Origin: Isosphaera sp.
GTDB lineage: Bacteria > Planctomycetota > Planctomycetia > Gemmatales > Gemmataceae
Assembly: GCA_013822345.1 (NCBI GenBank)
Contig: PNKH01000049.1
Coordinates: 1-53,121, forward strand
Direction: 5' to 3'
DNA length: 53,121 nucleotides
The notes under the pieces were generated by a model. That model saw only the letters and a list, made by a program, of their open reading frames with translations, was not told the DNA's origin and ran no database searches. Within the stretch, counting starts at the first letter, position 1, and each line of letters begins with the position of its first letter. Both the position numbers and the translations under genes were made by a program. This document shows, one piece after another, positions 1 to 53,121 of the stretch.

Positions 1-136
1 GGCCGGGGCGGACGGGGTTTCCGCCGGGACGCGAACATCTCAATTCCCGCCGACCTCCGGCCCGCGCCGGTTGCCACGCCCTCACCCGCAACCTACGGTT
101 CGGGCGACCCCCGTCGGCGATCCGAGACCCCGACCG

Positions 137-1063
137 ATGGCCACCAACTTTCTGACCCGGGAAGCGCCGGCCGCCCGGCCGAACCGCCTGTCCGTGCGGG
201 AGGCCGTCCTGCGCGAGCTGGACCGGGTCGAGGCGTACCCGACCCTGTCGGCCACCGCCGTCCAGGTGATCGCGCTGTCGGACAACCCGGACGCGTCGGC
301 CGGGACGGTGGCCGGGCTGGTCCGGCGGGACGGGGTGCTGGCGGCGGCGGTGCTGCGGGCGGCGAACTCGTGGGCGTACCGGGGGAAGACGGCGGTCAAC
401 GACATCCAGCAGGCGGTCCTGCTGCTCGGGCTCCAGGAGTGCAGCCGGCTGGTCAGCGCGCTGGGGGTGAAGGCGACGTACGCCAAGCACCCGCCGGCCG
501 TCCGGGAGCGGTGCGACGTGCTGCTGCGGCACTCGCTGTTCGTGGCCCGGCTGGCGGCCGGGGCGGCCAAGCTGACCGGGGTGTCGAACCCGGGGGCGGC
601 GTTCGCCGCCGGGCTGCTGCACGACATCGGGCGGGTGGTGGCGTGCGTCCGGTGCCCGGACGCGTTCGCCGAGGCCGACCCGATCGACTTCGCCGAGGAC
701 GACGGGACGCTCGGGCGGGAGCGGGACGTGCTCGGGATCGACCACTGCGCGGTCGGGTTCCAGTTCGCCACCAAGAACACCCTGCCGGAGGGGGTGGCCC
801 GGACCATCCTGAACCACCACCGGCCGGCCGAGGAGCATCTACAGCGGGGCCTCGTCACCCTGGTGACGGTCGCCGACCGGGTGGCCAACCACGTCCAGCG
901 GGAGCACCAGATCGCCGGGTACGACCTCGGGGCCTGCCCGTTCTTCGCCACCCTGGCCGAGTCGTGCACCGGGAGCCAGGAGAAGGCCCTGCGGGCCGGC
1001 CTCCCGAACCTGGTCGTGAAGGCCATCCGGGAGACCCGGGCGCTGCTCAAGTCGACCGCCTGA
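137..1063 (+). CDS. HDOD domain protein
   Basis: About 308 residues. The HDOD fold (an HD-related output domain) is seen from roughly residue 30: the segment LYPTLSATAVQVIAL-like start, the block AAVLRAANSWAYRG, and HSLFVARLAAG followed by AGLLHDIGRVVA. HDOD proteins are regulatory or signalling proteins in bacteria and mostly lack hydrolase activity; here one HD pair (HDIGR) is kept and later NHHRPAEE occurs. I chose ATG at 137 because the upstream TTG at 71 would add a proline/arginine-rich stretch with no family likeness. No effector domain is fused. It is convergent with the DUF1501 gene, 16 bp away. The exact role is unknown; the family call is firm. Confidence 0.85.
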   Translation: MATNFLTREAPAARPNRLSVREAVLRELDRVEAYPTLSATAVQVIALSDNPDASAGTVAGLVRRDGVLAAAVLRAANSWAYRGKTAVNDIQQAVLLLGLQECSRLVSALGVKATYAKHPPAVRERCDVLLRHSLFVARLAAGAAKLTGVSNPGAAFAAGLLHDIGRVVACVRCPDAFAEADPIDFAEDDGTLGRERDVLGIDHCAVGFQFATKNTLPEGVARTILNHHRPAEEHLQRGLVTLVTVADRVANHVQREHQIAGYDLGACPFFATLAESCTGSQEKALRAGLPNLVVKAIRETRALLKSTA

Positions 1064-1079
1064 TTCACCGGCGGGCCGG

Positions 1080-2546
1080 TCAGATGATCTCCTTGATCGG
1101 GTCCGCCCCTTCGACCCCGACCAGCTTCTGGTCCAGCCCGCCGTAGAAGTACGTCAGCCGGTTCGGGTCGAGCCCCATCTGGTGCAGCACCGTGGCGTGC
1201 AGGTTCTTGACGTGGAACCGGCCCTCCACCGCGTTGTTCCCCAGCTCGTCCGTCTTCCCGACGCTCACCCCGCCCTTGACCCCGCCCCCGGCCATCCAGG
1301 ACGTGAACCCGTAGGCGTTGTGGTCCCGGCCGGTCCCCTGGGCGTACTCGGCGGTCGGCTGCCGGCCGAACTCCCCGCTCCAGATGACGACGGTGCTGTC
1401 GAGCAGCCCGAGCCGCTTCAGGTCCTGGAGCAGCCCGGCGATCGGCTTGTCGGTGGCCCCGGCGTGCAGGGTGTGGTTCTTGACCAGGTCGCCGTGGGCG
1501 TCCCAGTTGTGGTCGTTGTGGTTCCCGCCGCTGTACACCTGGATGAACCGCACCCCGCGCTCGACCAGCCGGCGGGCGAGCAGGCACTTCCGCCCGAAGT
1601 CGTCCGTCTTCGCGTCGCCGATCCCGTACAGGGCCTTCGTCTCGTCGGCTTCCTTCGAGAAGTCGACCGCCTCGGGGGCGTGCTGCTGCATCTTGAACGC
1701 CAGCTCGTAGCTGGCGATCCGGGCGACGAGTTCGCTGTTGTCGGCGCGGGCGGCGAGGTGCTCCTGGTTCTTCTCGCGGAGCCGGTCGAGGAGGTCGCGC
1801 TGCTGCTCCCGGGTGGTGCCGGGCGGCAGGGCGAGGTCGTGGATGGGCGTCTTGTCGGCCCGCACCTGGACGCCCTGGTACGCGGCCGGCATGTACCCGC
1901 TGGACCAGTTCTTCGGCCCGTTGATCGGCCCGCCGGAGTTGTCGAGCATGACGACGAACCCGGGGAGGTTCTCGTTCTCGCTGCCGAGGCCGTAGGTGAC
2001 CCAGGAGCCGAGGCACGGGCTGCCGCTGAGGAGCCGCCCGCTGTTCATCATCAGGAGGCCGGACCCGTGGATGGGCGACTCGGCGTACATGCCGTGGAGG
2101 AAGGCGATGTCGTCGACGCACCCGCCGACGTGCGGGAACAGGTCGCTGACGCGCTTGCCGCACTGGCCGTAGTTCTTGAACGCGAACTTCGGCCCGACGA
2201 CCCGGCCCTGGTTCTTGTGCCCGCCGCGGCCGAACGTCTTGACCGGAATCGTCTTTCCGTCGAGGCGGGCGAGTTCGGGCTTCTCGTCGAACGTGTCGAC
2301 CTGGCTCGGGCCGCCGTACATGAAGAGGAAGATGACGGCCTTGGCCTTGGCCGGGAACATCGGCTTCTTTGGGGCCATCGGGTTGACGAACGTGGTCGCC
2401 CCCTTCGGCGCCTCGGGGGCGGCGGCGAACGCGGGGTCGTGGGCGAACAGTCCGGTGAGGCCGAGGGCGCCGAACCCGGCGCCGGCCTCCCAGAGGAGTT
2501 CGCGGCGGGTGCGGCGGCAGAACTGGTCGGCCGGGTGGGGGGTCAT
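1080..2546 (-). CDS. DUF1501 family secreted protein (Tat signal)
   Basis: 488 residues. The N terminus has the twin-arginine pattern CRRTRRELLWEAG followed by a hydrophobic stretch, so export by Tat is likely. The body is typical of DUF1501, a sulfatase/alkaline-phosphatase-like fold abundant in planctomycetes: FLFMYGGPSQVDTFDEKP, then RLVERGVRFIQVYSGG, then VVIWSGEFGRQPT and GRDHNAYGFTSWMAGG. Start ATG at 2546 was chosen because it directly precedes the Tat motif; longer frames have no likeness. It is the last gene of a minus-strand run that begins at 12331, lying 11 bp after the Rpn-like gene. DUF1501 genes are normally next to a DUF1549/DUF1553 gene; here that partner is separated by four unrelated small genes. 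Confidence 0.93.
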   Translation of the reverse strand: MTPHPADQFCRRTRRELLWEAGAGFGALGLTGLFAHDPAFAAAPEAPKGATTFVNPMAPKKPMFPAKAKAVIFLFMYGGPSQVDTFDEKPELARLDGKTIPVKTFGRGGHKNQGRVVGPKFAFKNYGQCGKRVSDLFPHVGGCVDDIAFLHGMYAESPIHGSGLLMMNSGRLLSGSPCLGSWVTYGLGSENENLPGFVVMLDNSGGPINGPKNWSSGYMPAAYQGVQVRADKTPIHDLALPPGTTREQQRDLLDRLREKNQEHLAARADNSELVARIASYELAFKMQQHAPEAVDFSKEADETKALYGIGDAKTDDFGRKCLLARRLVERGVRFIQVYSGGNHNDHNWDAHGDLVKNHTLHAGATDKPIAGLLQDLKRLGLLDSTVVIWSGEFGRQPTAEYAQGTGRDHNAYGFTSWMAGGGVKGGVSVGKTDELGNNAVEGRFHVKNLHATVLHQMGLDPNRLTYFYGGLDQKLVGVEGADPIKEII

Positions 2547-2557
2547 GGGGGTGGGCC

Positions 2558-3439
2558 TCAGTTGGCGGCGGGGGGTTGGGGCGGGGTGAGGGCCTGGCGG
2601 AAGGCGTCGAGCGACGCGCAGGTGACCGCCACGCGGTTGATGTCCTTCAGCCGGTCCTCGTCCTTGACGACCCGGACGGCGGCGGACACGTCCGGTGGGA
2701 CCGGGCCGAACTTGGCGTCCAACACTTCGAGTATGACCGCCTGGCGGGTCTCCACGTCGCGCTGGCGGAACCACTTCTCGAGCACGGGTGACTCGATCAT
2801 CGCCCCCTCCACCCGGAACAGGGTTTCGAGCATCGTCTCGTCGAACCGTAGGCCGGCCAGGATCTGGGTGACCCCGAGCAAGTTCCCTCGCTTCCCCGCC
2901 GGCGTCACCGTGTCGATCACGTCCTTACACTGTTGTAACACCGGCTCGGGTGGGCCGTCGATCCTCATCAGCGGCACCCACGGGGCCAGCCCGGGATCGG
3001 TCAGCGGCAGGAAATCGGCGGCGCTCAACTCCCACAGGTTCACCACCCGCCACCCGGCTTCGAGTCGGGCGTGGCCGAGCGGGCTGTCCAGCCGCACGCC
3101 TGGGGCGACCCGCACGTTCCCTTTGTCGCTGAGGGTGATCGCGACCACCTCGGGCACCACCCGCCGGTTCAGGTACGTCAGCAGCAGGTCGTCGAGCAGT
3201 TCGCCGCCGGCGGCCTTGTACGAGTAGGTGTTGACCTCGATCAGGCACAGCACCGGGTCCGGGCGGTCGGCGAGCCGCACCTCGACCAGCCCGTCCGGCA
3301 GCTGGCGGGACTGCACCAACTCGGCCGGCAGCGGGCGGGCGCTCGCGACCGGCCCGACCCCGGCGACCCGCAGCAGTTGGGTGGCAAACGTCTCGATCAG
3401 CCACTTGCTGCCGACGTCGTACCGGTTCCGCAACGTCAC
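2558..3439 (-). CDS. Rpn/PD-(D/E)XK-like nuclease-family protein
   Basis: 293 residues with a GTG start at 3439. The GTG overlaps the stop codon of the preceding glycosidase-like gene by 4 bp (GTGA), which implies translational coupling and decides the start. The N-terminal part RNRYDVGSKWLIETF and the core DGLVEVRLADRPDPVLCLIEVN (in two pieces) resemble the Rpn/transposase-31 type of PD-(D/E)XK proteins that are expanded in planctomycetes. D49, E68 and K75 are candidate active-site residues, but the canonical E-x-Q/K is E-V-N here, so activity is uncertain. The C-terminal part has the family's usual REKWFRQRD-like helical region (VLEKWFRQRDVETRQA). Function in the cell is unknown. Third-position AT seems slightly higher than in its neighbours. 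Confidence 0.7.
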   Translation of the reverse strand: MTLRNRYDVGSKWLIETFATQLLRVAGVGPVASARPLPAELVQSRQLPDGLVEVRLADRPDPVLCLIEVNTYSYKAAGGELLDDLLLTYLNRRVVPEVVAITLSDKGNVRVAPGVRLDSPLGHARLEAGWRVVNLWELSAADFLPLTDPGLAPWVPLMRIDGPPEPVLQQCKDVIDTVTPAGKRGNLLGVTQILAGLRFDETMLETLFRVEGAMIESPVLEKWFRQRDVETRQAVILEVLDAKFGPVPPDVSAAVRVVKDEDRLKDINRVAVTCASLDAFRQALTPPQPPAAN

Positions 3440-4524
3440 GGCTTCTCCCCGGTCACCTCGGAGAGCAGTTTGAAGAACGCCCTCTTCCGCGGGCTGCTGA
3501 TCCCCCAGTTCACCGGCACGCTCTGGTACCCGTCGTCGAACCCCTCGCCCGCCATTCGGAAGTCGAAGTACCCCCACGACGCGTACTCCCCGACCGCCGC
3601 CAGGAAGTTGTTCGCCGGCTTGTCGAAGTCGAAGTGGTCGTCCTCGTTGAACAGGATCGGCATCGGCCGGTAGCCCGGCACCTTCCGGGTCTGCTGGACC
3701 ATCTCGGCGATCCGCTTCGGGTCCTGCACGCCGTTGCCGTGCAGGAGCAGGAAGTCGGACGCCTTCACCACGTTCTCCTTCGGCACCGTGTTCCCGCCGT
3801 AACTCGTCCCGGCGAGGAACTTCCCGCGGTGCTTCCGTGCCCGCTCGATCAGCTCGTGGACGCGCTCCGGCTTCAGGACCGCGTGGTCGTACCGGACGTT
3901 GCACTCGTTGTTCACCTCCACCAGCACGTTCCGGTAGCCCTTGCCGGCGAGCCAGTCGAGGGCGTTGTCGAGCCCCCGCTTCACCGCGTCCTCGTCCTTC
4001 AGCCGCTCGTCCTGCCCGAAGTAGAAGACGCCGAGGATGACGACCATGCCGAGGTCGTCGGCCTTGTCGAGGACGGTTTCGAGCCGCTTCAGGTACTCGG
4101 GCCGCAGCGCCCCGTCGGCGGTGAGAGCCGAGTTGTGCCACGGCTGGTCCTTCGAGTACCCCTGCGGGCTGCCGCCCTGCAGGTTCAGGGTGACGGCGAG
4201 CAGCCCGTGCTTGCGCCACTCCGGCATCGCGGCGACGAACTCGCGGGTGTTCCGGTCCGGGTCCCACTTCTTCGTGTCGGGGTACGCCCACTTGCCGACC
4301 GTCTCGGGGTTCAGGTCGTCGAACGTGGCCTGCACCATCCGGCTGTTCAGCAGCAGCCCCTCGACCTTCTTGCCGTTCCAGCTGCGGCCCTTGTACGTCG
4401 GCTCGCCGTTGATCAGGAAGGCGTCGCCCTTGACCGACACGGCCGTCTTGCGGGCCGGGGCCTTCGCCGGCTCGGCGGCGGGGGCGACGGCCAGGGCGAG
4501 CGGCAGCAGGAGGACGGTTCGCAT
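3436..4524 (-). CDS. secreted glycoside-hydrolase-like (TIM-barrel) protein
   Basis: 362 residues. The first 20 residues (MRTVLLLPLALAVAPAAEPA) look like a signal peptide. The rest reads as a cellulase-type (clan GH-A-like) barrel: FLINGEPTYKGRSW at the first strand, LLAVTLNLQGGSP, a long helix, VVILGVFYFGQDE, then NVLVEVNNECNV with the asparagine-glutamate pair expected for an acid/base, and PILFNEDDHFDFDKP with a glutamate at the place of the nucleophile. I infer hydrolysis of a polysaccharide outside the cytoplasm; the substrate cannot be told. It lies 13 bp after the PIN toxin gene and overlaps the Rpn-like gene by 4 bp, so it sits in an operon with odd company. Confidence 0.72.
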   Translation of the reverse strand: MRTVLLLPLALAVAPAAEPAKAPARKTAVSVKGDAFLINGEPTYKGRSWNGKKVEGLLLNSRMVQATFDDLNPETVGKWAYPDTKKWDPDRNTREFVAAMPEWRKHGLLAVTLNLQGGSPQGYSKDQPWHNSALTADGALRPEYLKRLETVLDKADDLGMVVILGVFYFGQDERLKDEDAVKRGLDNALDWLAGKGYRNVLVEVNNECNVRYDHAVLKPERVHELIERARKHRGKFLAGTSYGGNTVPKENVVKASDFLLLHGNGVQDPKRIAEMVQQTRKVPGYRPMPILFNEDDHFDFDKPANNFLAAVGEYASWGYFDFRMAGEGFDDGYQSVPVNWGISSPRKRAFFKLLSEVTGEKP

Positions 4525-4537
4525 GACGTTCCCCCGG

Positions 4538-4957
4538 TCAGGTCCACACGTCCAAGGTGAGGCCGGGCACCCGGGCGTAGTCGCGGGCGTTGCGGGTGGC
4601 GAGGGTCGCCCCGTGGACGATACACGTCGCCGCGATCCGCAGGTCCCGCGTCCCGACCCGGACCTTGGCCTTGCGGAGGGCCTGCACCAGCCGGTCCGCC
4701 GCGGCGGTGTAGGGCAGGATCCGGAAGGCGGACACCGCGCGGAACGTCTGCTCGAACAGTTCGTAGGCTTGCGGCAGGTCGATCCGCCCCTTACCGGCCT
4801 CGGCCTGCCGGATCGCCGCGAACCGGCCGCGGATCGTCTCCTCGGCGACGACCGCGGGGACGTACTGCTGGGCCGGGTCGACCTGCGCGGCCCGCGCCAG
4901 GACCGCCGGCACGGCCCGCAGGATGTCCGACAGGACGTCCGTGTCGAACGCGGTCAT
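4538..4957 (-). CDS. PIN-domain ribonuclease, VapC-type toxin
   Basis: 139 residues. PIN fold residues are visible: D5 and D7 in AFDTDVLS, E40, D105 in GTRDLRIAA, and D126 in TRNARDYARVPGL. Members of this family cut tRNA or rRNA and are held inactive by a cognate antitoxin. Its ATG overlaps the stop of the upstream 95-residue gene by 4 bp, the usual toxin-antitoxin coupling with the antitoxin first. All acidic residues needed for metal binding seem present, so it is probably active. The pair sits inside an operon of secreted catabolic proteins, which is unusual and may be a recent insertion. Confidence 0.88.
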   Translation of the reverse strand: MTAFDTDVLSDILRAVPAVLARAAQVDPAQQYVPAVVAEETIRGRFAAIRQAEAGKGRIDLPQAYELFEQTFRAVSAFRILPYTAAADRLVQALRKAKVRVGTRDLRIAATCIVHGATLATRNARDYARVPGLTLDVWT

Positions 4958-5241
4958 TCCGGGAACTCCGCCGCCTTCTCCGCGTCACGCTCGCGGTAGA
5001 TCTCCTTCACCATGTCCTCGAGTGTCGGGTCGTCCTTGAACAGCCCGGCGAAGTCGGTCACGGCCCGGTACGGGACGTCGAGGAGCACCAACTCGCCGCT
5101 CGCCAGCCGCTGGTGGATGCTCGTGCGGAGCGCGGTCAGCGCGTCTTCCTTCGTCGCCCCGTCCGCGGCCATCGCCGGCGACCCGAGCACGGACGCCCGG
5201 AACCGGCCGTCGTGCGGCTGTAACAGGATCGGGAAGTTCAT
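4954..5241 (-). CDS. HicB-like antitoxin partner of the PIN toxin
   Basis: 95 residues. The first 50 residues (ILLQPHDGRFRASVLGSPAM, then ADGATKEDALTALRTSIHQ) match the HicB-type partial RNase H fold: a beta-hairpin with GRF/RA, a conserved G-x-T-x-E-E/D-A-L turn and a helix. The acidic C-terminal tail (DDPTLEDMVKEIYRERD) resembles toxin-neutralising tails. No DNA-binding ribbon-helix-helix is obvious. It precedes the PIN gene with a 4-bp overlap, so I call it the antitoxin. The start at 5241 is the only ATG that keeps the first strand. It lies 35 bp after the DUF1549/DUF1553 gene. Confidence 0.72.
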   Translation of the reverse strand: MNFPILLQPHDGRFRASVLGSPAMAADGATKEDALTALRTSIHQRLASGELVLLDVPYRAVTDFAGLFKDDPTLEDMVKEIYRERDAEKAAEFPE

Positions 5242-5276
5242 GTCTTACCCTCCGCCGCCATCGTACCGGCCGCCGG

Positions 5277-7808
5277 TCAGTCCAGGTACACGAACTCGTT
5301 CGCGTTCAGGCACAGCAGGGCGTATCGCGTCAGCGCCGCGGCGTCGTCCAGCCCGTGCTTCGCCTTCATCGCCGCGACGAACGCCACGTCCTTCTTCACC
5401 TCGTCCGCCGACGGACTGCGCCCGGTCGTCAGCCGGGCCGCCCGCGCCACCTGACCGGCGAGGTCGCCGGGCAACTCCTTCCGCAGCCGGGCGGCGAACG
5501 CCGCCGCCTGCTCGTTCGCGAACTCCCCGTTCAAGAGGCCGAGCGACTGCGTCGGCACCGTGGTGACGTACCGGACCGGGCAGCTCGAGTCCGGGTCCGG
5601 CTGGTCGAACCCGACCAGCACCGGCACCCGCAGCGCCCGCTTGACGTGGGCGTACACGCTCCGCCGGTTCGCCTCGTCCGGCGGCGAGGTCGGCCACCCC
5701 TCGCCCGGCCGCGACTGCCCGGCCAGCACCTCCTTCGGGATCTTCGGGTAGGTGCTCGGCCCGAACGCCTTCAGGTTCAGCGACCCGCTCACCGCCAGGA
5801 TCGAGTCCCGCACCTCCTCCCCCGACAGCCGCCGCATGTTGAACCGCCACAACAGCGCGTTCGACGGGTCCGCCTTCAGGTTCGCCGCGTCGGCGGCCGC
5901 GGACAGGCGGTAGGTGCTCGACGTCATGATGAGCCGGTGCAGCCGCTTCAGCGTCCACGGCTCGCCGCCGTCCGACGGCTCGGCGAACTCGGCCGCGAGC
6001 CAGTCGAGCAACTCCGGGTGCGTCGGCGGCTCGCCGAGCTTGCCGAAGTCGTTCGCGGTCGGCACGATCCCCCGGCCGAAGTGGTACTGCCACACCCGGT
6101 TCACCATCACCCGCGCCGTGAACGGGTTGTCCTTCGACGCGACCCAGTCGGCGAGCACGGTCCGCCGGCCGCTCGACCTGGCCCCGGGCTTCGGGTCGGG
6201 GACGGCCGGGTCGGGGAGCCCGAGCACCTCGGGGAACCCGGGCTTCACCTCCCTCCCCTTGGCGTGCGGCGACCCGCGGACGAGCAGGTGCGTCGCCTGC
6301 GGCCGGACGTCGCAGTTGTTCACCGACAGGGCCAGTTCCTGCCCCGGCGGGGCCGGCTTCTTCGACAGCTCCTTCCGCTCGGCGTCGAGGGCGGCGTAGT
6401 CGTCCTTGACCTTCCCCTTCAGCGCCGGCACCACCTTGTTCCGGACCACCTGCGGGCGGTCCGGCCCCTCGGAGGCGCGCTGGTCCTCGGCCGGGAGCGT
6501 CTTGATGACCTCGTCCTCGACCGCCTCCATCGCCTTCCGGATCTCGGCGAGTCGGGCCTCGCGCTTCTTCAACTCCGCCTCGTACACCTGCCGCTGGTTC
6601 GGCGGGGAGATGTCGGTGAGGTTGAACGCGGACCGCACGTCCCGGTTGTTCGAGTACGGCTTGATGTCGCGGAAGAAGGCGACGAGCTTGTAGTAGTCGG
6701 CCTGCGGGATCGGGTCGGCCTTGTGGTCGTGGCAGCGGGCGCAGTTAAAGGTGGTGCCGAGGAACGCCTGGCCGGCGGTGGCCACGATGTCGTCGTACCC
6801 GTCGAACAGGGCCTGGAGCGGGTCGGCCGGCTCGTCGTCCCAGATCCCGAGGCGGTAGAACCCGGTGGCCGTGACGGCGTCCGGGTCGTGCCCGGGCATC
6901 TCGTCGCCGGCGAGTTGCTCGCGGACGAACCGGGTGTATGGCTTGTCGGCGTTGAAGCTCCGGATGACGTAGTCGCGGTACCGCCAGGCGTAGGGCTTGG
7001 GGCCGTCGCGCTCGTACCCGTTCGTCTCGGCGAACCGGACCACGTCGAGCCAGTGCCGCCCCCACTTCTCGCCGTAGTGCGGCGACGCGAGCAGGGCGTC
7101 GATCAGCTTCTCGTAGGCGTCGGGGGCGGGGTCGTTGACGAACGCGTCGAGCTGCTCGGGGGTCGGCGGGAGGCCGAGGAGGTCGTAGTACGCCCGGCGG
7201 GCGAGGGCCGCCTTCGCCGCCGGCGGCACTGGCTTCAGCCCCTTCGCCTCCAGCTTCGCCAGGACGAACGCGTCGATCGGGTTGCGGACCCACCCGGCGT
7301 CCTTGACGGCGGGCGCGGCCGGCCGCTTCACCGGCTGGTACGCCCAGTACCGCTTCGCCTCCTCGGTGACGACCCCCTTCGGCCTGGCGACCTCTGCCCC
7401 GAGGCGGTCGGCGGTGACCGGCAGGCCGGCCGCGACCCACTTCTCGAGCACCGCGACATCGGCGTCGGGGAGCTTCCCCTTCGGCGGCATCCGGTACGCC
7501 TCGTCCTTGTAGTGAACGGCCTTGAGGAGGAGGCTGTCGGCGGGCTTGGCGGCGTCGAACGCGGGGCCGGTGTCGCCGCCGGCGAGGGCGCCGGCGCGGG
7601 TGGACAGGTTCAGCCCGCCCTTGAGCTTCTCCGGGTCGTCGCCGTGGCACTTCAGGCAGTGCTGCTTCAGCACCGGGAGGACGTCTTTCTCGAAGAACGT
7701 GACCTGCTCCGGGGTGAACTTCGGCGGGTCGGCGGCCGGGGTGCGGAACGCGAGCGCCGCGGCGGCGAGGGCGACGGCGGCGAGCACGCGGACGAAGTGC
7801 GGACGCAT
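5277..7808 (-). CDS. PSCyt1/DUF1549/DUF1553 cytochrome protein
   Basis: 843 residues. A signal peptide (first about 25 residues) is followed by a planctomycete cytochrome c module with haem-binding C51-LK-C54-H55, then DUF1549 (about 150-360: RRAYYDLLGLPPTPEQLDAF, GEKWGRHWLDVVRFAETNG, ARCHDHKADPI with a second C-x-x-C-H-like pair), a helical linker, and DUF1553 (about 540-830: NPFTARVMVNRVWQYHFGRG, TSSTYRLSA, DSSCPVRYVTTVPTQSLGLLN). These proteins are exported and are thought to take part in oxidation or breakdown of complex carbon; the reaction is not established. It follows the 1461-residue giant by 137 bp and precedes the toxin-antitoxin pair; its usual DUF1501 partner is at 1080-2546. Confidence 0.93.
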   Translation of the reverse strand: MRPHFVRVLAAVALAAAALAFRTPAADPPKFTPEQVTFFEKDVLPVLKQHCLKCHGDDPEKLKGGLNLSTRAGALAGGDTGPAFDAAKPADSLLLKAVHYKDEAYRMPPKGKLPDADVAVLEKWVAAGLPVTADRLGAEVARPKGVVTEEAKRYWAYQPVKRPAAPAVKDAGWVRNPIDAFVLAKLEAKGLKPVPPAAKAALARRAYYDLLGLPPTPEQLDAFVNDPAPDAYEKLIDALLASPHYGEKWGRHWLDVVRFAETNGYERDGPKPYAWRYRDYVIRSFNADKPYTRFVREQLAGDEMPGHDPDAVTATGFYRLGIWDDEPADPLQALFDGYDDIVATAGQAFLGTTFNCARCHDHKADPIPQADYYKLVAFFRDIKPYSNNRDVRSAFNLTDISPPNQRQVYEAELKKREARLAEIRKAMEAVEDEVIKTLPAEDQRASEGPDRPQVVRNKVVPALKGKVKDDYAALDAERKELSKKPAPPGQELALSVNNCDVRPQATHLLVRGSPHAKGREVKPGFPEVLGLPDPAVPDPKPGARSSGRRTVLADWVASKDNPFTARVMVNRVWQYHFGRGIVPTANDFGKLGEPPTHPELLDWLAAEFAEPSDGGEPWTLKRLHRLIMTSSTYRLSAAADAANLKADPSNALLWRFNMRRLSGEEVRDSILAVSGSLNLKAFGPSTYPKIPKEVLAGQSRPGEGWPTSPPDEANRRSVYAHVKRALRVPVLVGFDQPDPDSSCPVRYVTTVPTQSLGLLNGEFANEQAAAFAARLRKELPGDLAGQVARAARLTTGRSPSADEVKKDVAFVAAMKAKHGLDDAAALTRYALLCLNANEFVYLD

Positions 7809-7840
7809 GGCGGGACTCGCGGGGCGGGCGGCGGGGCGTC

Positions 7841-7928
7841 CCGTTTAGCCGCGACGCGGAGTCCTCGGAGCGGAGCGCGCCCGAGGCGCCGCGCTCCGCT
7901 CCGAGGACTCCGCGTCGCGGCTAAACGG
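7841..7928. repeat. long palindrome, family GCCGCGACGCGGAGTC
   Basis: Perfect 38-bp arms (7841-7878 and 7891-7928) around a 12-bp loop. It sits between two minus-strand genes, 17 bp from the stop codon of the upstream one and 32 bp before the start of the next. A second member of the same family is at 27134-27227. There is no T-run, so it is not a plain intrinsic terminator. Confidence 0.95.
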
Positions 7929-7945
7929 ACGATCTACGGTTCAGA

Positions 7946-10900
7946 TTACGGCGTCTCGACGGTCACCGCCACCACGATCGGTGCCGTCCGGTCCGGGCCC
8001 TTCACGAACTCGATCGCCTTCAGGGCGGCGTCCGGTCGCTTCGGGGTGACCGCCAGGTACCGCACCTGCTGGCTCCGCACCGCGAACGCGAACTTCGACC
8101 CCGGCACGTCGTACCGGCCGATGTAGTCCGCGAAGTGGACGCCGTTCCGCAACTCGTGCTCCTCCGCCGCCCCGTCCTCGTACGTCAGCCGCACCACTAC
8201 CGACACCGTCCCCTTCGGGTTCGGTTGCTGCGCCGACCACCCGCCGACCCCGCTCAGCAGGTGGATCGCCTTCGCCTTCCCGCTGTACGGCAGCGACACC
8301 GACTTCGGCATCGTCGGCGGCAGCTTCCCGTTCGGCCCGTTCAGCAGCACCACGTTCTTCACCGCGTCCTTCTGCGGGTCCACGAGCACGAACGGCACCC
8401 CGTCGAACACCTTCGGCTTCCAGTCCGGGAACACCAGCCGCTCGGCCGTGCCGCCGGCGTCGAAGAACATGTTCTTGGTGCTGACCACGGTCGCCACCTT
8501 GTCGAGCGGGAGCGGGACGAACTTCCCCTTCTGCGTCAGGAACTCGAGCAGGTCGGCCAGCTCCGCCGGCTTCATCACCTTCTCGAACCCCTCCGGCATC
8601 AGCGACTTGTCCGTCTCCTTCAGCGACGCGATGTCGTCCCGGGACAGGGCGTGCCGCTTCGCGTCCCCGTCGATCACCTCGACCGACGTGCCGGTCTGCG
8701 CCCCGAGGATGCCGAGGATCGTCCGCTCGTCGGTGGTGACCACCCGGTACGCCTTGAAGTTCCCCTCCACGCTCCGCGACGGGTCGAGGACGTGGATCAG
8801 GATCTCCTCCTTCGGGTGGACGGCGAACCCGGTCAGGTCCGGGCCGATCGCCTCGCCCTCGCCGGCGTACTTGTGGCACTTCGCGCAGTGCTGGGCGAAC
8901 ATCTTCTTCCCGTTCGCCACGTCGCCGGCGGCGGTCAGGACGGACTTCAACTCCTCGATCACCTTCTGCCGGTCGGCGTTCGGCAGCCCGCCGCCGAGGG
9001 CGAGGAGCTTCTTCGCCCGGTCGGCCAGGCTCCTGTCCGGGTGCGACGCGAGGGCGGTCCGCTGCTCCAGGGCGAGGAGGTCGAACCGGAGCGCCCCCGT
9101 CTCGACGGCGTCGAGGAACGCCTTGGCGGAGTCGGCCTTGGCGAGCACGAGCCGCAGGGCCGCGGGCCGGGCGGCGGGTTGAAGATCCTTCAGCTTGCCG
9201 ACGACCGCGGCGCCGACGCCCTTCGCCTTGGACTGCGACAGCGCTTCGAAGATGCCGGCCGCGAGGACGGGCGACGCCTTGTCGGTGACGGCGTCGAGCA
9301 GGGCCTTCGCGGCGTCCTCGCCGTCGGGCTGGAACTCGACCACCTGTTGCGCCGCGGCGACCCGGGCGGCGTCGGCGGCCTTGGCGTCGGCGAGGGTGGC
9401 GAACGCGGCCTTGGTGATCTCCACGAGCTGAGCATCGACACCCTTCACCCCCCACACCGACGCGAGCTTGAGGAGCCGGCCGCGGGAGGCCGCGGGAAGC
9501 TTCTTGAGCAGTTGCCCGATGGCGGCCTCACCCTCCTCGGTGAGCTTCGCGGTCTTCCCCGAAGGCCACCCGGCGGCCAACCCGCTGACGACCGCGTCGG
9601 CCAGGAGCGGTCGGCCATGCCCGGTGTGTCGGAGAACGTCGGACAGCAACTCGTCTCCCCCACCCTGGGCGTACAGCCGGGCGAGCAACTCGGTCGCGCC
9701 GGCCGCACCGGCCCCCGGCTCGGCCTCGCTCGCGGCCGGCAGTTCGCGCAGCACGAGTCCGGGCCGCCGGCTCGCGGCCGCCAGCAGCGCGACCCGCAGG
9801 TTCGGGTCCGAACCGAGTTCGTAGATGCGCCACCCGAGTACCTGGTTCAGCCGGCCGTCGGGAATGTTCTCGACCTTGGTGGTGAACGGCAGCTCGGCGG
9901 CGGCCAGCGCGCCCGCCAGCATGAGCCGCGGGTCGCTGCCGCCACCCGCCCCGGTCGCCGTCGCCGTCCGCGCCTCCACCCCGAGCCGCTCATCCAGTCG
10001 CGCCGGGAACGCGGCGAGACTGGCAACCCACGCCGGCCGCGACGGGTGCCTGAAGGCCGCTTCCGGGCACTTCTGATCCAGGCCGGCTAGCGTCCAAACC
10101 GCGTGAACCGCCCCCGCGTTGAGGCCCGTTTCGTCAACGGACTTGTCTTGGATCAGCTTGGTGAGCGCCGGGACCACGTCCGGCTTGCCGCGGTCGACCA
10201 GCAGCCGCTGGGCGTGCAGCCGCCACGTCATATTCGGGTGCTTCAGCGCCTCGACCAACTTCTCCGGCGTGGCGTCCTTCAGCGTGAACGGCTTCTCCGC
10301 CTTCGCCTTCGTGTACACGACGCGGTAGATCCGGCCGTGCGTCTTGTCCCGCAGCGGCGTCTCGTACGCGTTCCCCTTGCCGTTCACGAAGCCGGCCGGC
10401 GTCGGGTTGTGCTGCACGATGAAGTTGTACCAGTCGAGCACCCACATGTGGCCGTCCGGCCCCACCTGCGCGTCAATCGGCGCACACCACTCGTCATCAC
10501 TGGCGACGAGGTTCCATCCGTACCGGGCCTTGTACGAGGCTCCGTCTTGATGCAGCGTCATCGCCGCGGTGAGGTGGCCGGTCGGCTCCGAGATGAAGGC
10601 GGTGCGGTTCCAGTATTCGCGCGGGTATGTACGGGCGGTGTAAATCGCAATGTTCGACGCGGCCGTGAACCCGCCGTGCCAGTCCACCTGCCGCACCTTG
10701 TCCGTCACCGGCTCGAAATGGTTGTCCGGCGCGATGTTCGGTAGCACCGTCGGCGTCAGCCCCTTCACCTTCTCGTAGTACCGGTTCGGGATCGGCATGT
10801 GGACGATCGGGCACCCGTTCGCGGTGCTCCCGAACAGCTCCCCGCTCTCGTCGAAGCACAGCCCCCAGGTGTTGTTCGACGTGCTCCGCAGGAACTCCAG

Positions 10901-12331
10901 CTTCGTCACCTTCAGCGGGGCCTCCGGTCGCTCACGCTCCCGGCTCGCCTCGACCTTGAACCGGTAGAACCCCTGCTTGAAGCTCATCTTCTCGCCGGCC
11001 ACGACGCCGTTGAACCCGGCGTACCCGACCGCCCCGTACACCCAGTTGTCGAACCCGTAGCGGAGGTTGCTCGGCCCGGCGTGCGTGTCGTACGTGCTCC
11101 ACCCGCTGAACAGCACCTGCCGCACGTCCGCCTTCCCGTCCCCGTCGTTGTCCTTCAGGAACAGCGTGTGCGGGGCCTGGTGGACGATCACCCCGCCGGC
11201 GTACGGCAGCAGGCTCGTCGGGATGCTCAGCCCGTCCGCGAACGTCGTCACCGTGTCGCACGCCCCGTCGCCGTCCGCGTCCGCGCACACCACGATCCGG
11301 TCGCGGCCCTTCCCCTCCAGCTTCAACTCGTTCGGGTAGTCGGCGGTGACCGACACCCACAGCCGGCCGCGCTCGTCCCAGGTCATCGCGATCGGCTTCC
11401 CGCCCAGCTTCTCCTCCGTCACGAACACCCGCACCTCGAAGTCCACCGGGGTGACGAAGTGCTTCAGGCTCTCCTCGACCGAGAGCGGCTTCTGCATCTT
11501 CCCGAGCGGCCCGCCCTTGCCGCCGCGCGGCGGGTAGAACGGGACCTTGGCGTCGACGTACTCGAACGGCTTCACGTCCTTCCGCGGCGGGGTCATCGCC
11601 GGCTTCTCGAACCGGACCGGTTCGGCGTAGGGGCCGGCGGCGGCCGGGTCCTGGCCGCACGCCCACCGCAGCCCGCGCTCGACCAGGTTGAGGAACCCCG
11701 GGTGGCCCCACGTCCGCTGGTCGTGGCCCCAGGCGGTGTAGAAGACGCGGCCCTTCCCCTGCGTCCGCACCCAGGTCCACGGCTCCTTCAGGTCGCCGTC
11801 CGTGCGGACCTCCAGCACCGTCCGGTCCTTCTCGTTGTGCTTCGTGTGGACGTAGGTCTCGTCCCACGAGGTGAAGGCGTGATACCCCTTCATCACGTCG
11901 TGGTCGGGCTTCACCACGTCGGTGCGGAAGGTGCCGGTGCCGTGGCTGCGGAACTGGGCGCCGACGAGGTCGACGTACTTCGGCGAGTTGAGGAAGCAGT
12001 AGCTCGCGCAGTGGAGCGGGACGAACCCCTTGCCGCCCTCGACGAAGTCGAGCAGCGCCTTCTCCTGCTCCGGGGTGATCTTGGTGTGGTTCGCGTACAC
12101 CACGAGCGCGTCGTACCCGGCGAGGGTCTTCGCGTTCAGGTCGTCGAGTTTCTCGGTGTACGTGAGTGTGATGCCGCGGGCCGCGAGCACCGGCGCGAGG
12201 TCCTTGAACCGGTCGGCCGGCTTATGGTGCCCGGCGTCGCCGAGGAACAACGCCTTGAGTTTCGGCGGGTCGGCGGCGGGCGCGGGGGCCGCGGCGGCCG
12301 CCAGCGCGAGGGCGGGGAGGAGGTGGCGCAT
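7946..12331 (-). CDS. ThuA / PVC dehydrogenase propeller / HEAT / cytochrome c fusion
   Basis: 1461 residues. Order: signal peptide (1-20); ThuA-like glutamine-amidotransferase fold (about 25-235, LKALFLGDAGHHKPADRF, GFVPLHCASYCF, GRVFYTAWGHDQRTWGHPGF in pieces); membrane-bound dehydrogenase-type beta-propeller (about 300-680, FVTEEKLGGKPIAMTWDERG, DNDGDGKADV, WVLDWYNFIVQHN); HEAT-like helical repeats (about 690-1120); haem domain with C1149-AK-C1152-H1153 and DPSRSVEGNFKAYRVVT; and a C-terminal beta domain. Such fusions are a planctomycete speciality, presumably periplasmic sugar or polyol oxidation, but the substrate is unknown. Around residues 461-470 the chain holds SRERERPEA, encoded by an arm of an intergenic palindrome family (10921-10949). 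It appears to head the minus-strand run ending at 1080. Confidence 0.9.
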   Translation of the reverse strand: MRHLLPALALAAAAAPAPAADPPKLKALFLGDAGHHKPADRFKDLAPVLAARGITLTYTEKLDDLNAKTLAGYDALVVYANHTKITPEQEKALLDFVEGGKGFVPLHCASYCFLNSPKYVDLVGAQFRSHGTGTFRTDVVKPDHDVMKGYHAFTSWDETYVHTKHNEKDRTVLEVRTDGDLKEPWTWVRTQGKGRVFYTAWGHDQRTWGHPGFLNLVERGLRWACGQDPAAAGPYAEPVRFEKPAMTPPRKDVKPFEYVDAKVPFYPPRGGKGGPLGKMQKPLSVEESLKHFVTPVDFEVRVFVTEEKLGGKPIAMTWDERGRLWVSVTADYPNELKLEGKGRDRIVVCADADGDGACDTVTTFADGLSIPTSLLPYAGGVIVHQAPHTLFLKDNDGDGKADVRQVLFSGWSTYDTHAGPSNLRYGFDNWVYGAVGYAGFNGVVAGEKMSFKQGFYRFKVEASRERERPEAPLKVTKLEFLRSTSNNTWGLCFDESGELFGSTANGCPIVHMPIPNRYYEKVKGLTPTVLPNIAPDNHFEPVTDKVRQVDWHGGFTAASNIAIYTARTYPREYWNRTAFISEPTGHLTAAMTLHQDGASYKARYGWNLVASDDEWCAPIDAQVGPDGHMWVLDWYNFIVQHNPTPAGFVNGKGNAYETPLRDKTHGRIYRVVYTKAKAEKPFTLKDATPEKLVEALKHPNMTWRLHAQRLLVDRGKPDVVPALTKLIQDKSVDETGLNAGAVHAVWTLAGLDQKCPEAAFRHPSRPAWVASLAAFPARLDERLGVEARTATATGAGGGSDPRLMLAGALAAAELPFTTKVENIPDGRLNQVLGWRIYELGSDPNLRVALLAAASRRPGLVLRELPAASEAEPGAGAAGATELLARLYAQGGGDELLSDVLRHTGHGRPLLADAVVSGLAAGWPSGKTAKLTEEGEAAIGQLLKKLPAASRGRLLKLASVWGVKGVDAQLVEITKAAFATLADAKAADAARVAAAQQVVEFQPDGEDAAKALLDAVTDKASPVLAAGIFEALSQSKAKGVGAAVVGKLKDLQPAARPAALRLVLAKADSAKAFLDAVETGALRFDLLALEQRTALASHPDRSLADRAKKLLALGGGLPNADRQKVIEELKSVLTAAGDVANGKKMFAQHCAKCHKYAGEGEAIGPDLTGFAVHPKEEILIHVLDPSRSVEGNFKAYRVVTTDERTILGILGAQTGTSVEVIDGDAKRHALSRDDIASLKETDKSLMPEGFEKVMKPAELADLLEFLTQKGKFVPLPLDKVATVVSTKNMFFDAGGTAERLVFPDWKPKVFDGVPFVLVDPQKDAVKNVVLLNGPNGKLPPTMPKSVSLPYSGKAKAIHLLSGVGGWSAQQPNPKGTVSVVVRLTYEDGAAEEHELRNGVHFADYIGRYDVPGSKFAFAVRSQQVRYLAVTPKRPDAALKAIEFVKGPDRTAPIVVAVTVETP
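10921..10949. repeat. solitary palindrome arm inside a coding sequence
   Basis: These 29 bp are identical to 46503-46531, the right arm of the palindrome at 46461-46537. Here there is no partner arm nearby and the piece is read in frame inside the propeller region of the giant protein, giving SRERERPE. Confidence 0.9.
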
Positions 12332-12349
12332 GGTGCGGTCCGGGGAGGG

Positions 12350-12769
12350 TCAGTTCGTCTTCAGGTCGAAGTTCAGGTTCAGGTTATCCGCGGTCGCGTC
12401 GGCCGGGAGCGCGGGGCGGCGGTACTTCTCCGGGATCAGGTCCTTCCGCCCGACCGAGCTGGGGGCGTTGAACGTGCTGTCGACCGGGCCGCTCGTCGCC
12501 CCGCCGTCCACCCCGGAGGTGAACGACGCCCGGTAGCTCCCCTGCGGGACCTCCGCGGCCAGGTACTTGCCGTCGACCACCGGGGCGGCGACCGGGCTGC
12601 CGCCTTCCCGGTCGGCCGGGTGGAACATCACCGTCCCCTGCGACAGCACCTTGCCGTCCAGGGTGACGGTCCCGGACAGGCGGACGGTCGGCCGGTCCTT
12701 CGGCCCACCCCCGCACCCGGCGACGGCGGCCGCGGTCAGGAGCACGGCGAGGCGGGCGGGGCGGGCCAT
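12350..12769 (-). CDS. small lipoprotein with carboxypeptidase-regulatory-like domain
   Basis: 139 residues. The N terminus is a lipoprotein signal: positive MARPAR, a hydrophobic stretch and the lipobox AVAG-C19. The rest (VRLSGTVTLDGKVLSQGTVM, YLAAEVPQGSYRASF) is a transthyretin-like/carboxypeptidase-regulatory beta sandwich often seen beside DUF1559 genes in planctomycetes. It probably sits in the cell envelope. Start ATG at 12769 puts the lipobox cysteine at a normal place; the frame upstream has no likeness. It lies 95 bp after the DUF1559 gene and 18 bp before the giant dehydrogenase gene, so it may share transcripts with either. Confidence 0.85.
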   Translation of the reverse strand: MARPARLAVLLTAAAVAGCGGGPKDRPTVRLSGTVTLDGKVLSQGTVMFHPADREGGSPVAAPVVDGKYLAAEVPQGSYRASFTSGVDGGATSGPVDSTFNAPSSVGRKDLIPEKYRRPALPADATADNLNLNFDLKTN

Positions 12770-12793
12770 CGGACGCACCTCGTGGGGAGGGGT

Positions 12794-12858
12794 GGGCCGC
12801 CACGGAGGGCGGCCCCTACCGGACACCGGCTGGTCGGGGCCGCCCTCCGTGGCGGCCC
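12794..12858. repeat. palindrome, GGGCCGCCACGGAGGGC family
   Basis: Perfect 23-bp arms (12794-12816, 12836-12858) with a 19-bp loop. It lies between the DUF1559 gene (its stop is 6 bp away) and the lipoprotein gene, both on the minus strand. Confidence 0.92.
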
Positions 12859-12864
12859 GGCCGG

Positions 12865-13884
12865 TCAGTCGTTGGTGTTCGGCTCGTTCCCGCGGGCGGT
12901 CGACAGGTTCCGCCACACCTGCCGGTCGATCGAGTCGCGGTAGAACCGGACGCTGCCGTCGCACAGGGTGGCGTTCACCCCGCCGGGGTGCTTGCTCCGG
13001 GCGGCCATGCTGCCGTTCTCCATGAACGACCCGATGGTCCCGCAGTCCCCGTTCGGGGCGCCGGACGCCCCGCCCGGGCGGCCGTTCCGGGCGACCGGGT
13101 CCGGGTAGTACCGGGCGACCTCGTCGCACCCGCGGAAGTTCGGCGGGTAGAACCCCTGGAACGTGTGCCCGCCGGTGGCGATGGTGATGTCGCTGAGCGG
13201 CCCGCCCCACCCGGTCCAGGGGCCGACCACGATCTGCTCCGACAGCATCAGGGTACTGCTCGTCCCGTCGGTGACGTCGGTCAGCTTCACCCCCTTGACG
13301 AAGGTGAACGGGGCCCCGCCGAACCCGACGGTGGCGCTCCCGTCCGCCTTGTTCGTCTGCCCGACGTTGGTGTTCCCGTAGTTCACCACGTAGTTCCCCC
13401 GGACCCGCGACCAGGTCGCGCTGGCCCACTCGTTCTCCTGCAGCCCGACGTCCGTCGGGCACTCGAACGTCTTGACCTTCACCCGCCGGGCGGCGGCGTT
13501 CCGGGAGTGGCTGAGCGACACCTTCAGGTCGTACGCGGTGTACGCGCTCTGCTGCTCGACGAACGGCAGGACGGACACGTACCAGGAGTGGTCGTTGAAC
13601 CACTCGTTCGGCTGGGCGGTGCCGTCGTTCGGGACCGACTGGCGGAACAGGTTGGTGTTCGGGCCGTCGTACGACCGGGCCCCCGGCGGCAGCTCCTTGA
13701 GGGTGTCGTGGTGGTTGTGCATGGCCAGCCCGAGTTGCTTCAGGTTGTTCGTGCAGGCGCTCCGGGCGGCGGCCGACCGCACCTTCTGCACCGCCGGCAG
13801 GAGGAGGCCGACCAGGACGGCGATGATCGCGATCACGACCAGCAACTCGATCAGGGTGAACGCCGAGCGACGGGACGGTGGCAT
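12865..13884 (-). CDS. DUF1559 family prepilin-like protein
   Basis: 339 residues. The start MPPSRRSAFTLIELLVVIAI is a type IV pilin/pseudopilin N-methylation signal followed by one membrane helix and the conserved AVQKVRSAAARSACTNNLKQ helix. The large C-terminal domain has the DUF1559 marks: NYVVNYG, DGTSSTLMLSEQ and the terminal HPGGVNATLCDGSVRF (the H-x9-DG motif). These proteins are thought to be pseudopilin-like envelope or secretion components that are massively duplicated in planctomycetes. A 22-bp operator-like motif lies 117 bp upstream of the ATG (14001-14022), with an equivalent copy at the same distance before the second DUF1559 gene. Confidence 0.93.
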   Translation of the reverse strand: MPPSRRSAFTLIELLVVIAIIAVLVGLLLPAVQKVRSAAARSACTNNLKQLGLAMHNHHDTLKELPPGARSYDGPNTNLFRQSVPNDGTAQPNEWFNDHSWYVSVLPFVEQQSAYTAYDLKVSLSHSRNAAARRVKVKTFECPTDVGLQENEWASATWSRVRGNYVVNYGNTNVGQTNKADGSATVGFGGAPFTFVKGVKLTDVTDGTSSTLMLSEQIVVGPWTGWGGPLSDITIATGGHTFQGFYPPNFRGCDEVARYYPDPVARNGRPGGASGAPNGDCGTIGSFMENGSMAARSKHPGGVNATLCDGSVRFYRDSIDRQVWRNLSTARGNEPNTND

Positions 13885-14000
13885 GACACACCCGGGAGAG
13901 GGGATGAGGCGTCCGCGGCCGGGGCCGGCGCGCGGCGCGGGCGCCGCCGGGCGGCGGCACCGTCTACTTCTCCCACCCGGCCCACGCCCGCACCATGGGG

Positions 14001-14022
14001 AATTGCGCAGAAGTTCTGCACG
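14001..14022. promoter_or_regulatory. operator-like site A (CAGAAGTTCTG)
   Basis: AATTGCGCAGAAGTTCTG then CACG. The core GCAGAA-G-TTCTGC is a perfect 13-base palindrome. It matches site B (15122-15143) at 21 of 22 positions. It lies 117 bp upstream of the first DUF1559 gene (minus strand). Inferred target of the XylR-type regulator at 15171. Confidence 0.65.
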
Positions 14023-14058
14023 ATTTGACCGCCGGCCGGGGGTAGCACCCCCCCGGTC

Positions 14059-14130
14059 GCGTCTCCGTTTCGCCGCTCGCGGCGTTGCGCCACCCCGGGC
14101 GCAACGCCGCGAGCGGCGAAACGGAGACGC
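14059..14130. repeat. long palindrome, family CGCCGCTCGCGGCGTTGCG
   Basis: Perfect 32-bp arms (14059-14090, 14099-14130) around an 8-bp loop. Its inner 19 bp differ at one base from the palindromes at 31213-31252 and 43961-44004. It ends 4 bp from the stop codon of the second DUF1559 gene. Confidence 0.95.
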
Positions 14131-14134
14131 CCCG

Positions 14135-15001
14135 TCACTCGAACGAGACCGGCTGCCGGTCGTTGCGGACGCACAGCCGCATGAACATGACCGGGGCGAT
14201 CTGGTATCGGACCTGGCGGACGGACCCGTCGGCCAGGACGACCACCACCCCGCCGGGGTGGGACGACCCGAACCGGTACTCGTCCCGCATCGCGATCGCC
14301 TCCGCGTCCCCGGGCCGGTTGTGGTCCGGGGCCGGGGTGAACCAGGACGACCCGCTCGGCTTCGCCCCGCGGATGATGTCCGCGGTCGGGTACCCGGGGC
14401 CGGCCCACGCCTCGTTGTCCGAGTGGTCCTGGGGGTTCCGCCCGGCCATGGTGGCGAAGTTCAGCCGCTTCTCGCCCAGCAGGATGGTGTTCGACAGCCC
14501 GTCCGGGATGTCGTCGGTCAGGGACACCTTCGGGGTCCCGAACTTGACCACCGGCCCGTCCTGGGAGTCGGACCCGAGGCGGGTCCCGCCGTTGGCCGCG
14601 TAGTCGTTCATGGCCTTGCCGTTGTACAGGACGGCGGCCCGCTTGCTCGGGCAGTGGTAGACCGGCAGGACGGTCCGCCGGACCTCGGCGTTGTCGGCGA
14701 CCATGCGGACGCTCCCCTGCTCCAGCTGCGGCAGGATCTCGTACGTCCAGCCCCAGTCCCGGCGGTCCGCCGGCGGGTTCCCGGACGTGTTGCTCCCGGC
14801 CGTCGGCAGGTAGCGGAAGGTGGTGTCGTAGGAGGCGAAGGCCAGCCCGATCTGCTTCAGGTGGTTGGTGCACTTCGCCCGGGACGCGGACTCGCGCACC
14901 TTCTGGACGGCCGGCATCAGCAGGGCGACCAGGAGCGCGATGATCGCGACCGTCACCAGCAACTCGATCAGGGTGTACGCCGCGCGGCGGGACGGGGACA
15001 T
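14135..15001 (-). CDS. DUF1559 family prepilin-like protein (second copy)
   Basis: 288 residues. MSPSRRAAYTLIELLVTVAI is again a pilin-type signal plus membrane helix, followed by AVQKVRESASRAKCTNHLKQ. DUF1559 marks are PDGLSNTILLGEKRLNF and SSHPGGVVVVLADGSVRQV. I chose ATG at 15001 because it gives the signal at the very N terminus; a longer frame from 15097 adds 32 unlike residues. It is shorter than the first copy and clearly diverged, so it is not a recent tandem duplicate. Operator-like site B lies 121 bp upstream, shared with the divergent regulator gene. Confidence 0.92.
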   Translation of the reverse strand: MSPSRRAAYTLIELLVTVAIIALLVALLMPAVQKVRESASRAKCTNHLKQIGLAFASYDTTFRYLPTAGSNTSGNPPADRRDWGWTYEILPQLEQGSVRMVADNAEVRRTVLPVYHCPSKRAAVLYNGKAMNDYAANGGTRLGSDSQDGPVVKFGTPKVSLTDDIPDGLSNTILLGEKRLNFATMAGRNPQDHSDNEAWAGPGYPTADIIRGAKPSGSSWFTPAPDHNRPGDAEAIAMRDEYRFGSSHPGGVVVVLADGSVRQVRYQIAPVMFMRLCVRNDRQPVSFE

Positions 15002-15121
15002 ATCGGTGTCCGAGTGGGGTCCGGGATGATCGGGGCCGGGCCAGGCCGCGACGGGGGTGCCGCCGTGCGAGTTCGGCGACACAGGTATTATTCTCACCCG
15101 CCTCTCGCCGGCACCCTAGAA

Positions 15122-15143
15122 AATTGCGCAGAAGTTCTGTACG
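15122..15143. promoter_or_regulatory. operator-like site B (CAGAAGTTCTG)
   Basis: AATTGCGCAGAAGTTCTG then TACG, in the divergent region between the second DUF1559 gene (121 bp away) and the XylR-type regulator (28 bp before its GTG). The position suggests control of both genes, including autoregulation. Confidence 0.65.
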
Positions 15144-15170
15144 TCTCGACCGCCCCCCGGAAGACCCGTC

Positions 15171-16289
15171 GTGACCCCGCCGCGCCGCGTCGCCCTCCTG
15201 ATCGAGACCTCGAACGCGTACGGCCGCGGGCTGCTCCGCGGGGTGATGGGGTACGCCCGGCGGCACGGCCCGTGGACGTTCACCCTGACCGAGCACGGCC
15301 GCGGGGAGGTGCGGCGGAACGAGTTGGCCGGGTGGGCCGGGGACGGGGCGATCGCCCGGGTCGAGAACCGCCGCGTCGCGGCCGCCCTGCGCGGGTTCGG
15401 CCGGCCGGTGGTGGACGTGAGCGCCGCCCGGCTGCTGCCGGCGGTGCCGTGGGTGGAGACGGACGACGCGGCGATCGCCCGGGCGGCCGCCGACCACCTG
15501 CGCGGCCGCGGGTTCCGGCACTTCGGGTACTGCGGGGACGGGCGGTTCAACTGGTCGCGGTGGCGGCGGGCGGCGTTCCGGGAGTACCTGGCCGCGTCCG
15601 GGCTGGGGTGCTCGGACGCGCCGGACCGGGCGGACGCGCTGGCCGGGTGGGTGCGGGGCCTGCCGAAGCCGGCGGGGGTGTTCGCGTGCTACGACATCCG
15701 CGGGCGGGAGGTGCTGGACGCGTGCCGGCGGGCCGGGGTGCGGGTGCCGGACGAGGTGGCGGTGGTCGGGGTGGACGACGACGAGCTGCTGTGCGAGCTG
15801 TCCGACCCGCCGCTGTCGAGCGTGGTCCCGGACGCGGCCCGGGCGGGGTGGGTGGCGGCCGAGTTGCTGGACGCGCTGATGGCGGGGCGGGAGGTGGCGG
15901 CGGTCGAGCACCCGATCCCGCCGCGCGGGGTGACGACGCGGCGGTCGACCGACACGCTGGCGGTGGACGACCCGGACCTGGCGGCGGCCTTGCGGTACAT
16001 CCGGGAGCACGCGTGTGACGGGATCGGGGTGGGGGAGGTGGTGGCGGAGGTGGCGGTGTCGCGGCGGGCGCTGGAGGGCCGGTTCCGGCGGGCGCTGGGG
16101 CGGACGCCGCACGCGGAGATCGCGCGGGTGCGGCTGGAGCGGGCGCGGGAGCTGTTGGGGCGGGGCGGGCTGACACTGGAGGCGGTGGCCCGGCGGAGCG
16201 GGTTCGGGCACGGGGAGTACCTGAGCACGGTGTTCCGGCGGGAGTTCGGGATGACCCCCGGGGAGTACCGGGCGCGGAACGCCCGGTAA
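15171..16289 (+). CDS. XylR-type transcriptional regulator (LacI-like sensor, AraC HTH)
   Basis: 372 residues, GTG start at 15171. Residues 1-260 form a periplasmic-binding-protein-like sensor as in XylR and LacI (RRVALLIETSNAYGRGLLRG, HLRGRGFRHFGYCGDG, RVPDEVAVVGVDDDELLCEL, SSVVPDAARAGWVAAELL). Residues 270-372 are a double helix-turn-helix of AraC type (VAVSRRALEGRFRRALGRTP, LEAVARRSGFGHGEYLSTVF, EFGMTPGEYR). The family senses sugars such as xylose and binds direct or inverted DNA sites. Which ligand is used here is unknown. It is divergent from a DUF1559 gene, and two copies of one palindromic site are placed before both DUF1559 genes and before the regulator. Confidence 0.9.
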   Translation: MTPPRRVALLIETSNAYGRGLLRGVMGYARRHGPWTFTLTEHGRGEVRRNELAGWAGDGAIARVENRRVAAALRGFGRPVVDVSAARLLPAVPWVETDDAAIARAAADHLRGRGFRHFGYCGDGRFNWSRWRRAAFREYLAASGLGCSDAPDRADALAGWVRGLPKPAGVFACYDIRGREVLDACRRAGVRVPDEVAVVGVDDDELLCELSDPPLSSVVPDAARAGWVAAELLDALMAGREVAAVEHPIPPRGVTTRRSTDTLAVDDPDLAAALRYIREHACDGIGVGEVVAEVAVSRRALEGRFRRALGRTPHAEIARVRLERARELLGRGGLTLEAVARRSGFGHGEYLSTVFRREFGMTPGEYRARNAR

Positions 16290-16360
16290 GGGGGGTCGGC
16301 TTCCGCCGCCGGCCCGGCGGCGGGTACAATCCGCGGGGTCACGACTCACGAGGGCGACGC

Positions 16361-17134
16361 ATGACGCCGAAGCCGCCGGTCGATCCAAAGCTGCGGGAGT
16401 ACCTGGACGCGGAGGCCGACGCCTACCTCGAAGCCCTGCCGCTGAGCCACTTCATGGAAGCCACCACCCAGGCGACCCAGCGGAAGATCACCCTGGAGAG
16501 CTTCGACCTGGTCCACGCCGCCCGGCCGGAGGTGCAGTGCTTCAACGAGTTGCTGATCCAGTACCGGCGCGGCGGGCGGAAGAAGGTCGGGAAGGTCGTC
16601 CCGGACAACTTCGTGGTCGTCCACCCGGAGCCGATCGACGCGCTCAAGAGCTTCGACCTGCAGACCCAGACGGCCCGGCCGCTGCTGGTGCTGGAGTACG
16701 TGTCGAAGGAGACCCGGCGGAAGGACTACGACGAGAACTTCGAGAAGTACGAGGAGGAGCTGAAGGTCCCGTACTACCTACTGTTCTACCCGGACAACGA
16801 CGACCTGACGCTGTTCCGGCTGGGTGAGAAGGGGTACGCGGCGGTGCCACCGAATCAGGCCGGGCGAGTCGCGATTCCGGAGCTGGAGTTGGAGGCCGGG
16901 CTGCTCGGCGGGTGGGTGCGGTTCTGGTTCCGCGGCGAACTGCTGCCGCTGCCCGGTGACCTGCTGATCGAGCGCGACGCGGCCCGCGAGCAACGGGACG
17001 AGGCGAAGCAGCAGCGGGACGAGGCCCGGAAGGAGCGGGACGCCGAGCGGACGGCACGGCTCGCGGCCGAGGCCGAGGTGGCGAAGCTCCGCGAGGAGCT
17101 GGCGCGGGCGAAGGGGACGGGGTCGACGCCATGA
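16361..17134 (+). CDS. Uma2 family (PD-(D/E)XK fold) protein
   Basis: 257 residues. Uma2/DUF820 signature: GKVVPDNFVVVHPE with P81-D82, then PLLVLEYVSKETRRKDYDEN with E112 and K116, then KYEEELKVPYYLLFYPD. Together D82, E112 and K116 give the PD-(D/E)XK triad. Such proteins are expanded in planctomycetes and cyanobacteria; a nuclease role is suspected but not shown. After the fold there is a charged coiled coil (about 205-250, repeated REQRDEAKQQRDEARKERD), a common Uma2 extension. An AGGGCG ribosome-binding-like sequence precedes the ATG. Its stop overlaps the next small gene by 4 bp. Confidence 0.9.
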   Translation: MTPKPPVDPKLREYLDAEADAYLEALPLSHFMEATTQATQRKITLESFDLVHAARPEVQCFNELLIQYRRGGRKKVGKVVPDNFVVVHPEPIDALKSFDLQTQTARPLLVLEYVSKETRRKDYDENFEKYEEELKVPYYLLFYPDNDDLTLFRLGEKGYAAVPPNQAGRVAIPELELEAGLLGGWVRFWFRGELLPLPGDLLIERDAAREQRDEAKQQRDEARKERDAERTARLAAEAEVAKLREELARAKGTGSTP

Positions 17135-17397
17135 CGCCCACGCCCACGACCACGACCGGGTGGCTGGCGCTGGTTTGGGGCGCGGGCGTCGTGCTGCTGC
17201 TCGTGGCGTGGGCGGCCAACACCACCCGCGTCAACCTGTCTCACGGCTCGCTCAACCTCCTCCACACGTTCTCGCAGAACCTCTCGGCCGGGCCCGCTTT
17301 CTTCCTCTGGCCCCTCGCGCTCGCCGCGGTCATCGGGTACGGGGCCTACCTCGGCGTGCGGTGCCTGACCCGCGCCCTCCGTCGGGCGGGGGGCTGA
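17131..17397 (+). CDS. small two-helix membrane protein, unknown function
   Basis: 88 residues, not recognised. Two membrane segments are visible: WLALVWGAGVVLLLVAWAA (about 11-29) and FFLWPLALAAVIGYGAYLGV (about 57-76), joined by a polar loop (NTTRVNLSHGSLNLLHTFSQ), with a positive C terminus (RALRRAGG), so both ends may be cytoplasmic. The ATG overlaps the Uma2 stop as ATGA, suggesting translational coupling. It is followed 76 bp later by the oxidoreductase gene. I cannot assign a function. Confidence 0.7.
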   Translation: MTPTPTTTTGWLALVWGAGVVLLLVAWAANTTRVNLSHGSLNLLHTFSQNLSAGPAFFLWPLALAAVIGYGAYLGVRCLTRALRRAGG

Positions 17398-17473
17398 CAT
17401 CGGCCGCTCGCCTCCGTTCCCCGCCCGCCTTACAATCTCGGCACGCTTCCCCGTCCTCTTCCGGGAGACCGCC

Positions 17474-18661
17474 GTGCCGACCAACGCCCCGCTCAACCGC
17501 AAGCTCCGCATGGGCCTCGTCGGCGGCGGCCAGGGGGCCTTCATCGGCCGCGTCCACGCCACCGCCGCCGTCCTCGACAACCGGGCCGCCCTCGTCGCCG
17601 GCGCCCTCTCCTCCGACCCGGCCAAGGCCAAAGCGTCCGCCCCCGACTACGACATCCCCGCCGACCGCGCCTACGCCTCCTACCAGGAGATGGCCGAGGC
17701 CGAGAAGAAGCGGCCCGACCCCGTCGACTTCGTCTCCGTCGCCACCCCCAACCACACCCACTTCGAGATCGCCAAGACGTTCGCCGAGGCCGGCTTCAAC
17801 GTCGTCTGCGACAAGCCGCTGACGTTCGACCTCGCCCAGGCGGAGGAGCTGCTGAAGGTCGTTGAGAAGAGCGGCGTCGTGTTCGCCGTCACCCACAACT
17901 ACACCGGCTACCCGCTCGTCCGCCAGGCCCGCGAGATGGTGCTCAACGGCGAGTTGGGCGAGATCAACGCGGTCCGGTCGTGCTACATCCAAGGGTGGCT
18001 CCGGACCCGGCTGGAGAGCGACGACCAGAAGCAGGCGAAGTGGCGGACCGACCCGAAGCAGAGCGGGGCGGCCGGGTGCTTCGGCGACATCGGCACCCAC
18101 GCGTACAACCTCGGCCGGTTCATCACCGGCCTGCAGCCGAAGGAGATCAGCTGCCTGCTGAAGGTGTTCGAGGGCGGGCGGGCGCTGGACGACTACGGCG
18201 TCGCCGCGGTCCGGTACGAGAACGGGGCGCTCGGCACCGTCACCGCGTCCCAGATCAGCCACGGCCGGGAGAACGACCTGTTCGTCGAGGTGGACGGGAC
18301 GAAGGCGGCGCTGGAGTGGCACCAGGAGGAGCCGAACAAGCTGATCGTCCGGAAGAACGGCGAGCCGCACCGCATCTACACCCGCAACGGCGGGCCGTAC
18401 CTCGGCCAGGCGGCGGGGGCCAGTTCGCGGCTCCCGAGCGGCCACCCGGAGGCGTTCTTCGAGGCGTTCGCGAACGTCTACACCGCCGCCTACGACGCGA
18501 TGGTGAAGCGGGCCGGCAAGGAGAAGTTCGAGACGACGGACACGATTTACCCGAACGTCTACGACGGCGTCGAGGGGATGCTGTTCATCACCCAGTGCGT
18601 GGCGAGCAGCAAGGACAACGGCGGGTGGGTGCCGTTCCGCCACCCGAAGAGCCGGAAGTGA
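17474..18661 (+). CDS. Gfo/Idh/MocA family oxidoreductase
   Basis: 395 residues, GTG start with GGGAG about 8 bp upstream. The N-terminal Rossmann fold binds NAD(P): RMGLVGGGQGAFIGRVHATA, DFVSVATPNHTHFEIAKTFA. The EKP motif of the family is DKP here (FNVVCDKPLTFDLAQAEELL in pieces), with the catalytic lysine kept. The C-terminal domain carries GAAGCFGDIGTHAYNLGRFI, including the conserved D-x-x-x-H. These are cytoplasmic sugar or inositol dehydrogenases; this subgroup, with GWLRTRLE and SSRLPSGHPEAFFEAFAN, is common in planctomycetes. It lies before the second cytochrome/DUF1501 pair and may be co-transcribed, though a palindrome separates them. Confidence 0.93.
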   Translation: MPTNAPLNRKLRMGLVGGGQGAFIGRVHATAAVLDNRAALVAGALSSDPAKAKASAPDYDIPADRAYASYQEMAEAEKKRPDPVDFVSVATPNHTHFEIAKTFAEAGFNVVCDKPLTFDLAQAEELLKVVEKSGVVFAVTHNYTGYPLVRQAREMVLNGELGEINAVRSCYIQGWLRTRLESDDQKQAKWRTDPKQSGAAGCFGDIGTHAYNLGRFITGLQPKEISCLLKVFEGGRALDDYGVAAVRYENGALGTVTASQISHGRENDLFVEVDGTKAALEWHQEEPNKLIVRKNGEPHRIYTRNGGPYLGQAAGASSRLPSGHPEAFFEAFANVYTAAYDAMVKRAGKEKFETTDTIYPNVYDGVEGMLFITQCVASSKDNGGWVPFRHPKSRK

Positions 18662-18667
18662 CGGGCC

Positions 18668-18746
18668 GTCTTCCTGGACCGCGGCCGTCTCGGCCGCTGC
18701 ACCGACGCGCGTGGCAGCGGCCGAGACGGCCGCGGTCCAGGAAGAC
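18668..18746. repeat. long palindrome, RAYT-linked family CTGGACCGCGGCCGTC
   Basis: Perfect 33-bp arms (18668-18700, 18714-18746) around a 13-bp loop, starting 6 bp after the stop of the oxidoreductase gene. 24 bp of the left arm (18674-18697) are identical to the reverse complement of the right end of the RAYT unit (22404-22427). Confidence 0.95.
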
Positions 18747-18851
18747 GCCCGTCCACCGGCGGGGCGGTCGTCCGAGAATTGTGGTGCGGCCGACGCCCCG
18801 CCGGGTTACGATCCACTTCCCGCCTGCTCTCCCGACCCGGGAGCCGCGCCG

Positions 18852-21740
18852 ATGCTCCTCCTCGCCCTCGTGCTCTCCGCCCCGGAACTGCGGGCGGCCG
18901 ACTTCGACCGCGACGTGAAGCCGGTGCTGGCGAAGCACTGCGTCTCGTGCCACGGGCCGGACAAGCAGCGCGGCGGGCTGCGGCTCGACCGCCGGGCCGA
19001 CGCCCTCGCCGGCGGCGACACCGGCAAGGCGGTCGTCCCCGGCAAACCCGCCGACAGCCCGCTGCTGCAGCGCGTCGCCGCGACCGACGACACCCGGATG
19101 CCGCCGAAGGGCGACCGCCTCACCGCCGCCGAGGTCGCCGCCCTCTCCGCGTGGGTCGAGGCCGGGGCGAAGTGGCCGGCCGACGGGTCGGCGGCCGCGA
19201 ACCCCGCCGACTGGTGGAGCTTCAAACCCGTCCGCCGCCCGGCCGCACCGGCCCCCGGCCACCCGGTCGACGCCTTCGTCCGCGCGACGCTCCGTGACAA
19301 AGGGTTGTCACCGAACCCCGAGGCCGACCGCCGCACCCTGATCCGCCGCCTCTCCTTCGACCTGATCGGCCTGCCGCCGACGCCCGAGGAGGTCGAGGCG
19401 TTCGTCGCGGACAAGGCCCCCGACGCGTACGAGAAGTTGGTGGACAAGCTGCTCGCGTCGCCGCACCACGGGGAGCGGTGGGCCCGGCACTGGCTCGATG
19501 TCGTCCACTTCGGCGAAACCCACGGGTACGACAAGGACCAGCCGCGGCCGAACGCCTGGCCGTACCGCGACTACGTCATCCGGGCCCTCAACGCCGACAA
19601 GCCGTTCGGCCGGTTCGTCCGCGAGCAGGTCGCCGGCGACGTGCTGTACCCCGGCACCCCGGACGGGGTCGAGGCGCTCGGGTTCCTGGCCGCCGGCCCG
19701 TGGGACCTGATCGGCCACGTCGAGGTGCCGGAGACGAAGACCGACGGGAAGGTCGCCCGGCACCTCGACCGGGACGACGTGGTGGCGAACACGGTCGGCA
19801 CGTTCATGGGCCTGACGGTCAGCTGCGCCCAGTGCCACAACCACAAGTTCGACCCGATCACCCAGGAGGACTACTACCGCCTCCAGGCGGTGTTCGCGGC
19901 CGTCGACCGCGTCGACCGGCCGTACGACACCGACCCTAAGGCCGGCGCCCGGCGGGCGGAGTTGGAGGCGCGGAAGAAGGCCGCGGCGGCGAAGGTGGCG
20001 GCGGCGGTCGCGGCGGCCGGGCCGGAGCTGGCCGGGGTCGAGAAGCAACTGGCGGACGCGGCCCGGGCGACGCCGGGGGCGAAGCCGCCGGAGTTCGGCT
20101 ACCATTCGGCGCTGTCCATGATGCAGGACGCGGCGAAGTGGGTGCAGGTCGACCTCGGGGCCGGGGCGGCGTTCGACCGGGTGGTGCTGCGGCCGTGCCA
20201 CGACGACTTCAACGGCATCGGTGCCGGGTTCGGCTTCCCGGTGCGGTTCAAGATCGAGGTGAGCGACGATCCGTCCTTCGCGACCGGCGTGTCGCTGATC
20301 GCCGACGAGACGGGGAAGGATTACGCGAACCCCGGCGCCGTGCCGTACACCGCGACGGCCGCGAAGGCCGGGCGGTACGTCCGGGTGACGGCGACGAAGT
20401 TGGCCCCGCGGCAGAACGACTACATCCTCGCGCTGGCCGAGCTCGAAGCCCACGACGCCGGCGGGAAGAACGTCGCGGCCGGCAAGCCGGTGACCGCGCT
20501 CGACAGCATCGAGGCCCCGATCCGCTGGCGCCGGTCGAACCTGACCGACGGCAAGTACCCGGCCGGCCCGAAGCTCGCCCCGGCGGACCTGGCGAAGCTG
20601 CGGGAGCGGCGGGCGGCGCTGCTCGGCGAGAAGGGCGCCGCCGAGGTGGCGGCCGCGGAGGCGGAGGTGCGGGCGGTCGAGGCGGAGTTGGGGAAGCTGC
20701 CGCCGCGGCGGGCGGTGTACGCCGGGACGGTCCACACCGGGACCGGGAACTTCGCGGGGACGGGCGGGAAGCCGCGGCCGATCCACGTCCTGTCGCGCGG
20801 GGACGTGACGAAGCCGGGGGTGGAGGTCGGCCCCGGGGCGGTGGCAGCGGTCCCCGGCGTGAACGGCCGGTTTTCGCTGCCGCCGGGCCACCCCGAGGGC
20901 GCCCGCCGGGCGGCGCTGGCCGACTGGCTCGCGTCCCCCGACAACCCGCTGACGTGGCGGGTGATGGCGAACCGCGTCTGGCAGTACCACTTCGGCCGCG
21001 GGCTGGTGGACACCCCGAGCGACTTCGGCAAGATGGGGCAGCTTCCCACCCACCCGGAACTGCTCGACTTCCTCGCCGCCGAGTTGCGCGAGCATCAGTC
21101 GCTGAAGAAGCTCCACCGGCTCATCGTGACGAGCGCCACCTACAAGCAGACCTCAACGGCTAACGATGTCCACATCAAGATTGATGCCGACAATCGTTAC
21201 CTGTGGCGGCAGAACCGGCGGAAGCTGGAGGCGGAGGCGGTCCGGGACGCGATCCTGTCCGCGGCCGGGAAGCTCGACCTGACGATGGGCGGGCCGAGCT
21301 TCCGGGACTTCGTGGTCGAGCGGCCGGAGCACTCGCCGCACTACCAGTACCACCTGCACGACCCGGAGGACGCGAAGGCCCACCGGCGGGCGGTGTACCG
21401 GTTCGCGGTGCGGTCCAAGCAGCAGCCGTTCCTCGCCGCCCTGGACTGCGCCGACCCGTCGCTCGCCGTGGACAAGCGGAACCAGACGCAGACGCCGCAG
21501 CAGGCGCTGGCGCTGTTGAACAACCAACTCGCCCTGGCGATGGCGAAGCACTTCGCGGCGCGGGTCGAGAAGCTGGCCGCGGAGGACGCCGGGCGGGTGG
21601 CGGCGGCGGTCCGGCTGGCGCTCGGCCGCGACCCGACGGCGAAGGAGGCGGAGGCGCTGACCGCCTACGCGAAGGAGCACGGGCTGGCGAACGCCTGCCG
21701 GGTGGTGCTGAACCTGAACGAGTTCGTGTTCGTGGACTAA
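18852..21740 (+). CDS. PSCyt1/DUF1549/DUF1553 cytochrome protein with discoidin-like insert
   Basis: 962 residues. Start ATG at 18852 gives a short signal peptide (MLLLALVLSAPELRAA). Haem site C30-VS-C33-H34 in the PSCyt1 module; DUF1549 about 140-350 (RRLSFDLIGLPPTPEEVEAF, GERWARHWLDVVHFGETHG, CAQCHNHKFDPITQEDYYRL in pieces); a discoidin/F5-8C-like beta sandwich about 420-560 (KWVQVDLGAGAAFDRVVLRP, FPVRFKIEVSDDPSF, GRYVRVTATKLA), likely to bind sugars; DUF1553 about 690-950 (NPLTWRVMANRVWQYHFGRG, RNQTQTPQQALALLNNQLAL). Exported, presumably acting on complex carbon. Its natural partner is the DUF1501 gene at 22436, from which it is now split by a RAYT gene starting 48 bp downstream. Confidence 0.93.
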   Translation: MLLLALVLSAPELRAADFDRDVKPVLAKHCVSCHGPDKQRGGLRLDRRADALAGGDTGKAVVPGKPADSPLLQRVAATDDTRMPPKGDRLTAAEVAALSAWVEAGAKWPADGSAAANPADWWSFKPVRRPAAPAPGHPVDAFVRATLRDKGLSPNPEADRRTLIRRLSFDLIGLPPTPEEVEAFVADKAPDAYEKLVDKLLASPHHGERWARHWLDVVHFGETHGYDKDQPRPNAWPYRDYVIRALNADKPFGRFVREQVAGDVLYPGTPDGVEALGFLAAGPWDLIGHVEVPETKTDGKVARHLDRDDVVANTVGTFMGLTVSCAQCHNHKFDPITQEDYYRLQAVFAAVDRVDRPYDTDPKAGARRAELEARKKAAAAKVAAAVAAAGPELAGVEKQLADAARATPGAKPPEFGYHSALSMMQDAAKWVQVDLGAGAAFDRVVLRPCHDDFNGIGAGFGFPVRFKIEVSDDPSFATGVSLIADETGKDYANPGAVPYTATAAKAGRYVRVTATKLAPRQNDYILALAELEAHDAGGKNVAAGKPVTALDSIEAPIRWRRSNLTDGKYPAGPKLAPADLAKLRERRAALLGEKGAAEVAAAEAEVRAVEAELGKLPPRRAVYAGTVHTGTGNFAGTGGKPRPIHVLSRGDVTKPGVEVGPGAVAAVPGVNGRFSLPPGHPEGARRAALADWLASPDNPLTWRVMANRVWQYHFGRGLVDTPSDFGKMGQLPTHPELLDFLAAELREHQSLKKLHRLIVTSATYKQTSTANDVHIKIDADNRYLWRQNRRKLEAEAVRDAILSAAGKLDLTMGGPSFRDFVVERPEHSPHYQYHLHDPEDAKAHRRAVYRFAVRSKQQPFLAALDCADPSLAVDKRNQTQTPQQALALLNNQLALAMAKHFAARVEKLAAEDAGRVAAAVRLALGRDPTAKEAEALTAYAKEHGLANACRVVLNLNEFVFVD

Positions 21741-22427
21741 CTGGACCGCGGCCGTCCCGGCCGCACCACGTCCGCGCCCCGGTGACCGATGGACCCCCGC
21801 CCCCACGCCCCCGCCCCCCGGCCGCCGCGCGGCTGGCACGACCGCGGCTACCTGCCGCACTTCGACGCGGGCCGGGAGTTCACGCAGTTCGTCACCTTCC
21901 GCCTCGCCGACTCGGTGCCGCGGCGGGTCATCGACCGGTGGCTGGAGGAGTTGGGCAACCGACCCGAGGCCGAGCGCGAGGCCGAGCTGTACCGGCTGGT
22001 CGAAGCCTACCTCGACACCGGGTGGGGCGCGTGCCACCTCCGCGACCCGCGGGTCGGGGACCTGGTCGAGGGGGCGCTGCTGTTCTTTGACACGGCCCGG
22101 TACGACCTGCACGCCTGGGTGGTGATGCCGAACCACGTCCACGTCCTGTTCACCCCCGCCCCCGGCCGGAGCCTGTCCGATATCCTCGGGTCGTGGAAGT
22201 CGTTCACCGCCAAGGAGGCGAACAAGGTGCTCGGACGCACCGGGCGGTTCTGGCAGGAAGACTACTTCGACCGGTACATCCGCACCGAGCGCCACTTCCT
22301 CGACGCGGCGGAGTACACCGAGGCAAACCCGGTCGCCGCCGGTCTGTGCAGGACGCCGGCGGACTGGGAGTTCGGGAGCGCCCGCCGGAGGGGCGTAGGT
22401 GGAGCGGCCGAGACGGCCGCGGTCCAG
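21741..22427. mobile_element. RAYT unit bounded by REP-like inverted arms
   Basis: The left end 21741-21764 (CTGGACCGCGGCCGTCCCGG plus CCGC) and the right end 22404-22427 are inverted copies matching at 23 of 24 positions. Together they enclose nearly the whole RAYT gene. The left end begins immediately after the stop codon of the cytochrome gene; the right end encodes the last residues of the RAYT. The same 24-bp arm occurs as intergenic palindromes at 18668-18746 and, in a variant, at 23894-23964. Confidence 0.85.
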
Positions 22428-22439
22428 GAGAAGACATGA
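21789..22439 (+). CDS. REP-associated tyrosine transposase (RAYT, Y1/IS200-like)
   Basis: 216 residues. RAYT marks: FTQFVTFRLADSVPRRVIDR, a WVVMPNHVHVLFTP block with the HUH-type pair H116 and H118, GRSLSDILGSWKSFTAKEAN, and FWQEDYFDRYIRTERHF with Y159 or Y163 as the likely catalytic tyrosine, then YTEANPVAAGLCRTPADWEF. Such proteins are single-strand DNA transposases that process REP palindromes and are usually single-copy domesticated genes. The length and all motifs look intact. The final residues (GGAAETAAVQEKT) are encoded by the right REP arm. Its TGA overlaps the ATG of the DUF1501 gene (ATGA), so it has become coupled to the host operon. Confidence 0.93.
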   Translation: MDPRPHAPAPRPPRGWHDRGYLPHFDAGREFTQFVTFRLADSVPRRVIDRWLEELGNRPEAEREAELYRLVEAYLDTGWGACHLRDPRVGDLVEGALLFFDTARYDLHAWVVMPNHVHVLFTPAPGRSLSDILGSWKSFTAKEANKVLGRTGRFWQEDYFDRYIRTERHFLDAAEYTEANPVAAGLCRTPADWEFGSARRRGVGGAAETAAVQEKT

Positions 22440-23893
22440 ACCGCCGCGACTTCCTCTGGCACTCCGGCGGCGGGCTCGGCGGCGTCGCCCTCGCCGCCCT
22501 CCTCGGCGCCGACCGCCTCTTCGCCGACGCCCCCGCCCGGCGCCCCGACGGCGGCCTCCACCACAAGCCGAAGGCGAAGCGCGTCGTCCAGCTGTTCATG
22601 GCCGGCGCCGCCAGCCACCTCGACCTGTTCGACTTCAAGCCCGAACTCGTCAAGCGCCACGGCCAGCCGGCCGACTTCGGCGAGAAGGTCGAGGCGTTCC
22701 AGAACGGCCTCGGCCCGTGGCTCCGCCCGGTCTGGGACTTCAAACCGTACGGCCGGTGCGGCAAGCAGCTGAGCGAGGTCGTCGCCCCGCTCGGCGACGT
22801 GGTGGACGAGATCGCGTTCGTCCACAACATGGTCGGCAAGACCGGCGTCCATAGCCAGGGGACGCTCCTCCAGACCACCGGGTTCAACCGCCCCGGGTTC
22901 CCCGGCATGGGCTGCTGGGCGAGCTACGGCCTCGGCAGCCTGAACGAGAACCTGCCGACGTTCGTCGTCCTCCCGGACCACCGCGGCCCGGCGTCGAACG
23001 GCACCAAGAACTGGGACTCGGCGTTCCTCCCCGCCCACCACCAGGGGAGCGCCATCTACCCCGGCAGCAAGACGCCGGTGGAAGACCTCTTCCCGGACGA
23101 GCGGGCGACGTTCGTCACCCGCGCCGGCGACGCCGCCGGCATCGACCTCCTCGCCAAGCTGAACCGCGACCACGCCGTGACACGGCCCGGGGACGAGCGG
23201 CTCGACGCCCGGATCCGGAGCTACGAGCTGGCGGCGAAGATGCAGCTCGCCGCCCCCGAGGCCCTCGACATCTCGAAGGAACCCGCCCACGTCCTCAAGC
23301 TGTACGGCCTCGACCACGGCAAGACGGCGTTCGACAAGGAGATCAACGAGGTCGAGGAGACGGACTACTTCGGCCGGAAGTGCCTGGTCGCCCGCCGGCT
23401 CCTGGAGCGCGGGGTGCGGTTCGTGCAGGTGTGGAGCGGGAACGACAACGGGTTCCCGCGGCGGAACTGGGACAGCCACGAGGACGTGAAGCGGGACCAC
23501 GGCCCGCTCGCCCTCGGCATGGCCCGCGGGGCCGCCGCCCTCCTCACCGACTTGAAGCGGCTCGGCCTGTTGGAAGACACCGTCGTGCTGTGGACGACGG
23601 AGTTCGGGCGGATGCCGTCGTCGCAGGGCGGGAAGGGCCGCGACCACAACCCGTACTGCTTCACCAACTGGCTCGCCGGCGGCGGGGTGAAGGGCGGGAT
23701 CAGCCACGGCCCGAGCGACGACTTCGGGTTCAAGCCGGCCGACCGGAAGCACCCGACCGAGGTGTACGACGTGCACGCCACGATCCTGCACCTGCTCGGC
23801 ATCGACCACACCAAGCTGACCGTCCGGCACAACGGCATCGACCGCCGGCTGACCGACGTCCACGGTCACGTCATCACCGAACTGCTGGCGTGA
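22436..23893 (+). CDS. DUF1501 family secreted protein (Tat signal)
   Basis: 485 residues. MNRRDFLWHSGGGLGGVALA is a textbook Tat signal (N-R-R-D-F-L), which fixes the start at 22436. DUF1501 body: VVQLFMAGAASHLDLFDFKP, RLLERGVRFVQVWSGNDNG, VVLWTTEFGRMPSSQGGKGR, DHNPYCFTNWLAGGGVKGGI, HATILHLLGIDH. The fold is that of sulfatase/phosphatase proteins, with metal-binding Asp and His visible; the reaction is unknown. Its ATG overlaps the RAYT stop. I infer that it originally followed the cytochrome gene directly. A palindrome begins on the base right after its stop codon. Confidence 0.94.
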   Translation: MNRRDFLWHSGGGLGGVALAALLGADRLFADAPARRPDGGLHHKPKAKRVVQLFMAGAASHLDLFDFKPELVKRHGQPADFGEKVEAFQNGLGPWLRPVWDFKPYGRCGKQLSEVVAPLGDVVDEIAFVHNMVGKTGVHSQGTLLQTTGFNRPGFPGMGCWASYGLGSLNENLPTFVVLPDHRGPASNGTKNWDSAFLPAHHQGSAIYPGSKTPVEDLFPDERATFVTRAGDAAGIDLLAKLNRDHAVTRPGDERLDARIRSYELAAKMQLAAPEALDISKEPAHVLKLYGLDHGKTAFDKEINEVEETDYFGRKCLVARRLLERGVRFVQVWSGNDNGFPRRNWDSHEDVKRDHGPLALGMARGAAALLTDLKRLGLLEDTVVLWTTEFGRMPSSQGGKGRDHNPYCFTNWLAGGGVKGGISHGPSDDFGFKPADRKHPTEVYDVHATILHLLGIDHTKLTVRHNGIDRRLTDVHGHVITELLA

Positions 23894-23964
23894 CCTGGGG
23901 CGCGGCCGTCCCGGCCGCTCCTCGGATCGCAGTCGAAGAGCGGCCGGGACGGCCGCGCCCCAGG
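23894..23964. repeat. long palindrome, RAYT-linked family (variant arm)
   Basis: Perfect 27-bp arms (23894-23920, 23938-23964), 17-bp loop. The arm shares the GCGGCCGTCCCGGCCGC core with the RAYT left end. It starts directly after the DUF1501 stop codon. Its last bases (CAGG) form part of the AGGAG ribosome-binding sequence at 23962-23966 of the next gene. Confidence 0.95.
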
Positions 23965-23972
23965 AGGCGCTC

Positions 23973-24662
23973 GTGCTCCACCCGCCCGACCACGCCGCGC
24001 TGCTCGCCCGCCGCGACTTCGTCCTCCCGCCCGGGGACGAGTTCACCCCCGGCGAGCGCGACCTCCTCACCCGCTACGGCCGGTGGCTCGAAGCCCTCGC
24101 CGCCGGCACCGTCTCGCCGACCACTCCCGGGCAGGAGGAGTTCGTCCGGTCCGCCCGCGGGGGGCGCGAGCCGGAGACCGAGTTCGAGAAGGCGTGGGCG
24201 AAGGTGGTCCGGGCCCGGGAGCGGGCGGACGGGACCGGGCGAGCGTTCGACGCCCTGGCCCGGGCGCGGGCCGACCGGGCGGCGGCCGAGGCGGAGTACG
24301 GGGCGGCCCGGGCGGCGGTGCTGGCGACGGTGCGGGACCAGCTCGACGCGGTGGACGCCGCGTTCGCCGACCGCCTGGCCGAGACGACCGCGGCGGCCGT
24401 CGCGGCCGAGGCGGAGCTGCGCGAGTTGGTCTTGCGCGCCCGGAGGAGCGCGTCGGCCGGCGGGGTCAAGGCGGTGTACACCGCCGGGCGGGTGACGTGG
24501 GACACCCCGGGGCTGGCCGCCTACGCCGAGCATCATCCCGAGGTGCTGGCGTTCCGCAAAGTCGGGAAGCCGTTCGTCGTCCTGCGGTTCGCGGACCAGG
24601 CGGGCGGCCCCGGCCCGGCCGACCCGCCGGCGGAGCGGGCGCCGTCCGAGCCGAACGCGTGA
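23973..24662 (+). CDS. MaoP/DUF413-domain protein with coiled-coil extension
   Basis: 229 residues, GTG start with AGGAG at 23962-23966. Residues about 14-80 match DUF413, the family of the E. coli macrodomain Ori protein MaoP (YifE): EFTPGERDLLTRYGRWLEAL then PTTPGQEEFVRSARGGREPE and TEFEKAWAKVV, which line up with the FT-E-LL-R-G, FV, RG-REP-TE-E-W-K pattern of MaoP. The family match is from memory of the E. coli sequence. After it come an alanine-rich coiled coil (about 90-160) and a small module ending in GKPFVVLRFAD. MaoP helps organise the Ori macrodomain in enterobacteria; the role here is unknown and the long extension is absent from MaoP. Confidence 0.72.
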   Translation: MLHPPDHAALLARRDFVLPPGDEFTPGERDLLTRYGRWLEALAAGTVSPTTPGQEEFVRSARGGREPETEFEKAWAKVVRARERADGTGRAFDALARARADRAAAEAEYGAARAAVLATVRDQLDAVDAAFADRLAETTAAAVAAEAELRELVLRARRSASAGGVKAVYTAGRVTWDTPGLAAYAEHHPEVLAFRKVGKPFVVLRFADQAGGPGPADPPAERAPSEPNA

Positions 24663-24710
24663 GCGACGGGGCGTCCGGTTCGACGGCCGGCCGAGAGGCC
24701 GCACGGCCCC

Positions 24711-24735
24711 CACCTCTCCCCGGCGGGGAGAGGTG
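24711..24735. terminator. hairpin between convergent genes
   Basis: CACCTCTCCCC, a 3-base loop, then GGGGAGAGGTG: an 11-bp perfect stem between the ends of two convergent genes, placed to serve as a bidirectional terminator, though no T-run follows. The same stem motif occurs in the composite palindrome at 52311-52493. Confidence 0.6.
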
Positions 24736-24754
24736 AAGACACCGACCGCTCCGC

Positions 24755-27121
24755 TCACCGCACCCGGCGGTAGAACCGGTTCGCCACCACCCCCTCGGCG
24801 GCCAGCAGCAGCAGCACCAGGATCAACAGCCACGGGAACAGGTCGACCGGCTGGTCCAGGATCACCGGGATCACGTCCCGCAGCTTCACCCCCTTGTCCA
24901 GCGGGAACACCGTCCCCTTCCCGGTCAGGTCCTCGACCGCCTCCGCCGGCACCTTCTCCAGCGCCCCCTCCTCCGCCGGCACGTTCAGGCTGAACCCGTC
25001 CCGCCACTTCAGCGCGTCCGCGTCCACCTCCAGCTTGAAGTTCCCCGGCTGGTTCGTCTTCGGCGGCCCGACCGGCAACTCCGTCTGCCGGTCCCCCACG
25101 TCCAACAGCGACTCGGCCGACGGGATCCCCGGCCCGCTGATCACCACCCGCTTCCCCCGCGGCACCCCGCCCTTCGGCAGCGGCACCGTCACCACCTGCC
25201 CGGCCGGGAAGTTGAAGTTCGCGTCCGCCACGTCCCCGGCCAGATACCGGCACACCAGCCACGGGAACACCGCCCCCCACGACGTCTCCGACGCCCAGTA
25301 GTTGTGCCAGTTCTTCCCCTCGTCGGTCACGTCCGTCGGCTCCAGCTTCGTCGTCAGCAGCACCACCCGCCCGCGCACCTTGCCCGGCTCCTTCGGGTCC
25401 GCCACCCCGCGCTCCAGCACCGCCGGGCTCCGGTCCGCCTCCTTCTCCGCGTCGTGGTACCGGACCACCACCGCCCCCTCCGGGGCCTTGTCCACCGCCC
25501 AGTACCGCCACGCCACCCGCGGGAACTTCACCACGTCCACGTTCCCCTTCGCCCGCCACTCCTGGAACGGCCGGAGCATCGGGTGCTGCACCACCTTGTC
25601 GTCCAGGAACCACGTCACCCCGTTCTTCCCGGGCCGCGCGGCCGGCCACCCCGACCCCGACGGCAACTGGTCCGGCAGCGGCCGCCCGACCTTCCCGGTG
25701 TCGACCACCTCCTTCAGCGTCGCCGGCATCAGGTCCCCGCCGGCCGCGTACTCCTCGGGCGGGGCCCGGTCCCCGGGGATCACGACCAGCTTCCCGCCGC
25801 CCAGGACGTACGACCGGAGCTTGTCCCACAGGGTGTTCCCGGCCGGCCGGTTCGGGGTCTCGACGCTCAGCAGGCAGACCACGTCGAACTCCTGGAGGTC
25901 CTGCTCGAGCGGCTTGCCGCCCGGCTTCTCCGGGTCGGGGAGGTCGACCACCGTCCGCCCGCCCTCGGCCGTCCGGACGGCGGCCGGGGTGACCGCCACG
26001 GCGGTGAACAGGTCCCGCCGGGCCCCGAGCCCGGCCTGCCAGTACAGGGCCGCCTTCGGGTCGTCGGTGACCGTCAGAACCCGCTTGGCCTCGCCGACCT
26101 TGAAGGTCAGGAACCGGAAGTTGTCGAACATCAGCTTGTCCCGCGACTCCAGCTCGAACTGCACCTGGTGCAGCCCCGGCTTCAGCCCGCGGAACTCGAA
26201 CGTCACCGCCTGGGACTGGCCGTACCGCATCTTCACCAGCTTGCGGTCTGCGACCTTGTCCGAGCCGTCCAGCTTCGCCAGCACCACCGCCTCGAACGGC
26301 GGGAGGTCGGGCGGGCCGGCGGCGGCGACCGTCACGGTAACCGGGGCCGGCTGCCCGGCGGTCACCACCTGCGGCTTCATCTCCGCCCCGGTCAGCCCGA
26401 CGTTCACCGCCGCGTCCGCCCCGACGTCGACGACCGCGTGGGCCGGCTTCGGGTCCGGGACGGCGTCCCGCAGCTTCTTCAGGTCGTCGGCCCGCCCGGG
26501 GTCCCAGCTGGCGGCCGCCCGGTCGGTGAACACGGCGACCAGCTTCGGCAGCGCCTCGCCCCCGTCCCCGTCCCGGGCCTCGACCGCCGACAGGAGGCGG
26601 TACGCCTGGGCCAGGGCGGCGGTCACCGGCTGGCCCCCGCCGCGCGGCTGGTCCAGTTGCTCGACCAGCTTCCGGGCGTCGGCCAGGTCCTGCCAGTACC
26701 CGCCGCCCGGGTCGTCGGTGGTGACGACCGCGACCGGGGACTTGTCCGGCAGCTCGTCGAGGAACTCCAGGACCCGCCGGCGGGCCTCGTCGAGCCGGGT
26801 CTTGTCGTTGGCCACGAACCCCATGCTCGGGCTGGTGTCGACGACCAGGACGGTGGCGACCGGCTGCTCCCCGCGGATGTTCAGCCGGTCGCTCTTGAGG
26901 GTCGGCTGGTACAGGGCGAGGCAGAACAGGGCGATCAGGAGCATCCGCAGGGCGAGGAGGATGAGGTGGCGGACGCGGAGCTTCCGCTGGTTGGTCTTGA
27001 GCTTCTGGGTGAGGAACCGGAACGCCGGGAAGGTGAGCCGCTTCGGCTCCTGCTTCATGATCAGGTGGAGGAGGATCGGCAGCCCGACGAGGGCGGCCCC
27101 GGCGATCAGGATGGGGTGCAT
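24755..27121 (-). CDS. BatA-type vWA-domain membrane protein
   Basis: 788 residues. The N terminus MHPILIAGAALVGLPILLHL is the BatA first helix, followed by KRLTFPAFRFLTQKL and a second helix (LILLALRMLLIALFCLALYQ). A von Willebrand A domain follows (about 90-260) with MIDAS D-T-S-P-S (VLVVDTSPSMGFVAND). The large middle part (about 270-720) holds beta sandwiches and a GATase-like segment (FDVVCLLSVETPNRPAGN, GGKLVVIPGDR). A last helix (PWLLILVLLLLAAEGVVANR) anchors the C terminus, so most of the chain faces the periplasm. ATG at 27121 was chosen as the BatA start; a longer frame merely reads through a palindrome. BatA relatives work with MoxR ATPases, but no moxR is nearby. Confidence 0.88.
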   Translation of the reverse strand: MHPILIAGAALVGLPILLHLIMKQEPKRLTFPAFRFLTQKLKTNQRKLRVRHLILLALRMLLIALFCLALYQPTLKSDRLNIRGEQPVATVLVVDTSPSMGFVANDKTRLDEARRRVLEFLDELPDKSPVAVVTTDDPGGGYWQDLADARKLVEQLDQPRGGGQPVTAALAQAYRLLSAVEARDGDGGEALPKLVAVFTDRAAASWDPGRADDLKKLRDAVPDPKPAHAVVDVGADAAVNVGLTGAEMKPQVVTAGQPAPVTVTVAAAGPPDLPPFEAVVLAKLDGSDKVADRKLVKMRYGQSQAVTFEFRGLKPGLHQVQFELESRDKLMFDNFRFLTFKVGEAKRVLTVTDDPKAALYWQAGLGARRDLFTAVAVTPAAVRTAEGGRTVVDLPDPEKPGGKPLEQDLQEFDVVCLLSVETPNRPAGNTLWDKLRSYVLGGGKLVVIPGDRAPPEEYAAGGDLMPATLKEVVDTGKVGRPLPDQLPSGSGWPAARPGKNGVTWFLDDKVVQHPMLRPFQEWRAKGNVDVVKFPRVAWRYWAVDKAPEGAVVVRYHDAEKEADRSPAVLERGVADPKEPGKVRGRVVLLTTKLEPTDVTDEGKNWHNYWASETSWGAVFPWLVCRYLAGDVADANFNFPAGQVVTVPLPKGGVPRGKRVVISGPGIPSAESLLDVGDRQTELPVGPPKTNQPGNFKLEVDADALKWRDGFSLNVPAEEGALEKVPAEAVEDLTGKGTVFPLDKGVKLRDVIPVILDQPVDLFPWLLILVLLLLAAEGVVANRFYRRVR

Positions 27122-27133
27122 GGGGGCATTGTA

Positions 27134-27227
27134 ACCCGGTTTAGCCGCGACGCGGAGTCCTCGGAGCGGAGCGCGGCGTCTGGCTCGCGCTCCGCTCCGA
27201 GTACTCCGCGTCGCGGCTAAACCGGGT
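27134..27227. repeat. long palindrome, family GCCGCGACGCGGAGTC
   Basis: 42-bp arms (27134-27175, 27186-27227) with one mismatch and a 10-bp loop. It lies between two divergent genes, so it cannot be the terminator of either. It ends 12 bp before the GG of a sigma-54-type promoter. Same family as 7841-7928. Confidence 0.95.
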
Positions 27228-27237
27228 GGTCCGGGTT

Positions 27238-27256
27238 TTGGCACGCGACGTGCAAA
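27238..27256 (+). promoter_or_regulatory. sigma-54-type promoter (DUF1328/YihY)
   Basis: TTGGCACGCGACGTGCAAA: GG at 27240-27241, exactly ten bases, GC at 27252-27253. It matches the -24/-12 consensus except G for T before TGC. The downstream ATG is 86 bp after the GC. Confidence 0.7.
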
Positions 27257-27338
27257 TCATCTCCCCGTTCTCGCGGCCGGCGGGACGGACCTGGTGACCC
27301 GCCGGCCTTCACTCCCACCACCGTTCGGAGGGCTACCG

Positions 27339-27515
27339 ATGCTCCGCTGGTCGCTGATCTTCCTGGTCGTCGCCCTGATCGCCGCCCTGTTCGGGTTCAA
27401 CGTGGTCGAGGGGTACTCGCTCCTGGCCGCCAAGATCACGTTCTTCGTGTTCCTGGTCCTGTTCGTGGTCTCCCTGCTGGTCGGGGACCGGGGGACGACC
27501 CGGGACGCGATCTGA
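27339..27515 (+). CDS. DUF1328 family small membrane protein
   Basis: 58 residues. MLRWSLIFLVVALIAALFGF followed by EGYSLLAAKITFFVFLVLFV is the DUF1328 (YtjA-type) pattern: two membrane helices with a short glycine-containing turn. Function is unknown, but members are often stress-linked and lie beside other small envelope genes. GGAGGG lies about 8 bp before the ATG. A sigma-54-type promoter is 86 bp upstream. A 12-bp stem hairpin follows, before the YihY gene. Confidence 0.9.
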   Translation: MLRWSLIFLVVALIAALFGFNVVEGYSLLAAKITFFVFLVLFVVSLLVGDRGTTRDAI

Positions 27516-27544
27516 CGCCCGCCCGGCCCCGGCCGGGACTCGCC

Positions 27545-27571
27545 GGAGCCCCGGGGATCCCCCGGGGCTCC
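27545..27571. terminator. GC-rich hairpin after the DUF1328 gene
   Basis: GGAGCCCCGGGG, loop ATC, CCCCGGGGCTCC: a 12-bp perfect stem, 30 bp after the stop codon. It could terminate or attenuate transcription into the YihY gene; no T-run is present. Confidence 0.6.
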
Positions 27572-27593
27572 GTCTCGTTGCGGGGGTGAGCCG

Positions 27594-28490
27594 ATGACGG
27601 TCCGAGACGCCTGGCCGCTGCTGAAGGACGCCGGGAACAAGTTCATCGACGACAAGGCCCCCCGGCTCGGGGCGGCCCTGGCGTTCTACACCGTCCTGTC
27701 GCTGTCCCCGCTGTTGCTGGTGTCGGTGGCGGTGGCCGGGCTGGTGTTCGGGGAGGAGGCCGCCAAGGGCGAGATCGTCGCGCAGCTCGGGGGGACGATC
27801 GGCGGGGAGGGGGCGGCGGTGGTCGAGCAGCTCGTCGCCAAGAGCGCGGCGACGACCGGGAAGGGGCTGATGGCCGGGGTCGGGTTCGCCGTCCTGTTCT
27901 TCGGGGCGTCCGGGGTGTTCGTCGAGCTCCAGGGGGCGCTGAACACCATCTGGCAGGTGCCCGGGAGGAAGTCCGGGGGCGGGATCCTGGCGCTCGTCCG
28001 GGAGCGGCTCCTGTCGTTCTCCCTGGTGTGCGTGATGATCTTCCTGCTCATCACCTCGCTGGTGGTCAGCGCCGCCCTGTCGGCGGTGAACGGGTACGTC
28101 GCCGGGTGGATGCCGGGGCTGGCGGTGCTCGCCCAGGTGCTGAACTTCCTGGTCACCTTCGCCTTCCTCACCCTGCTGTTCGCGGTCATCTACCAGTGGC
28201 TCCCGGAGACCGACCTGGCGTGGTCCGACGTGTGGGTCGGGGCGGCCGTCACCGCCGGGCTGTTCTCGGTCGGGAAGTACCTGATCGGGCTGTACCTGGG
28301 GACGGCCGCGGTCGGGTCGGCGTTCGGGGCGGCCGGGGCCCTGGTGGTGCTCCTGATGTGGGTGTACTACTCGACCCAGATCCTGCTGTTCGGGGCCGAG
28401 CTGACGTTCGTGTACGCCCAGAAGCACGGGTCCGGGCTGAACCCGCGCGAGGCCGCCGGCAGCCCGGCCGAGCCGTCCCCGGCGATCTGA
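27594..28490 (+). CDS. YihY/BrkB family membrane protein
   Basis: 298 residues. YihY/virulence factor BrkB pattern: DDKAPRLGAALAFYTVLSLS, then PLLLVSVAVAGLVFG, LMAGVGFAVLFFGASGVFVE, LQGALNTIWQVP, and the last conserved block GAAGALVVLLMWVYYSTQIL followed by LFGAELTFVYAQKHG. About six membrane helices are visible. The family was once mis-called RNase BN; it is an integral membrane protein of unclear, possibly transport-related function. It probably belongs to the DUF1328 transcription unit. A short hairpin (GGGTCCC/GGGACCC, 28543-28561) follows. Confidence 0.92.
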   Translation: MTVRDAWPLLKDAGNKFIDDKAPRLGAALAFYTVLSLSPLLLVSVAVAGLVFGEEAAKGEIVAQLGGTIGGEGAAVVEQLVAKSAATTGKGLMAGVGFAVLFFGASGVFVELQGALNTIWQVPGRKSGGGILALVRERLLSFSLVCVMIFLLITSLVVSAALSAVNGYVAGWMPGLAVLAQVLNFLVTFAFLTLLFAVIYQWLPETDLAWSDVWVGAAVTAGLFSVGKYLIGLYLGTAAVGSAFGAAGALVVLLMWVYYSTQILLFGAELTFVYAQKHGSGLNPREAAGSPAEPSPAI

Positions 28491-28622
28491 CCGGCCCCGG
28501 CCCGCACGACCGCACCGAGCCGCGCCCCCCGGTGGGGTGTTTGGGTCCCGACGTGGGACCCGGACGCCCCCCTTACCATTAGGATGAGATCGCACCCGCC
28601 GAGACCCACCCGGAGTCCGCCC

Positions 28623-30497
28623 ATGCCGCTCGCCAGGCTGCTGTCGAACCTGATCCCGTACCCGATCCGCGAAATCTTGCGCGGCCGGCACTCGGCGAAG
28701 GCCGAGACGGCCAAGGCCGGGATGGGCGCCATCCCGCACGAGGCCGGGGTCGCGTTCCGGGTGTGGGCGCCGCACGCCACGGCGGTGTCCGTGGTCGGCA
28801 CGTTCAACGGGTGGGACAGGGCGAAGCACCCGCTGACCCGGGAGAACCCGGAGGGGTACTGGTACGCGGACGTGCCGGGGGCGAAGGCCGGGGACGAGTA
28901 CCGGTTCGCCCTGTCCACCCCGTGGGGGGAGCTGTCGAAGATCGACCCGTACGCCCGGGAGGTGACCAACTCGGTCGGCAACGCCGTCGTCCACGACCCG
29001 CACTTCGACTGGGGCGAGAAGTACCTCCCGACCCCGCCGTGGAACGAGTGGGTGATCTACGAGTTGCACGTCGGGACGTTCCACGACCCGAACCCGAACG
29101 AGGACAGGCCGGGGACGTTCCGGGACGTCGTCCGCCGGTTCGACCACCTGAAGCGGCTCGGGGTGAACTGCCTCCAGGTGATGCCGATCGCCGAGTTCGC
29201 CGGGGACCGGAGCTGGGGGTACAACCCGGCCCACATCTTCGCCGTCGAGAGCGCCTACGGCGGGCCGCGGGCGTTCAAGGAGTTCGTCCGGGAGGCCCAC
29301 CGGAACGGGTTCGCGGTCGTCCTGGACGTGGTCTACAACCACTTCGGCCCGTCCGACCTGGACCTGTGGCGGTTCGACGGGTGGAGCGAGAACGGCGGCG
29401 GCGGGATCTACTTTTACAACGACTGGCGGAAGCAGACCCCGTGGGGCGACACCCGCCCGGACTACGGCCGCCCGGAGGTCCGGCAGTTCATCCGGGACAA
29501 CGCCCTGATGTGGGTCGAGGACTACCACGTCGACGGGCTGCGGATGGACATGACCCTGTACATCCGGAGCGTCCGGGCGGACGGGGAGCCGAACCTGCCG
29601 GACGGGTGGACCCTGCTCCAGTGGGTCAACGGGGAGATCCGGGAGAAGCACCCGAACACCCTGACGATCGCCGAGGACCTGCAGAAGAGCGACTGGATGA
29701 CCAGGCCGGTCGGGGAGGGCGGGGCCGGGTACGGGAGCCAGTGGGACGACCAGTTCGTCCACCCGGTCCGGGAGGCGGTCATCACCGCCAGCGACGACCA
29801 CCGGTCGATGGAGAAGGTGGCGCACGCCATCACCCACCGGTACAACGCCGACGCGTTCCAGCGGGTGATCTACTCGGAGAGCCACGACGAGGTGGCCAAC
29901 GGCCGGGCCCGGGTGGTGCACGAGATCGCCCCGGACGACCCGAACAACTGGTTCGCCCAGAAGCGGTCGACGCTGGCCGCGGCACTCGTCTTCACCTCCC
30001 CGGGCATCCCGATGCTGTTCCAGGGGCAGGAGTTCCTGGAGGGCGGGTGGTTCCGGGACACCGTCCCGGTCGACTGGGACAAGCAGGAGGCGTTCCGCGG
30101 GATCGTCCGGTTGTACCGGGACCTGGTGCGGCTCCGGCTGAACAAGGGGGGGCAGACCCGGGGGCTGACCGGGCAACACGTGCAGCTGATCCGCGTGGAC
30201 GACGCGAACAACGTGATCGCGTTCCGGCGGTGGATGGACGGGGGCCTCGGGGACGACGTGGTGGTGGTGGCGAACTTCCACCGGGACCGGCGGGAGAACT
30301 TCCGGATCGGGTTCCCGGGGGTCGGGGCATGGAAGTTGCACTTCAACAGTGACTGGACGGGATACAGCCCGGCGTTCGGGGGTTACCCGTCCGGTGACGT
30401 GACCGCGGAACCCGGCGAGTACGACGGACTTCCGGCTCACGCCGCCGTGAACATCGGCCCGTACAGCGTGCTGGTGTTCTCCCAGGTCCGGGGGTGA
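28623..30497 (+). CDS. GH13 alpha-glucan enzyme, branching-enzyme/trehalohydrolase-like
   Basis: 624 residues from ATG 28623 (GGAG 8 bp upstream). An N-terminal CBM48 domain (about 40-130: VAFRVWAPHATAVSVVGTFN, GWDRAKHP) precedes a GH13 barrel (about 140-520). Catalytic regions are intact: DVVYNH (D235-H240), GLRMD with nucleophile D309, IAED with acid/base E351, ESHDE with D422. A beta-sandwich C domain ends the chain. This layout fits a glycogen branching enzyme or maltooligosyl-trehalose hydrolase; ALMWVEDYHVDGLRMD and the shortened N terminus favour a branching-type enzyme, but I cannot settle it. It lies among envelope-stress genes rather than with other glg genes. Confidence 0.85.
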   Translation: MPLARLLSNLIPYPIREILRGRHSAKAETAKAGMGAIPHEAGVAFRVWAPHATAVSVVGTFNGWDRAKHPLTRENPEGYWYADVPGAKAGDEYRFALSTPWGELSKIDPYAREVTNSVGNAVVHDPHFDWGEKYLPTPPWNEWVIYELHVGTFHDPNPNEDRPGTFRDVVRRFDHLKRLGVNCLQVMPIAEFAGDRSWGYNPAHIFAVESAYGGPRAFKEFVREAHRNGFAVVLDVVYNHFGPSDLDLWRFDGWSENGGGGIYFYNDWRKQTPWGDTRPDYGRPEVRQFIRDNALMWVEDYHVDGLRMDMTLYIRSVRADGEPNLPDGWTLLQWVNGEIREKHPNTLTIAEDLQKSDWMTRPVGEGGAGYGSQWDDQFVHPVREAVITASDDHRSMEKVAHAITHRYNADAFQRVIYSESHDEVANGRARVVHEIAPDDPNNWFAQKRSTLAAALVFTSPGIPMLFQGQEFLEGGWFRDTVPVDWDKQEAFRGIVRLYRDLVRLRLNKGGQTRGLTGQHVQLIRVDDANNVIAFRRWMDGGLGDDVVVVANFHRDRRENFRIGFPGVGAWKLHFNSDWTGYSPAFGGYPSGDVTAEPGEYDGLPAHAAVNIGPYSVLVFSQVRG

Positions 30498-30505
30498 CGT
30501 GGCTG

Positions 30506-30560
30506 GTGGCACGGGTCTCCCGACCCGTGCTGCCGGCACGGGTCGAGAGACCCGTGCCAC
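30506..30560. repeat. palindrome, GTGGCACGGGTCTC family
   Basis: 25-bp arms (30506-30530, 30536-30560) with one mismatch and a 5-bp loop, 8 bp after the stop codon of the GH13 gene. Arms contain internal CACGGGT/ACCCGTG pairs, so alternative cruciforms are possible. Confidence 0.92.
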
Positions 30561-30602
30561 AAGACCACCAAGCCCGGCCCCGAACCGCAACGAGGACGCG
30601 AC

Positions 30603-31154
30603 ATGACGAGCAACCGGACCGCTGCCGGGAACGGGAAGACGACGTGTTCGAGGACGGGAACGCTGGAGCAGCGGGTCGCGTGCCTGGCCGACGCCGGCCC
30701 GGAGGCGATCGAACAGCGGCTGGCCGAGCTCGACCGGGAGTGGACCGCCGGGCGGGCGACCAAGGCGGTGATCGGGGTGCTGATCGTGGTCGGGTTCGGG
30801 CTGACCGCCCTGCTCGACCCGTGGTGGCTGGTCCTGCCGGCGGTCGGCGGGGTGTTCCTGCTCCAGTACCTGTTCAGCCGGTCGTCCTGGCTCGGCCGGG
30901 CGTTCCATGAGATGGGGTTCCGGACCGGGTGGGAGGTGGACCAGGAGAAGATGGCCCTGAAGGTGTTGCGCGGGGACTTCCGGAACCTGCCGACCGTCCT
31001 CGACATCGAGAGCCGGGAGGACATCAGCCGGCTGGAGGGCGAGGGCGGGATCGCGGTCGACCCGGACGACACCAAGGTGGCCCCGCTGGACGCGGCCAAG
31101 AGCGCCCTGGACGCGGCCAAGAGCGGCACCCGGCTGCCGGTGGTCAAGGCCTGA
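30603..31154 (+). CDS. two-helix membrane protein, unknown function
   Basis: 183 residues, not recognised with certainty. There is a polar N-terminal third (EQRVACLADAGPEAIEQRLA), two adjacent membrane segments (KAVIGVLIVVGFGLTALLD and LVLPAVGGVFLLQYLFS, about 54-92), which resemble the YgaP/DUF2892 membrane pair, and a soluble tail (GWEVDQEKMALKVLRGDF, then repeated LDAAKSALDAAKSG). GAGGA lies before the ATG. It follows the GH13 gene and precedes the holin-X pair, so it belongs to the envelope-stress group by position only. Confidence 0.65.
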   Translation: MTSNRTAAGNGKTTCSRTGTLEQRVACLADAGPEAIEQRLAELDREWTAGRATKAVIGVLIVVGFGLTALLDPWWLVLPAVGGVFLLQYLFSRSSWLGRAFHEMGFRTGWEVDQEKMALKVLRGDFRNLPTVLDIESREDISRLEGEGGIAVDPDDTKVAPLDAAKSALDAAKSGTRLPVVKA

Positions 31155-31212
31155 CCCGGCGGGGGTGACGAGTGCGGGGCCGACCGGGGGACCGGTCGGC
31201 CCCTCTTCGTTT

Positions 31213-31252
31213 CGCCGCTTGCGGCGTTGCGGGCGCAACGCCGCAAGCGGCG
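31213..31252. repeat. palindrome, family CGCCGCTTGCGGCGTTGCG
   Basis: Perfect 19-bp arms (31213-31231, 31234-31252) with a 2-bp loop. Its arms are identical to the inner 19 bp of the palindrome at 43961-44004. It ends 20 bp before the GG of the sigma-54-type promoter at 31271. Confidence 0.93.
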
Positions 31253-31270
31253 ACCCCTAAGCGGCGCCAC

Positions 31271-31289
31271 TTGGCACGCCCCGTGCATC
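31271..31289 (+). promoter_or_regulatory. sigma-54-type promoter (holin-X/DUF3618 operon)
   Basis: TTGGCACGCCCCGTGCATC: GG at 31273-31274, ten bases, GC at 31285-31286. The downstream ATG is 42 bp after the GC. Confidence 0.7.
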
Positions 31290-31327
31290 GCCTCGGGCGT
31301 GTCCGTGTCCTTCCGAGGATGGCGACC

Positions 31328-31756
31328 ATGACCGACACCGAAGCGCGTCCGGCGGACGCCCCACCCCCGACCCCGCCGGCCGTCGCCGGGACCGTGACCG
31401 GGCTGGTCAGCGGGATCGTGGACGACGCCCAGAAGCTGCTCGGCCAGCAGGTGCAGATGCTGAAGGCCGAGGTGAAGGAGGACTTCCGCCGGTCGAAGCG
31501 GGCGGCCGAGTTCGGGGCCGCCGGCATCGTCCTACTGACGGTCGGGTTCCTGGCCCTGGTGTTCGCCCTGGCGCACTTCCTCCACGAGAACCACCACTTC
31601 TCGATGTGGGCGTCGTTCGGGATCACCGCCCTGATCTTCCTGGGCGTCGGCGGGGCACTGGCCGTGACCAGCTACATCCTGCTCGAGCGGTTCAACCCGC
31701 TCCCGGACAAGACCATGGGGGCCCTCAAGGAGAACCTGACGTGGAAAACCAGCTAA
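31328..31756 (+). CDS. holin-X/YqjE-like (phage holin superfamily III) membrane protein
   Basis: 142 residues. An amphipathic N-terminal part (GLVSGIVDDAQKLLGQQVQM, LKAEVKEDFRRSKRAAEFGA) leads into two membrane helices (AGIVLLTVGFLALVFALAHF and ASFGITALIFLGVGGALAVT). This is the Actinobacterial Holin-X/YqjE arrangement; the name does not imply phage lysis. ATG 31328 was preferred over 31319 because GAGGA at 31315-31319 is then about 8 bp upstream. It overlaps the next gene by 16 bp, an arrangement like the E. coli yqjD-yqjE stress pair in reverse order. Confidence 0.85.
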   Translation: MTDTEARPADAPPPTPPAVAGTVTGLVSGIVDDAQKLLGQQVQMLKAEVKEDFRRSKRAAEFGAAGIVLLTVGFLALVFALAHFLHENHHFSMWASFGITALIFLGVGGALAVTSYILLERFNPLPDKTMGALKENLTWKTS

Positions 31757-32397
31757 CCCCGCCGGACGACAAGACCCCGGAGCAGATCGAGGCCGAGATG
31801 GCCTCCACCCGGGAGTCGATGACGGAGAAGATCGCGGCCCTGGAGAACAAGGTGGTCGGGACCGTCGAGACGGCCGCCGACACCCTGTCCGGGACGGTCA
31901 ACTCGGTCAAGAGCCTGATCTCCGACGCCCCCGGGGCGGTCGGGGACGCGGTCAAGAAGGCGGCGACCGCGGTCCGGGAGGCGTTCGACATCCCCGGCCA
32001 CGTCCGGAGCCACCCGTGGGCGGCGATGGGGGTGTCGGCCGGGCTCGGGTTCCTGACCGGGGTGTTGGTGTTCCGCGGCCGCGGGTCGCTCGGGTACTCG
32101 ACCGCGGTCGCCCGCCCGGCCTACGCCGGGGCCCCGACGGCGACGAGTCACGCCCCCGCCCCGGAGCCGGCCGCCCCGTCCCGCCCCGGCATGTTCGGGG
32201 AGCTGTTCGCGATGGTCGGGCGGAAGCTGCGGGAGGTCGCCGAGCAGGCGATCGACTCGGCGTCGCAGGCGGTCAACCAGAACGTCCGGGACGGGGTGCC
32301 GAAGCTGGTGGACGCGGCCGCCGACCGGCTGACCCCCGGCGCCGCGGCGGCCGGCGGCCGGTTCCGGTACGGGGACGGGTCCGACTACACCGGGTGA
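31741..32397 (+). CDS. DUF3618/YqjD-like membrane-anchored protein
   Basis: 218 residues with GTG start at 31741, overlapping the holin-X gene by 16 bp. The N terminus (TPEQIEAEMASTRESMTEKI, then AALENKVVGTV) is the DUF3618 heptad-like start. A single glycine-rich membrane segment after HPWAAMGVSAGLGFLTGVLV recalls the ElaB/YqjD anchor, which in E. coli binds ribosomes at the inner membrane in stationary phase. A proline/alanine linker and an amphipathic tail (AEQAIDSASQAVNQNVRDGV) follow. Role here is inferred as envelope stress only. Confidence 0.82.
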   Translation: MENQLTPPDDKTPEQIEAEMASTRESMTEKIAALENKVVGTVETAADTLSGTVNSVKSLISDAPGAVGDAVKKAATAVREAFDIPGHVRSHPWAAMGVSAGLGFLTGVLVFRGRGSLGYSTAVARPAYAGAPTATSHAPAPEPAAPSRPGMFGELFAMVGRKLREVAEQAIDSASQAVNQNVRDGVPKLVDAAADRLTPGAAAAGGRFRYGDGSDYTG

Positions 32398-32504
32398 GGA
32401 AGAGTGGGGGTGAAGGGGTGAGGGGGTGAAGGGGTGACCAAGACGAAGACAACTCCGGTCTTGGCCACCCCTTCACCCCCTCACCCCTTCACCCCCACTC
32501 TTCC
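32398..32504. repeat. long palindrome built of GGGGTGA units
   Basis: 47-bp arms (32398-32444, 32458-32504) with one mismatch and a 13-bp loop; it begins on the base after the DUF3618 stop codon. Each arm is made of short GGGGTGA/GGTGAAG repeats, strongly purine-rich on one strand (pyrimidine on the other), so triplex or slipped structures are possible. Confidence 0.95.
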
Positions 32505-32519
32505 GAGGGGGGCGGAGTG

Positions 32520-32756
32520 ATGCGGTTCGTCGGGGCGGTGCTGATGCTGTTCGGGGCGGTCGCGCTCGGGTATCAGGGGTTCACGTACGGGGCGCGGACG
32601 GCGGCCGTCGGCTCGGCCCGGTCGGAGGACCGGGAGCGGAGCGTGTGGGCCGCCCCGGTGGTCGGCGGGGCGGCGGCGGTCGCGGGGTTCGCCCTGCTGG
32701 CGGCCGGCGGGCGGCGGTCCGGGTCCGACCCCCCGGGCCGGGCGGGGTCGGTCTGA
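32520..32756 (+). CDS. small two-helix membrane protein, DUF3185-like
   Basis: 78 residues. Two membrane helices (FVGAVLMLFGAVALGYQGFT and WAAPVVGGAAAVAGFALLAA) are separated by a polar loop (SARSEDRERS). The size, the YQG/F-T-Y after helix 1 and the second helix with repeated glycines resemble DUF3185, but similarity is weak. GGGCGGAG precedes the ATG; a GTG three bases earlier is an alternative. It sits just after the GGGGTGA palindrome, ahead of the carbonic anhydrase gene. Confidence 0.65.
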   Translation: MRFVGAVLMLFGAVALGYQGFTYGARTAAVGSARSEDRERSVWAAPVVGGAAAVAGFALLAAGGRRSGSDPPGRAGSV

Positions 32757-32801
32757 GTACCAGTACTCGGTACCCGGACCGAACCCGTACCGGAGCGCGA
32801 C

Positions 32802-33620
32802 ATGGACTGGCAACCCTGGCTCCGCCCGGCGGCCGAGGACCCGGCCGCCCGCCCGGCCACCGCGGCCGACGCCCTCGCCCGCCTGGCGGACGGGAACCGG
32901 CGGTTCCGGGCCGACGCGGCGGCGTGCGGGGGCGTCGTCCCGGGGGCGACCGCCCCGCCCCGGCAGGCCCCGTTCGGGGTCGTCCTCGGGTGCTCCGACG
33001 CCCGGGTCCCGTTGGAACTCGTCTTCGACGCCGCCCCGAACCAGCTGTTCGTCGTCCGGGTCGCCGGGAACGTCCTCGGGGACGAGTGCCTGGGGAGCGT
33101 CGAGTACGCCCTGCACAGCTTCCGGGAGTCGGTCCGGCTGGTGGTGGTGCTCGGGCACACCGGGTGCGGGGCGGTGGCCGCCGCCGTCGACACCTACCTG
33201 AGCCCGAAGCACGCCGCCGGGATCGCGTTCAGCCGGTCCCTGCGGACCGTGGTGAACCACATCCTGGTGGCCGCCCGCAGCGCCGCCCTGTCGCTCGAGC
33301 AGGTCCACGGGACCGACGTGCTGGAGGACCCGAACTACCGGGCGGCGCTGGCCGAGCTGACCGTCCCGCTGAACGCGGCGGTCACCGCGTACCAGTTGTC
33401 GGTCGAGTTGGGGACCCGCGAGGCCGGCGGGCCGGCGGTCGCCTACGGGGTGTTCGACCTCCTGTCCGCGACCGTCGCCGGCCCGCCGGACCTCGCGGCG
33501 GTCGGCCTGTCGGCGGCCCCGACCGCCCCGGAAGACCTCGTCGACCTCGGGGTCCGGCTGGCCGGCTCTCCGCTGGTCACCCGGCACCTCCACCTGATCC
33601 CCGGCCCGTTCTCCGAGTAG
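32802..33620 (+). CDS. beta-class carbonic anhydrase
   Basis: 272 residues. Zinc ligands and catalytic pair are all visible: C64-SDAR with D66 and R68 (VVLGCSDARVPLELVFD), and H119-T-G-C122-G (VVVLGHTGCGAVAAAVD). NQLFVVRVAGNVLGDECLGS is the conserved core. It interconverts CO2 and bicarbonate in the cytoplasm. The C-terminal part (about 205-272) extends beyond the minimal domain. Next to a bestrophin-family channel gene, it suggests a bicarbonate/anion handling pair. Its TAG stop lies inside the left arm of the palindrome at 33617. Confidence 0.94.
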   Translation: MDWQPWLRPAAEDPAARPATAADALARLADGNRRFRADAAACGGVVPGATAPPRQAPFGVVLGCSDARVPLELVFDAAPNQLFVVRVAGNVLGDECLGSVEYALHSFRESVRLVVVLGHTGCGAVAAAVDTYLSPKHAAGIAFSRSLRTVVNHILVAARSAALSLEQVHGTDVLEDPNYRAALAELTVPLNAAVTAYQLSVELGTREAGGPAVAYGVFDLLSATVAGPPDLAAVGLSAAPTAPEDLVDLGVRLAGSPLVTRHLHLIPGPFSE

Positions 33621-33708
33621 GGTGGGCCGAGCCGGCGCCTCGCCGGCGAGTCCCACCAGTAGGCGGTGGTGGGACTCGCCGGCGAGGCGCCGGCTCGGCC
33701 CACCCTAC
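33617..33708. repeat. long palindrome with GTAGGGTG ends
   Basis: Perfect 42-bp arms (33617-33658, 33667-33708) with an 8-bp loop, overlapping the carbonic anhydrase stop codon. The ends GTAGGGTG...CACCCTAC are shared with the palindrome at 47083-47172, while the inner sequences differ. Confidence 0.95.
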
Positions 33709-33751
33709 GACCACTTCCCGGTCACGTGACGGCGGGCTCGCCCGCCGCTAT

Positions 33752-34579
33752 ATGACCTGCATGCCCGAGCAAACCCTCCGCAGCGTCCGCCGCGCGTTCC
33801 GGTTCCCGGTCCTGGGCCGGCTGTGGAAGTTCCTGGCCGCGGTCGCCGCCTACTCCGCCCTGGTCGTGCTGTTCGGCGGGTGGGTGATGCCGGACGGCCC
33901 GCCCCGGGACCGGTCGGACGAGGCGATCCTGGCCGGCATCCTGTTCGGCTGGCTCCTGAGCTTCCGCACCCAGACCGCCTACGCCCGGTGGTGGGAGGGC
34001 CGCAGCCTCTGGGGCCAGCTCGTCAACGAGACCCGCAACCTCGTCCTGAAGGCGGCCGCGTACGTCCCGGACCCGGCCGGGCGGGACAAGCTCGGGGCGG
34101 CGCTGGTGCGGTTCGCGGAGGTGCTGCGGGACCGCCTCCGCGGCCCGAAGCGGGCCGCCGGGCCGCACCTGCCGATGGCCGCCGCCGGGGAGGTGTTCGG
34201 GATGATCCGCGGGTGGCACCAGGCCGGGACGGTCGACGGGTTCGCGTTCCTGGCCCTCGACCAGCACGCCCGCGGGCTGATGGACGTGTGCGGGGCGTGC
34301 GAGAAGATCCGGGCGACCCCGCTGGCCGCGTCGTACCGCGGGCTGCTCCGCAAGGGGATCACCGCCTACCTGCTGCTGCTGCCGTGGATGGTGAACGACG
34401 ACCTGGGGTGGCTGACCGTGCCGGTGGCGATCCTGGTCTGCTACGCGGTCGTCGGGCTGGAGCTGATCGCGACCGGGATCGAGGACCCGTTCGGGTACGA
34501 CGGGGACGACCTGCCGCTGGAGCAGATCGTCGAGACGATCAAGGCGGCGGTGGTGTCCGGGGCGGGCGTCGGGGCGTAA
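33752..34579 (+). CDS. bestrophin family (YneE/UPF0187) anion channel
   Basis: About 275 residues. Bestrophin features: FLAAVAAYSALVVLFGGWVM (helix 1), AGILFGWLLSFRTQTAYARW with WWEGRSLWGQLVNETRNLVL, GITAYLLLLPWMVNDDLGWL, VAILVCYAVVGLELIATGIE and DPFGYDGDDLPLEQIVETI, the calcium/regulatory-type acidic end. It likely forms a pentameric anion (bicarbonate or chloride) channel in the inner membrane. Starts at 33752 and 33761 are both possible; neither has a clear ribosome-binding sequence. It follows the carbonic anhydrase gene after a palindrome, supporting a shared role in bicarbonate handling. Confidence 0.87.
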   Translation: MTCMPEQTLRSVRRAFRFPVLGRLWKFLAAVAAYSALVVLFGGWVMPDGPPRDRSDEAILAGILFGWLLSFRTQTAYARWWEGRSLWGQLVNETRNLVLKAAAYVPDPAGRDKLGAALVRFAEVLRDRLRGPKRAAGPHLPMAAAGEVFGMIRGWHQAGTVDGFAFLALDQHARGLMDVCGACEKIRATPLAASYRGLLRKGITAYLLLLPWMVNDDLGWLTVPVAILVCYAVVGLELIATGIEDPFGYDGDDLPLEQIVETIKAAVVSGAGVGA

Positions 34580-34633
34580 GCCCGACGTGCCGGGACCAAT
34601 CACGTTGGCCTTACGGACCGACGCCCGCGCCCG

Positions 34634-36076
34634 TCACTCCTTCTTGAACTCTTCCTTCTTGATGTCGTAGTGGGCGATCTTGTCGGTGATGCTGCGGCGG
34701 GACAGGCCGCTGATCTCGGCGCACTTGCCGACGTGCCCGCGGGTCTTCCGCAGGGCCTTCCGCAGGTACCGCTTCTCGAACGCGGCGGTGATCTCGGCCA
34801 ACTGGTCCGGGAGGTGACGGGACAGGTCCACCTGGAACGGGTGCGGCTTCCCGCCGGCCCGCCGGCCGACGTCCCGGGGCAGGTTCTTCGGGGCGATCAC
34901 CCCGTCCCGGGCCAGGGCGCAGGCCATCTCGATCGCGTTCTCCAGCTGCCGCACGTTCCCCGGCCACGGGCACTTCAGCAGCACGTCCATCGCCTCCGGG
35001 GTCGGGGCCGGCGGGGCCTGGCCGGGGCGGGCGAACTTCTGGCAGAAGTGGCTCACCAGCACCGGGATGTCCTCCGGCCGGTCCCGCAGCGGCGGGATGT
35101 CGATCCGGACCACGTTCAGGCGGTAGTACAGGTCCTCCCGGAACTTCCCGTCCTTGACCAGCTTCTCCATGTCCTGGTGGGTGGCGGCGATCACCCGGAC
35201 GTCGATCTCGATCGGGTCGGACCCGCCGACCCGCTCGAACCGCCGCTCCTGGAGCACCCGCAGCAGCCGGATCTGCATCGACATCGGGACGTCCCCGATC
35301 TCGTCGAGGAACAGGGTCCCGCCGTGGGCCAGCTCGAACCGCCCGACCCGCTTCCGGTCGGCCCCGGTGTACGACCCCTTCTCGTGCCCGAACAGCTCGC
35401 TCTCCAGCAGGTTCTCGTTCAGCGCCCCGCAGTTGACGGCCACGAACGGCCCGGCCCGGTGGGTGGCCGACGTCTGGTGGATGGCCCGGGCCACCTGCTC
35501 CTTGCCGGTCCCGGTCTCGCCGCGGATGAGCACCGTGCTGGTGGTGTCGGCGATCTGCCCGACCAGCTCGAACACGTCGTGCATCCGCGGGCTCTTCGAG
35601 AGCACGTTCTGGAACGCGTGCTGGCCGCCCAACTGCTTCCGCAGGGCCAGCACCTCGTCCTGCAGGGCCCGGTTCTGGAGGGCCCGCTTGACCAACAGGC
35701 ACAGGTGCTTCGGGTCGGCCGGCTTGGTCAGGAAGTCGTAGGCGCCCATCCGCATCGCCTCGACCGCGTCCTCGATCCGCCCGTTCCCGGTGGTGACGAT
35801 GACGGTGACCGGGAGCTTCTCGGCGACCACCGCCTCGATCAGCTTCATCCCGGACACCTTCGGCATCCGCAGGTCGGTGATGACCAGGCTGTACGGCCGG
35901 GCCCGGAGCAGCTCCAGACCCTTGGCCCCGTCCTCGGCCGTGTCCACCTCGAGCCCGAGGCTCACGCGGATCAGCTCCTGGAGGGAGTCGCGCTGGTCCT
36001 CCTGGTCCTCGACCACGAGAACCCGCTGGACCGGTCCGGCTGGCACCGGATGTGCAACAGGGGGGTGGTTGGGCAT
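34634..36076 (-). CDS. NtrC-family sigma-54-dependent response regulator
   Basis: 480 residues. Receiver domain 1-130 with phospho-acceptor D68 ([17 protein letters not shown]) and [21 protein letters not shown]118. AAA+ domain about 155-390: Walker A GETGTGKE (187-193), Walker [12 protein letters not shown] (252-262). The sigma-54 contact loop reads GSYTGA (234-239) instead of GAFTGA. A Fis-type helix-turn-helix ends the chain ([20 protein letters not shown]). It activates sigma-54 promoters after phosphorylation. It is divergent from the giant kinase gene (222 bp apart), its likely partner, and is flanked by genes with sigma-54-type promoters. Confidence 0.95.
36040..36058 (+). promoter_or_regulatory. 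possible sigma-54-type promoter of the giant kinase
   Basis: CTGGCACCGGATGTGCAAC: GG at 36042-36043, ten bases, GC at 36054-36055, pointing to the kinase ATG 244 bp away. It lies inside the start of the divergent activator gene, so chance is harder to exclude than at the other sites. Confidence 0.5.
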
Positions 36077-36298
36077 AACAGTCCCCAATTCGGCGGGCAG
36101 TACCCGCCATTCTACACCCCCCGCGGCGGCCGCGGGAGCGGATTCACCCGCCCGGCGGTGGGCGCCGGCCGGGGTCCGTGCCCCCGGCGGCGGGTATAAC
36201 TGCCCCGCCGGGCAGCCGGGTTCCCGACACCGACACTCCTTCTTCCCGACCGGTCCTTCCGTCATTCCCGGTCTGACCCCGCTCCCCACGGGACCACC

Positions 36299-39200
36299 AT
36301 GATCGAGTTCGCGGCCCGGCTGTTCGACACGTCCGGGTTCGTCCCCCGGGCGGAATGCGGGCAGTGGACCCCGGGCCTGGTCGGCCTCCACCTCGTCAGC
36401 GACTTCCTCATCTGGGTCGCGTACGTCTCCATCCCGATCGTGCTGCTGGCGTTCGCCCGCCGCCGCGACCTGCCGTACCCCCGGCTGTTCATCCTGTTCG
36501 CCGCCTTCATCCTGGCGTGTGGGACGGTCCACCTCGTCGAGGCGGTCATCTTCTTCCGCCCGGTGTACCGGCTGTCCGGGGTGGTCAAGGCGGTGACCGC
36601 GGTCGTCTCCCTGTGGACGGTGGCCGCCCTGATCCCGGTGGTCCGCCGGCTGTTCGCGGTCGAGCAGGGGAAGTTGATGGCCGCCCTGGACCAGATCCGG
36701 GGCGGGGGGTTCGGGGAGCGCGGGGTGTCCGGGTGGGTGACGGTCGCCTGGGGGGTGGCCGCGGTCGGGGTGGTGACGAGCGTCGCCGTCTCCAGCTACC
36801 ACACCAACGCCCTGATCCACAACGACGCCCGGGAGACCCGGACCCGGGAGGTGAAGGCCGAGGTGAGCGGCCTGTTGTCCGACCTGAAGGACCTGGAGAC
36901 CGGGTACCGGGGGTTCCAGATCACCGGCCGGGAGGACTTCCTGGACCCGTACCACCGGGCGGCCGAGTCCGTCCGGGACCGGCTCGCGAAGCTGGACGGG
37001 CTGCTGGCCGACGACCCGGAGCAGGCGGCCGACTACGCCGAGCTGAAGGGGCTGGCGGCCCGCAAGTTCGACGACGTGACCCGGGGGATCGAGGTCCACC
37101 GCCGGGACGGGAAGGAGGCCGGCCAGGCGGAGGTGCTGAAGGCCACCGGGAAGGCGATCATGGACGACGCCCGGGCGGCGGCCGCCCGGGTGGACGGGCG
37201 GGAGGACGCCCGGCTGACCGGGCAGCGGGAGGCGGCCCGGGACACGTTCGCGGCCACCACCGCGAACAACCTGGTCGGGGGCGGGCTGGCCCTCGGGATG
37301 CTGCTGCTCGGGTACGGGCTGATCCGGTGGGAGTTCGGACGGCGCCTCAAGGCCGAGACCGCCCTGTCCCTGCGGGAGGAGGAGTTGCGGGTCATCACCG
37401 ACGCCGTCCCGGCCCTGATCTCGTACGTCGGGGCGGACGGGCGGTACCGGTTCGTCAACCGCCAGTACGAGGTGTGGTTCGGCACCCCCCGCGAGCAGGT
37501 GGTCGGGCGGCACCTGCGGGAGGTCGTCGGGGACGAGACGTACGCCGCGCTGCGGCCGAACGTCGAGCGGGTGCTGGCCGGGGAGCGGTTCGAGTTCGAG
37601 ACGTTCGCCCCGTACAAGGACGGCGGGGGCCGGCACGTCCACGTCGACTACGTCCCGCGGTTCGACGGCGGGCGGGTGGTCGGGTACTTCGCCCTGGTCG
37701 CCGACATGTCCGAGCGGAAGCGGGCGGAGGAGGCCTTGCGGCGGAGCGAGGCGACGCTCCGGGCGTTCTACGACAGCTCCCCGCTGTGCATGGGGGTGGT
37801 CGAGCCGCTCCCGGGCGACGTCCGGCACGTGTACGACAACCGGGCCAGCTGCCGGTTCTTCGGGGTCGAGCCGGAGCAGACGGCCGGGAAGCGGGCGACC
37901 GAGCTCGGCACCCCGCCGGAGGTGCTCGCCCGGTGGCTCGGGAAGTACCGGGACAGCGCCGCCCGCGGCGGCCCGGTCCGGTTCGAGTACGACTACCCCG
38001 GGGCGGACGGCCGGCGGTGGCTGTCGGCGACCGTCGCCCCGCTGGACGCGGCCGCCGACCGGTTCTGCTACCTGGCCGAGGACGTGACCGACCGGAAGCG
38101 GGCGGAGGAGGCGGTCCGGGAGAGCGAGGAGCGGCTCCGGGCGGTGTTCGACCAGGCCACCGCCGGGGTGGCCGAGACCGACCTGACCGGCCGGTTCGTC
38201 CGGGTCAACGCCCGGTACGCCGAGATCGTCGGGCGGCCGGCCGCCGACCTGTACGCCCTGCGGATGCAGGACCTGACCCACCCGGACGACCTGCCGGGGA
38301 ACGCCCGCCGGTTCGCCGCCCTGGTGGCCGGGACCGGCCCGCCGTTCGTGGTCGAGAAGCGGTACCTCCGGCCGGACGGGTCGGCGGTGTGGGTGAGCAA
38401 CAGCGTGTCCCTGGTCCGGGACGCGGCCGGGGCCCCGCGGACGGTGGTCGCGGTCAGCCAGGACGTGACCGCCCGGCGGCGGGCGGAGGAGGAGCTGCGG
38501 GAGAGCGAGCGGCGGTTCCGGGAGACGGCGGACGCGGCCCCGGCCATGCTGTGGGTGACCGACCCGGCCGGGGCGTGCACGTTCCTGTCCCGCGGGTGGT
38601 ACGAGTACACCGGGCAGACGGAGGCGGACGCCCTCGGGCTGGGGTGGACCGACGCCACCCACCCGGCCGACCGGGCCGAGGCCGGCCGCGTCGTCCTGGC
38701 CGCCAACGCCCGCCGGGAGGAGTTCCGGTTCGAGTACCGGCTCCGCGGGCCGGGCGGGGCGTACCGGTGGGCCCTGGACGCCGGCCGCCCGCGGTACTCC
38801 CCGGCCGGGGAGTACCTGGGGATGGTCGGGGTGGTGATCGAGATCGACGACCGGAAGCGGGCCGAGGAGGCCCTGCGGGCGAACGAGGAGCGGTACCGGA
38901 CGCTGACCGAGGCGATCCCGCAGGTCGTCTGGAACGCCGGGCCGGACGGGGGGGTCACCTACCTGAACCGCCGGTGGCGGGAGTACACCGGGTTGCAGTT
39001 CGACCGGGCTGCCGGCCGCGGGTGGCTGGCCGCCGTCCACCCGGCCGACCGGGACGGGGTGCTGGCGGACTGGCAGGAGACGGCCGACCAGGCGGCCGCC
39101 GGGTCGGCCGACCGGTTCTCCCGCGAGCTGCGGCTCCGCCGGGCCGGGACCGACGAGCACCGGTGGTTCCTGACCGTGGCCGTCCCGCTCCGCCACCCGG

Positions 39201-42184
39201 ACGGGTCGGTCGACCAGTGGATCGGGTCGATGGCCGACATCCACGACCAGAGGACGGCGGCCGAGCGGGTGGCCGAGTCGGAGCGGTTCCTGGCGGCCAC
39301 CATCAACGCCCTGACCAAGCACCTCGCGGTGCTGGACGAGGCCGGGACGATCCTCCGGGTGAACGAGGCGTGGCGGCGGTTCGGGGAGGCGAACGGGCTG
39401 GCCGGCGGGGCCGGCGCGGTCGGGACCGACTACCTGGCGGCGTGCGAGGTGCCGTGCCCGGGGGGCGACGGGGCGTCGTTCTCCGACGCCATCCGGGCGG
39501 TCATCCGGGGCGACCGGCAGACGTTCGCGGTCGACTACCCGTGCCACTCCCCGGCCGAGCGGCGGTGGTTCCAGATGCGGGTCAGCCGGTTCCCCGGGGT
39601 CGGCCCGGTCCGGGTGGTGGTGACGCACGACGACATCACCGCCCGGGTGCTGGCCGAGGAGGCGACCCGGGAGAGCGAGGCCAAGTTCCGGTTCCTCGAC
39701 GCCCTCGGGCAGGCCACCCGGGAGGCCGACCCGGGCGAGGTGATGGCGGTCACCGCCCGGATGCTCGGGGAGCACCTCGGGGCCACCCGGTGCGCGTACG
39801 CCGAGGTCGACCCGGACGCCGACCGGTTCCACATCCGGCACGACTGGACGGACGGGGCCGCGACCACCGTCGGGGCGCACTCCCTGGACGCGTTCGGCCC
39901 GCGGGCGGCGGCCGACATGCGGGCCGGGCGGGTGCTGGTGGTCCGGGACGTGGGCCGGGAGCTGGCCCCGGCCGGCGGGGCGGGCGCGTTCGCCGCCATC
40001 GGGATCGGGGCGATCGTCTGCTGCCCGCTGGTCAAGGGCGGGCGGCTGACGGCGATGATGGCCGTCCACCAGGCCGGCCCCCGGGACTGGACCGCGGCCG
40101 AGGTCGGGCTGGTCCGGGAGGTGTGCGAGCGGTCGTGGGCGCACATCGAGTTGCAGCGGTCCGAGGCGGCGGCGGCCGAGACCGAGGACAAGTTCCGGCT
40201 GATGACCGACTCGATCCCGCAGCTCGCCTGGATGGCCCACGGGGACGGGCACATCTTCTGGTACAACCGGCGGTGGTACGAGTACACCGGCTCCACCCCG
40301 GCGGAGATGGAGGGGTGGGGCTGGGAGAAGGTCCACGACCCGGCGGTGCTGCCGGCGGTGAACGAGCGGTGGCGGGCCAGCCTGGAGACCGGCGAGCCGT
40401 TCGACATGACCTTCCCGCTGAAGGGGGCGGACGGCCGGTTCCGCCCGTTCCTCACCCGGGTGGTCCCGACCCGGGGGGCGTCCGGGAAGGTGGTCCGGTG
40501 GTTCGGGACGAACACCGACGTGACCGACCAGCGGGAGCTGGAGCAGGCCCTGCGGGACGCCGCCGGGCGGTTCCGCACCCTGACCGAGGCCGTCCCGCAG
40601 CTGGTGTGGACGGCCGACCCGCGGGGCGAGCCGACGTTCTTCAACCGCCGCTGGCACGAGCACACCGGCCTGCCACTGACCCCCGGGGAGGCCGAGCACT
40701 GGATCAGCGCGGTCCACCCGGACGACATCGACCGGTTCCGGGCCGAGTGGCAGCTGGCGGTGGCCGGCCGGCCGGACCGGTTCACCAGCGAGTTCCGCCT
40801 CCGCCGGGCGGCCGACGGGGCGTACCGGTGGATGCTGTCGACCGCCGTCCCGCTCCGGGACGAGGCCGGGGCGGTGGCCGAGTGGGTCGGGAGCATCACC
40901 GACATCGACGACCAGAAGCGGTACGCCGAGGTGCTCGAGGACGTGGTCCGGAAGCGGACCGCGGCCCTGGCCGAGGAGGTCGAGGAGCGGACCCGGGCGG
41001 AGGCCGAGGTGCGGGAGCAGCGGGGGTTCCTGGACGCCATCCTGGCGAACGTCGCCGACGGGATCGTGGCGTGCGACGCGGCCGGCACCCTGACCCTGTT
41101 CAACCAGGCGTGCCGGGAGTTCCACGGGCTGCCGGCCGAGCCCCTCCCCCCGGACCGGTGGGCCGACCGGTACTCGCTGCTCCGGGCCGGCGGGGGCGCC
41201 CCGCTCGCCCCGGACGAGATCCCGCTGGCCCGGGCCCTGGCCGGGGAGCGGGTCCGGGACTTCGAGTTCGTCATCGCCCCGGCCGGGCTGCCGCGGCGGA
41301 CCGTCCTGGCCAGCGGCCAGCCGCTGGTCGCCGACGACGGGCGGCAGCTCGGGGCGGTGGTGTCGATGCGGGACGTGACGGCGATGAAGGAGGCCGAGCG
41401 GAAGCTCAAGGAGGCGAACGCCGAGCTGGTCCGGAGCAACGCCGAGCTGGAGCAGTTCGCCTACGTCGCCAGCCACGACCTGCAGGAGCCGCTCCGGAAG
41501 ATCCAGGCGTTCGGGGACCGGCTGACCACCAAGTTCCGGGCCGCCGTCCCGGACGGGGCGAAGGAGTACGTCGACCGGATGCAGACCTCGGCCGGGCGGA
41601 TGCAGCGGCTGATCAACGACCTGCTGAACTACTCCCGGGTGACCACCACCGCCCGCCCGTTCTCCCGGCTGAACCTGACCCGGCTGGTCCGGGAGGTGGT
41701 GTCCGACCTGAGCGTGCGGATCGAGGCGACCGGGGCGGACGTGCGCGTCGGGGAACTCCCGGACATCGAGGCCGACCCGACCCAGATGCGCCAGTTGTTC
41801 CAGAACCTGATCGCGAACGCGGTAAAATTCCACCGGCCGGGCGTGCCCCCGGTGGTCGAGGTATCCGGGGCGTGGGTGATCGACCCGCCGCCCGCCGGCC
41901 CGGCCGCCGACCCCGCCCCGGTGTGCCGGATCGCCGTCCGGGACAACGGGATCGGGTTCGACGAGAAGTACCTGGACCGGATCTTCCAGGTGTTCCAGCG
42001 GCTGCACGGCCGGGACGAGTACGACGGGACCGGGGTCGGGCTGGCCGTCTGCCGGAAGATCGCCGAGCGGCACGGCGGGTCGATCACCGCCCACAGCCGG
42101 CCGGGGGACGGGGCGACGTTCGTCGTCACCCTCCCGGCCCGGCAGGTCCCGCCACCCTTAACCCCGCCCCCGGGGACCGGCTGA
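36299..42184 (+). CDS. giant sensor kinase: ethylene-receptor-like, CHASE3, nine PAS, GAF
   Basis: 1961 residues. Residues 25-125 hold three membrane helices like plant/cyanobacterial ethylene receptors: D35 and Y42 in SDFLIWVAYVSIP, then I71, C74 and H78 in FILACGTVHL, with ETR1 spacing. Next: a CHASE3 domain (about 165-320, DLKDLETGYRGFQITGREDF) between two helices; six PAS domains (about 358-1120); GAF (about 1124-1295); three more PAS (about 1295-1695); HisKA with H1726 (YVASHDLQEPLRKIQAFGDR); and HATPase (NLIANAVKF, DNGIGFDE, GTGVGLAV). It has no receiver of its own. The phytochrome-like HisKA and the Rcp1-type receiver gene 40 bp downstream suggest one output; the divergent NtrC-type gene is another. 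Confidence 0.9.
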   Translation: MIEFAARLFDTSGFVPRAECGQWTPGLVGLHLVSDFLIWVAYVSIPIVLLAFARRRDLPYPRLFILFAAFILACGTVHLVEAVIFFRPVYRLSGVVKAVTAVVSLWTVAALIPVVRRLFAVEQGKLMAALDQIRGGGFGERGVSGWVTVAWGVAAVGVVTSVAVSSYHTNALIHNDARETRTREVKAEVSGLLSDLKDLETGYRGFQITGREDFLDPYHRAAESVRDRLAKLDGLLADDPEQAADYAELKGLAARKFDDVTRGIEVHRRDGKEAGQAEVLKATGKAIMDDARAAAARVDGREDARLTGQREAARDTFAATTANNLVGGGLALGMLLLGYGLIRWEFGRRLKAETALSLREEELRVITDAVPALISYVGADGRYRFVNRQYEVWFGTPREQVVGRHLREVVGDETYAALRPNVERVLAGERFEFETFAPYKDGGGRHVHVDYVPRFDGGRVVGYFALVADMSERKRAEEALRRSEATLRAFYDSSPLCMGVVEPLPGDVRHVYDNRASCRFFGVEPEQTAGKRATELGTPPEVLARWLGKYRDSAARGGPVRFEYDYPGADGRRWLSATVAPLDAAADRFCYLAEDVTDRKRAEEAVRESEERLRAVFDQATAGVAETDLTGRFVRVNARYAEIVGRPAADLYALRMQDLTHPDDLPGNARRFAALVAGTGPPFVVEKRYLRPDGSAVWVSNSVSLVRDAAGAPRTVVAVSQDVTARRRAEEELRESERRFRETADAAPAMLWVTDPAGACTFLSRGWYEYTGQTEADALGLGWTDATHPADRAEAGRVVLAANARREEFRFEYRLRGPGGAYRWALDAGRPRYSPAGEYLGMVGVVIEIDDRKRAEEALRANEERYRTLTEAIPQVVWNAGPDGGVTYLNRRWREYTGLQFDRAAGRGWLAAVHPADRDGVLADWQETADQAAAGSADRFSRELRLRRAGTDEHRWFLTVAVPLRHPDGSVDQWIGSMADIHDQRTAAERVAESERFLAATINALTKHLAVLDEAGTILRVNEAWRRFGEANGLAGGAGAVGTDYLAACEVPCPGGDGASFSDAIRAVIRGDRQTFAVDYPCHSPAERRWFQMRVSRFPGVGPVRVVVTHDDITARVLAEEATRESEAKFRFLDALGQATREADPGEVMAVTARMLGEHLGATRCAYAEVDPDADRFHIRHDWTDGAATTVGAHSLDAFGPRAAADMRAGRVLVVRDVGRELAPAGGAGAFAAIGIGAIVCCPLVKGGRLTAMMAVHQAGPRDWTAAEVGLVREVCERSWAHIELQRSEAAAAETEDKFRLMTDSIPQLAWMAHGDGHIFWYNRRWYEYTGSTPAEMEGWGWEKVHDPAVLPAVNERWRASLETGEPFDMTFPLKGADGRFRPFLTRVVPTRGASGKVVRWFGTNTDVTDQRELEQALRDAAGRFRTLTEAVPQLVWTADPRGEPTFFNRRWHEHTGLPLTPGEAEHWISAVHPDDIDRFRAEWQLAVAGRPDRFTSEFRLRRAADGAYRWMLSTAVPLRDEAGAVAEWVGSITDIDDQKRYAEVLEDVVRKRTAALAEEVEERTRAEAEVREQRGFLDAILANVADGIVACDAAGTLTLFNQACREFHGLPAEPLPPDRWADRYSLLRAGGGAPLAPDEIPLARALAGERVRDFEFVIAPAGLPRRTVLASGQPLVADDGRQLGAVVSMRDVTAMKEAERKLKEANAELVRSNAELEQFAYVASHDLQEPLRKIQAFGDRLTTKFRAAVPDGAKEYVDRMQTSAGRMQRLINDLLNYSRVTTTARPFSRLNLTRLVREVVSDLSVRIEATGADVRVGELPDIEADPTQMRQLFQNLIANAVKFHRPGVPPVVEVSGAWVIDPPPAGPAADPAPVCRIAVRDNGIGFDEKYLDRIFQVFQRLHGRDEYDGTGVGLAVCRKIAERHGGSITAHSRPGDGATFVVTLPARQVPPPLTPPPGTG

Positions 42185-42224
42185 CCGCCGGCCGGGGGGC
42201 CCAGAAACGAGGACCCGCCCCCCG

Positions 42225-42701
42225 ATGCCGGACCACCCGAAGAAGCCCGTCACCATCCTGATGGCGGACGACGACCCGGACGACCGCCAGCTGACGCGGG
42301 AGGCGTTCGAGGAGAACCACCTGGCGAACGACCTCCGGTTCGTCGAGGACGGGGAGGAGTTGCTCGACTACCTGAACCACCGGGGGAAGTACGCCGACCC
42401 GGCGGCCGCCCCGCGGCCGGGGATCATCCTGCTCGACCTGAACATGCCCCGGAAGGACGGCCGGGAGGCCCTGCAGGAGCTGAAGCAGGACCCCCGGTTC
42501 CGCGGCATCCGGGTGGTCATCATGACCACCTCCAAGGCCGAGGAGGACGTGGTCAGGAGCTACGACCTGTCGGCCGCGTCGTACATCACCAAGCCGGTGA
42601 CGTTCGAGCGGCTGGTGGAGGTGGTGCGGACGCTCGGGAAGTACTGGCTGGAGATCGTGGAGCTACCCCCCAATGGAAACGGAACCGGCCCCGCCCCCTG
42701 A
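42225..42701 (+). CDS. Rcp1-type single-domain response regulator
   Basis: 158 residues. A lone receiver domain: acidic pocket ADDDPDD (14-20), phospho-acceptor D71 in GIILLDLNMPRKDGREAL, T/S in MTTSKAEEDV, and lysine in SYITKPVTFERLVEVV. The long insert around NHRGKYADPAAAPRP is typical of Rcp1, the partner of cyanobacterial phytochrome kinases. It has no DNA-binding part, so it probably passes phosphate on or controls by contact. It lies 40 bp after the giant kinase gene and overlaps the next kinase gene by 29 bp. Confidence 0.93.
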   Translation: MPDHPKKPVTILMADDDPDDRQLTREAFEENHLANDLRFVEDGEELLDYLNHRGKYADPAAAPRPGIILLDLNMPRKDGREALQELKQDPRFRGIRVVIMTTSKAEEDVVRSYDLSAASYITKPVTFERLVEVVRTLGKYWLEIVELPPNGNGTGPAP

Positions 42702-43959
42702 CCCGGCCGCCGACACCCCCCCGCCGGCGGGCAACGGCCCCCCGCCCGTCCGCGTCCTCCTGATCGACGACGACCGGGACGACTACTTCCTGACCCAGGA
42801 CCTGATCGCCGACGCCCCGCGCGGGCGGTACACCCTGGACTGGGCGCCGACCTACGCCGAGGGGCTGGACGCCCTGTGCGGCGGGACCCACGACGCGTAC
42901 CTGCTGGACTACCGGCTCGGGGCCCGGACCGGGATCGAGCTGCTGCGGGAGGCGGCCGGGCGGGGGTACGCCGGGCCGGTCATCGTGCTCACCGGGCAGG
43001 GGCAGAGCAAGACCGACCTGGAGGCCCTGGACGCCGGGGCGTACGACTACCTGGAGAAGGGGCCGGGCCTGACCCCGGCCCTGCTGGAGCGGGCCATCCG
43101 GTACGCCATCGCCCAGCGGGCGTCGGCCGCCGAGCTGGAGCGGAAGGTGCGGGAGCGGACCGACGAGCTGGCCCGGGCGAACGAGGCGCTGCTGCTGGCC
43201 GACCGCCGCAAGGACGAGTTCCTGTCGACCCTCGGGCACGAGCTCCGCAACCCGCTCGCCCCGATCCTGAACGGGCTGGAGATCATGCGGCTGGCCCCCG
43301 ACGACGCGGGGTCGGTGGCCCGCCAGCGGGAGCGGCTGGAGCGGCAGGTGGCCCAGATGGTCCGGCTGGTCGACGACCTCTTGGACGTGTCCCGGGTGGT
43401 GACCGGGAAGCTCCGGCTGGCCCCCGACACGGTCACCCTCCGGGACGTGCTGGACGCCGCCCTGGACCTGAGCCGGCCGCACCTGGAGAAGGCCCGGCTG
43501 GACCTGGCCGTCGACCTGCCGGCCGGCCCGGTCCGGCTGAAGGCCGACCGGGTCCGGCTCGCCCAGGTGTTCTCCAACCTGCTGAACAACGCGGCCAAGT
43601 ACACCGAGCCGGGCGGGCGGGTGTCGCTGACGGCGGACCTCGGGGCGGCGGCCGGGGCGGGCGGGCCGGTCGCCGACTCGGCCCTCCAGCCGGCGCTCGG
43701 GGCGCTGACGGCCGGGGTGGTGCGGGTGCGGGTCCGGGACACCGGGGTCGGGATCCCGGCGGACGTGCTGCCGCACATCTTCGAGCTGTTCACCCAGGTG
43801 GACCGGACGCTGAACCGGTCGCAGGGCGGGCTCGGGGTCGGCCTGGCCCTGGTCCGCCGGCTGGTCGAGATGCACGGCGGGACGGTGTCGGCCCGGAGCG
43901 GCGGGCCCGGGACCGGGACCGAGTTCACCGTCGAGCTGCCGGTGCTCCAACCCGAGTAG
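42673..43959 (+). CDS. receiver-histidine kinase (hybrid)
   Basis: 428 residues. An N-terminal receiver (about 25-145; D33, phospho-acceptor D79 in DAYLLDYRLGARTG, K129 in DYLEKG) is joined by a short coiled coil (RKVRERTDELARANEALLLA) to HisKA with H189 (FLSTLGHELRNPLAPILNGL) and HATPase (NLLNNAAKYTEPGG, DTGVGIPADVLPHIFELF, GLGVGLALVRRLVEMHGG). No sensor domain and no membrane segment: it seems to be a soluble phospho-relay part that receives its input through its receiver. The 29-bp overlap with the Rcp1-type gene indicates tight co-expression. Confidence 0.93.
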   Translation: METEPAPPPDPAADTPPPAGNGPPPVRVLLIDDDRDDYFLTQDLIADAPRGRYTLDWAPTYAEGLDALCGGTHDAYLLDYRLGARTGIELLREAAGRGYAGPVIVLTGQGQSKTDLEALDAGAYDYLEKGPGLTPALLERAIRYAIAQRASAAELERKVRERTDELARANEALLLADRRKDEFLSTLGHELRNPLAPILNGLEIMRLAPDDAGSVARQRERLERQVAQMVRLVDDLLDVSRVVTGKLRLAPDTVTLRDVLDAALDLSRPHLEKARLDLAVDLPAGPVRLKADRVRLAQVFSNLLNNAAKYTEPGGRVSLTADLGAAAGAGGPVADSALQPALGALTAGVVRVRVRDTGVGIPADVLPHIFELFTQVDRTLNRSQGGLGVGLALVRRLVEMHGGTVSARSGGPGTGTEFTVELPVLQPE

Positions 43960-43960
43960 C

Positions 43961-44004
43961 CGCCGCTTGCGGCGTTGCGGCCTCCCGCAACGCCGCAAGC
44001 GGCG
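43961..44004. repeat. palindrome, family CGCCGCTTGCGGCGTTGCG
   Basis: Perfect 20-bp arms (43961-43980, 43985-44004), 4-bp loop, one base after the stop codon of the kinase gene. It ends 56 bp before the GG of the sigma-54-type promoter at 44059. Same arms as 31213-31252. Confidence 0.93.
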
Positions 44005-44058
44005 ACCCGGTCCGGCGCACTGCACTTCCCGCGCCGCGGCACCCGTTTGCCGCCCGGA

Positions 44059-44077
44059 ACGGCACCCCGGTTGCTCA
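44059..44077 (+). promoter_or_regulatory. sigma-54-type promoter (AI-2E permease)
   Basis: ACGGCACCCCGGTTGCTCA: GG at 44061-44062, ten bases, GC at 44073-44074, with the full TTGC of the -12 element. The downstream ATG is 44 bp after the GC. Confidence 0.7.
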
Positions 44078-44117
44078 CTTCCACCCGGCTCGATCCGTCC
44101 CGAACCGGCAGGCCCCT

Positions 44118-45935
44118 ATGCCCAACGACTGGCAGCGGTCGCTCGTCACCCTGACCGCCACGGTGGTGACCGTGGTCCTGGTGGCCGTCCTGTACTGGGC
44201 CCGGTCGGTGTTCATCCCGATCGCCCTGTCGATCTTCCTGGCCTTCGTGCTCGGCCCGGTGGTCGCCCGGCTGCAGCGGCGCGGGCTCGGCCGGGTCCCG
44301 TCGGTGATCCTGACGGTCGGGCTGGCGGTGGTGCTGACGGCCGGGGTCGCGGCCCTGGTCACCCAGCAGGTGGCGAACCTCGTGGCCGACCTGCCGAACT
44401 ACGCGGAGCAGATCAAGGGGAAGGTGGCCGCCGCCCGGGCGTGGGTGGTCGGGGACGGGAGCAGCAGGCTGGGGCAACTGATCGACGACGTGGGCGGGGT
44501 CATCTCGCCGAAGCCGCCGGCCCGGGACGACGGGCAGACGGTCGTGGTCCAGCAGCAGCCGCCCGGGCCGCTCTCGTCCCAGATGTCGGCGGTCCTCAGC
44601 CCGGCGGCCGAGGTCCTCGGGCAGGCGGCGTTCGCGTTCGTCCTGGTGGTGTTCTTCCTGATCAAGAAGGAGGACCTGCGGAACCGGGTGATCCGGCTGC
44701 TCGGGGACGGGAAGGTGACGACCACCACCAAGGCGGTGGACGACGCGTCCCAGCGGATCAGCCGGTACCTGTTCATGCAGCTGCTGCTGAACGCCGGGTT
44801 CGGGGTGGTGATCACCACCGGCCTGTTCCTGGTCGGGCTGGACTACGCCCTGCTGTGGGGGCTGATCGCCGCCCTGATGCGGTACGTCCCGTACCTGGGG
44901 ACGTGGATCGGGCTGATCCCGCCGGTCCTGTACTCGTTCGCCACCGCCTCCGGGTGGGGCGAGCCGCTGGCCGTGCTGGCCCTGTTCGTCGTCCTGGAGG
45001 CGGTCTGCAACAACGTGTTCGAGCCGTGGCTGTACGGCAAGAGCATGGGCCTGTCCGAGGTGGCCCAGCTGGTGGCGGCCGGGTTCTGGGCGTTCCTGTG
45101 GGGGCCGATCGGGCTGATCCTGTCCGGCCCGCTGACCACCTGCCTGCTGGTCCTCGGCCGGCACGTCCGCCGGTTCGAGTTCCTGGAGGTGATGCTCGGG
45201 GACGAGCCGGCCCTGACCCGCCCGGTGGCGTTCTACCAGCGGCTCGCCGCCCGAGACCAGGACGAGGCGGCGGACGTGGCCCTGGCGGCGGCGAGGGAGT
45301 CCGGGCCGGAGGCGGCCCTGGACGAGGTGGTCGTCCCGGCCCTGTGCATCGCCCGCCGGGACCTGGACGACGGGGACCTGGACCCGAACGACTTCCGGTT
45401 CGCCGTCCGGGCGGCCCGGGAGATCGTGACCGAGCTGTCCGACCTCCGCCCGGTCCCGGCCGCGGCGGCCGACGACCGGGTGCGGGTGCTGGTCGTCCCG
45501 GCCCGGGACGAGGCCGAGCACGTGGCGGCCGAGGCCCTGGCGGCGACCCTGGACGTGTCCCGGTGGGACGTCCGGGTCGCGGGGGACGAGATGCTGGCGT
45601 CCGAGCTGGCGGCGGCGGTCGGGGAGTTCGACCCGGCGGTGGTGGTGCTGGCCACCCTCCCCCCGGGCGGGCTGGCCCACTCCCGGTACCTGGTCAACCG
45701 GCTGCGGGCGAAGTGCCCCGGGGTCCACGTCCTGGTCGGGCGGTGGGGGGCCGACGACGAGGGGAAGCCGAACGAGCCGGCGGAGGGGATCAAGGGGGCG
45801 GACGGGACCGACCGGACCCCGGCGGAGACCCGGAAGCGGCTGACCGAGATGCACCCGGTGTTCGTCGCCGAGGCGGCGAAGGATGGGAGGGCCGGTGGGC
45901 CGCGGCGGGTGGCGGTTGGCACGGCAGGTGCATGA
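44118..45935 (+). CDS. AI-2E family permease with C-terminal soluble domain
   Basis: 605 residues. The first about 370 residues are an AI-2E/PerM-type permease: SLVTLTATVVTVVLVAVLYW, SVFIPIALSIFLAFVLGPVV, the cytoplasmic/periplasmic helical loop, then VALIAALMR-like ALLWGLIAALMRYVPYLGTW, IGLIPPVLYSFATASGW, GPIGLILSGPLTTCLLVLGR; eight helices are plausible. The last about 230 residues are soluble, with RVRVLVVPARDEAEHVAAEA and FDPAVVVLATLPPGGLAHSR, resembling a cobalamin-binding/Rossmann-like fold but without the D-x-H-x-x-G cobalt ligand. Family members export small molecules or ions; the fused domain may be regulatory. Start ATG 44118 gives the first helix directly. Confidence 0.85.
   Translation: MPNDWQRSLVTLTATVVTVVLVAVLYWARSVFIPIALSIFLAFVLGPVVARLQRRGLGRVPSVILTVGLAVVLTAGVAALVTQQVANLVADLPNYAEQIKGKVAAARAWVVGDGSSRLGQLIDDVGGVISPKPPARDDGQTVVVQQQPPGPLSSQMSAVLSPAAEVLGQAAFAFVLVVFFLIKKEDLRNRVIRLLGDGKVTTTTKAVDDASQRISRYLFMQLLLNAGFGVVITTGLFLVGLDYALLWGLIAALMRYVPYLGTWIGLIPPVLYSFATASGWGEPLAVLALFVVLEAVCNNVFEPWLYGKSMGLSEVAQLVAAGFWAFLWGPIGLILSGPLTTCLLVLGRHVRRFEFLEVMLGDEPALTRPVAFYQRLAARDQDEAADVALAAARESGPEAALDEVVVPALCIARRDLDDGDLDPNDFRFAVRAAREIVTELSDLRPVPAAAADDRVRVLVVPARDEAEHVAAEALAATLDVSRWDVRVAGDEMLASELAAAVGEFDPAVVVLATLPPGGLAHSRYLVNRLRAKCPGVHVLVGRWGADDEGKPNEPAEGIKGADGTDRTPAETRKRLTEMHPVFVAEAAKDGRAGGPRRVAVGTAGA
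45916..45934 (+). promoter_or_regulatory. sigma-54-type promoter (LEA/YqjD-like gene)
   Basis: TTGGCACGGCAGGTGCATG: GG at 45918-45919, ten bases, GC at 45930-45931. It overlaps the last codons of the permease gene and is 54 bp before the next ATG. Confidence 0.68.
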
Positions 45936-45984
45936 GTGGAGGGCAGTGGCGACGGTAACCACGTCACGTAACGGAGGGGTTGTC

Positions 45985-46395
45985 ATGGCCGATACGACCA
46001 AGGGCCAGGTGAAGAGCGGGATCGACAACGCGGCCGGCGCGGCCAAGACCGGGGTGGACCGGGCGGCGGACGCGGCCAACACCGGCAAGCAGGAGGCCCA
46101 CGGGCTGATGGACCGGGTGAAGGACGGGGCCCAGCACGTCCTGGACAAGGCCGGGGACTACGCCGGGGACGTCCGCGACCGGGCCGGGGAGTGGGCCGGG
46201 GACGTGGGGGACGCGGCCCGGCAGGCCGGGCAGAAGGTGCAGCGGTGGGCCGGGGACGCGTACGACTACGCGTCCGAGCACGCCGGCGACTTCGGCCGGG
46301 AGGTCACCACCCTGATCCGCCGGCACCCGCTCCCGGCCGTCCTGATCGGGTTCGGGGTCGGGCTGCTGCTCGGCCGCGCCGCCCGGATGGTGTGA
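45985..46395 (+). CDS. LEA-like protein with YqjD-type membrane anchor
   Basis: 136 residues, ATG 45985 with ACGGAGGGG upstream. The first about 110 residues are a hydrophilic, alanine/glycine/aspartate-rich series of roughly 11-residue repeats (AAGAAKTGVDRAADAANTGK, DKAGDYAGDVRDRAGEWAGD), as in late-embryogenesis-abundant and related desiccation proteins. The C terminus (RRHPLPAVLIGFGVGLLLGR) is the ElaB/YqjD-type glycine-zipper membrane anchor. I infer a stress-protective protein bound to the inner membrane. It has its own sigma-54-type promoter and is followed by a strong hairpin. Confidence 0.8.
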   Translation: MADTTKGQVKSGIDNAAGAAKTGVDRAADAANTGKQEAHGLMDRVKDGAQHVLDKAGDYAGDVRDRAGEWAGDVGDAARQAGQKVQRWAGDAYDYASEHAGDFGREVTTLIRRHPLPAVLIGFGVGLLLGRAARMV

Positions 46396-46422
46396 CCGAG
46401 GTCGGTGAGTGAAGAGGAGACG

Positions 46423-46456
46423 CGCGGCCCCGGGTGCTTCGGCACCCGGGGCCGCG
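46423..46456. terminator. strong TTCG-tetraloop hairpin
   Basis: A perfect 15-bp stem (46423-46437 with 46442-46456) closed by TTCG, the most stable RNA tetraloop type, 27 bp after the LEA-like gene. Good terminator structure but without a long T-run. Confidence 0.75.
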
Positions 46457-46460
46457 GTGC

Positions 46461-46537
46461 TTCCGGGGCGAGCCGGGAGCGTGAGCGACCGGAGGGATCG
46501 CACCTCCGGTCGCTCACGCTCCCGGCTCGCCCCGGAA
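46461..46537. repeat. long palindrome, family CCTCCGGTCGCTCACGCTCC
   Basis: Perfect 35-bp arms (46461-46495, 46503-46537), 7-bp loop. It ends 10 bp before the GG of a sigma-54-type promoter. One arm (29 bp) recurs inside a coding sequence at 10921-10949. Confidence 0.95.
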
Positions 46538-46545
46538 AGTTTTGC

Positions 46546-46564
46546 CGGGCACACCAGTTGCAAA
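46546..46564 (+). promoter_or_regulatory. sigma-54-type promoter (ferritin-like gene)
   Basis: CGGGCACACCAGTTGCAAA: GG at 46548-46549, ten bases, GC at 46560-46561, with full TTGCAAA. The downstream ATG is 51 bp after the GC. Confidence 0.7.
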
Positions 46565-46611
46565 CTGATGGGGCGTCGTCCGAATCCGCCCCCCAGGGAA
46601 GGAGTTCGTCG

Positions 46612-47079
46612 ATGCCGGTCCAAGCCCCCCCCCGCCGACGCCCCGCCCCGGTGGTGACGAAGAACGACCTGCTCGCGCTGCTGAACGACGACTTCGCGCG
46701 GGAGGTGCGGTCGGTCTACGCCCACGCGGTGTACGCCGAGCGGCTGCGGGCGTCGGCCCCGGCGGCGTCGCGGGCGGTGGAGTGGCGGGGCAAGCAGGAG
46801 GTGCTGTCGGCGCTGGCGGTGTGCCAGCTCATCTACGACTACGGCGGGACGGTGCGGGCGCCCGGGGACGACGTGAACTTCGTGCTGAACGCGGACCGGG
46901 TGGCGGCGGCGGGGTGGGAGGCGGAGACGCTGCGGCGACTGCGGGAGCGGGTGGCGCAGCTGCGGTCGGCGGGGGAGCCGGGGCTGGCGAAGCGGGTGCG
47001 GCGGATCCTGACCGCGAAGCGGGCCGCCGCGTGCCTGCGGGACCTGCTGCCGGGCCGCTCCGCCGACGGCCCGGGGTGA
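46612..47079 (+). CDS. ferritin-like four-helix protein (tentative)
   Basis: 155 residues, ATG 46612 with AAGGAG about 7 bp upstream. Helical throughout: LLALLNDDFAREVRSVYAHA then VYAERLRASAP, WRGKQEVLSALAVCQLIYDY, GWEAETLRRLRERVAQLRSA, AKRVRRILTAKRAAACLRDL. The spacing of helices and E/H residues (E30, H35, E40, E-Q-D on helix 2) suggests a ferritin-like or bacterioferritin-related bundle, but a full diiron E-x-x-H pattern is not clear, so iron binding may be lost. It has its own sigma-54-type promoter. It could also be an unrelated helical stress protein. Confidence 0.5.
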   Translation: MPVQAPPRRRPAPVVTKNDLLALLNDDFAREVRSVYAHAVYAERLRASAPAASRAVEWRGKQEVLSALAVCQLIYDYGGTVRAPGDDVNFVLNADRVAAAGWEAETLRRLRERVAQLRSAGEPGLAKRVRRILTAKRAAACLRDLLPGRSADGPG

Positions 47080-47082
47080 GTC

Positions 47083-47172
47083 GTAGGGTGCGTCGAGGCC
47101 CGCTTCGGGCCGACGACGCACCTGGGGGCGCCGGTGCGTCGTCGGCCCGAAGCGGGCCTCGACGCACCCTAC
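47083..47172. repeat. long palindrome with GTAGGGTG ends
   Basis: Perfect 40-bp arms (47083-47122, 47133-47172) with a 10-bp loop, between convergent genes and 3 bp after a stop codon. Outer GTAGGGTG/CACCCTAC ends match the palindrome at 33617-33708. Confidence 0.95.
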
Positions 47173-47180
47173 AGCGCCGC

Positions 47181-47963
47181 CTACAACCCGGGGCCGACCT
47201 CCAGGTCGAACGGTACCTTCACCTCCTCAACCGTGTCGTAGTACTTCACCCGGACCGTGCAGCGCTCCACCTTCTTGTCGGGAACCGTAATCGTCGCTTG
47301 GTGGACCGGCTTGCCCGCCTTATCGTTCCCGTACATCGACGAGACGAGTCGGCTCCGAATCTCCTTCCCATCGCCGCCGATTAGGGCGACCGAGGTGAGC
47401 GGCCGGTTGCCATCGTAGACGTAAAAGGTTGGGGCACCAGCGGGGTTGAACCCGTCGAGCTTCATCTTGATCGTCCCGATCCCGAGATCCACACCGGCCT
47501 TCGTCTTCAGCTCGACATCCTTCTTCTCCAGTTCCTTCTCCCCTGTCCCGACGACGAGAGTTAGGCTCCCCTTGATGCGGACTTTGGTCGCACCCTTGGC
47601 CGGGTGACCCGGAGTCCGAAAGGTGAAGTTGTTCGGCTCCTTGCTCAGCCACGTCAGGCTGCCGGACACCGCCGGGCGCGCGAGGGGGTCGGGCGTCGCA
47701 AGAAGGTCCGTCTTCAAGTCGTCGGTGAAGCTGTCCACTCGGCACTTCGCGAGGTCACCCGCGACGATATTCTGCCCCGGCAGTTCGACCCGAACGACAA
47801 CCTGAGTTCCCTGATCGAGGTCGAGCCCCGGGTTCCGACCGCCGCCCGGCTTAGCCACGCTGAACGACAGAGGCGTCCACTTCGGGCCTACGAGGTCCTG
47901 GGCTGGCGCCCGTGACGACGCGACCGCCACGAGCACCGCCAGCAGGGCCAGCGACCGCACCAT
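47181..47963 (-). CDS. secreted protein of unknown function
   Basis: 260 residues, not recognised. MVRSLALLAVLVAVASSRAP then AQD looks like a cleavable signal peptide, so ATG 47963 is preferred to the GTG at 47990. The mature part appears to be all-beta: TQVVVRVELPGQNIVAG, FTFRTPGHPAKGATKVRIKG, SLTLVVGTGEKELEKKDVEL, PTFYVYDGNRPLTSVALIGG, CTVRVKYYDTVEEVKVPFDL. No catalytic motif was seen. Codon use is less GC-extreme than in nearly all neighbours (more A/T at third positions), which may mean recent acquisition. It lies 23 bp upstream (in sequence, downstream in transcription) of the DUF1552 gene. Confidence 0.75.
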   Translation of the reverse strand: MVRSLALLAVLVAVASSRAPAQDLVGPKWTPLSFSVAKPGGGRNPGLDLDQGTQVVVRVELPGQNIVAGDLAKCRVDSFTDDLKTDLLATPDPLARPAVSGSLTWLSKEPNNFTFRTPGHPAKGATKVRIKGSLTLVVGTGEKELEKKDVELKTKAGVDLGIGTIKMKLDGFNPAGAPTFYVYDGNRPLTSVALIGGDGKEIRSRLVSSMYGNDKAGKPVHQATITVPDKKVERCTVRVKYYDTVEEVKVPFDLEVGPGL

Positions 47964-47986
47964 GCGTCGTCCTCGGAGGGGCGGCC

Positions 47987-49297
47987 TCACGTCAGGCCGG
48001 TGAGCGGGCCGTCGCCGCAGAAGTTCGGGTTCCCGAACGTCTTCACCCGGGCCCCGAACCCGTGAGCCAGAGACATGAGCAGACGGTTGTGCGGCACCCG
48101 ATTATACTTCAACGACCGGCCCGTCTTAAAGTCCAGCCCGCCGCCGACCAGCACGAACGGGATGTTGTCCAGGGTGTGCGAGTTCCCCTTGCCCAGCTCG
48201 TTCGTCCAGACGATGAGCGTGTTGTCGAGCAGGCTCCCCGTGCCGCCCGGCTCCGGCGTCTCGGCCAGCCGCTTCGCCAGGTAGGCCAACTGCTCCGCGA
48301 ACCACTTGTTGATCTTCGTCAGCTTCTCCTGCGCCGCCGCGTTCGTGTCCGGCTCGTGGCTCAGGGCGTGGTGCCCCTCGTCCACCCCGACCCACCGCAT
48401 CCGCGCCCCGCCGACCGAGTTCGTGTACTGCAGCGACGCCACCCGGGTGAAGTCCGCCGCGAACGCCCCGACCATCAGGTCGACCTGCGCCTTGCTGATC
48501 CGCGGCATCTCGTCGTTGTCCCGCCGCACCCCCGGCTCCAGCTTCGGCACCGGGTGCCCGGCCGACGCCTTCGCCTCCTGCAGCTCCTTCTCCATCGCCC
48601 GGACGAACGCGGCGTGCTCGTCCAGCAGCCGCTTGTCCGCCGCGCTGACCGCCCCGCCGACCTTCTTCAGGTCGTCCGTCAAGTCGTCCAGCACGCTGGC
48701 CAGCGCCTCGCGGTCCTTGGCCCGGCCGTACAGCTTGTTGAACATCTGGTACGGGTCGTCGACCGGGGCGACCGGCTGGTTCGCCCCGGCGTACACCCAC
48801 CGGGTCCAGGTGTCGGCCCGGTCCGGGACCATCACCCCGAACTCCAGCGACCCGAACCGCGTCTTCGTCGCCGCGTCCTTCTGCAGGTGGCCCTTGATCT
48901 CCTGGTCCACCGAGTGCCCGCGCGCCCACCCGGCGGGCGTGTCCGATCCGCCCTGGATGTTGCCCGGGAATAGCTCGATCCCGGTCAGCAGGCAGCCCAT
49001 CCCGCGCATGTGGGCGTCGCCGTCGCCGCGGACCCGGTCGCACACCCCGTTCAGGATCAGCGTCTTGGACTGGAACGGCTCCAGCGGCGTCAGGCTTTCC
49101 TTGAGGGTGAACTTCGGCCCCTCCTCGTCCGGCCAGAACGCCTTCGGGACGATCCCGTTCGGGCTGAACATGAACACGATCCGCTGCTTCCGCCTCGCCT
49201 GGTTGGCGAACCCGAGGCTCGGCAGGTTCAGCACGAACGGCAGGGCGGCGGCGCTGAGGCCGAGGTCGCGGACGAACTCGCGGCGGGTGCGGGCCAT
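47987..49297 (-). CDS. DUF1552 family secreted protein
   Basis: 436 residues. [20 protein letters not shown] is a Tat-like signal and sets the start at 49297. DUF1552 body: [100 protein letters not shown]. The fold is related to DUF1501. DUF1552 genes nearly always follow DUF1592 genes, as here (101 bp apart, with a palindrome between). Exported; reaction unknown, thought to take part in use of complex carbon. Confidence 0.93.
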
Positions 49298-49333
49298 GTG
49301 CGAGGTGCTCCGGAAGGCGGGATCAGCTGGCGA

Positions 49334-49389
49334 GCGGGGGGCGTGAGCCCCCTGATGTTCGGGCGGATCGGGGGGCTCACGCCCCCCGC
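49334..49389. repeat. palindrome in the DUF1592-DUF1552 gap
   Basis: Perfect 19-bp arms (49334-49352, 49371-49389) with core GGGGGCGTGAGCCCCC and an 18-bp loop, 9 bp after the stop of the DUF1592 gene (minus strand). Shorter than the other palindromes. Confidence 0.88.
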
Positions 49390-49398
49390 CCGCCGGGG

Positions 49399-51696
49399 TC
49401 ACTTCGGTGGCTTCGGCAGGGCGGCGGTGGCGGCCACTTCCACTACTAGCTTACGGACACTGTGCCCGTTCTCTGACAGGTATTTTTCCAGCTTGTCCGG
49501 CCGGTCCACCCCGTACGCCATGACCGGCTGCTTCACGTAGTGGTGGAACAGCCGCTCGACGAACGCGGCCGACGTCTCCGGGCTGGCGGCCAGGAACCGC
49601 GCCAGCTCCGGCCCGCCGGCGAACTTCGCCGTCTCCCCGGCCCGCGTGTCGTAGCTCCCGGACACGTCCACCGGCTTGTCCCCTTCCTTCTCACGGAACC
49701 GGCCGGCGGCGTCGAAGTTCTCCAGGGCGAACCCGAGCGGGTTCATGACCGCGTGGCACCCGGCGCAGGCGTGCGGCTTCGTCTGCAGCGCGACCCGCTC
49801 GCGGGTGGTCAGCTTCGGGTGGAGGTCGGCGGCCAGCGGGGTGAACGCGTCCGTCGGCGGGCGGATGGTGATCCCGAGCAGCCCGCGGGCGACGAACACC
49901 CCGCGGTGGATCGGCGAACTCACGTCGGTGTACGCCAGCGCCGACAGCACGTACGGGTGCGTCACGACGCCGGCCCGCTTCCCCGGCTCCCACTTCACCT
50001 TCGTGAACCCGGCGTCGGCCGGCAGGTCGGCCCCGTAGAACTTCGCGAGCCGGCCGTTCAGGTACGTCTCGTCCGACAGCAGCAGCTTGCGGAAGTCGGA
50101 CCCGTCGGCCCAGACCACGTCGTCGAGGAACAGCTCGAGCGAGGTGCGGAGGTCGGCGGCGACGGCCGGGTCGAACCCGGGGTAGCGCTTCGCGTCCTTC
50201 GCCAGGTCCGGGGCGTGGTCGAGTTTCAGCCAGGTGAGCAGGAACTCGCGGAGCTTGGTCTTCGCCCGCGGGTCGCTCAGCATCCGCTCGGCCTGCTTCA
50301 CGACCTCGTCCCGGGTGCCGAGCTTGCTGGCGGCCGCGGCGGCGAGGAGCTCGGCGTCCGGCGCGGCGTCCCACAGGACGAGGGCGAGCCGTGCGGCGAC
50401 GGCGTACGGTTCGGGGAGGGTGCCGGCGTCCGGGTAGAGGAACCGCGGCGACTTCAGGGCGAACAGCAGCACCCGCTTGGCGGCCGCGTCCGGGTCCGGG
50501 ACGGCGTCGAACACCCGGTCGACGAAGACGCGCCGCTCGTCGGCGGAGAGCGGCCGGCGGAAGGCGCGCTCGGCGAACCGGGCGCAGAAGTCGCGGAGCT
50601 TCGTGGCGCGGTCCTTGTCGTTCTGGCCGACCCCGGCCAGCTCCGGGAGCCGGGCCAGGACGTACCCGACGGCCTCCAGGGCGGCGTCGGTGGCGGCCGC
50701 GTCCCACTCCTTCGACACGGCCGTCCCGCGCTCCCACCCGAGGCTCCGGTCGTCCGGCGGGAACGGGGTCTCGACCACGCACACCTCGGGGGCCTTCGCC
50801 GGCGACAGGTGCCGGGCCGCGACCACCTCGACCACCCGCCCGGGCCGCTTCCACATCAGCGCGACCTGGGCCGGCTTCGGCGGCGGGTTCGGGTTCTTCT
50901 TGGAGTCGTCCACCCCCTGCTTGGCCTTCGAGAACTCGAGCCTCAGCGGGTACGCCCGGCCGGCGAGCAGGAACACGCTGCCGCGGAACTCGGTGTCGGA
51001 CCCGGACTTCACCCAGGCGTCGACGAGCGGCTTCTTGGCGTCGTTCACCCACAGCCGGGCGGCGTGGTCGGTGCGGACGGTGAACTCGTACACCCCGGTG
51101 TCCGGGGCGAGCACCGACCCCTCCCACCGGACGCTGAACTGGGCCGGGTCGGGCTTCTCCTTCGGCTCCGGGTCGAACGCCGGGGCGGCGGTGCCGAAGT
51201 CGAAGTTCACCCCCGGGTCGACCCGGCCGGCGAGCCGCTTGGCCCCCGGGTTCCGGCCGTTGGAGTAGTCGGCGGCGAGGCCGCGCCGGTCGTCGGGCTT
51301 CGCGGCCGGGCGGAAGCCGGCGACCACGTCGGCGACGGCCTGGCGGAACTGGTTGACGGTGAGGCGGGACAGCTCGACCCGCGGCGGCTTGAGCCGGGCC
51401 TGGGCGGCGGGCGAGTAGAACGCCTCCGAGATGTACGCGGCGACGGCCTTCGACCCGGCGGCGTCGAGCTTGTCCGGGTCGTCCTCGGGCATGGTGCGGT
51501 CGATTAGGGCGGCGAGCTGTGGCACCGACCGGTCGCCGACGAGCGGGGCCGGGACCTTCTTCGTCCCCTCCCCGGCCGGGCCGTGGCAGCGGCTGCACAT
51601 CTGCTTGTAGATCTGCTGGCCGTCGGGGTCCGCGGCGCGGGCCTGGGACGCGGCGAGTACGACCAGGCCGGCGGTCAGCAGCAGGGGGGTGCGCAT
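49399..51696 (-). CDS. DUF1587/1592/1588/1585 cytochrome protein with PA14-like domain
   Basis: 765 residues. Signal peptide (1-21); cytochrome c module with C34-SR-C37-H38 ([20 protein letters not shown]); DUF1587 ([20 protein letters not shown]); a PA14-like insert (about 140-260, [35 protein letters not shown]) likely to bind sugar; DUF1592/1595 ([40 protein letters not shown]); DUF1588 with [20 protein letters not shown] (second haem-type motif near residue 640); DUF1585 at the end. Exported, presumably oxidative polymer breakdown. Pairs with the downstream DUF1552 gene. Confidence 0.93.
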
Positions 51697-51765
51697 CGGG
51701 TTGGCGCGTCGGGTGCGGGCGGACGGGCGGCGGGGAGGGTACCGACAGTTTCGGCGACCCTTACC

Positions 51766-51935
51766 GGGAAGTCAAGGACCGGCCGTTCGGTGTGGGGGGT
51801 GGGGTCGGTTTCACCCGCTCCCTGGCGGTCGCGGTTCGCCGTGCGCCGGGGCGAACCGCGACCGCCAGGGAGCGGGTGCGATGCCGCCCAGACCGCCCAG
51901 CCCCACACTCCGAACCGCCCTGGGAAGTCAAGGAC
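51766..51935. repeat. MITE-like element: direct repeats around a nested palindrome
   Basis: A 14-bp direct repeat GGGAAGTCAAGGAC occurs at 51766-51779 and 51922-51935. Between the copies lie perfect 29-bp inverted arms (51812-51840, 51850-51878) and, further out, looser inverted GTTCGG-TGTGGGG/CCCCACA-CCGAAC blocks. The arrangement resembles a small inverted-repeat element with a target-site duplication. Confidence 0.7.
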
Positions 51936-52082
51936 GCACGCTTGCGGTCGGCCCGGCGGGCGGGTAACGTGTCCCTGTTCCCGCGGGTCGGTCTAGCTCG
52001 CTGCCCTGCGGCAGGACGATGTTGCGTCGTCCGAGAGCACTCCAGCCGATCCCGCCCGGGGAGGGCTGTTCCAGCACCGCTA

Positions 52083-52169
52083 CCGAGGCCTCGAACAATT
52101 TCGTGTTCGAGGCCTGGTGCAACCCCGCGGACCGGCGTTCCTCGAACACGAAATTGTTCGAGGCCTCGG
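52083..52169. repeat. nested palindrome with AT-richer core
   Basis: Perfect 30-bp arms (52083-52112, 52140-52169), 27-bp loop. Each arm is itself palindromic (GGCCTCGAAC ... GTTCGAGGCC at 52088-52114), so either arm can fold alone. The core AACAATTTCGTGTT is much less GC-rich than its surroundings. Confidence 0.92.
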
Positions 52170-52310
52170 CGGTGCCGCGAGCCCTCCGCGGCCACAGGTC
52201 GAGAAGTAGGCGCCGCGGGAACGCGAGCGGGCCGGGGGTTGCCCCCCGGCCCGCGTCGTTGGTATGCCGGCGCCCCTCCGGTCGGGCGAGGTCACCGGCC
52301 GCCTCCGCAG

Positions 52311-52493
52311 GTGGTGCCCCTCACCCGCCGGCGAAGCGCCGGCGACCTCTCCCCAGCGGGGAGAGGTGGGGGCCGTGCGTCCCCTCGAAACGCACCCGAC
52401 CCGCAAAGCTGCCGAGAAGGCCGGCGAGCCCCACCTCTCCCCGCCGGGGAGAGGTCGGAACCGCGCTTCGCGGTTCCGGGTGAGGGGCACCAC
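52311..52493. repeat. composite palindrome with inner hairpins
   Basis: Outer perfect 16-bp arms GTGGTGCCCCTCACCC (52311-52326) and 52478-52493. Within them is a second pair of 29-bp arms (52343-52371, 52429-52457; one mismatch), each holding its own CCTCTCCCC/GGGGAGAGG hairpin like the one at 24711-24735. The right flank adds a GGAACCGCGC-TTCG-type hairpin. Confidence 0.88.
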
Positions 52494-52538
52494 GCACCGT
52501 GAAACCCGGGGGCCGGGCCACCCCCGGGTCGCCCGGTA

Positions 52539-53121
52539 CTACTTCCCCGCCGAGAACGTCCGCTCGATCCGCGTCACGTTCCCCTGCTTGTCCTTCACGC
52601 TCACCGTCAGCGTGCCGCGGGCGACCGTCAGCGGCGCCGCCGGCACCCACTCGAACACCCCGCCGCCGACCGGCTTGAACTTCGCCGCCAGATTCCCGCC
52701 GGCCGGGACGCCGTCCGCCGCGAAGTCCGCCACCACCGCGAACGTGTCCGCCGCCAGCCCGGTGCCGTAGTCGTGCATCCCGACCCGTACCCGCTCCACC
52801 GGCGGGTTCGCCCCCGCCCGCGGCACCGGCATCGTCAGCGTCGGCCGCTGGTCGTCGAGCATCCACCCGAACCCGCGGTCGAGGTCGATCGGACAGCCGA
52901 GGTCGATCCACCGGACCAGCGTGAACCGGTCCTCGTCAGTCAGCGGCGCCACCTTCCCGGCCTTCACCGCCTCCGGCGGCGGCATCGCGCTGCCGGTGAA
53001 GTCGAGGTCGGCGCGGTTGCGGTTCGCCGGCGTGTTCGCCACCGCCTCCCCCTTGAGTTGCAAGGTGCGAACGTCGCCGGGCGTCGTCTCGGTCGGGAAG
53101 TCGTCGTTCGTCCAGCCGTCG
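52539..53121 (-). CDS. C-terminal part of a secreted planctomycete protein (5' end outside window)
   Basis: The frame is open to the window edge, so at least 193 residues are seen and the N terminus is missing. The visible start (DGWTNDDFPTETTPGDVRTL) runs into FTGSAMPPPEAVKAG and LTDEDRFTLVRWIDLGCPID, a cytochrome/PSCyt-associated ending known from planctomycete proteins of PD40 or hydrazine-synthase-like type. The last part (TLTVSVKDKQGNVTRIERTF) is a beta sandwich. An internal TTG at 53063 is not a believable start. Product and haem content cannot be judged without the rest. Confidence 0.75.
   Translation of the reverse strand, partial: DGWTNDDFPTETTPGDVRTLQLKGEAVANTPANRNRADLDFTGSAMPPPEAVKAGKVAPLTDEDRFTLVRWIDLGCPIDLDRGFGWMLDDQRPTLTMPVPRAGANPPVERVRVGMHDYGTGLAADTFAVVADFAADGVPAGGNLAAKFKPVGGGVFEWVPAAPLTVARGTLTVSVKDKQGNVTRIERTFSAGK

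Follow-up and report, generated by a model that had tools for sequence, protein, structure and literature searches.

An ethylene-receptor-type sensor kinase in a conserved sigma-54 gene block of the Gemmatales

Introduction

What could an ethylene-receptor-type sensor kinase do in a planctomycete, and which genes might it address? Ethylene-receptor-type kinases are common in bacteria; for very few of them (cyanobacteria, Azospirillum) has, to our knowledge, an output been described. The question is raised by a stretch of 53,121 nucleotides from Isosphaera sp. (family Gemmataceae), the whole of which is here called the window, and in which a multi-sensor histidine kinase is encoded next to an NtrC-type sigma-54 activator. 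The occurrence of such kinases in bacteria is known already; what is new is the genomic setting of this one. Its probable output is legible from the genome, as a small set of membrane and transport genes marked out by promoter elements beside a dedicated sigma-54 activator. Natural knock-outs are provided by close relatives that share the block and whose ETR1 domain is missing or lacks copper ligands, and the role of bacterial ethylene receptors beyond plants and light becomes testable with a defined read-out.

ETR1-type domain and layout of the kinase

The kinase reading frame (36299..42184, + strand; ATG start, 1961 aa) contains ETR1_N, CHASE3, nine PAS, GAF, HisKA and HATPase_c domains. Its N-terminus (residues 1-127; 36299..36680, + strand) is a genuine ETR1-type (ethylene-binding) transmembrane domain with an intact putative copper/ethylene site, as recognized from a Pfam profile, an AlphaFold2 model and the ETR1 positions. 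The profile match (PF25487, ETR1_N) covers residues 27-120 with 110.3 bits (E 5.8e-32; cut-off 27) and agrees with an earlier, sequence-only reading of this DNA, in which the kinase was predicted to begin with an ethylene-receptor-like copper-binding domain. Chance resemblance of a few residues was also considered, and is ruled out by this score.

The key residues of the kinase are D35, Y42, I45, P46, I71, C74, H78, K97 and S104. Compared with ETR1, D25, Y32, I35, P36, I62, C65, H69, K91, T94 and S98 are all identical in the window domain (10/10), with the putative ligands C74 and H78 corresponding to the Cu(I) ligands C65 and H69. The earlier pairing of D35/Y42/P46 with D25/Y32/P36, and of I71/C74/H78 with I62/C65/H69, was exact in its numbers. 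The spacing inside each triplet equals that of ETR1 (7,4 and 3,4), and from one triplet to the other the kinase has a gap of 25 residues, vs 26 in ETR1. In ETR1, D25, Y32, I35, P36 and I62 are needed for ethylene binding. These non-ligand residues are 5/5 identical in the window, and their need for ethylene binding finds partial support in the available text of PMC6586836 and PMC11819568.

The ligands are conserved beyond the window. In an alignment of 68 loci, window included, which holds mostly better-scoring loci so that the count favours the domain, C65, H69 and S98 (ETR1 numbering) were found in 68/68, Y32 in 67, I35 in 66, I62 in 65, K91 in 64, and D25 and P36 in 63 each. The Cys/His conservation among orthologues on which the sequence-only reading depended was observed in every one of these loci. 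The alignment takes in 30 of the 32 phylum-sample matches (among them the window), 29 of the 50 other matches from the order or genus, and 9/9 from the contig scan; the broken or divergent rows L024, L025 and L030 were retained, and L037 equals L061 in sequence. Weaker matches outside the 68 loci, namely L089, L098 (Y32 to F), L101 (divergent) and L102, have kept both Cys and His.

An AlphaFold2 model of the domain (input plus 29 aligned relatives; mean pLDDT 95.9, pTM 0.80) predicts a short helix at residues 2-9 and three long helices at 25-53, 61-84 and 90-134, consistent with the three-helix arrangement expected earlier. Neither a PDB sequence match nor a Foldseek match at E<=0.001 was found that would give a solved structure for comparison, and a high-resolution structure of the ETR1 membrane domain is lacking according to the accessible part of PMC13012798. 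EPR distances of that membrane domain are described in the same text as agreeing better with an ab initio than with an AlphaFold model, for which reason the predicted fold carries little weight by itself. The first loop of the domain carries 3 K/R vs 1 D/E, and these charges would fit an orientation with the N-terminus outside and the kinase inside. Before the first long helix, an R/H-x-x-C-x-x-W stretch is found at residues 17-23 (36347-36367); many relatives have one, and its Cys is absent in some members of the genus (L048, L049, L052, L055). This stretch may be a substitute for the disulfide cysteines of ETR1, or may provide an extra ligand.

The CHASE3 domain (residues 178-310; 36830..37228, + strand; PF05227, 101.6 bits) is predicted to be extracytoplasmic, and by hydropathy it is bracketed by TM-like segments near residues 147-165 and 324-342. 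The GAF domain (PF01590) occupies residues 1144-1278 (39728..40132, + strand), and the kinase core consists of HisKA (1717-1782) and HATPase_c (1826-1948) as assigned by Pfam (41447..42142, + strand); CHASE3, GAF, HisKA and HATPase_c all lie above the Pfam cut-offs. PAS repeats start at about 355 (by eye), 482, 608, 735, 861, 993, 1294, 1421 and 1572; profiles gave eight PAS_4 stretches with Pfam and seven with TIGR00229. The CHASE3, nine PAS and GAF domains named in the sequence-only reading are accordingly recovered, CHASE3 and GAF by Pfam and the nine PAS by our own count.

Distribution of the domain

How unusual is such a domain in planctomycetes? In itself, the ETR1-type domain is nothing out of the ordinary for the class: a search with our own alignment gave matches at E<=0.001 in 132 of the 397 class genomes sampled, and the notion of a planctomycete rarity has to be dropped. 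The domain was found in 25/246 genomes of the phylum sample, in 35 of the 102 genomes of the order and in 13 of the 19 of the genus; these figures come from whole-genome searches, and the contig scan yielded only nine relatives. The window genome has a single ETR1-type domain; among named relatives, a Gemmataceae bacterium is the closest. Wide occurrence in the class would also suit a domain that binds some other small ligand at the copper, be it another olefin, CO, sulfide, NO or a redox signal; we consider this quite unlikely, as against it the set of ethylene-binding residues of ETR1 is complete in the window.

In the literature searched, no paper on ETR1-type domains in planctomycetes was found among the matches listed, and an earlier mention may exist. 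The matches listed for Gemmata and ethylene contained nothing fitting, no paper on an ethylene receptor joined to CHASE3 was found in the literature searched, and the search for sigma-54 regulons in planctomycetes gave unrelated papers only.

Conserved gene block around the kinase

In the Gemmatales, the kinase lies in a block with the order divergent sigma-54 activator, kinase, receiver-only regulator, receiver-kinase, AI-2E-type transporter and small helical protein. The NtrC-type activator of the window (34634..36076, - strand) is divergent from the kinase and contains receiver, Sigma54_activat and HTH_8 domains. Its adjacency to the kinase, already pointed out in the sequence-only reading, stands; the description of the neighbourhood has to be corrected in that the activator belongs to a conserved block and its likely targets can be read from promoter elements. 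In another 40 genomes of the order, the best matches of the activator show 56-84% identity (E<=1e-150), and 68-84% was observed across the block stretches compared. Its loop reads GSYTGA, not GAFTGA, in 11 tree rows of the window's genus; elsewhere, GAYTGA occurs in L100, and GSFTGA (most) or GAFTGA in the others. Genes for a carbonic anhydrase (PF00484) and a bacterial bestrophin (PF25539) lie side by side at 32802-34579 and adjoin the activator.

The kinase gene is followed by that of a receiver-only response regulator (42225..42701, + strand; PF00072), which we take to be Rcp1-like. Another 29 genomes of the order have best matches to it with 57-90% identity (E<=1e-45), and it is the probable direct phosphoacceptor of the kinase. 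The gene is overlapped by that of a second kinase with receiver, HisKA and HATPase_c domains (42673..43959, + strand; Pfam), which is 51-68% identical in the block stretches. An AI-2E-family transporter with a C-terminal extension (44118..45935, + strand; PF01594, 158.9 bits) comes next, and then a small helical protein (45985..46395, + strand), whose C-terminus is hydrophobic by eye and which has no above-cut-off Pfam family. On the other side of the activator, the window encodes a Phage_holin_3_6-type membrane protein (31319..31756, + strand; Pfam), a DUF883_C reading frame of unsure start that overlaps it (31606-32397), a DUF1328 small membrane protein (27339..27515, + strand; PF07043, 40.8 bits) and, after the latter, a BrkB-type protein (27594-28490).

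Within the genus, each of the 13 domain-bearing genomes also has a close relative of the activator (E<=1e-150), as do 0/6 others, with the match partial in G270 and the block cut by contig ends in G262 and G264. Around ETR1-type domains outside the order, the block was absent from 22/22 stretches; the best activator there is 42% identical (L126) and the best receiver-only regulator 41%. A remote resemblance is seen in L127 and L141, where the domain, a kinase core (37%) and a receiver-only gene (41% and 34%) follow one another as in the block, with no activator.

Is the activator the partner of the kinase? In L096 and L100 the activator and transporter genes are present and no such kinase was found between them by tblastn, so the kinase of the activator is unproven. 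The activator might answer to other kinases, with the ethylene-type kinase and the promoter cluster being neighbours that have no direct link, and the downstream receiver-only regulator is indeed the more obvious partner of the kinase. Set against this are the co-occurrence in the genus (13/13 vs 0/6) and the conserved divergent order of activator and kinase, and we regard independence of the two as somewhat unlikely.

Sigma-54 elements

The window genome has one RpoN gene. A scan of the window for sigma-54 sites gave 16, vs 16.5 by chance and without excess, and the evidence for the -24/-12 elements described here is their conservation and position. Three canonical elements were found on the + strand, namely TTGGCACGCGACGTGCA (27238..27254), after which the DUF1328 gene is the first and which also stands before the same small gene in L060, TTGGCACGCCCCGTGCA (31271..31287), 32 nt before the ATG at 31319 of the holin-like gene, and TTGGCACGGCAGGTGCA (45916..45932), 53 nt before the ATG at 45985 of the gene for the helical protein. 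A weaker, sigma-54-like GGCAC-N5-TTGC (44061-44074, + strand) lies 43 nt before the AI-2E gene. Directly upstream of it is a near-palindrome, GGCACCCGTTTGCC (GGCAMCNNKTTGCC-like; 44038-44051, + strand; joint span 44038..44074), which could be an activator or a repressor site; the tandem form occurs upstream of 11/19 AI-2E orthologues and once in the window's own genome. The products behind the elements are the DUF1328 protein (then BrkB), the holin-like protein with the DUF883-like frame, the helical protein and the AI-2E transporter.

Orthologous upstream regions were compared, and as these loci are related to each other the counts are non-independent trials. Strict GGCA[CT]-N5-TTGC was found within 150 nt of the AI-2E gene in 17/19 orthologues (missing in L080 and L093) and in 0.16% of shuffles. 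Among the controls, it was found before the receiver-kinase in 0/31, the receiver-only gene in 2/34, the activator in 0/31, the kinase in 0/27, glgB in 0/5, brkB in 0/5, the gene at 30603 in 1/7 and the start at 45883 in 0/17. The two receiver-only matches (L084, L088) were discounted, being inside the kinase coding sequence, at the GTGIGLA box. The start codon at 45883 was replaced by the ATG at 45985. With a -12 part that was relaxed after the sequences had been seen, and that raises some controls too, the element is present before the 45985 gene in 21/21 (strict 17), the AI-2E gene in 17/20 and the holin-like gene in 6/7 (strict 4). The relaxed controls are 1/29 for the activator, 4/33 for the receiver-only gene, 0/31 for the receiver-kinase, 0/5 for glgB, 2/6 for brkB, 1/7 for 30603, 0/2 for the carbonic anhydrase and 0-1% for shuffles; upstream of the kinase, the relaxed element was found in only 4/28 loci, which is counted against the explanation preferred below. 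The GG-N10-GC elements before the AI-2E, 45985 and holin-like genes can be described as conserved predicted sigma-54 promoters. In L079 and L116, a canonical sigma-54 site was observed before the ETR1-type kinase gene itself, and its placement suggests autoregulation of the kinase in these two loci.

In the 7.47-Mb window genome, the canonical TTGGCACGN5TGCA was found at three places, all on the + strand of the window (27238, 31271, 45916); the pattern was written after these sites had been seen, and the genome scan tests only their absence elsewhere. In 12 block-bearing genomes, 23/57 canonical sites are no more than 20 kb away from the activator, vs about 0.26 expected if evenly spread, and 18/52 do so when G000 (the window genome) and G254, which is nearly identical to G255, are left out. 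Confinement to the block region is true of the window genome only. Three genomes of the genus that have no block contain 2, 6 and 4 canonical sites, and hence the sites also serve other activators.

The genes behind the elements resemble membrane functions, which would also suit a sensor of membrane Cu(I), or of its redox state, that activates envelope-protection genes and does not respond to ethylene. The copper ligands are kept in 68/68 loci, and the genome is rich in copper-type ATPases (model TIGR01511 is above cut-off at seven places in G000, on several contigs, an eighth row being a fragment of one of these). The non-ligand residues for ethylene binding (D, Y, I, P, I) are nevertheless also kept, and Pfam shows no copper-resistance family among the genes adjoining the elements; a pure copper sensor is judged unlikely.

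Exchangeable sensor part of the kinase

Does the block require the ETR1-type domain? The kinase slot was read in the window, L060 and L069-L120, with Pfam for 18 proteins and the window and otherwise with models made from those Pfam segments; some genomes with activator or regulator matches were left out of the tally (e.g. G277, G279, G292, G295, G335, G338). An ETR1 domain with CHASE3 was found in 4 genomes (G000, G260, G263, G267) and one with DUF4118 in 12 (G254, G255, G256, G257, G262, G269, G270, G271, G289, G291, G332, G337); the sensor frame stops before the kinase core in G271 and G254 (L073, L075) and at the contig end in G262. In further cases the ETR1 domain is cut by a contig end (G336), has no second domain that could be found (G272) or is a search locus only (G264). 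CHASE3 alone was found in 5 genomes (G252, G253, G316, G296, G299), DUF4118 alone in 3 (G290, G333, G334) and a decayed ETR1 domain with DUF4118 in 2, with C to V, H to V, Y to C and P to S in G251, and Y to C and C to I, H being kept, in G339. Some of these blocks are incomplete: in G337 and G272 the kinase was seen beside the receiver-only regulator and the activator was not seen, L090 (G333) and L095 (G296) gave no receiver-only match, the kinase and activator of G299 are on different contigs, and a contig end interrupts the slot of G334.

The block can do without the ETR1 domain, as relatives have CHASE3 or DUF4118 only, or an ETR1 domain from which ligands have been lost. Because eight genomes have the block, whole or partial, without the domain, ethylene or copper cannot be the obligatory signal of the block. 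Promoter elements are also present in genomes without the domain (e.g. L093, L096, L100). In a tree of the activator (n=29), the domain-bearing G291 is sister to G290, which lacks the domain (support 100/100), the domain-bearing G332 is sister to G334, which also lacks it (100/99), and the rows with ETR1 and CHASE3 form a single group of four (99/97). L090 and L092 retain, by eye, an N-terminal stretch resembling that before the ETR1 domain, which favours loss; on this tree, whose root is a midpoint only, the domain was probably lost more than once while the block was kept, the reverse being less probable.

Such absence or decay in relatives that keep the block is what might be expected of a domain that is mainly a membrane anchor or dimerisation unit, with no ligand role and with the signal carried by CHASE3 and the PAS and GAF domains. 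An anchor would not need the ligands that are invariant in the 68 aligned loci, including the window, and both block copies that have lost C65 have also lost Y32; this explanation is distinctly improbable.

Proposed mechanism

The reading that we prefer, with a probability of roughly 55%, is that the kinase feeds a Cu(I)/ethylene-type input into an envelope-stress or transport module driven by sigma-54. Cu(I) would be held via C74 and H78 in the first three transmembrane helices, where ethylene or a similar small olefin would bind, and D35 and K97 would couple ligand binding to signalling in the manner proposed for ETR1 and AzoEtr1. Such coupling of aspartate and lysine is proposed for both receptors in the available part of PMC11819568, and a conserved aspartate and lysine are mentioned in that of PMC13012798. 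CHASE3 may bring an outside signal, and the nine PAS domains and GAF inside signals, to one and the same kinase core. This core most likely phosphorylates the downstream receiver-only regulator, with the receiver-kinase as a second tier; by an alternative route, phosphate could reach the activator through the receiver-kinase. The NtrC-type activator would then open the sigma-54 promoters of the AI-2E-type transporter and the small membrane-protein genes, and the local regulon (DUF1328, holin-like/DUF883-like, helical protein and AI-2E transporter) might serve in envelope stress or transport. In plants, the activity of ETR1 falls on ethylene binding according to the accessible text of PMC7700396, a sign that the response of the window kinase may or may not share; the available parts of PMC11819568 and PMC6682694 describe bacterial relatives that respond to ethylene.

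A wider proposal can be made tentatively, at somewhat less than even odds: in the Gemmataceae, a gas receptor of the plant-hormone type would be plugged, as an input, into a self-contained sigma-54 regulon for envelope stress, with the block as a socket that takes the ETR1 domain, CHASE3 and DUF4118 by exchange or by stacking. The stack of ETR1 domain and CHASE3 in the window's clade would then join gas and surface signals in one kinase.

Comparison with known systems

What distinguishes the window kinase from ethylene receptors and sigma-54 activators already described? Like Arabidopsis ETR1, it has a predicted N-terminal three-helix Cu(I)/ethylene domain, matched at 10 positions of the ETR1 sequence, and a histidine kinase further on. 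Unlike ETR1, it has a longer N-terminal stretch with a CG-W motif, adds CHASE3 and nine PAS domains to one GAF, and is without the C-terminal receiver that ETR1 has, with regulator genes adjoining instead. It resembles SynEtr1 (Slr1212) and GeiEtr1/2 of Geitlerinema, bacterial ethylene-receptor-type kinases with PAS/GAF arrays, and differs from them in its CHASE3 domain, none being mentioned for those kinases in the available part of PMC6682694. Slr1212 putatively signals to Slr1213 (PMC7700396, in the text available), whereas the window kinase sits in a sigma-54 block. In AzoEtr1 of Azospirillum brasilense, described as a functional receptor that affects biofilm formation, D35, C75, H79 and K98 correspond to D35, C74, H78 and K97 here; unlike the window kinase, AzoEtr1 is a protein of 525 aa with one PAS and a kinase, and no such block is described for it in the accessible portion of PMC11819568, the source of this comparison. 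The activator, for its part, is like those of the NtrC family in combining receiver, AAA+ and HTH_8 domains and in having GG-N10-GC elements nearby, and departs from the norm of that family in its divergent pairing with an ethylene-receptor-type kinase and, in the window's genus, in the sequence GSYTGA for GAFTGA.
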